The notes under the pieces were generated by a model. That model was given only the letters and a program-made list of their open reading frames with translations. It did not search any database and was not told the DNA's origin. A stretch of DNA of 64,000 nt from Malus domestica (taxonomy: Eukaryota > Streptophyta > Magnoliopsida > Rosales > Rosaceae). Below, piece after piece: positions 1 through 64,000 of this stretch (the first letter of the stretch is position 1; each line of letters begins with the position of its first letter). The stretch covers positions 29,169,001-29,233,000 of the forward strand of contig NC_091671.1 in assembly GCF_042453785.1 (NCBI RefSeq). The letters run 5' to 3'. The translations under genes and the position numbers were made by a program.

Positions 1-1458
1 AGAAAAGACAAAAAACAGAGGGTTAAACGATGAGTGACGCATGGCCAAAATGGGTAAAACCGAAATTTTGCTGTACCAAGCCAACAACAGAACATGGGAG
101 TGAGAAGAAACAAAGGGTATTTCCACCATTTCACTGTTTACGAACAGTGAAAAATAGTGTCGTCCTAACTGAGTTTTAGTATATAGATAATGTCTCCCAC
201 AAAAGGTGAAGACGAATGCTCCAAACGAGCCCTCAGACTTGTAAGGTGTCAGACCAAGTAGAAAGCATTTGCGACAAAAAAAAATTGGCAATTTAGTTAC
301 TCGTATAATGTGTCAGACATGTGTATCTCCTATGAAAGATGCATGTGGGAGTCCAAGATAGTAGATATAGCTTCATTTAGTGCGTTCACGACAAACTTAA
401 TAATAAACGGACTTACTCTTATAATTAGACAGATGTGAGATGCTAGATAAAGTAGACATCTGTATCTCTTATAAATTAGGCTGCTCATTATATGGCTTAG
501 CCAAACTCTTTCTCTTCTTAGTGTAAAAATATCGATGTACTAAAAAAAAAATTACTCATAAAATTTGACAAATTTAAAGTGTTAGACGAAATAGAAACTG
601 CATATCTCGGAAAAAAAAAACACAAAAAAAAACATACGTGCACGTCGAAGACAGTAAACAGCTCCAATCGGTACATTCACGGTATAGAAATGGCAATGGC
701 ATAATTGTCTTTCCACAAAGTTCCATTTTAGCTGGATGCTTTTGGATTTCTCATGATTGTTCCATAGAACTAAGGTCCAAAATATGGAAGAAAGTCAGAA
801 ACACAACTCTACCGCTCAATCGATTATGTTCCCCTTAATCCAAGTTTCATGGCCACATATCTTTTTGGCTATAAAATGAAAAACCTTTATGTTGTAACAT
901 GAATCAAATTTCCATTTCATCCGAGAAAAGCCTTATTTTTCTCAAGAATGCCTATCATTTGAACCAATGAGGTTAATCGGTATTTATTTGACACTTGTGT
1001 AAATAATAGGTCGAATTTGAGTAGTCAAATTCTTTTGCTTCTTGACGTTCTCTCCATGGGCATTGAAATTATTTCAATTTCTTGACTTCCCATTTATTTG
1101 ACACAACAGAGAGCGAAAGTATTCCGATTTCTACTTCTCCGTGATTGACAAGAACTATCTGATTTTGCTTGTCACTCACGGCAAGGCTAATATATACTTT
1201 ATACATGGTCCAAAGAAGGCATCCTTATTCTTGGTCGTCGCCTCGATGGCGTATACTAATTTTAACACAAATTTAGAACAAGTTGATCGCACATTCCTTC
1301 ATTGACGATAACCTTGCAGCTTCTCTTTACCGACTCAGTAGACACGCAGCTTCTCTTCTCTCGGAATTCAATAGGGGAAGGATGACACGAACAAACTTCA
1401 TCGCGCAGTGGAACAAAAGCTTTCCTTATTTTACCTAAACTGGTGTGGAGGACGCATC
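1..1458. other. AT-rich flank, no gene recognised
   Basis: This is the 3' flank of the RNase H-MATH gene. It has no convincing open frame. Positions about 1120-1310 are a diverged copy of about 7020-7255: both contain a stretch close to 'gtcgcctc.atgg.gtat' followed by a shared 'gaacaagttg' block. I do not recognise the parent sequence. Confidence 0.5.
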
Positions 1459-4400
1459 CTAATGGTCCTTGACAATGGGACCGTTAAGAGGGCTATCAGT
1501 AGGCTCGGTGCAAACCTGCTTGGAACTTGGTGCATCCTGTGGTAGGCAGCCCCCTAGAACAAGTGCAGCTTTACAACCTTTTTGGTCTTCTAAAAGCTTA
1601 ATTTCAGACTTATGGACTACAACCTTGGCCTCAATTATACACATGTCATTCACAAGATATCCTTCACGGTCGTTGTAAAACTCGCTTAGAGGAATTAAAG
1701 ACGCGAAGCCCGATTCACTTTCCCTTTTAGTGAAAACATGTCCAGCATCTGCAAAGTCCAAATATTCATGATCACAATAGAAGCATAACAATTTCTAATA
1801 TAGAAATAAAAATAAGGGGTAGCTCGTTACATAGAGTACTTAAAAATAAGTAACGGAAACAAAAACAGTTAGTCCTAGAGCATTAGATCCAAGAATAAAA
1901 GACTTCCACGATCAGCGAATGTAAGACTCAAGGTCAAAACAATCGAATTTCAATTGCTTCAATCCCGCAGAAAGAGATTGAAGGTCCAGAATTTAACTAT
2001 CTATTTTAGCTACTTATTTCAACTGCTTAACAAACACACTGGTTGCCTATAATTATATTCCAAAAACAAACGTTGTGCAGAGCAAACCCAAGTACATACT
2101 CACCTCACCTTTAGCTAACATTTGAGGCCAGACTACCCAAATCGGTAAAAAGATATTATTTTCAATAAATTGGGGTGTAAGATTCAATATTGATTTAGTA
2201 ATATGTGGTAATGTACCTAAACAAAGGGCCAAAGTCAAAACTCATTGTAAAACTTGATTTCAATGAAAAAACCATATTCTCCAAGGATGAAAATCTATCC
2301 CTACCTTAAACTAAACGGGTTTTATCACAGGAATATTTACTAAATAGAAGCTAAATACTCAATTGCCATAACTTCAAGTAAATTTGAACAGTTGGGCTTT
2401 CAACGGTAATCACCATTTTAGACATGAAAAGTTATACTGTCACTCCTAGGTGATTTACTATACTAATTAATAGCAGGTAAACTATCAACCATGCTGCAGA
2501 TAAGGTATATTTGCAATTGAGTATTTAGCAGAAGAAAGATATCCAGCATCTCAACCTTCAGCTGCACCATGTTAATTAAACAATCATGGCTCATGCACGC
2601 CCTTTTCATTTTCAAAGGGTCTAAGCCAACCAGCCAGAAATGCAGACATAGAAATTTGGTTTAATTTTTTACAGTTAAAAGGAAAACAAGCTTCCGTTGT
2701 CAGAGGTCGTTAAATATAAGATATAATTTTCAGACTCCAAACTGGAAATCCAAGCAGTGATAACACATTGAAGTTTCACATTTAGTAGAGAAAATAGAAT
2801 AATACGAAACCTAGCAGTAATATTTGACGGTTCCTGGATATTCTGAGGAAATGAAGGGAGAATAAAGAAAGAGAACATGACCTTAATTGTCTTCAGGACC
2901 CGGGGAAATTACCATTTGAATGTTTCCTAAAGGGCGACCCGAAATACAGCAAAAATAATATTGAACAATAAGATGTTCCTCAAGTTCTATGATTTTCTTC
3001 AAGGGAGATCTCCCAATAGTGGAAAGTATTGCTAGCATACTACTTCCGTGCTAAACCTAATTAATCTTTTGAACGAGAGATACAAAATTACCTATTGCCT
3101 TTCGTTTATCTACTTTCAGTTCCATATATAGTAAAGTTCAATAAAAAGTCGAGAAGGCAGTCGGGCATTGATAGTAAGCGTGAGACTAAATCAAAGAAAA
3201 ACCTCCATGACAGGACACAGCAACGACTAGTTCCCTTCGATAATTTAGCTTTACCCTACAAATTATAAACTAACATGGCAAGAGACAAAAACAAGGATGA
3301 ATGTGAAATAAGCAACAGGAACATAAAAACAACGTACCCTTTGTTATTGACTTGCTGCTCTGAAGTTGATTGACGACACTCAAGCTGAAGTGCGCATATC
3401 TAGCCCACCCTTTTGGCAATGTTGAAGAACCAGTAACATCCAGATAGACTGACAAGTAGCCTACGGTTTTCTTCCCACGTGGATACATAAGGATTCGCCT
3501 GATAGAACCAAGACAGGTGGAAAACCATAAATAGCACAATGCAAAAAGAAAAATTTAAGCTTGTGGATGGTACGAGACAATAAAATACCATTCAAAACAA
3601 CCGATGACGTAGACATCAGAGAAATGCTTGACGGCATTTAACTTAGAGAAATTGTCAATTTTCCATGTGAATGTCACAGATGCAGCATCATCCTTGTGAA
3701 TATTCAGTTCCTCCAATTTCTTTACTCTTCTACAAACTCAGAGTAACAATAACATGTCACCGTAACACTAAATACCATACAACAAAAACTAAAAACATAA
3801 GTGTGCAACCCGCAACAAACCTGCATTCTATAACTGTGGGAAGAAGAAACCTGGGCTGAGCCACCCTACAGATATCCTGAACCAGAACAGCCTCGCAGCC
3901 AGGCGGCGGAGCATCGAAATAATGGCACCCCAACTCCAATGTCAGCCCAAAATTGGCCAAAAAATCAGCCACGCTGTTTTTTTGCCGGTACACATGCTGC
4001 AGAGTGTAGCTTTGGATTTGGTCAAGCAGATTCAGGCAATTCCTAATCAGATTTTGGCTATTCGTAATCTGATTCAGGCACTTATTAATCAACTTAAACT
4101 GAGGGTGTTTCGGATACAACTGAACCGGGCTGAACACGAGAGTCACCGCCATGGCTGAGTCGGTTTCCACCTCAATTGGGACCCACCCAGAATTCCAGGC
4201 AAGTTCCAGGCCTCTGTACAATGCCCAGACCTCAGCCTCAATGGGTTTCTTGCCCGTTCCCAGATTTTCAGCAAACCCACGCAGCCATTCTCCGTCCTGA
4301 TTTCTGATCACGCCGCCGCCTGCTATGCACCCTGATCCGCTGCGGTAAGTTCCGTCGACGTTGAGCTTGTACCAGCCATGTTGGGGGAAGCTCCAGCACA

Positions 4401-4597
4401 AAAGCACCTCCTGCTTGTTTTTATGCTTTTTCTTTGTGCTGGGCGTAAATAGAAGAAAACCCATAAGTTTAAAGGTCTAAGCATTAAAGATGAAACAAGA
4501 GAATCAGAGAGATTGATCGAGAGATGAACCTTCCCATGGACGATTCCGATAACTCCGGCTCGGAACCAGACTCACTCTGCAACTGCAACTCAGTCAT
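1459..4597 (-). CDS. RNase H-like (RVT_3) plus MATH domain fusion protein, 5 exons
   Basis: Model on the minus strand: exons 4597-4530, 4438-3851, 3729-3589, 3498-3338 and 1748-1459, all with GT-AG borders, joining to 415 codons plus stop. Residues 1-22 are acidic. Residues about 45-185 are an RNase H fold of the RVT_3 type with its four acidic residues present: D51 (NVDGT), E92 (AEVWAL), D116 (ETDSAM) and D181 (NSVADFLA). Residues about 237-367 form a MATH domain, starting VTFTWKIDNFSKLNAVKHF and passing through WRILMYPRGKK, LSVYLDVTGSS, FSLSVVNQ and GYLVNDMCIIEAKV. This resembles the MATH domains of plant UBP12/13 and of MATH/coiled-coil proteins. MATH domains bind protein partners, often in ubiquitin pathways; RVT_3 domains usually derive from LINEs. 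The second exon is 588 nt and phase 2 at both ends, so skipping it keeps the frame and leaves a 219-aa MATH-only protein. Intron 4 is 1.6 kb. The borders were read by eye. A separate RNase H relic lying in intron 1 of a MATH gene is the alternative. Confidence 0.72.
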
Positions 4598-5137
4598 GGT
4601 TAAAGCGGATTCAGGGGGAGAAAGACGAAGAGTTGACTATGGTTGACACCAGTGTTTCTTGACTTTGCAGGCGTGTGAAAAACCTGCCCGAAGCAGTTGG
4701 GTCGCTGCTTATGATTGTTTCCAATGACCCATTTATTACTATCACAATCTTTTTAGCGGTAATTAAGAGGGATTAAATTTGAATTTCAAAAATAATGAAT
4801 TCGGAATTAAATTGTTGTAATGTAAATATATCGTTGTATAAAAATATAAATATATCATACTTTATTTGGTAGAATAATTAAGAAGTATTTGTGAGTTGTT
4901 ATTTCAAAAAGTATTTCTTCAATAAAAATTTGTGTTTATAATAAAAATACTTCTAGTACAAGTTTTTTTGTTTTTTTTTTTTTTTCAGGCGTGTGGGTTA
5001 AACAAAAGCGATTTCTAACAAATCGAGAGTGTTTCAGAGACATTTACTTTCTTTGGACAGCGTATGAAAAATTTTCACTTTTTTTGGGACACCCCAGGGA
5101 AGCAATGTTCTTGGATTAACCCTCAGATTATTTGCAT
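4598..5137. other. Upstream flank of the RNase H-MATH gene
   Basis: Non-coding. It should hold the promoter and 5' UTR of the minus-strand gene, but I see no clear TATA box. The stretch 4740-4990 is very AT-rich and ends in a long T run near 4965-4985. Confidence 0.4.
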
Positions 5138-5271
5138 AAAACAAAGGCTTAAAAGTAGCAATGATCTCACAATTTTACCTCTAGTTTAATTTTAGTCTCT
5201 AAACTCTTATATTACTTTCTTTAGTCCTCGAGCTTAATAATGTGTTTCACCATTGGTCCTTTTCCACTAAT

Positions 5272-5955
5272 TGTCACATCCTGGCCTGGGCCGCCACCAC
5301 ATCTTAGGCTCGACTCCACCGTATCACGATATTGTCCGCTTTGGGCCCCAACCACACCCTCACGGTTTTGTTTCTGGGAACTCACACTAGAACTTCCCAG
5401 TAGATCACCCATCATGAGATGCTATCGCACGAACTCGCTTAATTTCGGAGTTCCGATGAAACCCGAAGCTAGTGAGCTCCCAAAAAGCCTTGTGTTAGAT
5501 AGAGATGAGAATATACATATATGGCTTACATGATCCACTCCCCTAGGCGATGTGGAATGTTATAATCCACCCCCCTTAGGGGCCCGACGTCCTCTTCAGC
5601 ACACTTCCGGCTAAAGATTGGCTCTGATACCAAATTGTCACGTCCAGCCCCGGGCCGCCACCATATCCCGGGCTTGACTCCACCGTAGCACGATATTATC
5701 CGCTTTGGGCCCTGACCACACCCTCACGCTTTGGGCCCTGACCACGCCCTTACGGTTTTGTTTCTAGGAACTCACACGAGCACTTCCTAGTAGGTCACCT
5801 ATCATGGGATTGCTCTCGCGCAAACTCGCTTAACTTCGGAATTCTGATGTAACCCGAAGCCAGTGAGCTCCCAAAAGGCCTCATGCTAGGTAGAGATGGG
5901 AATATACATATAAGGCTTACATGATCCACTCCATTGGGAGATGTGGGATGTTACA
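5272..5955 (-). mobile_element. Cassandra-type TRIM retrotransposon, two LTRs
   Basis: Two LTRs, 5272-5563 and 5636-5955, enclose only about 72 bp. On the minus strand the internal part begins with the initiator-Met tRNA primer site TGGTATCAGAGCC (about 5620-5632) and ends with a purine tract just before the 3' LTR. The LTRs end TGT...ACA. Each LTR contains a stretch like plant 5S rRNA (minus strand 'GGAACTCCGAA.TTAAGCGAG' and 'ATGATGGGTGA'), the hallmark of Cassandra. The flanks CTAAT and TTAAT differ at one base and are the likely target duplication. It has no coding capacity and would depend on another element. The right LTR carries an extra internal repeat of about 26 bp ('tttgggccctgaccac' twice, near 5703-5750). 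Confidence 0.9.
5395..5460 (-). other. 5S rRNA-derived segment in the left Cassandra LTR
   Basis: On the minus strand this reads like the internal promoter part of plant 5S rRNA. It is not a functional 5S gene: it is embedded in an LTR and differs at several positions. The matching segment in the other LTR lies at about 5785-5862. It may supply an RNA polymerase III promoter to the retrotransposon, as proposed for the family. Confidence 0.7.
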
Positions 5956-6484
5956 TTAATGTTGTCTTCTTCTTTTTTTTTTTGGGTTTAAATCTAGGGG
6001 TATATTAGAACTTCAACTTAAAACTTCGAAAAACAATAGAAGAAGCTAAAAATTAAATTAAAATTTATAAATTGATATCTAAAACTTAAAACAAAATGAA
6101 ACTTGAACTATAAAAATACATTGAAAATGGTTAGACTTTAGCAACTTGTAAATATTAGGCAATGCAATTTCAAAGTTGGTAGGAGATCAAACTATAGCTG
6201 AACTTAAACAACTAAAAAATCACATATTGAACTAAGGAAAAAAAGTCCTATATATTCAATTTTCTTACACATAAAAAACATTGATTATTTTAGGTTTTTT
6301 TTTTTTTTTTACTTTTTCATATACTCGTAAATTTATTGAAAAAATAGACGGCGTTATTGAGAGGACCAATGGTACAACACATTGTTAAGTTCGAAGACTA
6401 AATAAACTAATGTTAAAGTTCAAGGAATAAAATTAAATTAGGGGTAAAATTCATGGGCCATTCTACAATTAAGCCTAAAACAAA

Positions 6485-7713
6485 CAATTATAACAAAAAT
6501 GAATAAAAAGATAGGGAGGGAGGCCGGCCATGCATGGTGGACCGGTGTGGAGAGACCGGGGGGGATGGTGAGTTGGGTATAATTTTTTTTTTTTAATGTG
6601 CTAGAAATACGGCCCGATACATCAAGTATAATAATAAATAAAAAAATTAGGACTTAAATCAAAATTTTTTTTAATTTAAAAACCAATTTTCAAGTTTTTG
6701 AACCAAGATCATATCGAATTGGAAAAAACAAAATCGAAAATGAATCGTTTCGAAAAAAGTGAAAAAAACTTAAGCGAATAGTAGTTTCGGTTTGATTTTT
6801 GGTTTTGGCCAAAAACCAAACTGAATCAAACCAACCTACCCCTAATTGAAATTATTTCAAATTTTTACTAGTTTTCAATTTTCAATTTTGACAAAAACTA
6901 AACCGAATGAAACCGAACTCACCCATAATTGAATTTATTTTGATTTATACTATGCAAGTGTATAGTACACACATGAATAGTGAAATAATTCTTTTTTTTA
7001 TGTCTCCTGCGTGTACTTGGCGGGAACCCTAGAGCTATCCGTTTTCAGAATCTGGTGGTTGAAAAAGTAGACATTTCTTTCGAGAGGCCGTTGTCGAGAG
7101 TTAAGAATTTGTCCTTGCTTGTTGCGCACGCCAAGGTTAATACTTTTGTCATGGTTCAGTATGCATCCTCCTTGCTCGTCGCCTCAATGGTGTATCCTAT
7201 GTGTAAACAAATATGGAACAAGTTGTTTACACACTTTTTCATTGCCCATTGAATTAGGGTTTGTGAGTGAAATTGGTAAAGATGTAAATTAGTTGAAGGG
7301 GCAAGACCAAGGTTATGTTTTCTTGACGTGAATAAGAAAATTGCGTTAAAAATTTTCAAAATTACGCCTAAACTTCTAAGTTCGTTTCTGTTCCCGTAAT
7401 ATCGTTTGTATAAAAAAAAACAAGTAAATTGCGGTTGTCTCACATGCACATTATTCATTTTAACACAAAACTACAAATCGCAAAACACCATCGAATGATA
7501 AAACAATAACACCACACTCATTAGTTAAATCGATCATTGCACAAAAAAAAAAAACAACATTCAAGGTAGGCAATTGAAAATACTCAGAATCCAAAATTTC
7601 AAGCTAAAGATGATAGAAACTACAACGGATGAACAATCTCGTCATATATTTCAAATTTCAGGTTCCAAGAGAAGAATTAAATCAAAATATAGAAAAGCTT
7701 GTAGCATGAACCC
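6485..7713. other. AT-rich intergenic region with short degenerate repeats
   Basis: No gene is recognised. About 6770-6930 has two diverged copies of a motif containing 'aaccgaa/ccaaactgaa' and 'taattgaa'. About 7020-7255 is a degenerate copy of about 1120-1310, with an open frame of 65 codons that resembles nothing I know. Confidence 0.4.
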
Positions 7714-7718
7714 AATGT

Positions 7719-8296
7719 TGTTGAATATATGACCAAATTGTAGTGGACCTTTATTTATAAGCCTAGCAGCCCATTTAAAGGGCCTTTCTTCTTTGGCCCA
7801 TGTGAAAAGCCACGACTGTGGCTAAGGTTTTAACTGGCAGCAGCAGCTGCCTTCATTTTTGAGCAATCGAAAAAGAAAAGAAGAAAGTGCCGCAACCCCT
7901 TTTTGGAGAGAAAAAGAAAGTGTGCACCTCTCAGTTGGTTAGTACTCATTCAATCAAAGTTGTATTTGTGTATTAGCTTTAAACTTTGTATAGAGAGGAA
8001 ATTATTCATTATATTTCCTTATCTATTTGTTTCTTTGGAGAGTGAGAGTTATTAGGTGTATTGGGGTTTTGGGTTGTGAGATTGCCAACACTTTGTAAAC
8101 TCCTATTTGGTTGAAGTGGATTATTGGGTGAGCTCCTACTGCTCCAATGACGTACTCTAGTTACACTGACTATTGAGGAACCTTATTAAAATCTTGGTGT
8201 CTTTTTTCTATTTTTGTTCTTGCATTTCATTTGATATATTTCTTGTGGGTTAGTTTGAGTTGGTTCCATTTGGTTTGGTGCTATCATAGCACAACA
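7719..8296 (+). mobile_element. Solo LTR, same family as the Copia element at 10186-15842
   Basis: It begins TGTTGAATA and ends TAGCACAACA, with a perfect 5-bp target duplication AATGT at 7714-7718 and 8297-8301. Its last 250 bp match the reverse complement of the Copia LTRs (e.g. 'ttgatatatttcttgtgggt', 'gagttggttccat'), so it is the same or a sister family in opposite orientation. No internal region remains, as expected after recombination between two LTRs. The first half is more diverged from the intact element's LTRs. Confidence 0.85.
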
Positions 8297-9153
8297 AATG
8301 TACCTACTGAATTGCTACAGCTGCTTCGATGTCGGAAAAGTAGTCATGCCTGTGAGTAGTAGGAAAGGCGATTAAAAGCATGAAAAGAACACAATTGTGA
8401 GCATGTTCTGATAATTTTGCAAGAAAATCTCCCTTTCCCTTTCCCAAATCATAAATGTTACTTTTCACCAAAGATAAATTTAATTCCCAAACCATATACT
8501 GAACATATGAATATATATATTTTAGTAGAATCCGGCTTACGTGATTTTGCAGGAAAGTTTTTGACAATAACGATCGATAGTATTCATCATTGGTTGGAAA
8601 ACCCAATCTGGCTTTAGTTCAGGTAGTACATCAAGAGTTAACCAAAAAAACTTCAAAACTAAGAGGTTACATGCAATCCTCGACAAGAAGATTCAAAATA
8701 AAGTTCGGGGCCGGGGGGTTGCAGCCCACTCACATTGACTACCAATTGATAAGTTATAGCGGGCTAGCCGATGTGCTGCAGTGTTGGCTGGCTTGATGGC
8801 GGACATGGTTCACTAAGTCTTCAGTGACCGAGGGGAGAAATGCTTTCGTATCTTCCACTTGTCCGAGAACTGAACAATTGGGGGAAGTTGATACAAGCCT
8901 ATCCCAGCCATTGCAACATTTAACACTAAACAAATATTCCAATTTTTCTGCAATTTCAAAATAATATTAAGGAAGCCTGTTTTGATACAAGCTTGGGTAT
9001 TCCTACTCTCGTGGCTCGAAGTAAGAAGGCTTGATTTGATCATATTAAGGAACGAATATGGAAGAGGTTGCAGGGGTGGAAAGGCAAACTCCTTAACGCG
9101 GTCAGCCACATGCTTCTTGTTAAAGTTGTGGCACAAGCCATCCGCTATATACT

Positions 9154-10185
9154 ATGCATTGCTTTCTTCTTCCCAATAATTTTTACAACGATCTAAACCG
9201 AATGGTGGCTGCATTCTGGTGGAACGGGGTTGATGATTCCAAGAAGATTCATTGGCTTTCTTGGGAGAAAATATGTGCTCCTAAGTGGGAGGGTGGCTTG
9301 GGTTTCAGAAATATGCATGCTTTTAACCTTAGTCTGTTGACGAAACAGGGGTGGAGATTGATTTATGAGCATCACTCCCTGGTGGCATGAACTTTGAAGG
9401 CAAAGTATTACCCCCAATGGATCTTTTATGAAGGCTAAGGTTAAAAATAATGCTTCGTATGGTTGGAGGAGCATTTGTGCAGCGAGACCAGTTATTGCTC
9501 GAGGCTCCCGTTGGCGGGTTGGTACTGGTAATGAGATTAAAATTTGGGAGGATCCTTGGATTCCAATTCCTTCTCGATTCAGGATATTCTCAACAAAACT
9601 AATGGGCTGCAACATTACTCTTGCCAACCGACTGATTTGCCAGCAGTCACACATCTGGAATTTCCTGATTCTGAAGTCCATATTTTCTGAATGGGAAGTT
9701 GATGCTATTGTGTCTATGCCATTGAGTATTCCCAAACCTGAGGACAAGCTTACTTGGCACTTTGATAAGAAGGGTAAATTTTCGGTTAAAAGTGCTTATC
9801 AGATTGCGTGGAGATGGCAAAGTAGTGGTGAAGTGGCGGCTTCTTCATCAGATCCCAACACATCCGCTGATCTCTGGAAGAAAATATGGGCAGCGAGGAT
9901 CCCTCCCAAAGTAAAGCTATGTGCATGGAGGTTTTGCCGTGACATTATCCCTTCAAGGGCAAATCTGAATATGCACCATATCAATACCGAACTGTCATGT
10001 GTTCTATGAAATGGGCATGTGGAATCCTCCATTCATCTGATCAAGGATTGCTGCTATGCCTCTTGTGCGTGGTTATCTACTGCCATCGGGAAACCTCCCT
10101 CGGGAGGGCAGTGTTCATCTGTCATGGCCGAATGGGGTTTTTCTTGGCTTCCACCCTCAGCCCATCAAACTTTGATCTCTGCCTT
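9154..10185 (+). pseudogene. LINE reverse transcriptase C-terminus and zf-RVT region, broken
   Basis: Two open stretches, 9154-9390 and 9428-10009, carry the thumb/connection part of an L1-type reverse transcriptase and its zinc-binding zf-RVT domain. They are separated by a TGA at about 9388 and a small frameshift near 9415. A further stop falls near 10008, inside the zinc-binding part. The line continues to the Copia junction at 10185, where reading resumes beyond 15848. No N-terminal endonuclease or palm domain is present. It cannot encode an active enzyme. Confidence 0.85.
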
Positions 10186-10989
10186 TGTTGTGCTAGGATA
10201 GCACCAAACCTTATGGAACCAACTCAAGCTAACCCACAGGAAATATATCAAATGGAATGCAAGAACAAAATATAAAAGACACTAAGATTTTAACGAGGTT
10301 CCTCAACAATCAATGTAACTGGAGTATGTCCTCAATCAGTGTAATTGGAGTACGTCCTCGGAGCAGTAGGAGCTCACCTAATAATCCACTATCAACCAAA
10401 TGGAAGTTTACAAAGTGTTGGCAATCTCACAACCCAAAAAACCCAATACAACCAATAGCTCTCACACACCAAAGAAACAAATAAAGAAAGAAATATAGTG
10501 ATTAATTTCTTCTCTATACAAAACTCAAAGCTATTACAACAACAACTACCTTGGTGGATGATTACTAACCAAAGAAAAGATCACCTTTTTCTTCTCTTCA
10601 AAATGGGGTTGCTGCCTTTTATTTTTCTGCTTCTCTCTCGGTTTCTTTCATTACCAAATGCAACAAGTGGGAGCATAACAACCAATTCTCTCCCTTTCTT
10701 TATTTGCTACTCTATGTTTTTCTGCAGCCATTCCCGTGACTTTTTACATATGCCAAAGAAAAAAACTTTAGACAAAATGCCCTTTTTTTCTCCCCAAAAC
10801 AAGGAAGAAACATAATCATGTTGTCTTTTTTTTTCTTTTGATTTGTTTAATAGCCAAAAGTTTTTTTTGTTTTGTTCTCCACTTGGCCACTTATTCAACA
10901 ATCTCCACCTTGGCCAAGTTCCGAAAAACGCAATGATAAGCCAACCAACACAATTAACACACAACATCACTCCCAAACACTAGCAAGAG

Positions 10990-12864
10990 AACAACTCATG
11001 CCGAGCCAAATGCTCCAAAACTCCTACTGTTCAACGCATTCTTTATATAGGCAAAATGTGAGCCAAGTTCAAGCAATGAACAAGTTTGGCTACACCAACA
11101 ACCTTAGTCAACATATCAGCGAGGTTGTCTTTAGTTGGAATCTTCTGGAGAATGATTTCCCCTTCACCAACAATTTCATGAACAAAGTGATAACGCACAT
11201 CTATGTGCTTGGTCCTCGCATGATGAACCTGATACTTAGCCAAATAAATGGCACTCTAACTATCACAATGTACCTCCACCTGCTTCTGATGAACCCCCAA
11301 ATCTCTAATCAGCCCATGTATCCAAATGGCCTCCTTTATAGCTTCAGCAACTGTCATATATTCAGCCTCTGTAGTAGATAAGGCAACATACGACTGCAAA
11401 ATGGACCTCCAACAAACTGGCCCTTTAGCCATAGTAAACATATAGCCTGTAGTAGACTTCCTTCCATCTAGATCACTTGCATAATCTGAATCAACATAAC
11501 CAACTGCAAAATGGCCAATGCTAGAGTCATCTCTCTCAAAGCATAAACCAACATCTCGAGTACCATGGAGATACCTCAATATCCACTTAGCTACTTGCCA
11601 ATGCTCTTTACCTGGATTATGCATATATCGATTCACCATGCCAACTGCATGAGCAATATCCGGTCTAGAGCATACCATTGCATACATCAAACTACCAACC
11701 AAATTTGCATATGGTATATTTTTCATTTGCAGTTTCTTTTTATCAGTTTTAGAACATTGTAGAGAACTCAATTTAAAATGAGGAGCCAAAGGGGTACTAA
11801 CCGGTTTGGTTGAATCATGAACTCCAAACTTCCGAATCAACTTCTCAAGGTATTGTCTTTGATTCAAATTGACCAAACCCTTCTCTCTATCTCTAGTGAT
11901 CTCCATGCCAAGGATCTTCTTCGCTTCACCAAGATCCTTCATCTCAAACGCATTCTTCATTTGCTTCTTTAATTTTTCAATCTCTTCAACATTCTTTGAT
12001 GCAATCAACATATCATCAACATATATCAACAAATAAATGAAAGACCCATCTTGCAACTTTTTGAAGTACACACTATGATCATATTGACTTCTAGAATAAT
12101 TTTGGCCTTTCATAAATTTATCAAACCTCAAATACCATTGCCTTGGAGATTGCTTCAAGCCATAAAGTGATTTCTTCAATTTGCAAAACAAATTCTCCTT
12201 CCCTTTCACTATATACCCATCCGGTTGACACATATAAATCTCTTCATTCAAATCACCATGTAGGAAAGCCGTCTTCACATCAAGTTGCTCAAGTTCAAGA
12301 TCATACTGTGCAATAAGAGCTAACATAATGCGAATTGAGGAGTGTTTCACAACCGGAGAAAAGATTTCATTGTAGTCAATGCCCTCATTTTGTACATACC
12401 CTTTAGCAACTAATCTTGCTTTGAATCTCACATTGCTTTTCTCATCAGCATCTTCCTTCTTGGCATACACCCATTTGCAACCGATAGCTTTCTTGCCCTT
12501 AGGCAATTTAGCTAACTCCCAAGTCTTGTTCTTCAAGAGAGAATTCATCTCATCACCCATGCCATTGCACCACCTCTCCTTTTCTTCACTCTCAATAGCT
12601 TCCTCAAAATTGGATGGAATCTCATCAGTGATAATAGGAAGAGCAAAAGAAACAGTCACTATACCGAGCTGGCTTGGTAATTTGTCTCTTTCCTCTGTTC
12701 TTGGCAATAGACTCTTGAGGTGAAACTTCCTCTTCAACTTGAATAGAATCTTCAAGTTCAACTTGTTCAACATCCTCATGGTCTCCAACTTCTTCACTTG
12801 TAGTGGCTTCAACATCAGCGAAAATAGGATTTGAAGTACCAAAGGCAACTTTCTCAAGCTCCAC
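10990..12864 (-). pseudogene. Copia reverse transcriptase and RNase H, broken
   Basis: Reverse transcriptase motifs include ARLVAKGYVQ, LDVKTAFLHGDLNEEIYM, SLYGLKQSPRQWY and the active-site YVDDM. RNase H follows, with GYVDSDYASDLDGRKSTTGY and STTEAEYM. A frameshift near 12660 separates the short upstream linker from the polymerase. A TAG at 11256-11258 cuts the last RNase H part, which continues to about 11043 (HHARTKHIDVRYHF). Confidence 0.9.
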
Positions 12865-13911
12865 CTATTGGACATCTTTCACATTCTTCTCAGAGACTTT
12901 GTACATACTTTCTTCATCAAATGTCACATCTCTGCTGATTACAAGTTTTTTCATCTCTGGGCACCACAACCTGTAACCTTTGACACCACTACTAAAACCA
13001 AGAAAGATAGCCTTTTTGGCTCTAGGATCAAGTTTATTTTCAGTCACATGAAAATAAGCAGGTGAACCAAAAATACGGATATAGTCATAATCAGAAGAAG
13101 GTTTTCTAGTCCATACCTCCATTGGTGTCTTACCCTGAACAGCAGCTGAGGGTAACCGGTTGATGATGTGACATGCATAATTAACTGCCTCTGCCCAAAA
13201 TGACTTGCTTAAACCCGACTGAGACAACATACATCTAACCTTCTCAAGCAAGGTTCGATTCAATCTTTCTGCAACTCCATTTTGTTGTGGAGTTCCCTTA
13301 ACACTGAAATGTCTTACAATCCTTTCTTCTTTGCAAACTTTCAAGAAATGGTCGGATGTGTATTCACCACCATTATCCGATCTCAAAACCTTAATCTTTC
13401 TCCCAGTCTGGTTCTCAACCATTTTCTTCCAACCCAAGAAAATGCTTAATACCTCACTCTTGTGCTTCATAGTGTAGACCTAAGACATTCTTGAATAATC
13501 ATTAACAAAGGTCACGAACCAATGTCTACCACTCAAAGAGGGAGTCTTGGTAGGACCCCAAACATCCAAATGCACATAATCAAGAATGCCATTCATCTGA
13601 TGTACAACAGTACCAAACTTCACTCTAGTTTGTTTCCCCAAGACACAATGCTCGCAGAAATCAAGCTTACAAGTCGTGGCACATTTTAGAAGACCTTGTT
13701 TCACAAGCCCTTGTAGAGCTTTCTCACCGGCATGACCTAATCTCATATGCCATAGTCTAGTAGTATCAGAATCGGATGTGCCCATATTTTCTGAGACTAC
13801 AGATGCTTCACCTATCACAGTGCTTCCTTGCAATAAATACAAATGGCCACATCGAGGAGCTTTCATCACAACAAGTGCACCATAAGTAACTTTCAATGTC
13901 TATCCATCTGA
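12865..13911 (-). pseudogene. Copia GAG-pre-integrase and integrase, broken
   Basis: This contains a GAG-pre-integrase motif (RLWHMRLGHAGEKAL with HCVLGKQ) and the integrase core with LRSDNGGEYTS and GVAERLNRTLLEKVRCMLS, which hold the second aspartate and the glutamate of the D,D-35-E triad. The chain is cut by TAG codons at 13900-13902, 13480-13482 and 12865-12867. Otherwise it reads in one frame. Confidence 0.88.
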
Positions 13912-13980
13912 ATGAAACCTGAAGCCCTTGGATTCCAAAGTACCCAAAGAAATAAGATTTTTCTTCAAATTCGGTACATA

Positions 13981-15010
13981 TCAAACACCGGTCAACTCTT
14001 TAACCATGCCATCATGCAACTTCAAACGAACTGTACCAATCCCTTTTGTTGTGCAAGGATTGTCATCTCCCATGAACACAACGCCACCATCAAACTCTTT
14101 CAAGCTTGAAAACCAATCCTTGTGAGGAGTCATATGATAAGTAAAACCCGTATCCAACACCCACTTAGTAGCACAATCAAATGATGAGCAAGTGGTTAAA
14201 GCAAAATCAGAAAAATCTGTTTCAACCTCAGCAACATTAGCTTCAGAACTTTCTTTGCCCTTGGTCTTCAATCTAGGACAATCTTTCTTCCAATGGCCCT
14301 TATTACGACAAAAGGCACATTCATCCATTTCCAAAGGTTTTCTACCTTTAGAGTTTCCTCTAGGTCGAGACTGTGATTTTTTCCTACTAGAAGATGATCT
14401 TCTCTCCGATGATCTACCTCTAACAAATAAAGCTTCAGAGGTACTAACATGGTTCTTATCTCTATGCCTTATTTCATAATTCATCAAGGCATTTGACACA
14501 TCTTCAAATTTTACAGTTTCTTTACCATGCATAATAGTGGTAACAAAATGCTCATAAGAGTCCGGTAAGGAATTCAACAATATTAAAGCCTTATCTTCAT
14601 CCTTAGTATCCTCATCTAAATTTAACAAGTCGGCAATCAACTTATTAAAAGCATCAAGTGTCTAATCATTTTTGTACCTTCTTTGTATTGGAAGCGGTAG
14701 AGCTTTTTCTTCAAGTGTAGCCGATTCTCTGCACTCTTCGTCATATACTTGTCTTCCAATTTTTGCTACAACACACTTGCTAATGTCTCCCGCATCACAA
14801 AATACTTCTGAGTTTTTGCAAGGCATAACCGAATTGAAGAGCAAGCCCACAAATTTAATTTCTCCTATTCCGGCTTCGACATAACTTCCGGCTTCTCTCC
14901 CAAAGCGGCAAGTAGATCTTGTTGAGCCAGCACATCTTTGACCTCACATTGCTACATCCCGAAGTTGTTTGTGCCATCAAACTTTACCACTTTAAACTTT
15001 GCATTTTGCA
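13981..15010 (-). pseudogene. Copia gag, broken
   Basis: The longest intact part (13981-14640) has the gag segment LPDSYEHFVTTIMHG and a CCHC zinc knuckle CAFCRNKGHWKKDC, followed by the start of the protease region (WVLDTGFTYHMT; the usual D-S/T-G is present as DTG). Upstream, out to about 15010, the gag N-terminus is recognisable but interrupted by TAG codons at 14952-14954, 14864-14866, 14766-14768 and 14662-14664, with a frameshift near 14650. A TGA at 13981-13983 ends the open part. Confidence 0.85.
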
Positions 15011-15847
15011 TCGTAGTTCTTGCAAACCCGGAGTTGCTTCCAAAAGGATTCTCATCTTGCCCGTCTAACATCTTTGGCAACTAGACAGTACCCAAGAGCA
15101 ACCAGTGCTCTGATACCAATTGTTGTGCTAGGATAGCACCAAACCTTATGGAACCAACTCAAGCTAACCCACAGGAAATATATCAAATGGAATGCAAGAA
15201 CAAAATATAAAAGACACCAAGATTTTAACGAGGTTCCTCAACAGTCAGTGTAACTGGAGTACGTCCTCAGTCAGTGTAACTGGAGTACGTCCTCGGAGCA
15301 GTAGGAGCTCACCCAATAATCCACTATCAACCAAATGGAAGTTTACAAAGTGTTGGCAATCTCACAACCCAAAAAACCCAATACAACCAATAGCTCTCAC
15401 ACACCAAAGAAACAAATAGAGAAAGAAATATAGTGATTAATTTCTTCTCTATACAAAGCTCAAAGCTATTACAACAACAACTACCTTGGTGGATGATTAC
15501 TGACCAAAGAAAAGATCACCTTCTTCTTCTCTTCAAAATGGGGCTGCTGCCTTTTATTTTTCTGCTTCTCTCTCGGTTTCTTTCATTACCAAATGCAACA
15601 AGTGGGAGCACAACAACCAATTCTCTCCTTTTCTTTATTTCCTGCTCTATGTTTTTCTGCAGCCATTCCCGTGACTTTTCACATATGCCAAAGAAAAAAA
15701 CTTTAGACAAAATACCCTTTTTTTCTCCTCAAAACAAGGAAGAAACATAATCATGTTGTTCTTTTTTTCTTTTGATTTGTTTAATAGCCAAAAGCTTTTT
15801 TTGTTTTGTTCTCCATTTGGCCACTTGGCCACTTATTCAACAGCCTT

Positions 15848-16438
15848 ATGGTTTGGTGGGCCATCTGGGGGGCTTGGAATGCTATGCTTTGGAACGGAAA
15901 ATCGAAAAAACCTGATCATGTTGTTGCCAGAGCTATTAGCTAGTGGATGGACTTTTAGGGATCGGTGGCAGCCACCAGCTATAGTTCCACCTCTCATATC
16001 GTTTCCCGTTGGATTAGACCCCAGCTGAACCATATCAAAATCAATGTCGATGGTGCGTGGAGGGAGTCTGTGAAATTGGGTGGTGTAGGAATTGTGATCC
16101 GGGACCATCGGGGTATGTTTGTAGCAGCAAGATTTGCTATTTTTAAGTACGTTTCCTTGCCCCTCTATATCGAAGCTCTTGCGGTAAGGGATGGGTTGTT
16201 GTTGGCAGTTCAAAGGCGATTTCTTAATATTGTTATTGAGAGTGATGCACTCCAGATTGTTTCAGTTCTTCATTGTGAGCTTCTAAATGACTCCCCCATC
16301 AGGATCATCGTGGAAGATTCAAAGGTCTTGCTGTCTTTGATCACTGGAGCAACTATGGCCCATACTCGCCCCCAAAACAATGAAGGTGCTCACCGTTTGG
16401 CACGTTATGTTGTTGCAAGTTTGGTTTCTTGTTCATGA
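15848..16438 (+). pseudogene. LINE RNase H domain (RVT_3), 3' piece beyond the Copia insertion
   Basis: From about 15965 the frame reads HIKINVDGAWRES, GGVGIVIRDHRGMF, YIEALAVRDGLLLA and VIESDALQIV, the first three acidic sites of RVT_3 RNase H, then NNEGAHRLARYVV at the end. Between 15848 and 15965 the same LINE is readable in another frame (WGAWNAMLWNG). Together with 8979-10185 it forms the 3' half of one L1-type element. The A-rich tail follows at about 16560-16587. Confidence 0.85.
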
Positions 16439-16606
16439 TTTGAAGAACCACCTGATATCATTTTGAATATTTTGTTTTCAGGCTGTAATTCTCGAGCTTG
16501 AAATGGCAGCTCATCACTTATAGTACTCATTTTATTATTCTATGAATTAATATCGTCTCTTAAAATAAAAAAAATAAAAAAATAAAGAATAATATTACGA
16601 AAGCCT

Positions 16607-17718
16607 TGGGTGCAAGTAAAGTTGCCAGAAGCATCATAAGTAGTTTTCATGAGCTTTTTAACATTTATAGGATGGTTAACAGGGTTCCCAACATATTCTA
16701 GACAACATGACCACTAGCATTTGGGCCTAATAATATACTCCAGTATGTGGGCCAGTATAGTATAAGCAATATGTGGATCCATGGTCCATAAATTTGGGCA
16801 TGAAAAAGAAAAAATAAACCCAAAGAAATTCCATGACTCGAAAACACTTCTCAAGTTTTTAAGGGAACAACGTTGAAAGTATTTTTGGTTGGCAAATGAT
16901 TGAAAAAGTCACTCTCGGAGAAGTTTACAATGAGTCAGTAGGTTTCAATCTTTTCACGTTCGTATCAATTTGTGTATTTTTTCTGTTTGACTTTATGATC
17001 CTTCGTTAAATTGATGACATGACAAGCGTGTGAATTATTTCTGAGTTGACGTGGAAGCTACACCCAAAGTACAACCAATCATACAATTTGGTCTCAATGG
17101 TGCAAAATTTGCTTGTATACAGCCTAGAAACAGATTCCACATCCACCAAATCATTACTTTAACGTACAATCATAACATTAAATAAACTGAAGACATAAAT
17201 TAACAAGACTTTGAAACTTTATAGTGCAATTTGAGAAAATTAAAATCCTACTACTCATTTTGAAAATCTGAAAATCACCTAAAACGCAGAAAGCGTAAAT
17301 ACAACGACACCAACAAAATTGTTTTTCCTATATCTCTCTCTAGCCTTGTTTAATCCTTCAATCCTTTTACCTTTCTCATTGGGGTTTAAGAATTAAACAA
17401 TTATGACAAGGCCAGAGTCATGATCTATATTCACCTTTTTGTACCATCCCTAAACCAGAATCTCCAACTCATGACTCAATTATCTATTAGGTTTCAGATT
17501 CAGCTACAAATTAGGTCATTCCTCCTATTTTCCTTACCAGTTCCTCTACCATTGACTCTCCCACATGCAACAACCCCAACAGAAGTTAAACCTCCAACAA
17601 ACTTCATCAACCTCCACTTCTACGAGGTTCTTCCATTTCATATATATTCAAACCATCCCTACCAACAACCTGCACCATTTTTATACTCTAAACCGGTGAG
17701 TTCGAGAGAAGAGAAAAT
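16607..17718. other. Upstream flank of the GDSL gene
   Basis: No gene is recognised. It should hold the GDSL promoter and 5' UTR. A 100-codon open frame (17420-17722) overlaps the GDSL start in another frame and is probably a chance frame in pyrimidine-rich leader sequence. Confidence 0.4.
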
Positions 17719-19219
17719 ATGATAGTTAAGGCCACTCAATGGCTCCTCCTAGGTCATCTCCTAGTGCAGGTTTCTATGGTGTGTGCCAGAGTTCCAGCAA
17801 TCATTGTGTTTGGAGACTCTACTGTGGATGCAGGGAACAACAACCAGATATCGACAGTCCTAAAGAGCAACTTTGAACCCTACGGTCACAATTTCTATGG
17901 AGGCTTGGCTACTGGCCGGTTTTCCAACGGTAGGCTTGCAACGGACTTCCTTTCTGAAGGTTTTATGATCAAGCCGACCATACCTGCATACTTGGATCCT
18001 GCCTATAGCATTTCGGATTTTGCCACCGGAGTTTGCTTTGCCTCTGCCGGAACTGGCTATGATAATGCTACTTCTGATGTGCTAGTAAGTCGCATTATGA
18101 CTCAACCTAGTACGCCTAACATGCGGCAATGACCTTCGGGCCAAATAACATCTCCTTCCCCCCTCAGGTATGGGGTGGAATGGCGAGTTCGTAGGTTCAA
18201 TACCTGATTGATGCATGAGTGAATCAACAAATTGAAAACAGAACAAGGAAAACTAATCTAAAAACATAAAATAGTTGTTTCCAACAATTTTCAGAAACTC
18301 AGTTAATTCTGAGTTCTAATCATTTCAATCATCTTATTGCTTTCGTGTCGTTTCAAATCAGAATAGTTATACAAAGTTAAAATAAAGACATACAGGCTTG
18401 TTTTGTTTACAGCTGCTAAACTAATCTTGCAGTCTGTGATACCTCTTTGGAAAGAACTGGAGTACTATAAGGAATACCAGAAGAAGCTGCGACGCTATCT
18501 AGGCAACGACAAAGCTAACGAGGTTCTGGGAGAAGCACTTTACCTGATTAGTATAGGAACTAATGATTTTCTAGAAAACTACTTTGTATTTTCACGCAGA
18601 CGATCTCAGTTTTCCATTGAGGAGTACCAAAACTTTCTACTAGGAATTGCTGGAAATTTCATCAGAGAGCTTTACCAGCTTGGAGCTCGGAAGATGGTTA
18701 TAAGCGGCCTTCCTCCAATGGGTTGCGTGCCACTGGAGAGAACTACAAATATCATTTCTGGGGGTGTTTGTAATGAGAAGTACAATGATGTGGCTAGGAG
18801 TTTCAACAAGAAGTTGCAGGGATTGGTTGAAAAGCTCAAGAAGGAACTGGTTAAATTTCAACTTGTTCTTTCAGACCCATACGATATTGTCTCAAAAATC
18901 ATTCGAAACCCAGCCTTTTTTGGTGAGTTCTATGGTCTTGTCTTCACTATGATTCCAATTCTATTGTCACTTACAGATTTTGTGCATGACATAAAAAACA
19001 ATCCGGTAAATTTCCTATTTTGCAGGATTTGAAAATGTAGCAAAAGCCTGCTGCGGCACAGGAATGTTCGAGATGAGCTATCTGTGTAATAAGATAAACC
19101 CGTTCACATGTTCAGATCCAAATAAATATGTATTCTGGGATGCCTTCCACCCCACAGAGAAAACAAATGCCATTGTTGCAGATCATGTATTTAAAACTGA
19201 CCTGGTTCAATTTCTATGA
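17719..19219 (+). CDS. GDSL-type esterase/lipase, 3 exons
   Basis: Exons 17719-18084, 18433-18922 and 19026-19219 join to 350 codons including stop (349 aa), a normal length for plant GDSL lipases. Residues 1-23 are hydrophobic (WLLLGHLLVQVSMVCA), a secretion signal, so the protein is probably apoplastic. Block I is FGDSTVDAGNN with nucleophile S34; block III is GTNDF at 164-168; block V is DAFHPTEKTN with D324 and H327, so the SGNH catalytic residues are present. CCGTGMFEMSYLCN is a conserved region before block V. The donor GTAAGT at 18085 and both acceptors fit GT-AG and all phases join. The family hydrolyses acyl esters; substrates such as cutin monomers or lipids cannot be told from sequence. 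It resembles the Arabidopsis At2g04570/At2g42990 group. Confidence 0.92.
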
Positions 19220-20190
19220 GAAGTACAAAGTATAGAATGCGGTGTATGTAATTTATGTTCTAGTAGTCTTGTCTGTGGCACCATCCCATTATTTATATAA
19301 AAGATATGATCGTTCATTTTTCCCGAGTCTAAGTTTGACACCGACAGAGATGCCATACAGATGAGATGAGTATTTAAACAAAAACATATTACCTTATAAA
19401 ACTACCATTAAGGTCTACAAAACCATATTGAATACCAAGTACAAAGGGCTGGACATGAAATAGAACATAACTTAAAACGGATGACTGAGGCTGCAATTAC
19501 TCATGAAATGGTTTCTTACGACATACGGTACCAAGAATTATACAATGCTTCTTAGAGAAAAGATTACCGTGGGGTGAAACCTCAAGCCCAACAAAACACT
19601 CTTCAACTTTTCGTCACAATTGACCCAGTAAACTATTACACTATTCATATACACAACTTTCCCACCACTCGATTACCCAGTTCAAAGAGATGTCTATAAT
19701 TTGAACATAAACTTCATATTGCACTAAACAGATAAAAAAATGCATAATTAAGTACCCATCTTTCTTGTGTCTACTTATCTAAGTTTGTGCAACTATGCGC
19801 ATGAGATAAGTTCTCCAAAAAAGCGTTGCACATAAAAGTGCAACTTCCGTTCTCAGAACACCAACTCCCACAAGAACACACAATCTAAAGGTGTAGAGTT
19901 AAAAATAATAGTTTAACTCAAAATTGGTATTAAGGAGATCGCAAAGTTAAAAATAACAATGATCATGGCAGTGATTAATTTGGTGAGATTTGGTATGGAA
20001 AAATTGGAAGGTAATAATTTACCTAAACGTGCAGAGACAGACAGAGGATGTCTAGTCTAATTGCTTGCTGTCTCTAAATCCTTCACGCTAGGCAGTACCG
20101 TACCTTGACCTTAATCCAGCCAGGCTTGCAATTTATAGGTTTATTATTTGGGAACTTTATTGGAATGTATGAAGTTTCAAGTTCGTATGA
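19220..20190. other. 3' flank of the GDSL gene, no gene recognised
   Basis: AT-rich non-coding sequence. The GDSL 3' UTR and polyadenylation site probably lie in the first 150 bp ('ttatataaaagat' near 19293). I see no other feature. Confidence 0.4.
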
Positions 20191-20199
20191 TCATATAAA

Positions 20200-20601
20200 G
20201 AGCAATGCTTGGGGTACTCAAGGATGAGCGGGAGACTTTACTCAAAAAATTTCGTGTTCGATTTACAGAACTTTGTGCTTCTAATGAAAACCGGTCATAT
20301 TATAAATCATTTTGTAAATATTATCCCTATAAAAAATGAATTAAAACTAAGATCATTAAGTTGATCAATTGTAGTAAATAGACAAACGGTTCGTAATGTT
20401 TTTACCATTTCCGTCCATTTGTTCTTATACAATTCGATGACTAAACGACCTTAGTTCTAATTGAATTTTTGTAGACATGATCTTTATAGAGAAATTTATA
20501 ATATGAATGATTCTAATCATAAACACGAAAGTCTATAAATAAAAAATGAAGAGTTTTAAGTATGAACTCCTACTCATCATTTAAGTGGTCAAGTATTATT
20601 C
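20200..20601. mobile_element. MULE-like MITE with long inverted arms
   Basis: A perfect 9-bp direct repeat TCATATAAA flanks it (20191-20199 and 20602-20610), the size Mutator-like elements make. Ends are GAGCAATGCTTG and, reversed, GAATAATACTTG. The arms pair over much of their length (e.g. 'catattataaatcattt' against the reverse complement of 'aatttataatatgaatg'). It is about 402 bp, with no coding sequence. Confidence 0.68.
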
Positions 20602-21315
20602 TCATATAAATACTTCTATTATTCTCCCTCGCTTTTCTCATCCTTTTCTTCGCAAGCTATATTAGAGAAAGGGTAGGGCTATTCACAAACACATTTCTAT
20701 CTCTCACACATCTTTGTTAATTTTGTACATTGATTTTCTTCAAATCGTTCAATCTGACAGTCAAATCAAGAAAAATATGTAAGAGGTAAAAATGGATGTG
20801 TAAATAGCACAACTTTAGGAGAAATTTTTCAAAATACTTGGAATATATGTTGTGTGTGTGTATATATATATTCACTATATATTGTTATATATTATTATAT
20901 TAATATAGCTTGAAGTGAGACATATTCATGGAAATGTAACATCATGTGACAAGTTTTTAATACACAGAACATATTTGTCGCAATATTTAGAGGGGTAATC
21001 AGGTAATGTGAATTCAAGACCTCAGGAGCAAGAAGGTGCTTAATGGCCCAACCTAACTAGACCTAAACCATTAAGATTGGCTTAATTGTGTTTTGTGCCA
21101 AAAAATCTTTGACCCAATTCGAGCCATGGTGCATGTCGTGCTTGTCCCAACCCACAAAAATTTAAACGGGTTGGGTTCATTTTGTGTTGGGTTAGCTCAA
21201 CTTGTTGTACATCTCCATACAAGGGTTACAACTTGAATCTATGAAGTCCCAATTATAGCATACAAATGTGAGGCATATAGTGATCAACAAGTTTCTTTGG
21301 ATTAAAATTGGCTTG

Positions 21316-22815
21316 TGATGAGTCAATATTATATTATACATTTTACCCTATTCTTAGTATAATTTGGTAATTATTTTGGTAGAATTTTGATACTTTGCTT
21401 TATATTTTCAATATAGGATATATGACTTCCTCTGGAGCAAAACATGATCAAACAGATGAATTTTGGAGCAATTCAAATTGGAGGACTTTCGTGTGTCTCT
21501 TGGCTTGTTTGTGTTAAAATTTGGGATTATCCTACCAGGTGGTTATTTTCTGGCGATTAAATGAAGGAGCAGTGCGCGTAGCTGAAAAGTAACGTTTCTG
21601 GACTTAAACTGCGTTTTTGGAGCCCAAGATGACATCAGATGGGTTCGTGGCCTACTGGAGAAGTGTTCAGAATAGTCCAAGCTCTAAATCCAGCTATTTT
21701 GGCCCAGTTTTGGAGCTGATACGGGTCCAGAACGTGGCTGTGTAGATTTATAGGCAAATTTACCAAGTCAATTTAGGATTATGTTTCCTATTTTATTTTA
21801 ATTTATTTAGTTTCCTAGTCTTATTCTAAGACTTTTTATTTAGGAGGGTTTTATTTAGAGTAGTATAAATAAGCCTTTTGGCAGACCTAGGGTTTCTCGG
21901 GGAGAACATACGGAAGATTTGAGAAGAAGACTTTGGGAAAAACTTAGAGAATTCAAGACTTATACTTTCAGGTGTTTTCATTCTTTTTCTAGTTTAATAT
22001 AATTATGAATATGTGTAGCTAATTTTCTTTTGCTAGGGTGAGGCCATGATCCTTAGCAAAAATATGTAGCCTCTTCTTAATTTTCTTATGAATTTATGCA
22101 TGCAAGTTTTGGATTGTTAATCACTGTGCTTTAAACTATCTATTTGTCTTAGTGATTCGCGACCTTTAGGATAATTAGAAAAGTAATTTGATGCAATTTT
22201 GGCGGAGGGCTGTCCCTAAAATTGACTAAGGCTTCTTGTGGTTAACATGTGTAACTACTTAGGATAGACGACACGTCTTAGGAGTTATATGGTTTTTCAA
22301 AAGGTTTTCACAAAACTTAATGAGTCTTAAATGTTTACATTCGATTTGGACGCCACGGACGGATTGCATGATTAGATATACGTTATATGTTGGGGGTTCC
22401 AAGTAAGGCATACTTTAGGAAAATCTAACCTTCAAAGTATGCATGTGTAATTCATAAGGAATTAGAAGAATTACGTAGGATTGTTAGGATGACGGCGGAA
22501 CCCTAGTGCTTTTCCAAATTTGTTTCTTAAAATCTCTTCTCTTGTTTTGTTTCCTTTTTAATTGGTTATTAGTTGCTTTCCCTAAATTACTTTTATTAAA
22601 AATTCGTTTTTATTATTTTTAAATTTAAAATCTACATTTTCCAATCTTTATTTTCAATGAATTAACTAGGATTAGGATTTTTCATAAATTGTTTAAAATA
22701 ATCCCTACGAAAAATGACCTTACTTGAGCTGTTTATACTACGACTACTTTGTTCTCTTGCATGTATTTTTAAGTGTTTTTTATCCTTACTTTTGTAGGTG
22801 GTAAAATCCCTATCA
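21316..22815. mobile_element. Solo LTR (Gypsy-like), 1.5 kb
   Basis: It starts TGATGAGTCAATATT and ends AAAATCCCTATCA (TGAT...ATCA), with a perfect 5-bp duplication GCTTG at 21311-21315 and 22816-22820. Unit D in this window, at about 26350-26375, shows the unoccupied version of the site ('ggcttgcaatgagtgaaat'). No coding sequence is seen. Its ends resemble Gypsy/Tat-type LTRs; the superfamily call is weak. Confidence 0.82.
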
Positions 22816-22859
22816 GCTTGCAATGATTGAAATAAATATTGGCACTAAAAGCATGCTTG

Positions 22860-23193
22860 CTACATTAAGGACACCGGAATAAGGTTCTCGTACTTGAAAG
22901 ACCTTAACGTACCAAGCATTGTTATAGGTGGATCTTGGCTTGGTTCTAAGTTGTCTTCACCAAATTGCTTCCATAGTTTCCAGGGTTCTGTCGTACCATA
23001 GAGATCGAACATTGAAATAAAGCTCCCGTACTTGAAAGGTCTTTGTATCGGCAAAAAAAGAACAGAAAAGAGAAAGGCCCTTGTAAAACCTTGTTAGGCA
23101 GGTAGTACCCAACAAGTCGGACTCTATAGGATGAAAGTAACAATCTGATAGGAAGATCAAGATGAGTTTGCAAAAGTAGAGATAGGGTTTCAA
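22860..23193 (-). pseudogene. NAC-domain-like gene relic
   Basis: Minus-strand frames show CYFHPIESD and LVGYYLPNKVLQG, then DLYGTTEPWKLWKQFG and NLEPSQD, in the order of NAC subdomains A and B (usual forms FHPT.EELV.YYL and DLY..EPW.L). The pieces lie in different frames and there is no NAC C-terminal part. Related fragments occur at about 26450-26545 and 27560-27745. NAC proteins are plant transcription factors; this copy cannot make one. Confidence 0.55.
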
Positions 23194-23329
23194 GTTTAAG
23201 GATTAGAGAGAGAGAGTGCGTGAGTGTTTAAAGAAACACATTAAACAATTTCGTAATGTCAGAGATCAATAATAGAGATTATTTTATTCAAATATATATT
23301 TCTCACTTTATATTGTGATGTGTGTGTGT

Positions 23330-24030
23330 ATTAACATAGCTTGAAGTGAGATATATTCCAAAGTAACATTATGTGGCGGTGTTTTTAATACACAATATAT
23401 TGAGAGACGGGTGATGTGAATTCAAGACCTCAGGAAGCAAGAAGGTGTGGAATGACCCAACCTGGACCATTAAGCCCCAGTTTGGGGTTGAGGTGATTTT
23501 AAAAAAAGCTCCTATGAAAAAAAGCTGGGAGTGTTTTTGGTGTTTGGTAAACTTAAAAAAAAGAGCTTATTTTGGAAGCTGCTGTGAGAATAAGCTGAAA
23601 TCAAAGGAAAAAGCTGAAGCTGCAATTTGTAGCTTTGGAAAACTGGCTTTTTTTCAAAGCACATAGAACTACAGTGCTCCTTTAATGAAAAGATCCACTA
23701 TCAGACTGCTTTTTTTTCCAAAAGCACTTTTACAAAAAAGTTTACCAAACACTCTGCTGATTTATTTCACAGCCGCTTATTCTCACAGCACAGCCGCTTA
23801 TTCTCACAGCAGCTTTTTTTCAAAGCACAGCAATACCAAACCAGCCCTAAGATTGGCTCAACTATGTTTTGTGCCAAAAAACCTTGACCCAATCCAAACT
23901 ACGATGCATGTCATGTTTGTTCTAACCCATAAAAATTTAAACAGGTCGGGTTGTTCTGTGTTGGGTTAGCTTGACCTGTTGTATATCTCTATGCAAGAAT
24001 AACCACTTGAATCTATGAACTCCCAATTAT
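23330..24030. repeat. Diverged duplicated unit B, split by a Harbinger MITE
   Basis: It matches unit A from 'gaagtgaga.atattc' to 'aactcccaattat', interrupted at 23474-23847. Left and right of the MITE the sequence joins at 'accattaagattggct', which units A and D carry intact. Confidence 0.65.
23474..23847. mobile_element. PIF/Harbinger MITE, 374 bp
   Basis: It is flanked by the 3-bp duplication TAA (23471-23473, 23848-23850). Ends are GCCCCAGTTTGGGGTTG and, reversed, GGGCTGGTTTGGTATTG. Both ends and the inner 'gtgtttggtaaac' and 'agcttattctcacagca' blocks match the ends of the 5.1-kb Harbinger element at 43853-48960, so it is probably a deletion derivative of that family. Confidence 0.88.
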
Positions 24031-24339
24031 GCATATGTCTATTTCCTTTCAAGGCATGAAAAAATATGGAGCTAAGAAGCTTTATTAAGATATACATAGT
24101 CCTCATTGTTATGATAATTAACCAATAAAGAACTCTCTTATTGTTTTGATTGTTTTGAGAGCCTTTTTATAGCCTAAGTTTTTTAGTATTAGAGTGATTC
24201 ATTTATCAACATTGGTCACCTCCATTTTTTTCTCCTAGAATCTAAAAAAGAATATTGTTTTTGTAGTTTGACTATACATTTTCACTTCAAAATATCTCTA
24301 ACATTCGTTAAAATACAGCTACCTCGAGTTGATTCAATC

Positions 24340-24570
24340 TGAGTTATGATTCATGTGGTGCTTGGTCCAACCCACAAAAAAAGAGCATTGTATAGTTATG
24401 GGATATCTTTAAACAGGTCGGACTCGTGATATGTTGGTTAGCTCGACTTGTTGTACATCGTTATTCAATGGTAATAACTTGAAAATAAGGTACCTTGAAT
24501 CTATGAGGCCGAATTATAGCATGCAACTGTGAAGCATATAGCAATCATTAAGTTTCTTTGGGTTGGGGTT
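24340..24570. repeat. Diverged duplicated unit C, partial
   Basis: It shares 'gtgcttggtccaacccacaaaaa', 'ttaaacaggtcggactcgtg' and 'tatagcatgcaactgtgaagc' with units A, B and D. It is shorter, and its right side runs into the aspartic-protease relic. Confidence 0.5.
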
Positions 24571-24599
24571 GTGCTGTGCAGGGCGTGCTCGGTGTTCAT

Positions 24600-25010
24600 A
24601 TGGGTTTGGGGGCTAGATAAGCATTAATGTTTCAAAAACTGACTATCAGTACTAAAGCAGGAAAACAACTTTATGCAGTTTCTAGTTTTACTAGTTTGGC
24701 TGAGGCATTTCCTTCAGTTAGTCCAAACTTTGTTGGTGGTGCATCAATGTTGTTGAAACCAAAAGATTACCTTCTAAATACCACTTATTCGAATGGTGTT
24801 ACTTTGTTGGAGGCTGCTTTACCAGAAGCTTATAGAATGTACACAATTTTAGAGATATCGTTCTTAAAGATAAAATATCGAGTATGATTTAGTGCAGTAA
24901 TGGTTGAGATGGGCCAATCGGGACAATTTGTTGCCTTTGAACATTAGTGTTACTTTTGACAAAGATGAAGGTCGTAAGAAGAGAAACCGGAACAAGGGGA
25001 AGTGGTTGCT
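24600..25010 (+). pseudogene. Aspartic protease (pepsin-like A1) relic
   Basis: The open part 24627-24887 reads SLAEAFPSVSPNFVGGASM and LLKPKDYLLNT, close to the C-terminal lobe of plant A1 aspartic proteases (usual form F..VS.NF.GGASM.L.P.DYL). Just downstream, after a one-base shift, 'gatatcgttcttaaagataaa' matches the family's ILGD.VLKDK motif, and 'tgggccaatcgg' may be its RWANRD-like end. Neither active-site loop (DTG/DSG) is present. It is a truncated, frame-shifted fragment lying between repeat units C and D. Confidence 0.6.
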
Positions 25011-25079
25011 AATGGGGAATGCTCCTGAAGATTTTTTTTCATATTTTTTTCATAATGTCGTCCACTCATATAATAACAC

Positions 25080-26545
25080 ATGAAAATATAACATTATGTG
25101 GTGGTGTTTCTAGTACACACAACAAATTGTTACAAATTGAGAGAGGAGCGATGTGAATTCAAGATCTCGAGAGCAAGGAGGTGTGTAATGGCCCAACTTA
25201 GCTCGACCTGGACCATTAAGATTGGCTCAATTGTGTTTCGGCCGAATTTTTTTGACCCAATCCGAGATATAGTGCATCCTGTGCTTGTCCCCATTGAAGA
25301 AAACCTAACAGTCACAACCCACAAAAATTTAAACAGGTCGGGGTCATGTTGGGTTGGGTTAGCTCGACCCATGGTACATCTCTATGCAGGGATACCACTT
25401 GAAAATTTGGTATCTATGAACTCCTAATTATAGCATGCAATTGTGAGGCGATTAATAATCAACAAATTTTTTTGGATTATAATTAGGAATGGGCAAAATA
25501 TCCTGGGTATGGGTAGTTACAGTTATCCACCCTTTTAAACTTTACAATTATAGTTATGGAAACCGTTTAAATAAATACCGATTACGGGTAGACCCACTTA
25601 CCCGTGAAACATAAATGAATATAAGTATTAGCCACCTATACAAACAAATACTTGTTTAACCTTTTTTTTTGTCAAATTAAAAACCCTAAAAATTGTTCGA
25701 CCACCGAGATTTCTCCTATCGCCGCCCTTCTCTCTCATATCCATTTAACTTGGAATGATAATAGAATATTGTACAAAATTGCAAATAGTTTTCAACTTGC
25801 ATTTCTATTTCTTTGTCGAACAATTTAAAATAGTTTTCATTTTTCCTTTTTTATGTACTCAGAAATTTGAAGGACAGATGACCAACAATTGGCAAGTTCC
25901 ATTTCATCCCCAACCCATAAAAATTCAAACTCAATTTTAAGGTCAAGGGTGATCCTCCATGTCCCTAAAGCTTAGCTATCTCTGGTTTCTGACCATTGCA
26001 GACTCCCGAAAAATAATTTATATACTTGATGGAAGAAACTACATATACTTACCTTAGAATTTGACCTAGCTAAAAACCCCTTCTCAAGTAATCCTACATG
26101 TCTGACACACCGAAACCAAGGGGTAATTATGTGTTTTTCTATTGTCAACTTATTAAAAAAAAAGGAATAAATGGGTATGCCGTTACAGTTAAATGGGTAC
26201 AGTTACCCGTTTATAATCGGTTATCTGTATAGGTATACTTGTTTATAGAACTACCAACGGATAAAAGTTAAACGGATAATGACTTGAAAAGTTATAAATA
26301 AATAACCGCGGTTATCCACCCGTCATAACTGTTGCTGATCTCTAATTAAAGTTGGCTTGCAATGAGTGAAATGGATATTGGCGTAAAAGCATCTCCCAAA
26401 TTGCTTGCTACAGTAAGACCGTAACTTGTTGTCCCCCATTTTACATTTCAGAAGAATAACGGAATAGGGATCTCGTACTTGAAAAGCCTTACTCTAGCAA
26501 GCATTGTTGTAGATGGATCTTAGCCTAGTTCTAGGAGCATACACA
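25080..26545. repeat. Diverged duplicated unit D, split by a hAT-like element
   Basis: The unit runs 25080-25483 and resumes 26345-26545. The left part matches units A-C; the right part matches the unit A segment beyond its solo LTR ('cttgcaatgagtgaaatgga', 'ctcgtacttgaaaa.cctta', 'gcattgtt.tag.tggatctt'). Confidence 0.62.
25484..26344. mobile_element. hAT-like non-autonomous element, 861 bp
   Basis: Ends are TAGGAATGGGCAA and, reversed, TAGAGATCAGCAA (9 of 13 match). The 8-bp flanks ATTATAAT and ATTAAAGT share 6 bases. Unit A carries the unoccupied site near 21298-21310 ('ggattaaaattgg'). Both halves contain related motifs ('acagttatccaccc', 'ggttatccacccgtc'), typical of sub-terminal repeats. 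No transposase is encoded. Confidence 0.6.
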
Positions 26546-27329
26546 ATGGAGGCTTTATCCTTCATGAAGTTGCTACATTTGAAGCCCTAATGAGAAATTT
26601 TATTCCCAATGAATCGGAAAATGAGGCTAGATCCATCATTTGGGCTAACAACTTTTTTTATTGGGTAGCAAAAAATTAGGCTATATCCAACTCCAAAAAT
26701 GAGTTGGGTCCACAAGAAAAGTAGCTATCCATGTGAGCCAAATTTTGTCTCTCTTTCCCCACTTACGAATACACATATACTCTCCTTTTATTCTTTTTTT
26801 AATTCTTTCTCTTTGCATATTTTTGTTCAAAATGTCCACCATTTTATTTGTATGTTTAATGCTTAAGACATAAAATGATATAAGATGTTCTACTAAAAGG
26901 GTTTACTTTTGTTATTTTCTAAATTAAAACACACTACAGATTAAAATGACATTGGAAGTTTAGAGACATAAACCGAAAACATAAACAAACAATACACCTA
27001 AATTGCAAGGGCATTACAATTTAGTTATGAGATAAAATCTGATCTTGTCTGATTTCAAAGAAACAAATCAACGGATAAGATTGAGATAAGAGAACGTAAT
27101 CCAAAAGTTCATAAGTGATGAAATCTAATTTAGTCAGAATTTGAATTTTTTTAGCCCCATATAAAAACAACTCATTTAAAAATCAACTTAAGAAAAGTTT
27201 ACACAATTTTTTTTTTATCTCGTAATCAAATTATTACATAAATAAATCTATAGAGTCAAAAGTAACAAGGCTCTCATTGGAAGAGATTCTGTTATAAAGT
27301 CCCAAAGATTTTTTGGAGCTCTAAATTGG
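26546..27329. other. Unassigned AT-rich insertion in unit D
   Basis: Compared with unit A this stretch, plus the following MITE, interrupts the NAC-like relic between 'tagcctagttctag' and 'acaaattgcttcca'. Its left end (GGAGCATACACAATGGAGG) resembles ends of non-autonomous DNA transposons, but I could not define a matching right end. No gene is seen. Confidence 0.4.
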
Positions 27330-27547
27330 GAGAATTTTTTAGGTGTTCCCGTCACCCCACATCACCATGGACACTTGTGTACCCATCCAATTAGGGGATG
27401 CCACGTTTCCCATTAAAGAATTTTTCTGATTTATTTTTTAGGAAAATCTTAACAAACACTTTAATGGAAAACATGACATCACCTGATTGGATGGGTACAC
27501 CAAGTGTGATGGTGATGTGGGGTGACGGGAACACCTAAAAATTTCTC
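27330..27547. mobile_element. MULE-like hairpin MITE, 218 bp
   Basis: A near-perfect inverted repeat of about 65 bp per arm: the left starts GAGAATTTTTTAGGTGTTCC and the right, reversed, GAGAAATTTTTAGGTGTTCC, both continuing 'cgtcaccccacatcaccat'. The 9-bp direct repeat CTAAATTGG flanks it (27321-27329 and 27548-27556), which fits Mutator-like elements. A transcript through it would form a long hairpin. Confidence 0.82.
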
Positions 27548-27559
27548 CTAAATTGGGCC

Positions 27560-27745
27560 CTCTCCCACAAATTGCTTCCATTTCCATGGTACCGTAGAGA
27601 TCAAACACCGGAATAAAGCTCATGTACTTGAAAGGGCTTCGAAAACCCTTGTTAGGCAGATAGTAACCATCTAACTGAAAGATCAAGACGAGTTTGCAGA
27701 AGTAGAGAGAGGGTTTCAAGTCCAAGGCTTGGAGAGAGATTAAAC
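27560..27745 (-). pseudogene. NAC-domain-like relic, second copy
   Basis: The minus strand shows GYYLPNKGF, FKYMSFIPVFDLYGTMEM and an upstream KPSLYFCKLVLIF also present in the 22860-23193 copy. It has lost more of the sequence and has no continuous frame. It is probably the continuation of unit D after its insertions. Confidence 0.45.
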
Positions 27746-27756
27746 CAATTCGAATC

Positions 27757-28172
27757 ATAATCTACGTAGAACAGGAAGAAGATGAATTCACAGTTGCTCC
27801 ATGAAACTACAATTGGACAAAGAATTCAACAAATACATAAATCCGCAACTGTGACAATAGAGTTCGTAAACCTCTCAGGGAATAATAGTGCACATAAAAT
27901 TTTCATTCACTTTCGATCGTTTAGGCACTTTGATAATCGCCTGCCCTTGGTCCTAAATCATTCCCCAACAATATTAACATTATAAATAAGGAGCCCGCTC
28001 GCGAAACCTTCTATAGCGATTGGCACCATCTAAATCCCGGAAAAACTGTAATACGAGTTGAAACCATATTATGCTACAACAAACACTAGGATACTCAAGA
28101 CGAGCAACGCTCCATCAACATGTGCACTTCAAAGCCACCGTAGTTCATGATACTTCTCAGAACTGTTTTTAC
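27757..28172. other. 3' flank and 3' UTR of the EHD gene
   Basis: Non-coding. The EHD transcript, which runs leftward, should end here; I see no strong polyadenylation signal. Short plus-strand open frames here look like chance. Confidence 0.4.
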
Positions 28173-31100
28173 CTATTGGTCGTATGGATTTCTGAAATTC
28201 TTCAAGAGTTCTGGGATATCATAACCCAGCATTTCATCGACGGCATCTATCATCTTAGGCTTTAACTTCTCGAAATTGTCAATGCTGTAACCACTCAAGA
28301 TGTCCCTGAAGTGGTCTACGTCTGGGAAATCCCCTGGAGGTAGATGGTGCTCCCTCTGAACCTGTATAGTACGTCAAAGTGTGAGCATTATAGAGTAGAG
28401 AGTGTGCATACGACAGGGGGAGGGGGGAAATAGTACCTTTTTAAATTCATCTTCCAAATTATCAATAAGCCTCTGTTGAGCCTTAGCTTTCCCCAATATG
28501 GCAGGCATCTCCTTCTTTAAATGGCTAATTATGTAAGCATGTATCTTGGCAGCTCTGGCACGCTTCACAAATTCATTGATCTGCGAAAAACAAAGGTCAT
28601 CAAAATTCCATTCCATATGAATCTCTGCAAGAAATATTCAGTTTCTAACAAGAAATAAATAAGGGGCCCAAACCTAATATCACCTCTACATAAAGCTTGC
28701 AAGTTTGCAAATAAAACCAGAGAGCAACTTGGTAAAGATTCAAGATACGTAAATATAACAAACTCACTCTGCGATCACAAGCCTTCTTTGGAATATCCTT
28801 TAAATCAGCCAGAAGATCCTCCTGTTCCTTTTCAAAGAGTTCTTTCCCAACTGGACCCGTAGCAGCCTCATTTACAGGTTTGTCATTGAAGGAGCTGCAA
28901 AAGAGAAAATTAGCTTGCAACGATCGAACCAAGGTATATGCAAGGAACATTGGAATATATTTGCAACTACAGGATTTGCTTCCAAGGAGTTAATGAATGC
29001 AAGGATGGAGAGGCTACCCAATATAAACTCGCATGACCTCAGGAGTATTAAGAACCTTCCCAAGTGACCACATCAATGCTCCATAAACCCTCATCAACTG
29101 CATACCAAGAATGAAAAATGACTTAAGCGCAGCATCCACTGACCTAATTAAGTTCCCACAAAAATATGTAGAAGGATAATAATCAAAGAGATCCATGTAT
29201 TGCCTATGCTTACTTGTTGGGTATCAATTTGATCTGCCTTGTTCAGAACAACACGAATTTTATCGTCATGGCCATGTAAAGATGAAATAACGCGCTTGAA
29301 CTCATCACTGACATCAAGTTTGTGAGGATCAAACAGAAGTAGAATGAGGTCACACTTTGCAGCAAACCACGAAGTTACCCCAGTAAAATCGTAGGCTCGT
29401 TGTGTCCGTTGCTTCTCTCCGGATAAAACTCCAGGAGTATCCACAAATGTAATGTGTTCTAGCAGCTTGGATATAAAAATGTGTAAGCTTTAGGTGTTTC
29501 AAAGGGCAACTCGGAGAATTTCAAGGTGATTCTGAAAAATAACTCACAGAATGTGGCATTTGAGAACACTCAAACTTTGACAAGAATGCTGTTCCAAAAG
29601 TTGTGAGACCGCTAAATGGCATGTCAGCTTGGACAGCAATGGTATTCCCAGGAACACTTCTTTCATCAGGTCCAGACTACATGCAAGAAGAATTAACTAG
29701 TAAACAATATTAATTTCAGAAACGTTAACAGAAAACAAAAAACAAAAGACAATACTGCAAATGGAATGTGGAAAAGTTTAATATCTACGAAAACCAACAG
29801 AGTATATAAGGGTAACAAGTGAAATATTGTTTTATTGACAATGACCAGAAACACAAAATGTCCCTCAATTTCTCTCCAAATTCCTAGAACTAGGCTAATA
29901 ACAAGCTTAGTACCCTATCCATACCCTTGGCATTCTGCCACACTGCTCTGCAATCTGTCTTCCAATTCCAGACTCATGACTGGTATGAGAGACTATTTCA
30001 ACCAATAGAAACCAGACAAAATACAACTGTCTTTTTTCTATTGAAATTTAAAATACAACAGTCTCTAATATATAGAACAAAACGCAAGATTACATTGTCA
30101 AAAGTGCCAATGCACCCTAGTTTTAATGAAATGTTAAAGGATATATACCCCTACTGAAAATTACCAAAAAGGGTGACACATAAACATAAAGAAAAAGTTT
30201 CTTTAAATTGAAAGCACAAAAATTTAAGGCAAGCCATGGATGGCTATCTGTTTAAGAAGTATAGGGATTTTTGGTATCCTTCTCGAATCCAACTTTTTGT
30301 TTTCGAAACTAATGAATGTCAAGTAATTTAGCTACATTTGTCATTTTTGAAAATAAAAAATTGGATCCAAGAAGGATAACAAACAGGCTCTTAGTTTCTA
30401 CCTTCTTACTGAGTCCCTGTAAAGCCTAATTATATGGCTTTTTAACTTGCATGCAACCATATAAAACATTTAGTTTAACTTTGAATTGCTAAGCAATTCA
30501 GAACTGTCTTAATGACAACATAAAAGAAGATAAATTGGCAATTACCATAACAACAACAAATCTATCGGTTGTAGGCTCGGGACCAATGTGAGCTCCTGTC
30601 AAAAGTAAAATAAGATAAGGGATGAAATAGATGAACACACTTTCTGTGCAAGAAAAATAATTACACAAAGACACACTTTCCCAGAGGATAACTTGCCTGG
30701 ATAACTACTTTTAAGCAAATGTTTAATGAATGTTGTTTTCCCAGTGGAGTATTGACCCAAAAGCATAACCATGGGTTTAGCATCAAAATCACTATTTGTC
30801 TGCAGAATAAAGCAAATAAATATCAATTGATAACTAATACATGCCACAATTAGATATATGTTTGAGAAGATCCAATAAAAAAAAATGAAATAAAACTATG
30901 AGGGACTGGGCATTAAATCTGATGAAAGAACTAGAAGCAAGGAATAATTCTCACTCACCAGTAAGGGGGACACAAAATCGTTGAACTTGTAAGTAACTTC
31001 TAATGGCTTCAGCTTCTGAACATACAGTCTCTTCAACCCATCAATAATTGATGTCACAGAAGAAAGCGGTACCTAAAAATATGCCAAAGATTTTTTTATA

Positions 31101-33085
31101 AGGTATTAAACGGAGTGAAAAACTCATGTCTACCCAACAGTATTGCAAATTTCATCACAGAAAATTGATAACCAACTCTGACATATCACGCATAAAAAAC
31201 CTAAAACTGACGTATGCAAGGTTCTCTCTCCATTTTTTTCACTATGTAAAATGGCCCCTTCTAGCCTTTCTTGTGGACGCAGAGTCTTAATTGACTCAAA
31301 GCTTTTGCATGACCTTGATAAACTTAACCTAATAAAAACATAAGTATTTTGCAATCATAAATTTCTCACAAAAAATGAAAAAATAAACTCAACTTATCCA
31401 AATAAGAAAATTCAAGTTCGTATCCAATAGAAACAATTTTAGGATAAATCCCTTTTTCTGAATACCGTGAAAGCAAAAGGGCAAATGCCTCCAAAACTAA
31501 GAAACAACATATACCTTTTTTGCTGATTTTGAAGAAAACCAAAGCGCTGAAGGTGATTGTTGCACCACAGCAGTTCCTGCGTCACAGATTATATGTGAAT
31601 CGACAGCCAAAACCAAAAGTAGCAGTACACATCTCATAGTTAGAGAAACTCCTCACCATTTACTTCGTTTTCATTTGACTTGAGCGTATGCTTTTTCTTC
31701 TGAATAAATTAAGTAAATGAAATCAAATTGCTTCAGCCATATACAATGAATCAATTAAAAATAAATAAATCCATAACAATGAGTAACACAAATAAGAAAG
31801 GTTTAAAAAGCATATGTACCGCTGATAATAATGAATCCAAACCCTCCATAACAGGAGGCTTCAGACTTTCCAAGTCAACTGAAACACAGCATTCAAAGTT
31901 TAAGTTACATGTGTTGCTAAACAAGAAATTAAAATTAATAAGTAAATAAAAAATACTTGTGCACTATTCATATTTATGAAGAAGCAGGCATTACAAGTCA
32001 CCAACTTATACATGAGTATCTACCAAGCATGCATTCCAACACAAAGTTAAACAAACGAAACCCACCATTGCTATTCTGTAAACCGTGTGTAATGTCATGT
32101 CCAGCTTGTGCAAGAGAAACTAGCTAGAAACAAAACAGTAACATGTCAGATTCCTATCAATCCAATATTGATTTTTGATAAATGGAAAAGAAAAATAACA
32201 GTTTATAAAATAACCTGCATAGCGGCAACGAACTCACTAAAACCAAGATATCCCTGCCTCTTTGAATCGGCAATGGCCCAAACCTTAAGAAAAGTAACGA
32301 ACTTAATAAATAAAAAAACCTCTATAAAGCAGGCTGGAAGCCACCAAAAGAAAAAAATGATATTTGACAAATGTATTGTAAACCCAATTCAAGCAACAAA
32401 GTTTAACCAAAGTATAAAAAAAGGTAGGGGCTTTGCTACAAATGCATTGTGATGTTTGGCATATAGATAATAATCTTAAGCTTGAATTAATCAAAGTAAC
32501 CCAATCTGCAAAATCAGATGCCAACTTCAACGGCTCTACTCGCGTATTACATGTCACAATAAATCCGCATTGCTCAACGGAAATACAAACCCACCATCCT
32601 AACAAAATGTATTTCTGAAATGATACGACAACGCATTAACTGAGCTTACACTAACCCCTACATCAAAAACAAATTCACCAAATACTAATAGTATTGAATT
32701 ACAGCAAAAACGACAAACAAATGAAAACGAGACGCACTAATTTGATAAAAGAAAATATCAGATAAACAAAATAAAACGCAAATTAACCTGCTTGAGATCC
32801 TGCCGATTCAGATTGGACATGCCGAAGAACTTTATAGCATCGCCCCCGGTAATGCGGCCATCACCGTCTGAACAAAACCACAGGAAAAAAAGAAACTCAA
32901 TTACAGTTGCTCAATTTTATCGGGAACCAAACAGAAAACCAAGAAATTTTCCTGGAAAATGCGTGTTGACAGACTGACAGTGTAAAATGTAAGCACGCAC
33001 CTGAATCAGCGAATCGAAACCATTCCTGGTAGATTTTCTGATGCTCTTTGGAGCACGAACTGATCGGAACTGAAGAAATTTCCAT
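28173..33085 (-). CDS. EHD1: EH domain-containing dynamin-like ATPase (EHD1-type), 16 exons
   Basis: Exons on the minus strand: 33085-33001, 32867-32788, 32283-32215, 32123-32066, 31878-31820, 31699-31657, 31576-31515, 31072-30959, 30799-30697, 30595-30546, 29676-29548, 29465-29214, 29097-29018, 28894-28768, 28580-28437 and 28361-28173. All phases join to 548 codons (547 aa), the size of Arabidopsis EHD1/EHD2. An N-terminal EH domain holds an EF-hand-like loop DSDGDGRITGGD (27-38); plants have this domain at the N-terminus. The dynamin-type nucleotide site has P-loop GQYSTGKTT (205-213), DTPG (294-297) and NKAD (359-362). A helical region follows (INEFVKRARAAKIHAYIISH). EHD proteins bind membranes and act in endocytosis and recycling. 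Intron 9 uses a GC donor (CCAG/GCAAGT). No defect is seen. EHD1 versus EHD2 is uncertain. Confidence 0.95.
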
Positions 33086-33371
33086 AAATCGTAACCCGAG
33101 AGAGAAAGAATCTGATTGAAAATTTGGGATTTTCCAGATTTAAATTTTCCAAACTTCCTAAAAACGGAGACGCTCTTTGATGGGTTTGTTTTTGTTTCTC
33201 TTTCCCCCAGGGTGTCCTACTCCTTCTTACCGACGTAAAGGCGTTAAATCTTGTCTCACACGGCGTCGTTTTGATGAGTTGACATGACGGGACGTTTTAC
33301 TTTAATCGGATGTCATGTGGAGGTCAAGGCCTGAAACGGCGACGCATTCGTTTCGTTTTCGTAGTTGTGTG
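33086..33371. other. EHD gene promoter and 5' UTR region
   Basis: This is the upstream flank of the minus-strand EHD start. It is richer in GC than its surroundings (e.g. 'cacggcgtcgttttgatgag'), as is common near plant promoters. No clear TATA box is seen. It ends at a hAT-like element. Confidence 0.4.
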
Positions 33372-33795
33372 TAGGCCTGGCATTTTGGACCCAACCCGTT
33401 AACCCGACCCGACCCGATCCAACCCGTTAATATTTGTATTTGGGTGGATGCTTAACGGGTCGGGTCGCTAACGGGTGAACCCGTTAACAACCCGTTAAAT
33501 AACGGGTCACTTTGGGTCAACCCGTTAGACCCGTTAACACCTGTTAGCACCTGTTAGTTGAGGATATTTTAGTAATTTTAGTAAAGTCTTGATAACAAAA
33601 AATAAACTTTATGCAAAAAAAAATAATAATAATTGTTAATGGGTGATAATGGGTGAAACGGGTGACCCGTTAGCTTAACGGGTCGGGTTCGGGTGACCTG
33701 TTAGCTTAACGGGTTGGGTTCGGATGACCCGTTAACTTAACGGGTCGGGTTGAACCCGATCCAAACCCAATAAACCCGACCTATTTACAGCTCTA
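33372..33795. mobile_element. hAT-like non-autonomous element with many CCCGTTAA motifs
   Basis: Ends are TAGGCCTGGCA and, reversed, TAGAGCTGTAA. The 8-bp flanks GTTGTGTG (33364-33371) and ATTGTGTG (33796-33803) match at 7 of 8 bases. Inside, CCCGTTAA or its complement TTAACGGG occurs more than ten times in both orientations, making long imperfect palindromes. Dense sub-terminal motifs are the usual binding sites of hAT transposases. It encodes no protein and lies about 290 bp upstream of the EHD start. Confidence 0.75.
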
Positions 33796-33803
33796 ATTGT
33801 GTG

Positions 33804-35280
33804 CATCACAAGTGGCACGCGAAATAATTGGCAAGTTGTCACTTCTTCTTGTCGTTGTGACTAAATTGCGAATGTAATGGAAATGGTGACTCCTTGTTGT
33901 CAATGTGTAACATCCAAATCTTACAACAGCGAAATTCTGCTACTAAATGTCTTTTTCTATTATTCGTATTGGTGGAAGCCGGCCCGAAAGCACAATGGAA
34001 ACAGACTAATTACAAGACTCTCACGATGGAGATCTAGGAAAGAAAATGACAGATCTATACGACCATTTCGCAGATGGACACATGACTTTATACAGTTTGC
34101 GGCTGGAAAGAAAAATTCATGTGGTAAAAATAAGTTGGCAAACATTTATGACTGTAATCTTCAAGATACTGTTGATAACAAGCATTTTTATTGGTAAAAA
34201 ATAATTAATTTCATTACAGTCCTATATAAACAAAACAGACATGAAAGAGTCAAAGGAGAGTGACAATCCAAAACAAAGAGGGAGACCCTCACAAAATTTA
34301 ATCCTAGAAAAATTAGACAACAAACCATAACAAAAAAGAAACCCTAATTTCCAAAGAAAGATGCAAAAAGTAAATCTGATAGCCAAATAAAGTCATCAAG
34401 AGCTGCACCATCCACAGCCACATTTCCAAGGGAGATCAGATGAAGTAAAACACCCTTGTTATGACGTGAGTTGGGTACCACACTTGGCCTAATTTTGTTG
34501 ACATGCCAATTCGGCAGTGAGTAGGGAGAGATGGATCTTGTTAGAGGGGTTACGTTGGGGATGGGGAATGGGGTTGGTGGGTAGGCATTTGGAAATTGAA
34601 ATTAGGGCTTCGAGAGAGGGTGGAGTAGATGAGGAGATGGGGAGAAAAAGCAAAATAGTGGAAAGGGAGCGATGATGAACGTCGGAATATCATGTCATCG
34701 ACTCTCAAACTGGCAACGGAGTCGGTGGTGGTGAGTGAGGCAAGGGAAAGTGAGTTTCTAGAGAAAAGGAGATGCTTTCTCTCTCGAAGCATCATCTCAG
34801 AAATAATACTTTTGTCAATACCAAGCTTGAAAAGTTCTTACATGATAAGCTTGTAACTATATGAATCCACGATGCACAGCTCGCTCAATGTGAAATAGTT
34901 CGTGAAAGTTTCTATTTCATAAGCGTGTAACAAGGGATTTAACACATTTACATTGCTATTTTTCCAATTTTCTCAACTAAGGATAAAATATTGTTTCTTA
35001 CTTTTACAAGGATATGAACGACTGAAAAAGAGTTATGTTTCTCTTTACGTAGTGTTGTTGGTTTTCCACAGTGAGGTAAGTGTTGGCCTCAAATTTTTGA
35101 GTCGAATTCGACATAATTTCTCTTGATGGAGGCTCTCAATTCCCTGTTGACTTCTCTTCTAATCTACTTCCTCCTAGCTAATCATTCATTTATTCCACCC
35201 TGACTTCTTTTCCTCACTATTACAATACAATTATAATTACAACTTACAAATTAAAGAAAGTAAGAGAACAACTATAAGGG
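33804..35280. other. Intergenic region with a probable minus-strand LINE 3' tail
   Basis: No gene is recognised. Positions about 34190-34480, read on the minus strand, end 'gtaatgaaattaattatttt', like the 3' end of a plant L1 element. Only that end seems to be present and I found no target duplication. Around 34540-34780 the sequence is purine-rich without coding signal. Confidence 0.35.
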
Positions 35281-35441
35281 GAGAATTACATACAGTGGTG
35301 AAAACTAATGGAAATATTATATTAGACCAAATATATACGTCTCCTAAATGCACCCTTCAAATTCCAAAACCCTATATTTTCCAAAACTCCATTGGGTTGC
35401 AATAATACACATTCCTACACAGTTGCTGTTGGACTATTGTC

Positions 35442-37922
35442 TCAAGAAATTCCAACTGTTTTACCCAACAACCAAAGAATCAATGATAGCTCAAGCATAA
35501 ATATGGTGTGGAGTGTAGTCCTGTCCAATGTAAATCCATATATAGTAATACCAGCTCTATTATTTTCCAAATATGTCACTGCAACAACAACAAATATTCT
35601 ATATCAACAAATTAAGCGATACAAAAGACTAATGTGTGTATAACATGGGAGGAATTGCACATGACCACTTGCAAGGGAATAAAAAATGTGTCGATAACAT
35701 GTTGTCGCATTTTGTTAACTACAATGTCATCAACACATTATCTACGACTTATCGACAGCTTGCTCTTTATTCAAGAACGACGCCCCTTCCATATATGGTC
35801 AAAATCTCTATGTAAACTATCCTAAAACATTATTTTCTCCATCCCATCATCTAGGGGATTATTGTGATTCCATTCTTGACTATAATTTATGATCAGTGCA
35901 AACTAATCAATGAATAAGAGTTGTTAATGACATGCATATGTGCTATTTAATTAGGCTGGCTTACCTAGAGCTTGTCTCTTTTGATAAGAGATTGTACTAT
36001 ATGCATATGATGGAACAAACTTGGCGTTTTCCAGTTCATCTTGATCATCACTTGCCAAATCACTGTCTGATTCTCTGTCACTACTGGCACCAGAAACCAC
36101 TCGGCCATTCCCCGTCTCATCAGGCGGCGGAGAATCTCCTTCGTTCGCATCAAAGGATTCCAATGTGGCGCAAACGTGCCACTTTGTAGCAAGGCATGTG
36201 ACTGCTTGGGCCTTGTGTGTGATTTTGGTTGCACTGCGCAGTAAGATGAGGACTCCAGTGACTAAAGTTATGGAGCATAACTGCACCAAAAAAATAAAAC
36301 ATCATCACTGAGATTAGTTTTTGTTCATAAAATGATTCTCTGAGGCTGGAAAGTAACCCAGTTGATTATCATCTCTCTCACTCATAACCAAAATAGTCCT
36401 TTTTCTTCTTGAAAAGGAACAGAAAAAACATTAAAACGGATCCTCTGCGGATTCTGAGCTATACAAATCAACACGTGAAAACTGGAAATGAAGGCATACC
36501 GCAAGTTCACCGGATCTATAAACATCAAGATTGGCAGTGGCACTAGACCTGGTTGTGATGAGCAACAAGGAAAATTGGCTGCCCGTGACCAAGATCAATG
36601 ACCATAGGATGAAACCTCGGTATCTATGACTTATGATTGTTAAGTGCCTTCGGATCCTAAGGTGCTCGGACAACACTGACCCGACATCAGATTGCTCTTG
36701 GAACACAGTGGCAAAGTCTTGGAGCCGTAGGATTTGGAGGTAGCATATTAGACGGAACAGAACGCACACGAGAAAAAACACAGTTGTACGATACAACCAC
36801 GAGCACAACTCTAGCGTGCATGCTACCACGTCACTCACGTAAACATTGCCCAGAAAAGGCATTTGCGAGGCTCTAGATGCGTACCACCAAATCTTATATG
36901 CACTCTCCGCGGCAAAGCATGGCATTACAAAGATGCAGAGAATCTTCAATGATCTCTACAAGGAACAACATATGTGTGAGTTCGAGAAACAGAGAAAGAA
37001 GATACAAGACGTACCTACCTTGTTGTCTACTTTTTGCATAGTGGAGTAAAATGTCAAAAGCATTATTCACATTTTACTCCACTATGCGAATAAAAACCCA
37101 ACAACATGTATGTTCTACGTTCAACCGAGCTCATCGAGTCTGCCCAGCCCACATCTATGCAAAATCCTGGTTTCGCCCTAACCACGCTTATTAATTTGAT
37201 TTCTACTCATTGTTTTACATTGAATCAAATTCTGTAGTTTCATAATGTTAAGTTTTGGTGTCATTCGATTCAGTGGTTAGTTTTGTTAGGGTTCCTTAAT
37301 TATTATAGTGATGAATTTCTACATGGTTTCTATTAATATACTGCTTTTCAGATGAGGTGGTTTTGTATCAAATCGTTTTCTTCTAAAAAACTAAACCTAA
37401 TTTAATTTCCATTCTAAGCACAATTCAAATTAGTAAAACAACTTGTGAAAAAAAATACCCATTAGAAAACAAAAATCAATGGAGAATTTGAATTAAATAA
37501 CTCACATTGAGCTGTTGTGTGTATTCCCTCCTGACCGTCTCGCTCTCATTATAAAGCTTATCGAAAAACAAGAACCTCCGGAGCCCAAACTTCCTCACAA
37601 ACCATGACAGGCACAAAAACGACACCGTCGCAACGCTGCTCAAAGACAATTGCACTACACTATCATAAGGCCTCTTGTGCTTGCCATCGCATGATGCACA
37701 TGTGAACACAAAATGGGAAATGGCAGGAACAACGATTGCAAACAAGATGAATATGGACCAAGAAATGCATGCCCTCCATGCATTAGATTGGTCCACACAC
37801 ATCCATCGTACATACGATCTAAAACTCTTTAATTCATCTTGTATGTGTGAAACGCAGCGTCCTAACCCTGTGTTTGTCTTGTTGTTCTGGTTTAACAAGC
37901 CCTCCATGACATCGTTTCTCAT
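35442..37922 (-). CDS. DUF3537 / gustatory-receptor-like membrane protein, copy 1
   Basis: Exons 37922-37506, 36955-36500, 36280-35965 and 35578-35442 join to 442 codons (441 aa). The family is DUF3537, multi-pass proteins distantly related to insect gustatory receptors and annotated in plants as putative ligand-gated channels; their function is unknown. Seen here: a cytosolic-looking N-terminus, a membrane segment near 55-75 (WSIFILFAIVVPAISHFVF), another after SVVQLSLSSVATVSFLCLSW, several in exon 2 (YRTTVFFLVCVLFRLICYL, FILWSLILVTGSQFSLLLI), an acidic loop in exon 3 (DRESDSDLASDDQDELE) and the C-terminal signature GITIYGFTLDRTTLHTIF with a last hydrophobic helix. It lies 2.4 kb from EHD1 on the same strand; Arabidopsis has the same pair (AT3G20290, AT3G20300). 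No break is seen. Confidence 0.9.
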
Positions 37923-38400
37923 ATTGGGGGTTGATGAATTTGGTTTTTAGGTTTGAATTTGTTTTCCAGCTTGAGAAGAACATGATTGGTTTGAGCTATA
38001 TTTAGAAAGTGTTTGTAGAGAAATGTGGAAACAATAGGTTTGTGTTTTGTGAGTGACATGATGTGGAACGATCCATTGTGGATTATATATTGCACGAGGT
38101 CAGTTGATTGTGCGATTTTTCTTTAGAATGTCTTAATTTGTTGGAAGTTTGAATGAAAATAAACTATAAGTTCTTTTGTCCCGCATTGACGAAACAAGGT
38201 TTTTCCAACACCAATTTATAAGGTTATGTAAATAAGATTTAGTAAATTGGATTACACAGAGAAGGTCGGGACTTGGGCTTAGCTATATATTAAACGTCAA
38301 AAGAGGGGCCTTGGGCTTAGGCGAGTTCAAATAAAACATGTTTGGTTTTTATCCTTTAACAGAAACAACATAAAACATAACAACGAAATACCTCATATTT
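37465..38400. repeat. Segmental duplication, source copy
   Basis: Exon 1, the start of intron 1 and about 470 bp of upstream DNA match 42164-43055 over nearly the whole length. Both include 'gagaaatgtggaaacaatag' and 'ggattatatattgcac'. Unit boundaries were judged by eye. Confidence 0.8.
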
Positions 38401-38410
38401 TCTATATCCA

Positions 38411-40683
38411 GTGTTCTAAAAATCGGTTTAGGCGGCGCCTAGGCGCTAGACTGTGGTTTGTGATAGTGATTTTACCAGTTGTAAAACAAGGGTTAAACCA
38501 TAGAAAATTCTTGTAAGAGAACAAGTGTTTGTAGTATAGAATGGCTCAAGTAAGATCAATCTCCTCAGGGACTGATATAAACAATTTACTAGTTTTTGTG
38601 TATTTAACTTAGTTAACTCTAAGAACTACACTAATTCGACAAAATTAAATACTAATGTACATGACTTAAACAAAAATTTAAAATGGGAATTGGCTTATAG
38701 GAATAGTGATCCAGCTAAACAACATAAGTAAATATAGAAACTCAAGATAATACAAATAATTGAAGAAAATTAGATTGACAAGGCGCTAGAGTTCAACCTT
38801 TACCAACAACACTCCTATGTAGCTTTTCCAATTGCTTAAGTAATCGAAAACACACATGCTTTGAAGGTTGGGTTTTCCTTGTGTATGTTTTACTTGTGAC
38901 ATTCAAGATAAAACGCATACCACTACATGCAATTTATCCATGACATTATATAAACATGAGTGATTCATTAATCTTGGTGAAAATCCTTATGTTAAACCAT
39001 GTAATCCCTAAAAGTATGATATTTACCTTAGGAGAAATTACAATCCTCAATCACAAGAAGCATAACCAATTTTAACGTGACATTCATTCAAAATTGTATC
39101 CGATGACTTTTCTAAGTATCCTAATGGTGATTAAGCATCAAGGCACATAGATAATTTAATTCAGTGATTGAAAATATCAAAGCAAACATGTAACAACACT
39201 TAAGCAATTGAAAGAGAAATCTACGTAATCATGTTGAGGCTCATGGCCTCACTCTAGCAAAAGGAAATTAGTTACACATACTTGTTTTAATACATAACGA
39301 TTATCCATTAAAAATCAAGGAAAGAAAGCAACCATTTTTTACAAGATGAGCTCTATGATCATCTTCTCCTCAAAGATAGGAGCATGCTTCTTCTTCTCTT
39401 CAAATTTGGAGTTGCGGCACCCCTTCTGTTTCCTGCTATGTGCTCTCCCTCTGTTTTCTCCCTCTGTTTTCTCCCCATTTTTCTTTTCTTTGCTCTCCCC
39501 TCTGCCGTGTTCTTCACTCTCTGCAAAAAACTCCAATCAGTTTATTCCTCTTCTACCCACCTCTCTATTGCCTTATATTATTAGTCAATGGAATGGGCAG
39601 TTGTGCTCTTCACTTTCTCCTCTCTGCTTTTCTTCTGCTCCAAAGTCCAATGAGTGGAATTAAAAACCCAATTTTCTGCCAATTGTTGATGACAAAGCAT
39701 TTACTTTCTTATTTTATTAGCTAGAGTGGGCATAATTGGCCATAACGTTTGGTTGACCAAAAGTCCTTAGATTTATGAATGAGATGTCCTTAGAAAGCTT
39801 GAAACGTCTACTTTCTTCATTCTTAAACTGGGAACAATTGGCTGGGAATTCTTGAGCTAAAAACTTGATATGATCATCTTCAGTCTCTTGTGAATCAGCT
39901 CCAATTGGAATTACTTAAAACTTTCACTGTTTGCATACTTTTCCACCAAACTCGATCCTGCTGCTCCTAGAAACACAAAATGGTAAAACCATCACACAAA
40001 CTTAAAACTTCCAACTAAACTAGACAAGAAAAGAAATATAAAAGTGAGGAAATATATAGTATAAATATTGGTTCATCAGTTTGCCACCGCAATTAAACCA
40101 AAATCGTTGAAGAAATCGGCAAGGGTATTAAGCGGCGCCTAGACGGGTGCTGGGCAGGCTAGGCGGTCACGCTTTGATAAGAAGTCGATTGCAATGTCTT
40201 TCTTCCATTGCGGTTTGGACGGCTCAACGACGGTCTCAACAATTTCGATCTATAACTGCAGGGTAAAAAAAAAGGCGATTTGCTGGGATGAGAGAGATAA
40301 CCTCGATCTACAATTGCAGAGTTGAAGAAGAGGGACGGCTTGGTTGTGGGGAGAGAGAGAGAGAGGGGGTAACTACAATTGCAGAGAACAAATGGATCGA
40401 CGGTAGGGTAACTAATTAGTTAGGGTTTTTTTTAGTTAGGAACTTAGGTGGCAGTTATTTAAAATTTAGGGACTATTTTTTCTTTAATAAGAAAACAAGC
40501 CCAATTCTTCTTTTAGTGAAAAACAAGGCCCAATAATGATTAAAACAAATGGGCTGACTAAATGTTACAAAATTAACATTAAACGTCCTAAAATTTTACA
40601 CATATACTTAAATCCGCCTAGGCCGCCTAGGCACTAGGCCCCAGCCGACCGCCTAACTAGCGCCTAGCGTCTTTTAGAACCTT
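38411..40683. mobile_element. TIR-type element with GGCGCCTAGG-rich ends, hosting a solo LTR
   Basis: The ends are inverted: the left 'gttctaaaaatcggtttagg' and the right, reversed, 'ggttctaaaagacgctaggc', both followed by GCCTAGGC-type motifs. Without the inserted LTR it is about 650 bp. A CTATATC repeat lies just outside both ends (38403-38409 and about 40689-40695) and may be the target duplication, but the exact termini are unsure. No coding sequence. Confidence 0.5.
38461..40078. mobile_element. Solo LTR, 1.6 kb
   Basis: It starts TGATAGTGATTTTACC and ends TTGGTTCATCA, with a perfect 5-bp duplication GTTTG at 38456-38460 and 40079-40083. It contains no retrotransposon gene. Terminal TGAT...ATCA is shared with the solo LTR at 21316-22815, but the bodies differ. 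It is inserted in the GGCGCCTAGG-rich element. Confidence 0.82.
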
Positions 40684-40725
40684 ATAGACTATATCACTCT
40701 AATTTTTTATTTATTTATAAAGGAT

Positions 40726-42150
40726 TGTTAACGCGAATTTCCTGCGACAAATGAGACAAGAACATGTATACAAAATAATTGTTTGTATTAATGTAAATTT
40801 AGGGTTATAATCTCTTTACAACTTAATCCTCTTATTCAATCTCCGAAATGTAAGGTGTGTAGTGTTGTTGATCCAAATGACTTGATCTTGGATGAATGGA
40901 TATTGTAAGGTTTTGGCTCTTGGCAATGGAGGAACCGGCACGTGTAGGGGTGCTTAGTGGTTCTTCACGGGTTTTACGAAGAATGTGGAGAGCTATCCAA
41001 GTATTCTTGTGTGTTTGGGGAGTTTGAGTGCTTGAGAGCTTCAGAGTTTCAAAGCTTTAGCGTCTGGGCGTGAATGATTTTCCAGACCCTTTTCTTTATC
41101 TTGGAGCCTCCTATTTATAGACTTTCCAAGCCTTGACTACGGATGGATTTAGCCTTGATTGTGGGCTCGATTAATTGACGAAAGAACCAGTACTCGATTT
41201 ATGGGCCGGTTCATGATTTGTCTCCATCAATTAATATTTGATTTAATTAAATTAAAATCAAATAATTTATTTCCGCCAAATGTTGACATGTGTCCTTCTT
41301 GATGACTTGTCCAATTTTGATGAGTCACATCCATGTGTACGATTTTGTGGGACACATGGCGCATGTCACATATGCCCTGGCCTATTAAAACTTTAATACG
41401 TTGGAGAGCATTTATTTCACCGAAATTTCGATGTCTACAAATGCCCCCATTTCAAGGCACGTCGTATGCATGTGTTTGTCAGGTGTAGAATATGTGTTTT
41501 GAAGTCTCTTTGCATAGTGAATGTACTTTGACCACTGTGATTTGAAGTCCTTCAATGTAGATGTCAATTCAAAAGCCGTTGAGGCTTGATCTTGAATTGG
41601 GCTAGAAATTTCTTCAAGGCCTGTAGAGGGTTGGTCTTAAATTAGGCTGAAAGTTTCTTCAAGAGCCATTGAGGCTTGATCTTGAATGAAATTGGACCAC
41701 GAATAGCTTCACGTGGTGAGTGCTCTTCGGCTTTGTTGGAGTTGAATCGGCACATGTAGTTGTGCTTGTTGATTCTCCGCGAGCTTGGTGAAGAACATGA
41801 GTGTTTCTTCTTTGGCCAGAGAGCTTTCTGGTTTCCTCCAAAGGTTTAGCTTTGCTTCATTTCTTTGGAGTTGAATTTGATCCAAGGATGGTTGGCACTT
41901 GATCTTGAATCAGACTTGTCATTTCTTCAAGGGCCGTTGAAACTTAATCTTGAATGAAATGGGACCACGAGGAGTTTCACGCAGTGTGTGGTCTTCAGCT
42001 TTGTTGGGGATGAATCGGCACGTGTATTTGTTGTGCTTGTTGATTATCCACGAGCTTGATGAAGAGCACGATTATTTGAATTTGAATTTGGGTTTGGTTG
42101 TTGTTGTGTCTAGAATTTAGTACTAGACTACCTTCATACCTTTTGTGGGA
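40726..42150 (-). mobile_element. Truncated LTR retrotransposon: 3' LTR plus part of the internal region
   Basis: Read on the minus strand, a purine tract (AAATGGGGGCATT, near 41440-41452) precedes an LTR of 714 bp (40726-41439) that starts TGTAGACATCG and ends GCGTTAACA. The remaining internal part carries tandem diverged modules: 'cttgatcttgaat' recurs, and a block with 'aatcggcac.tgta.ttg' and 'gcttgttgatt.tc' appears near 41700-41810 and 41945-42070. No gag or pol is left. Its right side ends at the duplicated DUF3537 exon-1 block. Confidence 0.6.
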
Positions 42151-42163
42151 TCAAACCAACGTC

Positions 42164-42559
42164 CATTGGAGAATTTGAATTAAATAACTCACACTGAGCT
42201 GTTGTGTGTATTCCCTCCTGACCGTCTCGCTCTCATTATAAAGCTTATCGAAAAACAAGAACCTCCGGAGCCCAAACTTCCTCACAAACCATGACAGGCA
42301 CAGGAACGATACCGTCGCGACGCTACTCAAAGATAATTGCACTACACTAGCATAAGGTCTCTTGTGCTTGCCATCGCATGATGCACATGTGAACACAAAG
42401 TGGAAATGGCAGGAACAACGATTGCAAACAAGATGAATATGGACCAAGAAATGCATGCCCTCCATGCATTAGATTGGTCCACACATATCCATAGTACGTA
42501 AGATCTAAAGCTCTTGTTGTTCGGGTTTAACAAGCCCTCCTTGACATTGTTTCTCATAT
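42164..42559 (-). pseudogene. DUF3537 exon-1 pseudogene
   Basis: It is a copy of exon 1 of the 35442-37922 gene. Compared with it there is an in-frame loss of about 17 codons after MRNNVKEGLLNPNNK, and a one-base loss near 42401 that shifts the frame after FAIVVPAIS. The remaining frame continues HFVFTCASCDGKHKRPY to the exon end. No exons 2-4 follow. About 490 bp of matching upstream DNA (to 43055) came with it, so it is a genomic and not an mRNA-derived copy. Confidence 0.85.
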
Positions 42560-43196
42560 CGGGGTTTGATGAATTTTGTTTTTAGGGTTGAATTTGGTTT
42601 CCAGTTTAAGAAGAACATGATTGGCTTGGGAGTTTTGAGTTATATTTAGAAAGTGTTTGCAGAGAAATGTGGAAACAATAGGTTTGTGTTTTGTGAGTGA
42701 TATGATGTTGTGGAACGACCCATTGTGGATTATATATTGCACAAGGTCAGGTGATTGTGCGATTTTTCTTTAGAATGTCTTTGTTGTAAGTTTGAATGAA
42801 ATTAAACCTAGTTCTTTTGTCCCCCATTGATTAAGGAAGGTTTGCCAACACTAATTTATAAGATTATGTGAATAAGATTTAGTAAATTGGATTGCACGTA
42901 GAGAAGTTCGGGACTTGGGCCTAGCTATATATTAAACGTCAAAAATGGCCTTCGGCTCAGGCGAGTTCAAATAAAACATGTTTGGTTTTCATCCTTTAAC
43001 AAAAACGACACAAAACATAACAACGAAAAACCTCATCTTTTCTCTATCACTCTAATATATTTTTCTTGAGAGAAATACTTGTACATTCGCCAAATTCAAG
43101 TTCCTGGTGCTAAGAATTTGGATTGATAGAGTAGTTTTGGTGGACAGAGCCTAAAGGACTTCAAGAACCCGAATAGAGGTGAAATTCTATCTATAA
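42560..43196. other. Duplicated upstream DNA of the DUF3537 pseudogene, then flank
   Basis: 42560-43055 matches 37923-38400 (the upstream region of copy 1). Beyond it no feature is recognised up to the MITE. Confidence 0.5.
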
Positions 43197-43477
43197 GGTA
43201 GCGTTTGGTATGCAGATAGGACGAGACGGGACGGAACAGAGAGGGAGTAAAGATGCCCTCGGATGGAAACAAGGAGGAAGAAGAAGGAGACGGAGATGTT
43301 ATAATTTTGTGTTCCACGGATGTAGAACAAGTCGTTCCAGGGGGTGAGGCGGAACAAAAATTCACCCAAAATTCGTCCCGTGGAACAGCACATTCCACCC
43401 GTTTTAGGCGCACCAAACGTGGGACGGAACGCCTCGTCCCACTCCGTTCCGTCCTATCCCACGTACCAAACGGCACC
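43197..43477. mobile_element. PIF/Harbinger-like MITE, 281 bp
   Basis: Ends are GGTAGCGTTTGGTA and, reversed, GGTGCCGTTTGGTA (12 of 14), continuing into GGGACGGAAC-type inverted arms. The flanking TAA (43194-43196, 43478-43480) is the expected 3-bp duplication. It is a different family from the 23474 MITE by its ends. Open frames inside are chance. Confidence 0.8.
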
Positions 43478-44261
43478 TAAAGGACATTGCAAAATTTGCA
43501 AGCCTCTATCACTTCATATTGTCAGTTCCCAAAATTTTTTTCTTTTTTATATTGTTGGTTTCATTTTTACTGTTATATACTGGTATACGATTTGTATATC
43601 TGAATATTTATGTTCGTAGAAGTTGTTTGAATTAGTTGTAAGTATTTGAAATTATATACTAAACCATATCAATTAGTTATTGTTGTACCAAACTTATTTT
43701 GTTATATCATTAATAAAGTTGTTATAATGTTTGTTTCGATTGTTATATTGAGTTACGATTAAATTCTGGTTCTTTTAACATACACATGGTAAGGAATCAT
43801 GGGGGGTGGTTCCAGATCGGAGGAGGACACGGTGGATTGTTGGCGGCTTTTAGGGCTGGTTTGGTATTGCTATGCTTTGAAAAAAAAACTGCTGTGAGAA
43901 TAAGCGGTTGTGTTGTGAAAATAAGTTGCTGTGAAATAAAGCAGCATAGTGTTTGGTAAACTTTTTTGTAAAAGTGCTTTTGGAAAAAAAAAAGCAGTAT
44001 GATAGTGTTTGGTAAACTTTTATGTAAAACAGCTGTGACTATGTGAAATGACCAAAAATGGTATAATACTAGATGTGCTATTAATTTAATTTTCTTAACA
44101 AATAAAAGTAAATTACTAAATATATTTTATTTTTAGAAGAAAAATATTTATCAACTTTATCTTAAATATTAATTAGTATGACAAACTACTTCAATTGAAA
44201 TATTTTAGACTGAATAACTAGGATTCATTAGTACAATATTGTTAATGTACTTGAAAGTAGT

Positions 44262-45567
44262 CTAATTAGATGCATTCATCAAACTTGTTGCTATTCTATT
44301 TCTTAATGCCTCTATCTCATGTGATCCTTCAACTTGATAATTTTGATATTCATCATTATCATCATCACTACTATCGCTCTCTTCACAAACGTCCCTGGGG
44401 TCATCAAAATGACGATCACGTTTAGAATATCTCCGTATGTAGTTATGAAGAGCCATTGTAGCAATGACAATCTTCACTTGCTTATTGAACAGGTAATTAG
44501 GCATATCCCTTAAAATTGCCCATCTTTTCTTCCATACCCGAAAAGTTTGTTCAATGATGCTCCTAAGAGAAGAATGTCTGTGGTTGAATACCTCTTTATG
44601 ACCCGTTGGTTCGGTACCCCTACAAAAGTCCGGGAGATGATATCTTTCACCTTTATATGGTCCCAAATAACCTCTCATTTGTGGGTACCCCACATCTGAC
44701 AATTGAAAATTTTGTTTTGTATTGTAATAATTATACAAAGCAAGTATGTAAAATGTTATAATAAAAGTATGAAGATTACCATTTGGAGGCTTAAAAAAGT
44801 TTAAATTTGGATTCCGTAGCACGGATAGAAAAACCCTTGTATCAAGTGCAGTGCCTTCCCATCTGGCACAAGCAAATGTGAATTGCATGTCAAAATTACA
44901 TGCAGCCATAACATTTTGAGTTGGTATTCCTTTCCTACCAATGTATGGAACTTGATCCGGAGGTGGTATTGAAGCCTCAACATGCACTCCATCTATGGCA
45001 CCAATACAATCCTAAAAATAATAACATAGAAGAAAACCGTCAACCTACACTTATAGTTTGCAAATAAGTTAGAAGATGAGTCAAACTTTACCTTAAAATA
45101 AGGCATGTATCTTGTATCTCTCCTTATTTATTGGGGAATGCCACGAAACTCTGAATCCATCGGTTTGATAATATCTATTGCCATCTTACATACGATATCC
45201 AACATAGCACCAAAATATCTACTAACAGTCTCACCATAATGTTGAAATCTCTCTTGAGCTAATATATTTTTCACACCATGTCCCAACATATGCAAGAACA
45301 TTCCTAATATTTTAGTTGCATTCATTTTCCTTGAACCTTTCAATCCATAATTAGTTTGCAAGTTATTGGATAATCTACAAAAGATATCTTTGTTCATCTT
45401 AAACATTTTATATCATCGCACATCATTTCCTTGTAGTACTTCCATCAACCAAATATACATGGAGTTTTGTGAACATATTTTAAATAATATGTTTCAACAG
45501 CTCTCGCTACAGCGCATATAATTAGACCATCCTCCAACTCCTCAACATCATCATCAGAGGTGTTCAT
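44262..45567 (-). pseudogene. Harbinger (HARBI1-like) DDE transposase, broken
   Basis: The core 44262-45012 has IGAIDGVHVEASIPP (first D), DVGYPQMRGYLGPYKGERYHL (second D) and RSIIEQTFRVWKKRWAILRD (E), then MALHNYIRR. An intron-like stretch (NLHTFIITF... to about 44702) reads through in frame. The N-terminal exon 45128-45406 ends in a TAA before the exon border. A further stop lies upstream near 45455, after a start that reads MNTSDDDVEELEDGLIICAV. Splicing joins 45012 to the N-terminal exon at a good acceptor (TTTTTAG). The stops make it a pseudogene. Confidence 0.85.
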
Positions 45568-45789
45568 ATTGAATATACATGTAACCTAACACATAATTCA
45601 ACATTCCACAAGTCATAATCCAACAATCACTAAGAAGTCATAATCCGACATTCAAGAACAAGTCAATCCAACGTTGAACAAGAAATCATAATCCAACATT
45701 CAATAAACACAAAATACAAGCAGCATTCAACACATAGTCTTAATGCAAAGTACAAACCACACAAAGTCATAATTCATAGTTATAACTTC

Positions 45790-46765
45790 TTATTGTTCTT
45801 TGTTGAACATATATTTCAACCAAGTCAGTTGGACTTTAGAATCTTGCATCGTGGTAAACATCTCTCGCTTCTCTGCAGAACAAAATAAATATGTAGCAAA
45901 CAACCATAACTCGCTAGGTGGCTCACAACCAGGCAATTGTGCAACAACCACTAACACTTCCAGAATACTACTACCTATATGTAGTGACCTCATCAATGAG
46001 TTTGCAGAACTCCTGGTTTCATAAGCTTCAACAAGACGGTTAATTTGACCACAAAGTTTTGCAGCACCTCCAATTTTTTTCCTTTTCTTATCAACTTTCT
46101 TCTTTAGCAATTCTCTTTGGTTAGCCGCTCTTTTTTTTCCCTTCCTACTTGCTTGCCTTAGATCCTGCATAGTCTCAGTTTCTTCCTCATCATATGAATC
46201 AATTTGTCCTACAGATTTCTCTCTTGACTCTAGTGGTAATACTCTAGATGAAGGTGCCTATGCATGTTTACCGGTAGCAACTATACTCGAGAACATCCTA
46301 TCTAACTTGTCCTCCATCTCAGGACTAATGCCTTTTTTTTTTGCAATTTTCCATATTCTTTGTTTATCTACAAGTAAGAAAGAATATGGTTAATACATAT
46401 TGCATGATATCAGAATACATATTAAAAGATAAATACACAAACCTGAATTTTATTATTCCACCACTCATCAGAGGCATCAACAGTACCCTTGCTCGAATTC
46501 CACCCTAGTAGTTTCTTTACCAACTAGCTCTTTCCACAACTTCCACTCATTTTTAAGTGAATCCCACTTATTTTTCAGTTGCTTTCTTTCATAATCATGC
46601 CCTGTCTCTACCTTGAAGTTAGCTCTAATATTTGCATATCCATCTTTGTCAAAGTGATTGCCCGGACGATGTCCGGCCTCAACCTCCTTGATCACAAAAT
46701 ATAGATATATTGTGGGCATTCCATGTAGCTACAGGATTTGACGAAGATGCCCCCTTCTTTGCCAT
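45790..46765 (-). pseudogene. Harbinger ORF1, Myb/SANT-like DNA-binding protein, broken
   Basis: The probable start is at 46765 (MAKKGASSSNPVATWN). The SANT/Myb-like part reads EVEAGHRPGNHFDKDGYANI and GHDYERKQLKNKWDSLKNEW, typical of L10-interacting MYB-type proteins and of Harbinger ORF1. Small frameshifts near 46690 and 46490 break it. After an intron the C-terminal exon 45790-46170 reads LRSLHIGSS-like sequence and ends with a stop. In this superfamily ORF1 helps the transposase bind DNA. Confidence 0.75.
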
Positions 46766-46783
46766 CGATACCAACTACTGATT

Positions 46784-46788
<5 letters not shown>

Positions 46789-46838
<50 letters not shown>
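46789..46838. repeat. (AT)n microsatellite
   Basis: About 24 AT units in a row, in the first part of Harbinger ORF1's upstream region. It is likely to vary in length between individuals. Confidence 0.95.
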
Positions 46839-46843
<5 letters not shown>

Positions 46844-47186
46844 CAAGAACAAATGCTATTATAATATAACCAAGAAATAACCAATAAACGATCCACATAC
46901 AACTACAAAAGATTACAGCACAATTTGGGTTCAAAAAGTTTGGCCTAGCCAGTCTCAAGACGGAATTCTACTGTCCACAATAGATCAGTTTCCAACCAAA
47001 GGTCATTATTAGTTTAAAACATGTAGACCTATATAGCATAAAGAGCAAGATTTTGCAGCATAATTCGTGAGAAATAACAGGTCTGTGTGAGAATGGGCAA
47101 AGACATTTTCTCCCTACTCAAAAGAAACTGGATCAAGCTAAAGGAAAGACAACACACTTTCTCCTACTAAACAAACAAAGAGATAC

Positions 47187-47245
47187 AACAACAACAACAA
47201 CAAAGCATTTTCCCACTAAGTGGGGTCGGCTAAATGCTATGGTAC
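47187..47245 (-). mobile_element. Au-SINE 3' fragment
   Basis: On the minus strand it reads TAGCCGACCCCACTTAGTGG, 'gaaaatgctttg', then (TTG)n, the conserved 3' end of Au SINEs. The tRNA-like 5' part with A and B boxes is missing. Confidence 0.7.
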
Positions 47246-49179
47246 ATGATGAAATCGAAATATACTAGTTAATGCTATTGAGAAATTACTTCATTATAAT
47301 GATAAGTTACAACTACTATTTATATTTATAATTTAAAGAAGTCAAAATACAACTAAGGAAAGGTTCCATAGTATGAGAACGGTTCCATGTTCGAAAATGC
47401 ATAGTTATTCTATAATCATAGCAAAACCCTGCAAGCAAATGGTACACCACATATGGTTCTGTTTAGGCATACATTCATTGCATTGCATTGCATTGTTTGA
47501 AAAGAAACCGAATGAAAACCACAAACGAAAACACAACCATGACTCAAAGATTTAAATAAAAATTAATCCCTAAATTCTATTTGTATGTGACATGCTAATT
47601 TAAGATAAAACCGCTATCTAAGCTTATGTTTACTTCTAAAGTACATATTAGTTTTCCTTGCATCTGCTGCCGAAGACATTTTGATAGCTAAACAGTACAC
47701 AACTCATTAACATGACTTTACACTGGAAACTACGGTGTGCATCCATTTTCCAGGTACATTTATGTTTGTACCACAACTATATACTTCTACATTGGTGTAT
47801 CTGTAGTAGCTACAACAGTGACATATACTTACTGGGTGCTAGGGTTGAGGAAAAAGATGCAATCTAAGCTTGGCCATCACCATTAAAGATAGAGCTCGAC
47901 TGTGGGAGCAATGCTAGTTTTGTTCGCGGTAAACCAACAACACACACAGACCATAATAGACACATTTGGCAAAAGTGTAATCCTCACTATAATGGTGATC
48001 TGTTAGACAACTACCAAACCAAGTTTGCAGGAGAATTCAGAAACTCTCCATAACCAAGTTTCATGTAATGGTGGAATGAAGAATTCAGAAGAAAAAAAAA
48101 AGAAGACACATAGCATAAATGAAGAATTCAGAAAAAAAAAAAATATATATATATATAACACGATAGCAGAGAGAGAGATAAGATACAAGCACTGACCTGG
48201 AGGTTGGAGTTTCAAAAAAGACTGCGAGAGCTTGAAGAAGACGATGAAACTGCGTCGTAGAAGGGTGAGCTGAATCGCAAGAGACGCATGACAAATCAGA
48301 AGCACAGTTCACAGATCAGAAGCAGAGCAAAGCTTTATAAGAAATTATCCCTTACCTAAACCCAAATCAGATGCAGACCTTCTAAAAAAATGAATAGAGA
48401 AGTAATCAAGCTTCTCTCTTAATTTTTCTTGTTTCCTCCACAAACCCTAATTTTTTTCCCCAATTAATTTTTTCCCCACCCTTCATCCCCAGTTGTTCTT
48501 CCCGACACCCATACCCTCATCCCTTTGCTCTTCCCACCCCTTTTTCCCTTCAATCTCCCATCCCCAAATTGAAAAATCCAAACAAATAAATAACAAATTT
48601 TTACAAGAGAAGCTTACCAAAGGAACCTGGAGAAACCTGGAGAACGAGAGAACAAGAGAACGAGAGAGATCGCTGGTTTTTGGAATGAGAGAACGAGAGC
48701 GCTGAAGGCGAGAGGGAAAGGAGGGCAATTTTAGGTTATTGAAAAATTCATTAAACACACCATTGTTCACCCGTGTTTTCTAAAATAAGCTGTTTTTGGA
48801 AGCTGCTATTTGCAACTTCAGGTCAGCTTCAGGTTTTGGGCTTCTTTTCACCCCAAACTTTGAAATAAAGCTGCTTTTGAAAGTTTACCAAACACCAAAA
48901 ACCCTTCCAGCTTTTTTTCATACCAGTTTTTTTTTAATCACCTCAATCCCAAACTGCACCTTAGTCTGGTTGTTGAAGTAGAGGCGATACGGGATGCTAT
49001 GGTGGTTTGTGTGGAGGAGGGATATAAGAACGTGATCATTGAGATCAAGCATTCATGTGCTTAGTAAAGAGGTAGTAGCATTTGGGGTGACAATAATGAA
49101 ATTTTCCGGGTAAGTCGGCACAGCTCTTGCTTACTGTCTATATGTAATAGGGTCTGGTCAACTGCCCGGCCACCTCTTT

Positions 49180-50520
49180 AGCACATCTCTTGTCAACACT
49201 AGCACTTTTTAATAAATAATGTCATTCCCGACTCGCGAAGTGAAGCTCAATTTCTATTCATTAGTTTAGCGCTACAACTATATCTTTTCTTTTTCTTTCT
49301 CTCCTCTATAGAAAAAGAGGATGATACGTGGCGTGGTATACTTGATCATTTTGTCAACAAGACGTACACAAGTTGACATAGCTCCATATATATGTTCTTT
49401 TGAGCTTGAATTCATAAATAGAATGAAATAATGGTGAGCCTAGTGGAGCGACGAACTCGGCTCAAGGGTTTCTATACAAAGTTGTTCTCTTCTTCACTCA
49501 AGGGGGCAATGCACTCTTTGTATGGTACTTTATTCATTAAGAATGAATCTTTTTTTTTTAGAAGTTATACGGACTTTATAAAAGTAAATGCCACGTTCCG
49601 TGTGTCAGATATGGGGCGTTCTAATTGAAGGGTCATACTTCTCGTCTTGGTCCTATTAGGGTAAGGCCAATGCACCATCCAGCCGGTGTGGTGGCGAACA
49701 CGAAGTGCTGTAAGCTAAGCTATTCACCTTATAGACGGAGGAGATATAGAAAGTGTGCCGTGGGTGATTCATAAGATTATATAGTAACACCAGTATATTA
49801 TTTTATTTCACTTAGCTTGCCTCTCCCATGATTTTGTGGACCAACCAACCTCTCGCGAGTCTCTCTGCATTTTGGGAGCAGAGCATGCAGTATGCAGCGG
49901 CGGCCAGCGGGGGAAGGGGGTGAAGAAAGATAACTCTAGCAATATAGACCGAGCCTGCTTCCCATTCATTCTTTTATAAGGATGGTCTTCGGTTGGTCAA
50001 CAAGGCACATCCCTTTCGTTTGTGTAATAGAGGCATTGTAATGGGCGTACGGAAACAAAATCCAAGATGATGGTAAGGGACGGGGAGGCCCTCGAAACCA
50101 AACGAGACCAAAAGGAACATGGGAATTAGCACCATTCCTATGATTTGTCTCAAAAAGTCAATAAGCAGCCCTATCTCTATCTCGGTCTCGATTTAGCATC
50201 GTATATTAATCTAGAGAACATTTTTATTGATTTTAGTGCAGATTAAGGAACCCTTCCCCCATGCTTTGATTGCGGACGTAGGGGCTGCCCACTGCCGCCT
50301 CCCTTGGTTTTTGGTGGGAAGTACCCCAATTCTTTTTTACGAGCCTGCCGAATCCTGAAAAAGGGTTCTTGGGGAAGCGTGGTAGGGGAAGGTAGGGTAT
50401 ATCGCCGCCTGATAGAGGCAAACTCATCTACCTTGATATGTATGCTTCGTGGAGAGATAGAGAGACGTTGATGTGTCAATTGAATGCAATATTTTGTACA
50501 TTCTACAATTAGCTACACAA
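49180..50520. other. GC-richer stretch resembling plant mitochondrial DNA (possible NUMT)
   Basis: Base composition rises clearly above the flanks (e.g. 'ggggctgcccactgccgcct') and the style ('ccgactcgcgaagtgaagct', 'ccagccggtgtggtggcgaa') recalls non-coding plant mitochondrial DNA. A minus-strand frame of 78 codons (50243-50479) has no partner I can name. I do not recognise any mitochondrial gene, so this rests on composition and resemblance only. Confidence 0.35.
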
Positions 50521-51223
50521 ATGGAGTCCGTTGAGTTTTCTTATGTCCTCGTCGATGCAACGAGCGCTGCATTTAATGGCTTCTTTTGTAAGTCAAAATA
50601 TAAGTAGTCATAGATGAGGTTTGCTTTTCCCTGAATTTTTATTTAATATTATGGTGGATGATGTAAACATTTCATTACAAATTTAATAAAAAGCTCTGTC
50701 ATTTGACAAAAAAAACCTCAATTATTACTATCTATTAGAAAATTGACCCAGACCTTTTTTTTCTCCTATGGAGCCATGAGAAAGTCACTGGCGTCAGGTT
50801 AGTACGGTTCTCATGCTGCTGATTTGGCCCCGCACTGATTTAGGAGCTTCTTCTTTAGTATAGAATTCAAAATAACAACAAAAAATAAAGAAGCGGTTGG
50901 GTGAGAACAAGAAGCGGTCGTCGTCCAGCGGCCGAAAACTCCGAATATAGGCCTAGATCGTTTGTACACCGGCCGAGGAATCCCTTGTTCGGCATTTCTC
51001 TGAAGTTTTAGTGAATATGTGGACACAATGATAGTAATAAATAGATAAAGGAAATAGAGGCTCACCAAGAAAAAAATATTCCAAACTATGAAACATAAAA
51101 ATTATAAAAGAGAAAAACGAAAGAAAGAAAATTGAATGAATATACATCCCCAATTGCAGTGCAAAATTCCTCTCCCGGCATGGGCCTAGCAACACAAAGA
51201 CAGTCTGATGTAGGACCCTTCTG
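50521..51223. other. 3' flank of DUF3537 copy 2
   Basis: Non-coding. It should hold the 3' UTR of the minus-strand gene ending at 51224. I see no other feature. Confidence 0.4.
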
Positions 51224-54049
51224 TTAAGAAATTCCGACGGTCTTTCCCAATAACCAGAGAACCAATGATAACTCCAGCATAAATATGGTATGAAGTGTAG
51301 TCCGGTCCAGTGTAAACCCAAAAATTGTGATTCCCGCTCTATTATTCTCAAAATATGTAACTGCACAAGAAATATACACGAATACAAATGTCAACACCAC
51401 GATTGATACATGTTTCAGTAATGTCACACGGATAAACGAGTTGTGTGTTTGTTCTATGTCACACATGTAAAAGTTATGTTGTGTTCTAGTTGAGAGATTC
51501 GACGTATGATTGTATCGTGTTTATGTTGATCCTAGTCACGTTTGAGTGTACCATCAATATGACACAATCATGAAGTTTTTAAATGTGTGTAAACCGATTT
51601 GATGCATTGAAGTAACTGGCTTACCGAGAGCTTGTCTTTTTTGGAAAGAGATGGTACTATATGCATATGACGGGATCAGCTTGGTGTTGTCCAATTCATC
51701 TTCATCGGCATCACCCTCCTCACTGTCTGATTCTCCACGTTCAGTACCAACGGCCTCAGCCAGCACTCGGCCGCTGGTAATCTCAGCTGCCGCTGCATCG
51801 AACGAGTCTAGTGTGGCGCAGACGTGCCACTTGGCTGCGAGACATGTGACGGCCTGCGCCTTGTGAGTGATTTTGGTTGCGCTGCGTAGTAGGATCAAGA
51901 GGCTGGTAACCAATGTTATGGAGCATAACTGTACCAAAACCAAATCAGAATATAAGCTTGATTTCAGTTTAAGGAAAGTTGTATAACAAATATTCCTGAA
52001 GGGAGTGTGAGGACAAGACACTTCAACTATATAACAAATATTTCTCTAGTTTTGGGGTCGATTAAGGGAGTATGAGGATGAGACACATCAACTCTATAAC
52101 AGACACAAAACTCGCTCATATTCTATAAAAGGTGAACAACACCTATATTAAATAATAAATGAACAAACTTGTACCAACTAGCTATTGGTCTAGCAATACT
52201 TTCTTTTTCCAATGTTGGAAGATTTCAAGTTCAAATTTCTCGACTCGTAGATAAAAGACAAAATAGTTATATTAGTAAAACATATATCAATCAGAAAACA
52301 TTAAAAGCGATATATAACATACCACAAGTTCACCAGCTCTGTAAACATCGAGATTTTCCTTGGCGCTTGACTTGGTAGTGATGAGCAACAAAGCAAACTG
52401 GCTCCCTGTGACCAAAATGAGAGACCATAATATGAACGCACGGCACCTGTGGCTTATGATCCTCAGATGCCTTCTGATCCTAAGGTGCTCAGACAACACT
52501 GATCCAACATCAGAGTCCACTTCAAACATTGTTGCAAAGTCTTGTAGCCGTAGGATTTGGAGGTAGCAGATCAGACGGAACAGAACGCAGACGAGGAAAA
52601 TCATGGTGGTCCGGTAGAGCCACGAGCACAACTCCATGACGCAGACTACCGCGGCACTCGCGTATACACTACCCAGAAAAGGAATTTGTGTGGCTTCAGA
52701 TGCGTACCACCATATCTTGTACACACTTTCAATGGCAAAGATTGGAATGACAAAGAAGCATAAAAGTTGCAATGATCTCTACAAGAAAATTACCACACCC
52801 TATATAAGTCCAAGAAATTAAATTGAGCCATTTCGTTTGATAAATTTGTTCATTGTCGAATTATGTTATAAAATGATATATAAAGAGCGTTGATAATTAT
52901 TTCGTTTTCAATTTCTGTTTTCACTTTTCTTTAAAACTCAAAATTGAAAACCCGTTTGGTAACTATTTCAATTTTCAAAAGATTAAAATTGAATACCAAA
53001 AGTTAAAAAAATGAAACTACTTTCTTGAGTTTTCAAAATGGGTAGTGATAATATCTACGCACCAATTTTTACTTTTCACATACCCTTCTCAATTTCCAAC
53101 CATCGGATTGCATGAATTGTAGAAGATCAGTGGCAAAAAATAGCAAGGGTATGTGGGAGGGAGTGTGTGAGTAGCACTATCCTTCAAATTTAGCTTTCAA
53201 TTTTTAGTTTTTCATTTTCATTTTCTTTCTTGAAACCTGAAGATGGTTACAAAACGGGCTTTCAATTTAAAAAAAAAAATTAAAAATTAAAAAAAAAAAC
53301 TAAATAGTTATCAAACATCCTTAAGTATTTCGTTTATTTAAGTGTGCTACAACTCTTAACAGCTCGCATAAGCAAGAAAAACGGCACAGTGGTTAAAAAA
53401 CACAACATATAATAAAGGGTAATGTAAGGACAACCAATTATTTAAACTAAATTTACTAAATCGTATAACGTGTTTGTTGATGATTAGATTATTACTGAAA
53501 TGTTTATTTCCTATTAGCGACACATCATGATTTGTAAATTTTGATCTAAAAAGTTGGTTTACCTGACATTAATCAATAATAAATTAAAACAAAAAAATAA
53601 TTAATAATGTAGAAAATGAAGCTTGTAAAACTTACATTGAGCTGTGCTGTGTACCCCTTCCTTACCGTCTCGCTCTCATCATAAAGCTTATCAAAAAACA
53701 AGAACCTTCGCAATCCGAACTTCTTGACAAACCTTGAGAGGCAAACAAAGGACAAGCTCGCAACACTGCTCAATGACAATTGCACCACACTATCGTACGG
53801 CCTCTTGTGCTTGCTATCGCAGGCTGCACAACCGAACAGAAAATGGGACATGGCCGGGACAACAATCCCGAACAAGATGAACATGAACCAAGAAAGGCAT
53901 GCCCTCCAAACACTGGATTGGTCCACGCACATCCATCGTAAGTATGACCTAAAGCTATGCAGTTCATCTCGTGCGTGTGAGACGCAGCGTCGGAACTTGT
54001 TCTTCGATCTGTTTAACAAGGCCTCATCGACCACGGTGTCGTCTTCCAT
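51224..54049 (-). CDS. DUF3537 / gustatory-receptor-like membrane protein, copy 2
   Basis: Exons 54049-53636, 52778-52323, 51928-51625 and 51360-51224 join to 437 codons (436 aa). Exon 2 (456 nt) and exon 4 (137 nt) are the same length as in copy 1, and all phases agree. It has the family's membrane segments (WFMFILFGIVVPAMSHFLF; YRTTMIFLVCVLFRLICYL) and the C-terminal GITIFGFTLDRTTLHTIF. Differences from copy 1 lie mainly in the N-terminus (MEDDTVVDEALLNRSKNKF) and the acidic loop (RGESDSEEGDADEDELDN). I chose the ATG at 54049 because it aligns with copy 1. The open frame runs upstream to 54415, but that part is AT-rich and lacks family similarity. Both copies look functional. Confidence 0.9.
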
Positions 54050-55399
54050 GCGATGTCGAGTAAGTTCTTCAACGTGTTTGATTTGGTTTGAATGAATGTG
54101 TGTGAGTTTGAGAAAGGAGGGGGGCAGAAAATAACAGGGAGGGTGCGACAGAACATTTGTGTAAATAAATTTGTCATCTTTGGTTTTCAATTTGTTGGTT
54201 AATTTGTTAAGTTCGAGTTGTTTCGGGAGTTTTAAGTTATAAATAGAAACTATAAAGTGCTGCAGAGGAATGTAGAATATATATAGTACTAGTCTAGAAG
54301 GATTACGGTACAATGTAAACCCTAATAAAACCCTAATGGGGAAAAAGAATAATTGTTCCTTATTCTTTGATTTGTATAAACGAAAGGCAGCTCTGTTGTT
54401 CAATGGTCCATTCATCTAAACTACCTATTAACAAAACCGTCCTTGTAAACCAAAAGAGAGTTGAAAAGACAAGTTAGTTTTCGATCACAAAATAATTTCA
54501 TGGGCAATAATGTAATTTCCTACAAACCAAGTTTTATTTTTTTATTTTAAACATCATCCACATGTAATCCTAACATATCTTGAATATTAAAAAATAAAAA
54601 TTTCTCTTCCTACTCCCACGTTCTCTCTCTCATTTCCATCTTAAAAACAAAGATAAAAAATGTTCACACACACAGCGTGTTAAAATACGCTAGTATAAAT
54701 TAAGGTATAATAAACTAAGGGGTTAATCACCAAAAGAACATGGACAATTTTTTGTTGAAAGGGAAACGAACATTTCATTAGGGGGAAAATTAGTGTTCGG
54801 TTAAAAAAAGAGGTTTATGATAACACGTGGAGAAATTTTTGAGTCCGGAATCCCGACCAACACAACCAGAGGCATGAAAATACACTTTGGTCCCACCCCC
54901 CTCTGTTTTGCACTACCCTATTTGATGAGCCTAGTCCAGAGCGCCGGACATGAGAGAGTCGTGTCTTGGCATCTAATTTTGAACATCTCCCCAACCATGG
55001 AGGCTGTAATTTTCCATGCTTGAAAATGACTCCAATTACAATCGGATCCAACCACTATCAAATACACATCGATGCATTCAATCCGACAATCCGTATTATG
55101 GTCAACGCATTCAATCCGACAATCCGAACAACGATAGTATGATTAGCAATGGATTTAAATTTGATCGAGGTGAAACCCAATCTGACCCAATCTAGTCCAT
55201 TTACCATCCTACATCATGCAACATCATCCAAACCATTCATCACAACATAGTTATATCATACAAATACATTAAATACTTTATAAAAACCAAAAAACAAACC
55301 CGAAATTTGAACTTCAAAGGTCTCAAGAAGACACGACGACGACGATGCAAAAGAAAGAGAAAAATTCATCAAAAGTAAAGTTACATACTGCGAGGCGAC
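54050..55399. other. Intergenic region between DUF3537 copy 2 and NACA
   Basis: It holds the promoter and 5' UTR of DUF3537 copy 2 ('tataaatagaaactataaag' near 54238 may include a TATA-like element on the other strand) and the 3' UTR of NACA. About 54700-54800 has no recognisable feature. Confidence 0.4.
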
Positions 55400-57862
55400 T
55401 CAGTTTGTTAATTCCATAATGGCAGAAACAATGTCACCGTTTGCTGCTTTGAGTGCCTTAACTGCCCTTGATCTTGAAACCCCAGCTTGAGTCATCACCA
55501 ACTCAATGTCCTTGGGTTCCACACCAGTTTCGTCTACATCTTCATCGTCTTGAGCCAAAGTTGATGGCTCAGGGTTTGCTGTCACAGCACTTACATTAGG
55601 AGCCTTGAACTGCTCCGCAGCCTGAGTTTGAAGTTGTGAGCTCAAGTCCTCAATCTTTGCTTCCCCAAAAATGACATATGTGTCGGATGCGGGGCTCTTA
55701 AAAACATCTGGCTTTGAGATGACGAAGAGAATCTGAAATAACAACCCTTACTAGATGAATTCCATAAATCAATCTCATGGAAGCTGACACAAAATGCGTG
55801 ATAGCAATAAAATAATAAAAAAGCAACAAATCAACACTTACATTCTTGCTCTTCTTGACAGTCACACGGCTGACACCTGGAATTCCTTTCATTCCAAGTT
55901 TCAACATCGCTTTGCGACTCTTCTTTTCACTTCTGCTCTGCTTAGACCTACCAGTTGCATCTCCTTGTCCTGCCACAGTGGCATTTTGACAACAAATTAC
56001 ACCAGTGATGAGCAAAATAGAATGGCTATACAATAACGTACAACTTCCCGATTACTACCCACAATTTATATATAGCAGGAGGGGTAAGCCAAAATTATTT
56101 TATCAAGGTGGGCTTAACGGCAAAACAAAAGAATTCAGTTAAAAAGTTCTACTAAAATTGTCTCAGTATCTCATCTCTAACTTTTGACATTTTCAGCCAC
56201 AAAACCAGACAATATATAGGCATATTGCTTCCCAGAAGGCACCAGAAAGAGAGACAAATGAGCTAAACTAAGAAGACAAAAGCACTGCATAATAAATTGA
56301 AGACAGAAACACCACCTTTTTCCTATGCCTTTTACGTCAGTCTAGAGATGGCATTCACTACGATATTCAACCAAACTATATGCTTGAAAGAGCGGGAGCA
56401 TTTGAGGGGAAAATCATAAAACAGTTTAGCATCACATTTAAGTCTTCACAGTGCAATTTACCTTCAACATCTTCATCTTGGTCATCATCTTCATCATCAT
56501 CGTCGTCATCGTCATCTTCGTCCTCGACTATTGGCTCATCATCCTACAACCATTTCACTCAAAAATTCATGCCCCATAAAAGAAAAAGGTGAAGCATCTT
56601 GAAGAATTTACTCACTATCCTCCACAAGTAAACATCAACTCACATGTAAGGAACAAATCATATTAAGGAAGGGCATAGCCTACGCACTTCCATTATATTG
56701 TGCATAAACTTGACAAAGTATGCAAACAAGTTAAAGATAGAACATTATGAACCTCCAAAGACTTGCCACATTCTTTCTCCACTAACCTCTAGTAGATAGG
56801 AAAATCAACTTAGATTAGTGAGTTGTTATGATATGTTTTGCAGTTCAGGATTGATTCCATAGTAGCAGGGCCCAAATTAAGTCAACATATTTGGTACTAA
56901 GTTACCAACCCAGCCAAAAGGTGACAATGCAAAATAAACACATCTAATTAAATGTAACCAAAAAACATCCTATATGCTTGAGGGCATGAGGCATGAACTA
57001 AAGTAAAATACTCCCATTAAGGGAATTAAGGCAAAGACGTAACAATGTCAAATGAGTGATCAAAGTTCAAAAAAGAGTAATGATGAAAGATTGTTTGATA
57101 TGGTATCTGGTATCAGGATCATCCACACAAATTGATGAGATAGATATAGAAATACCGATTTGCAAGTGATCCAATAGGATAAAAACAGAATGATTACCAG
57201 GTTGGTACAAACTTAATGACAGGTGCAGAAATTAAAACAACGAAGAACCTTAAGAAAGAAATTCGGGTCAACTGCACCGATCAAACTGGTTCAATCTATA
57301 GCCAAAAACAAGTGTTGCAGTATTCCACCTGGGTATACCGCTCATTTAAGATGATATGAGAATTATCTGAAATACAAATAAATGAATAAAAAAACAAACC
57401 GTTGCCATCGCCAGCCAAACCAATATAGAAAGAATGACAAAGTTGATTTCTCCAATATTGTAAAGAAAGGTTTCCATTTAACCTAATAGCTACTAAATAA
57501 CCAACAGAAGCAAAGTAAACTGGATATGACTCCATTAAAGATAGACACCATACTAAGTTTAAAAGGCTGACAACAAAATAGCCTTCATAAAAGCTAAACC
57601 CTTCTTGGGGTTACAGCTGACTTCACTTGGTAGATATCTATTTCACATTTGTTGGTCACTGGATACAAAAAATCAAACAGCATCCCAGCTAAAAAGCAAA
57701 CACGCAACAAATAAAATCACACTTCAACCGTTAAATCTTTCCAATTTAACCTAATGCATAAGGCAAATAAGAAAAATATCACATAAAACATGCCTCTACT
57801 CAATTGAAACAGTTGGTAAACTGCGCACGAACCCCATTAAAAACAACGAGAAATGAATATAC

Positions 57863-57898
<36 letters not shown>

Positions 57899-57999
57899 GC
57901 GTGCGTGCGTGTGTGTTTGTAGAGAGAGAGAGAGATTACATGAACTTTTTGCTGTTCGAGTTGGGCAGCAAGGAGCTCTTCTTGAGTTTGGGCAGTCAT
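55400..57999 (-). CDS. NACA: Nascent polypeptide-associated complex subunit alpha, 4 coding exons
   Basis: Exons 57999-57940, 56543-56462, 55969-55842 and 55732-55400 join to 201 codons (200 aa), the usual plant length. It starts [20 protein letters not shown]. Exon 2 is a strongly acidic run (mostly D and E, GAT/GAC/GAA codons). The NAC domain includes [40 protein letters not shown] and [19 protein letters not shown] domain closes it ([38 protein letters not shown]). With the beta subunit it binds nascent chains at the ribosome exit and prevents wrong targeting. A 5' UTR intron is likely: donor AAG/GTAACTC near 58590, acceptor TGACAG just before the ATG. 'NAC' here is unrelated to the NAC transcription-factor relics of this window. 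Confidence 0.95.
57870..57918. repeat. (GT)n microsatellite in NACA intron 1
   Basis: A (TG)n/(GT)n run with a few C interruptions, followed by (GA)n, just inside the first coding intron of NACA. It is likely to vary in length. Confidence 0.9.
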
Positions 58000-58454
58000 G
58001 CTGTCACAATTTGATAATAAAATTTTAAAATGTGTAATTCCAGTAGAGAATTATTCTTATTCAGATCAAACAAAAAAAAGGGATGAATTTATAAGATCAA
58101 TTAAAAATTTTAAATTGAAAACCATTCAAATTAAGTCCTCAAATTTCAGTGGAGAAACAGAAATTAGAATTCTAATCTACCAAACCTTTTCTATTCTAAT
58201 CTATACATTAAGATAATCGATTCGGCACTTAACTTCATGTTATATAAATACATGAATACTGGAGTTGCAAAGTTTCGAAATGACAGAAATTCCCAATTTG
58301 AATGTAGAAACATAAATTAAATATAAACCCTAATTCGAATTAAAGCCAACATTCTGCAATCAATTAAACAATTCATGTAAAACAATAGATTTAATCAGAT
58401 TCACTAAACAAATCAAGGAAGATAAGAAATGAATTTGCAAAAAGAAACGATACA

Positions 58455-58525
58455 CTGAGAGAGAGAGAGACAGAGAGCGGTAGAGAGGGAGGGAGGGAGG
58501 GAAGGAGAAACAGAGAGCGGGAGAT

Positions 58526-58584
<59 letters not shown>

Positions 58585-58590
58585 AGTTAC
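58455..58590. repeat. (GA)n / (CT)n tract in the NACA 5' UTR intron
   Basis: On the gene's strand this is a long CT-rich tract next to the predicted 5' UTR intron donor. Such tracts are common near plant transcription starts. It is a microsatellite. Confidence 0.85.
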
Positions 58591-58693
58591 CTTGGAGTTG
58601 GGGCAGATGAAGTAGAAGCGTAAAGGGGAAGAGGAAGGAGGAGCCAAAGCAGCTGCGCAACACGAACGAAGTTTTCAGGGTTGAGCGTGTTTT

Positions 58694-58702
58694 TTAGGGT
58701 TT
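58694..58702 (-). promoter_or_regulatory. Telo-box AAACCCTAA upstream of NACA
   Basis: AAACCCTAA on the minus strand lies about 100 bp upstream of the predicted 5' UTR donor. Telo-boxes are frequent near the starts of plant ribosomal-protein and translation genes, which fits NACA. It may be in the promoter or the 5' UTR. Confidence 0.55.
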
Positions 58703-59379
58703 AGCGATTCAGATCTCACCCTGCACCGTTTAGTCCTGACCGTTCACGCTGATCGTGCGGCCAGGAATCCATTTTATATTTTTCCTTTTCTTTATTATTT
58801 TCATGTCAGTCTATTGTAAGTATAGTATAAAATATCGATAATATCAGAAATATTGGTAGTTCAAAAACATGGAAATTTGGATGGAAATATCGGGATATTA
58901 TCGATATCGATAAAAATTGAATAAAAACCATGGAAATTGTAAAAAAAAAATTGGAAATTTTTATTGAAACTTTGGAGAATGTTTATTTAGTCAATTATCT
59001 ATTAATTTATCAAAAAAATTAGAAGGAAATGCATTACATGGATTTAACTGATTTAAGTTGATTATACAGCGAGTTGGCAAACACTGTGAGTGTAGAAAAT
59101 ATGTAGTAATTAATGAAAAAAAAGATTAAACACACCATAATCATTTATATATAATGATTTACTACAATATTTTACACTTTATACATTGCATGGTAAGATA
59201 CATGAGTGATTTAGTACCACATAAAGTTCCTATGAGGTTCAAAATTTTCACTATCTTCATCATCTCTATGTGTAGAGTAAGTTTATTGTGAAGAGTAGTC
59301 ATAAAATGATAAATCTCCAAAATAGTTTTGCATGTAATTGTTAACATGTCACTCATATAAATATAAATATTTTAGCATA

Positions 59380-61644
59380 TCATATATACTAAAACTCAAA
59401 CCCCCTGGTCACTGTGGATGACCAGTGTGTCGACCGTTTTACCCCTCCATTTTTTCTCTGTTTTGGTGTTCTCTTCAGTTTTTCGCACAGTAAAAACCCT
59501 ATTTTGCCCATTCTGGACAGGTGTTGGTCATCGGAGTCAGTTGGTCCACCTACTTTTCTTCTTTTTTTCTCCCTTTTGTTTTCAGAATGGTGGACAGGTG
59601 TTGGTCATCGGAGTCAGCTGGTCTACCTACTTTTCTTCTTCTTTTCTCCCTTTCGTCTTCAGATTTTTCATTGTTGTTTTCTCTCCTTCTCCCGCTCTTG
59701 CCAATCGCTTTCTTCCGTTTTTGAATCTTTCCCGATTTTCGTTTTAAGCCAGCCACTGCTTCTTCTTTGTGTCTAGTAGCGTGGTGTTAGTTTGTTGGGA
59801 AAAAACACTACTGGTGGTTTGCGCTCTTTCGGTTGTTTGGTTGGGTTCGAAGGTTTTTCTATCTGTAAAGGGTGGATTCTCCTGGTTAGTTGTTTGCCTT
59901 TCTCATATTAGGTATTTCTTTTTGTTCCTTACCGTTTTTCATTTTTGTGGATGGGTTTCCTGTTTGCAGCTGTGTTTTGGAAATTTGGGGGTTTTGCTAC
60001 CATCTTGGGTTTTTGGGTATGGTTCTTCGTTCTGGTTGAGTCTGGAATTTTTCTCTTTTTTTTTTGTTTGGTTTCGTCCCAAACTAATTTTTAGTTGTTT
60101 GGTGCTTTTGTGTGCAGGTTTGCAAGCCGTGTTTGTTATTGGTGAGTGTTTTCCTTTCGTCCCTTCAAGGGTTTTGGAGAGATGAGTTTTGGTTTTTCCT
60201 GTGGTGTAAGAATTGTGTTATGCTGTATTTTGTTTGTGTTTAATGCTTTCATGTTTTCTTTGATTTAATTTGAAGGAAATTTGTGTTATTTCCAAGTTAT
60301 GTAAAAACAAAAACTGAGTGATTGAAAAATGTAAAGATCGATTGACAGGCAAGAAAATGAAGTTAAATTTTGATTATCCAAAAATGAACCTGCAGAAAAT
60401 TAAAAAAATTTGACAGTGAATTTGTTTTAATAGTTAAACACACTTTAATGGGTGATTGCAAAAATTTCAGATTGTGGACTCGATTGTGCCGGTGATGCTT
60501 GACCATTGTTCTCTTCTTTTTGCCACAACAGAGTGCAAGTTAATCTCATGTAGCCAATAACGGTGTTGGCATTTTGTGCTGAGATTGATTAATGTCTTGA
60601 TTTCTTACCCATTGTTGAATCATTTTGAAACACAAAATGATTAACTTCTCTCAACGTGTAGTGTGTGTTATTATTAATACATTTTACAGGTTCTTTGAAT
60701 GTGACATTAAAGTGTATTTCGTTTTAGGTGATGTCGCTATTTTCGTTTGTTTTATTTTTTTGGTTCTTCAGTTTGTTGTTTTGATCTTAGGTTAATATGC
60801 TTATACAAATGTTGAGCAATGGATGTAATAGATTGGATTAGGTAAACATTTTTGTGATGGTAATCATTCAGAAGTGATAAGGCAGTTAATAGATCAATAA
60901 GCTGTTTGAATAAGAGATGAAAATGTGTCTGTCGTGTTTGGCTGGAAATTACAAAAGGGATTGGATTTTAGAAAAATTTAATGTTTCCTAAAATTTGTTT
61001 ATAATTTTTGGGAAAAAATCAGAGCACCAATTGGAGTATGTGTTGAAACTGTTTTTTATCCGTTTTTCTAATGAGCGTGGTTTCATCTGCTAGGTTAATT
61101 ATGTATGATTTTTTATTCCAGTTGATGATGTTTGTCTTTTTGCACTGTTACATATTTTGCACAGATTCTTCGTTCATAATTTGTATCTCTTAATTCAGTT
61201 GTGTTTAGCTAAGTATGAACATAAATTATGTGTAGTTGGAAAAGTATTGGTGGAGCTAAAAAAAATTTGATGGATTTTGCAGCATGTTTAATAGCAGTTA
61301 AAAATGTGTTTTCTTTTAGCTGACGACATAGTTTTTCATTTCTTTGATTCTTTTGGTTGTTTTCTTTGCTGTTGTAACCTCAGGGTAAAATGTTTATACA
61401 GATAGTTAATGACAGACTTACTAGATTGGATTATAAGCGTTTGGATCATGGTTAATCTTGACAGTTAATTTTACAATGTGATAACTGCTACAATCAAATG
61501 GATAACTGTAATATCTATCTTAATGGTCTCCAAATTTAACCTTTTATGTATAATGATTTTCCAATGTCTTTACTATTATTGGTATTCCCCTTTTGTAACA
61601 CAACTTTTCACAACCCGCGGCAACGCGCGGGCACTAAAAACTAG
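59380..61644 (+). mobile_element. Non-autonomous Helitron, 2.27 kb
   Basis: It starts TCATATATACTAAAA and ends CTAG after a GC-rich hairpin (CCCGCGGCAACGCGCGGG, about 61614-61631, 10 bp before the end), inserted between A and T with no target duplication, as Helitrons do. No Rep/helicase is encoded. It contains a tandem repeat of about 78 bp (about 59505-59660) and long T-rich open frames of no recognised family. Confidence 0.8.
59505..59660 (+). repeat. Two tandem copies of a ~78-bp unit within the Helitron
   Basis: 'ggacaggtgttggtcatcgg' is followed in both copies by 'agtcag.tggtc.acctactt' and a T/C-rich stretch ending 'tttcaga' or 'cttcaga'. The copies differ at only a few bases. Confidence 0.85.
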
Positions 61645-62052
61645 TTACCACTAAAACATAAGTGATATATGGTGATTACGATTTTGGATGAGTAAAATGG
61701 GAGGGGTTCAAATCCCCTTTGTGTTTTTTTTCCTCCCTTTTTTCTCTTTTTTTTTCTTTTTTTCTTTTTCCTTCCTTTACATCGATATTTTCGATATTTT
61801 TGATATTTTAGTGATATTACACCGATATTTTGACAAAATATTGCTGACGTATGAGCGAAATTATCAACATCGATATTTTTCAATATTATTGTCGATATTG
61901 TCGATATTTGTACGATATGTATATGGATATGTTCTGAAATATTCGTGATTCGAAAAAACCGAAATAAACTCGATATTTTGTCGATATTATCAATATTTTA
62001 GACTATGATTGTAAGCTTACGACAAAAAGAAAATTCATTTCAGCATTTTTTT

Positions 62053-62923
62053 GAGTAAATTGTAGCAATAGTAATTTAATGTTAACTCAATTTGAGTAAT
62101 GATCCTTCAATTAAAAATTCATTACTATTGGTCCAATCAACTCATCAAAACGTGCAACTATGGTTCTTCAACTAAAAATATATTACCACATGTCCCTCAA
62201 CTTCAATTCAACTAGAGAAATGGTCCTTCAACTTTAACTTAATTGTAGCAATGGTCCTTCTAACATAACTCACTTTGACAAAATTCTGACGAAAATGACC
62301 ATAGCTACACGTTTTAATGAGTTGATAAACCCCAATTGTAGCAATGGTCATTCCAACATAACTTATTTTGACAAAATTATAACAAAGTTGGTGAAAATGA
62401 CCATGGCTACACATTTTGATGAGTTGAGGGCCCAATGGTAATGGATTTTTAGTTAAGGGACCATTGCTCCAATTTAGTTAAAGTTGCGGGACCATTGGTA
62501 CAATTCACTCGCCTTTTTTCTGGAGAGTAAATCGTACCAATGGTCTCTCAACTAAAAACCCAATACCATTTGTCACTCAACTCATTAAAACGTGTAGCAA
62601 TGGTTCTTTTAGTCAACTCCATCAGAATTCTGTCAAAATGAGTTATGTTGGAATGATCATTGCTACAATTGGGTTAAAGTTGAGAGGTCATTGCTTCAAT
62701 TGAGTTAAAGTTGTGGGACTGTTGCTCCAATTGAATTAAAGTTGAGAGACGATATAATTTTTCTTATGTAATTTTCCATATTTGTCTCTTGATTTGACAC
62801 ATGACTCATTTTGACCGAAGTTCTAAAGGAGTTGACGAAAATGACCATAACTGCACGTTTGGATGAGTTAAGAGACCAATGATAATAAAGTTTTAGTTAA
62901 GGGATTATTGCTACAATTTACTC
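62053..62923. mobile_element. Element with perfect 18-bp terminal inverted repeats
   Basis: The left GAGTAAATTGTAGCAATA (62053-62070) and the right reverse complement of it (62906-62923) are identical. Inside, 'tagcaatggtcc.tcaac'-type motifs recur in both orientations, with 'gttgagggacca' complements. I could not settle the target duplication. No gene. It begins 38 bp after the hAT-like element's target duplication. Confidence 0.65.
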
Positions 62924-63478
62924 TTTTATGATCAAAGTCAATTAGGCCATTAACGAGGAGATTATTTTCTTAAATTATATTTTGAAAACCACTCTAAAGA
63001 AGAAATTCAACTGTCAAATCATGTGGTCTACAAAAAAAGAAATTCAACTATCAAATCATGTGGTCTATAAAATATAATTTAAGTAAATAGTTTCTCTAGC
63101 ATCAACTATAACACTAGTATAAAGAGTGCATTCATATGAAACTCTTTGATGGATGAATCTTCGCTTACGCATTTGGTAGTCTTGGTAGCTAGCTCATAGC
63201 TAACTCAATCAACCCATAACCACAAACCAACAAGCTTGAATAAATTACTATTAAATGATAATAAACCTATTCATTACATGTCTTTAGGAACATAGATAAT
63301 TAGGTGAAGTTCATAATAAGAAAATTAAGCTCACAACATTCATTCATGCATTGAATCAAACACTCACACTCTAGGAAGAAAGAAAAACAAAATGAGAGAG
63401 AAAGAGAGCAATTAATCACCAAGCTAGAATAAATAGGAAAGAAAAGGGGTGGTAGTCATTTCTTATCATACAAGTTCT
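62924..63478. other. AT-rich intergenic stretch
   Basis: A 40-bp direct repeat near 63002-63070 ('aaattcaactgtcaaatcat', 'gtggtctacaaa') occurs twice with small changes. Otherwise nothing is recognised. Confidence 0.4.
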
Positions 63479-64000
63479 TTTTTTTTTTTAACAGAAAGTC
63501 AACTTTCATTAAAATACAAACTAGTACAAGGCCCAAAAATGATCAGGCAAACAACTATAAGGAAAGTAAAAGACCCAAGCAAAATGAGAGCAGTAATCCA
63601 AGATACAACGGGAGGCTCACATAAGTTTAGGCTCGAAGGTAGTAGAAAACAGAAAATAAAAAACCTAATCTCCAGCATAAAAGACCACATCGCCACCGCT
63701 GTGACATCCTCGGATGAAGCCAAACTCCGAACTGAGAAAATAGATGCCAGATCCAAATCCCCTTCACGAACCTCTGCAAATATATACAAACAAAGTATCA
63801 TACAGGTAGAGGGTGAGGCTAAGGGGATATGTAAAACACCCAACACTTGGCCTCGAAGGGGATCCAACATAGGTATGCCAAATGGGGGCATGGAAAGTGA
63901 ATGAGGGTAGTAGATTTGGTATCTTTCTCCCAATCGGAGCCCGCCTATCTGAGTACATGGTGGGTTAGGGATGTAGTATCACATCTAAAAAGAAGGGAGG
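63479..64000 (-). mobile_element. 3' end of a minus-strand LINE-like element
   Basis: A T run at about 63479-63490 followed by 'aacagaaagtcaactttcat' is, on the minus strand, a plant L1-type 3' end with poly(A). The element continues past the window end. The overlapping open frames on both strands show no family motif I recognise. Confidence 0.5.

Follow-up and report, generated by a model that had tools for sequence, protein, structure and literature searches.

An intact LINE-type RNase H sequence lies as a candidate exon in the first intron of two neighbouring MATH-domain genes of apple

Results

Organization of gene A and its surroundings

The window, a stretch of 64,000 nucleotides from Malus domestica (C11:29169001-29233000), carries near its beginning a minus-strand gene, here called gene A, in which an RNase H sequence of the RVT_3 family lies between a short first exon and three MATH exons (Table 1). 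The exon coordinates, splice dinucleotides, phases and catalytic residues of the original prediction were all verified, and with them the claim that the RNase H exon is flanked by an acceptor and a GT donor and is in phase 2 at both ends. The acceptor reads ...TTTACGCCCAG and the donor at 3851 reads CAG/GTTTCT (the slash marks the exon end). As had also been proposed, the frame is kept both in a 415-aa fusion that includes the RNase H exon and in a 219-aa MATH form that skips it; both read open, and use of the donor at 3821 would give a fusion of 425 aa in the same frame. The ATG in intron 1a opens a stand-alone RNase H open reading frame of 235 aa, the equivalent of which in a neighbouring copy, gene B, is 233 aa.

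Table 1. Features of gene A, of the rest of the window and of related loci (window positions count from its first nucleotide)
Feature	Sequence	Position	Strand	Remarks
Exon 1, gene A	window	4530..4597	-	68 nt, ATG at 4597, MTELQLQSESGSEPELSESSMG + 2 nt, ending in phase 2
Intron 1a, gene A	window	4439..4529	-	91 nt; contains ATG 4464 in the RNase H frame
RNase H (RVT_3) exon, gene A, as originally predicted	window	3851..4438	-	588 nt, phase 2/2, four catalytic acids
RNase H exon extension, gene A	window	3821..3850	-	30 nt, +10 aa, frame kept, if donor CAG/GTTTGT is used
Intron 1b, gene A	window	3730..3820	-	reaches the MATH-exon acceptor
MATH exon 1, gene A	window	3589..3729	-	profile matches, frame, present in B
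MATH exon 2, gene A	window	3338..3498	-	profile matches, frame, present in B
MATH exon 3 + short tail, stop TAG, gene A	window	1459..1748	-	profile matches, frame
Out-of-frame relic, family C-terminal part (LGKIRKAFVPLRDEVCSCHPS...)	window	1262..1458	-	outside the gene A protein; read by eye
LINE zinc-finger part	window	9398..10009	+	start of 9398-16438
Copia repeats	window	10185 and 15120		300 nt, 97% alike
Copia RVT_2	window	within 12000..12878	-	between the LINE halves
RVT_3 RNase H	window	15959..16438	+	end of 9398-16438
GDSL lipase	window	17692..19032	+	two ORFs
Repeated ORFs with DUF3537	window	~35424..43048 and 51206..54415	-	
DDE_Tnp_4 transposase ORF	window	44262..45011	-	
Exon 1, gene B	C11	29112060-29111993	-	
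Relative D	C11	29107157-29105424		MATH exons
Relative E	C3	26092318-26090747		MATH exons
LINE body beside copy C	G000:C11	29163494-29159236	-	ORF1-like, EN, RT, zinc finger
Full-length LINE relative (L004/L057)	G000:C18	369397-369912		

Elsewhere in the window, the zinc-finger part and the RVT_3 RNase H at 9398-16438 look like two LINE halves split by a Copia element. The repeated DUF3537 frames are apparently tandem gene copies, and the two GDSL lipase frames probably belong to a single gene with two or more exons. Neither tRNAs nor, at the gathering threshold, RNA families were found in the window.

Copies and relatives of gene A

The genome searched was the window's own, of 651 Mb in 19 contigs. 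A protein search with the RNase H query, in which 150 of 1270 candidates were scored, returned only one close match among those listed. This is gene B, 61 kb from gene A on the same strand, which is 92% identical over all 195 residues and has no stops; the remaining listed matches do not exceed 44% identity where they cover most of the query, or 47% over shorter parts. The exons of gene A, namely exon 1, the RNase H exon and three MATH exons, recur in gene B in the same order and frame and are all open; the fusion predicted for B reads open over 374 or 384 aa, according to which donor is used. A DNA search with exon 1 and its intron found only A and B, and one with the RNase H exon and its downstream intron found only A, B and a third copy, C. 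In copy C, what is left of the RNase H covers residues 116-195 at 53% identity and contains stops. MATH exons 1 and 2 of this copy are found about 10 kb from the start of the window, with a stop where MATH exon 2 begins, and MATH exon 3 is probably 35 kb further on. Copy C is a pseudogene.

Two relatives with MATH exons, D and E, have no RNase H match within the 3.0 and 4.5 kb searched. In an exon model made by eye, their first exon ends ATGGAAAC/GT in phase 2 and is followed by a MATH exon in matching phase; intron 1b of gene A, also read by eye, occupies the position of intron 1 of D and E. The 103 MATH matches in the genome cluster on C2, C7, C12 and C14 as well as on C11. When the two lists were compared by eye, no MATH match other than those of A, B and C lay beside a listed RNase H match, a comparison that RNase H copies left unscored could escape. 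Synonymous divergence over the MATH core was 0.17 for A-B, 0.20 for A-C, 0.33 for D-E and 0.57-0.69 when A was compared with E or D. Together with the absence of the RNase H from D and E, these values place the arrival of the domain before the divergence of A, B and C and after the A/B/C and D/E lineages separated, unless D and E have lost it. D and E are perhaps a duplicated-chromosome pair. Homology of the exon 1 and intron flanks of A to those of D and E is not claimed, as the alignments were not significant overall by shuffling: the observed score was reached in 8/200 shuffles for A against D, 154/200 for A against E and 60/200 for B against D, and for the 3' flank of A in 108/200 against D and 11/200 against E.

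Its MATH exons and the relic downstream of them give gene A the look of a shortened gene of the plant MATH plus coiled-coil family, judged by the architecture of that family and by its description in PMC6905379. By eye, the frame of gene A stops just before the family coiled coil; the counterpart of the relic in relative E, LGKIEKAFVPLLDEVCSWHPS, is in frame there. Gene B ends earlier than A by a separate lesion, E continues past the MATH part, and comparison by eye with D and E found no C-terminal coiled coil in the A and B proteins. USP7 uses a D-W pair in its TRAF pocket. In an alignment read by eye, the corresponding residues are E-S in MATH exon 3 of A, E-W in B and D-W in both D and E, suggesting a relaxed or changed MATH function.

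Domains and catalytic residues

The RNase H exon matched the RVT_3 Pfam profile at 91.8 bits in two stretches (cut-off 21.6). Near the break between the stretches lies a repeat at a 21-nt offset, alike at 27/36 positions, which reading of the letters by eye found in A and B and not in C. The MATH_2 profile scored 106.1 bits on the spliced skip form (cut-off 32), compared with 18.6, 35.6 and 31.2 bits for the exon-bearing frames taken singly, a difference that gives good support to the splicing of the MATH exons. The four acidic residues that the original prediction held to be intact are D28, E69, D93 and D158 (numbering of P0001), with H148 as the active-site histidine; all four align with those of the solved RNase H1 structure 4e19, although the match is weak (E 0.2). 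Among 28 other RNase H loci, 26 cover all four acid positions and 15 of those 26 also have the DEDD set, so its presence in gene A is by itself weak evidence. A single-sequence structure model of the RNase H had a mean pLDDT of 32.1.

Splice sites and phase

Sites in the 1.1 kb from 4660 to 3560 (73 GT and 63 AG) were scored with an approximate, untrained plant matrix, to which all of the following ranks refer. The best GT site in gene A was CAG/GTTTGT, with the exon end at 3821; the donor at 3851 ranked 4th and the exon 1 donor AAG/GTTCAT 8th. Of the acceptors, the one at 4438 ranked 4th and the MATH acceptor at 3729 15th, and the top-scoring AG lay inside the RNase H exon. In gene B the two best donors were the exon 1 donor AAG/GTACGT and the equivalent of 3821, and by eye a donor of the 3821 type is present in A, B and C. 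The end at 3851 that was first proposed for the exon does have its AG/GT and phase 2, but the stronger in-frame donor 30 nt downstream makes 3821 the more likely site.

Symmetry of phase is weak evidence when taken alone, because the 7 AG and 16 GT sites that surround the domain form 112 pairs, 12 of which would give a phase-2/2 exon in the RNase H frame. The arrangement nevertheless exceeds chance, since copy B keeps all of it.

Selection on the RNase H and MATH parts

We compared A and B over the RNase H exon, where dN was 0.041, dS 0.131 and dN/dS, the check put forward with the original prediction, 0.31 (bootstrap 0.15-0.63). The differences comprise 15 synonymous and 18 nonsynonymous changes, falling 7, 8 and 18 times on the three codon positions (P 0.012 for third versus other positions). 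With a mutation spectrum derived from the introns the ratio rose to 0.48 and was still below one (P 0.018). A single indel, of 6 nt and in frame, was found where 6.8 would be expected from the introns (P 0.009). The exon has diverged more slowly than introns overall (33/582 versus 202/1796, P 6e-5); against the three short adjacent introns only it was not significantly slower (33/582 versus 24/302, P 0.20). Divergence between A and B is uneven along the gene, and that of the long intron (JC 0.129) equals the dS of the RNase H exon. The lack of stops in A and B is weak evidence, as an RNase H sequence would remain stop-free after 33 neutral changes with a chance of 0.15.

Taken apart, the two halves of the RNase H domain gave ratios of 0.24 (0.03-1.11) and 0.42 (0.17-1.28). 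Over the 30 codons that follow 3851, a ratio of ~1.0 was obtained (2 synonymous and 6 nonsynonymous changes), so constraint seems to fade at the end of the exon. The MATH core had a ratio of 0.30 over 152 codons (a point estimate), from which both the RNase H and the MATH halves seem to be kept; with the tail included the ratio was 0.48 (0.29-0.81). MATH exon 1 alone was indistinguishable from neutral (0.58, 0.13-2.53; 0.82 with the intron spectrum), and exon 1 with its 7 differences was uninformative (0.46, 0.06-2.71). These comparisons argue, with moderate strength, for maintenance of the RNase H exon as protein-coding sequence in A and B.

Origin of the RNase H

A LINE-type retrotransposon origin of the RNase H exon, as first proposed, is supported by its RVT_3 match, by the DEDD residues with their histidine, and by its end block (PPPGC...), which resembles that of the genomic LINE copy L004. 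In a tree of 17 rows the A and B domains form an isolated branch of length 0.77 with support of 98/100. The nearest copies are 42-44% identical to A over most of the domain, and no close donor LINE was found among the genome matches listed. Of the full-length LINE relatives, L004/L057 has the highest identity to the exon (44%). It is located on C18, a contig of 396,947 bases whose length fits the apple mitochondrial genome, and may be an ancient LINE that slowly changing mitochondrial DNA has conserved.

No reverse transcriptase, endonuclease or zinc finger accompanies the RNase H of A and B, and the RNase H part is all that LINE queries match in these genes; about 2 kb upstream of B there is a different LINE. 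The flanks searched for a target-site duplication share no exact word longer than 8 nt, and no poly(A) was seen by eye around the exon. Solo RNase H copies are common in this genome, as 9 of 28 other RNase H loci (L003-L030) have no LINE body on the same strand within 1.5-kb flanks. A search for close relatives in IMG/VR found none.

Beside copy C, a LINE body that lacks its own 3' end leads directly into what remains of the RNase H. Of the DNA relatives of this element, the best two (69% and 68%, among 43 other matches listed) carry an RNase H that is only 27-29% identical to that of A. The element was rejected as a donor for A and B, because in the two relatives examined the RNase H differs; it seems to be of another family and to have been joined to C by a later rearrangement.

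Discussion

From the position of the domain in the intron, the relatedness of the copies and the coding signal, we infer, with somewhat better than even confidence, that gene A encodes a splice-made RNase H-MATH fusion protein. The open RNase H in two neighbouring copies suggests that the plant makes use of the domain. Comparison of the copies shows that a LINE-type RNase H was inserted into the first intron, of phase 2 (as exon 1 of the relatives reads by eye), of a gene of the MATH plus coiled-coil family. It acquired, or brought with it, the flanking splice sites that are seen in the sequence and may now be used. At the level of DNA it became an in-frame exon in the ancestor of A, B and C, and dN/dS below 1 shows, with moderate strength, that A and B still keep it as coding sequence. 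Once spliced and translated, the predicted product of about 425 aa would consist of a 22-aa acidic start, a lysine-rich linker (TKKKHKNK), the DEDD RNase H and the MATH domain. The MATH domain might dock or multimerise the protein and so bring to that site a nuclease acting on RNA in RNA:DNA hybrids, and skipping of the exon would return a MATH protein of ancestral type. A speculative extension, to which we assign a rather low probability, is that a catalytically complete RNase H was recruited into a virus-resistance-type MATH gene as a MATH-guided nuclease. Its targets might be RNA:DNA hybrids formed by reverse-transcribing elements, or R-loops, and exon skipping would switch the gene between a nuclease and a scaffold product.

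Since A and B both lack the coiled coil, decay is the main rival: the RNase H would be a LINE fragment inside an intron of a MATH gene that is being lost, never spliced in, its frame kept open by recent duplication or gene conversion. Several observations fit such a relic, among them the separate loss of the coiled coil in A and B (by eye), the broken state of C, the weak exon 1 donor and low-scoring MATH acceptor in A, the frequency of solo RNase H copies and the appreciable chance that neutral change would have left no stop. The local rate test is also compatible with it, and the uneven divergence between A and B could have come from conversion. On the other hand, the synonymous sites of the RNase H exon have diverged about as far as the long intron but its nonsynonymous sites far less, indels are deficient, and the MATH core has a low ratio of its own; we therefore consider the relic unlikely, though worth serious consideration.

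The same dN/dS would arise if selection acted on the RNase H alone, translated from the ATG in intron 1 of an unspliced or separate transcript and unjoined to MATH. Both copies do have this ATG and an open frame to a stop. Yet the final 30 codons of this frame have a ratio near one (on 8 differences), the exon 1 ATG of an unspliced message would be in another frame with an early stop, and the well-scoring donor at 3821 would be left unexplained, making a stand-alone RNase H improbable. If the LINE upstream of C were instead the donor, A and B would be trimmed versions of that insertion; the same-strand LINE body leads directly into the C remnant, as such a donor would, but the low identity to A of the RNase H in its two best relatives makes this origin scarcely credible. 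The splice-made fusion remains the reading that we favour. It is open to comparison within one genome, in which D and E represent the state before the insertion, A and B carry the coding signature and C is broken. If transcripts confirm it, gene A would be a clear case in which a scaffold gene of a defence family has taken up a retroelement enzyme as an exon, and the activity of that enzyme can be assayed.

Among the RVT_3 'fusions' annotated in plants, many may in our view be artefacts of gene prediction. The original prediction knew of no pairing of RVT_3 with MATH in other plants, and our searches of the open-licence literature (titles and the starts of abstracts of the papers listed) turned up no protein that combines RNase H with MATH. 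Events of this kind are already known, as RVT_3 joined to other plant proteins, namely NLRs, is in print (PMC4759884, PMC10934728). PMC4759884 lists RVT_3 among the domains integrated into plant NLRs, those of Malus domestica included, and PMC10934728 describes soybean SRZ4, a TIR-NBS-LRR-zf-RVT-RVT_3 protein that is antiviral and whose TIR part is sufficient. According to PMC9784723, Copia GAG has been joined to USP7-type domains, once with MATH, in Asteraceae and Rosa. PMC6905379 describes the MATH plus coiled-coil family, with tandem genes in apricot and a link to the restriction of potyvirus movement, and treats its genes as RTM3-like candidates for sharka resistance in apricot.

Compared with the RTM3-like or At3g58210-type MATH plus coiled-coil proteins, with which the MATH exons are shared and whose reading past the MATH part is seen in D and E, genes A and B have gained an RNase H exon in intron 1 and are without the coiled-coil end. 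The RNase H resembles that of L1-type LINEs in its profile match, catalytic set and end block, but in A and B it stands without reverse transcriptase, endonuclease and zinc finger, on an isolated branch. With HadGAG1-type genes the locus has in common a retroelement domain joined to a USP7/MATH-type host protein of plants, whereas the domain there is the GAG of an LTR element and the host partner is another one. Like the RVT_3 NLRs exemplified by SRZ4, gene A would join a retroelement RNase H to a protein of a defence-related family; unlike them, its partner is MATH, and the domain lies on a symmetric exon of its own on which dN/dS has been tested.
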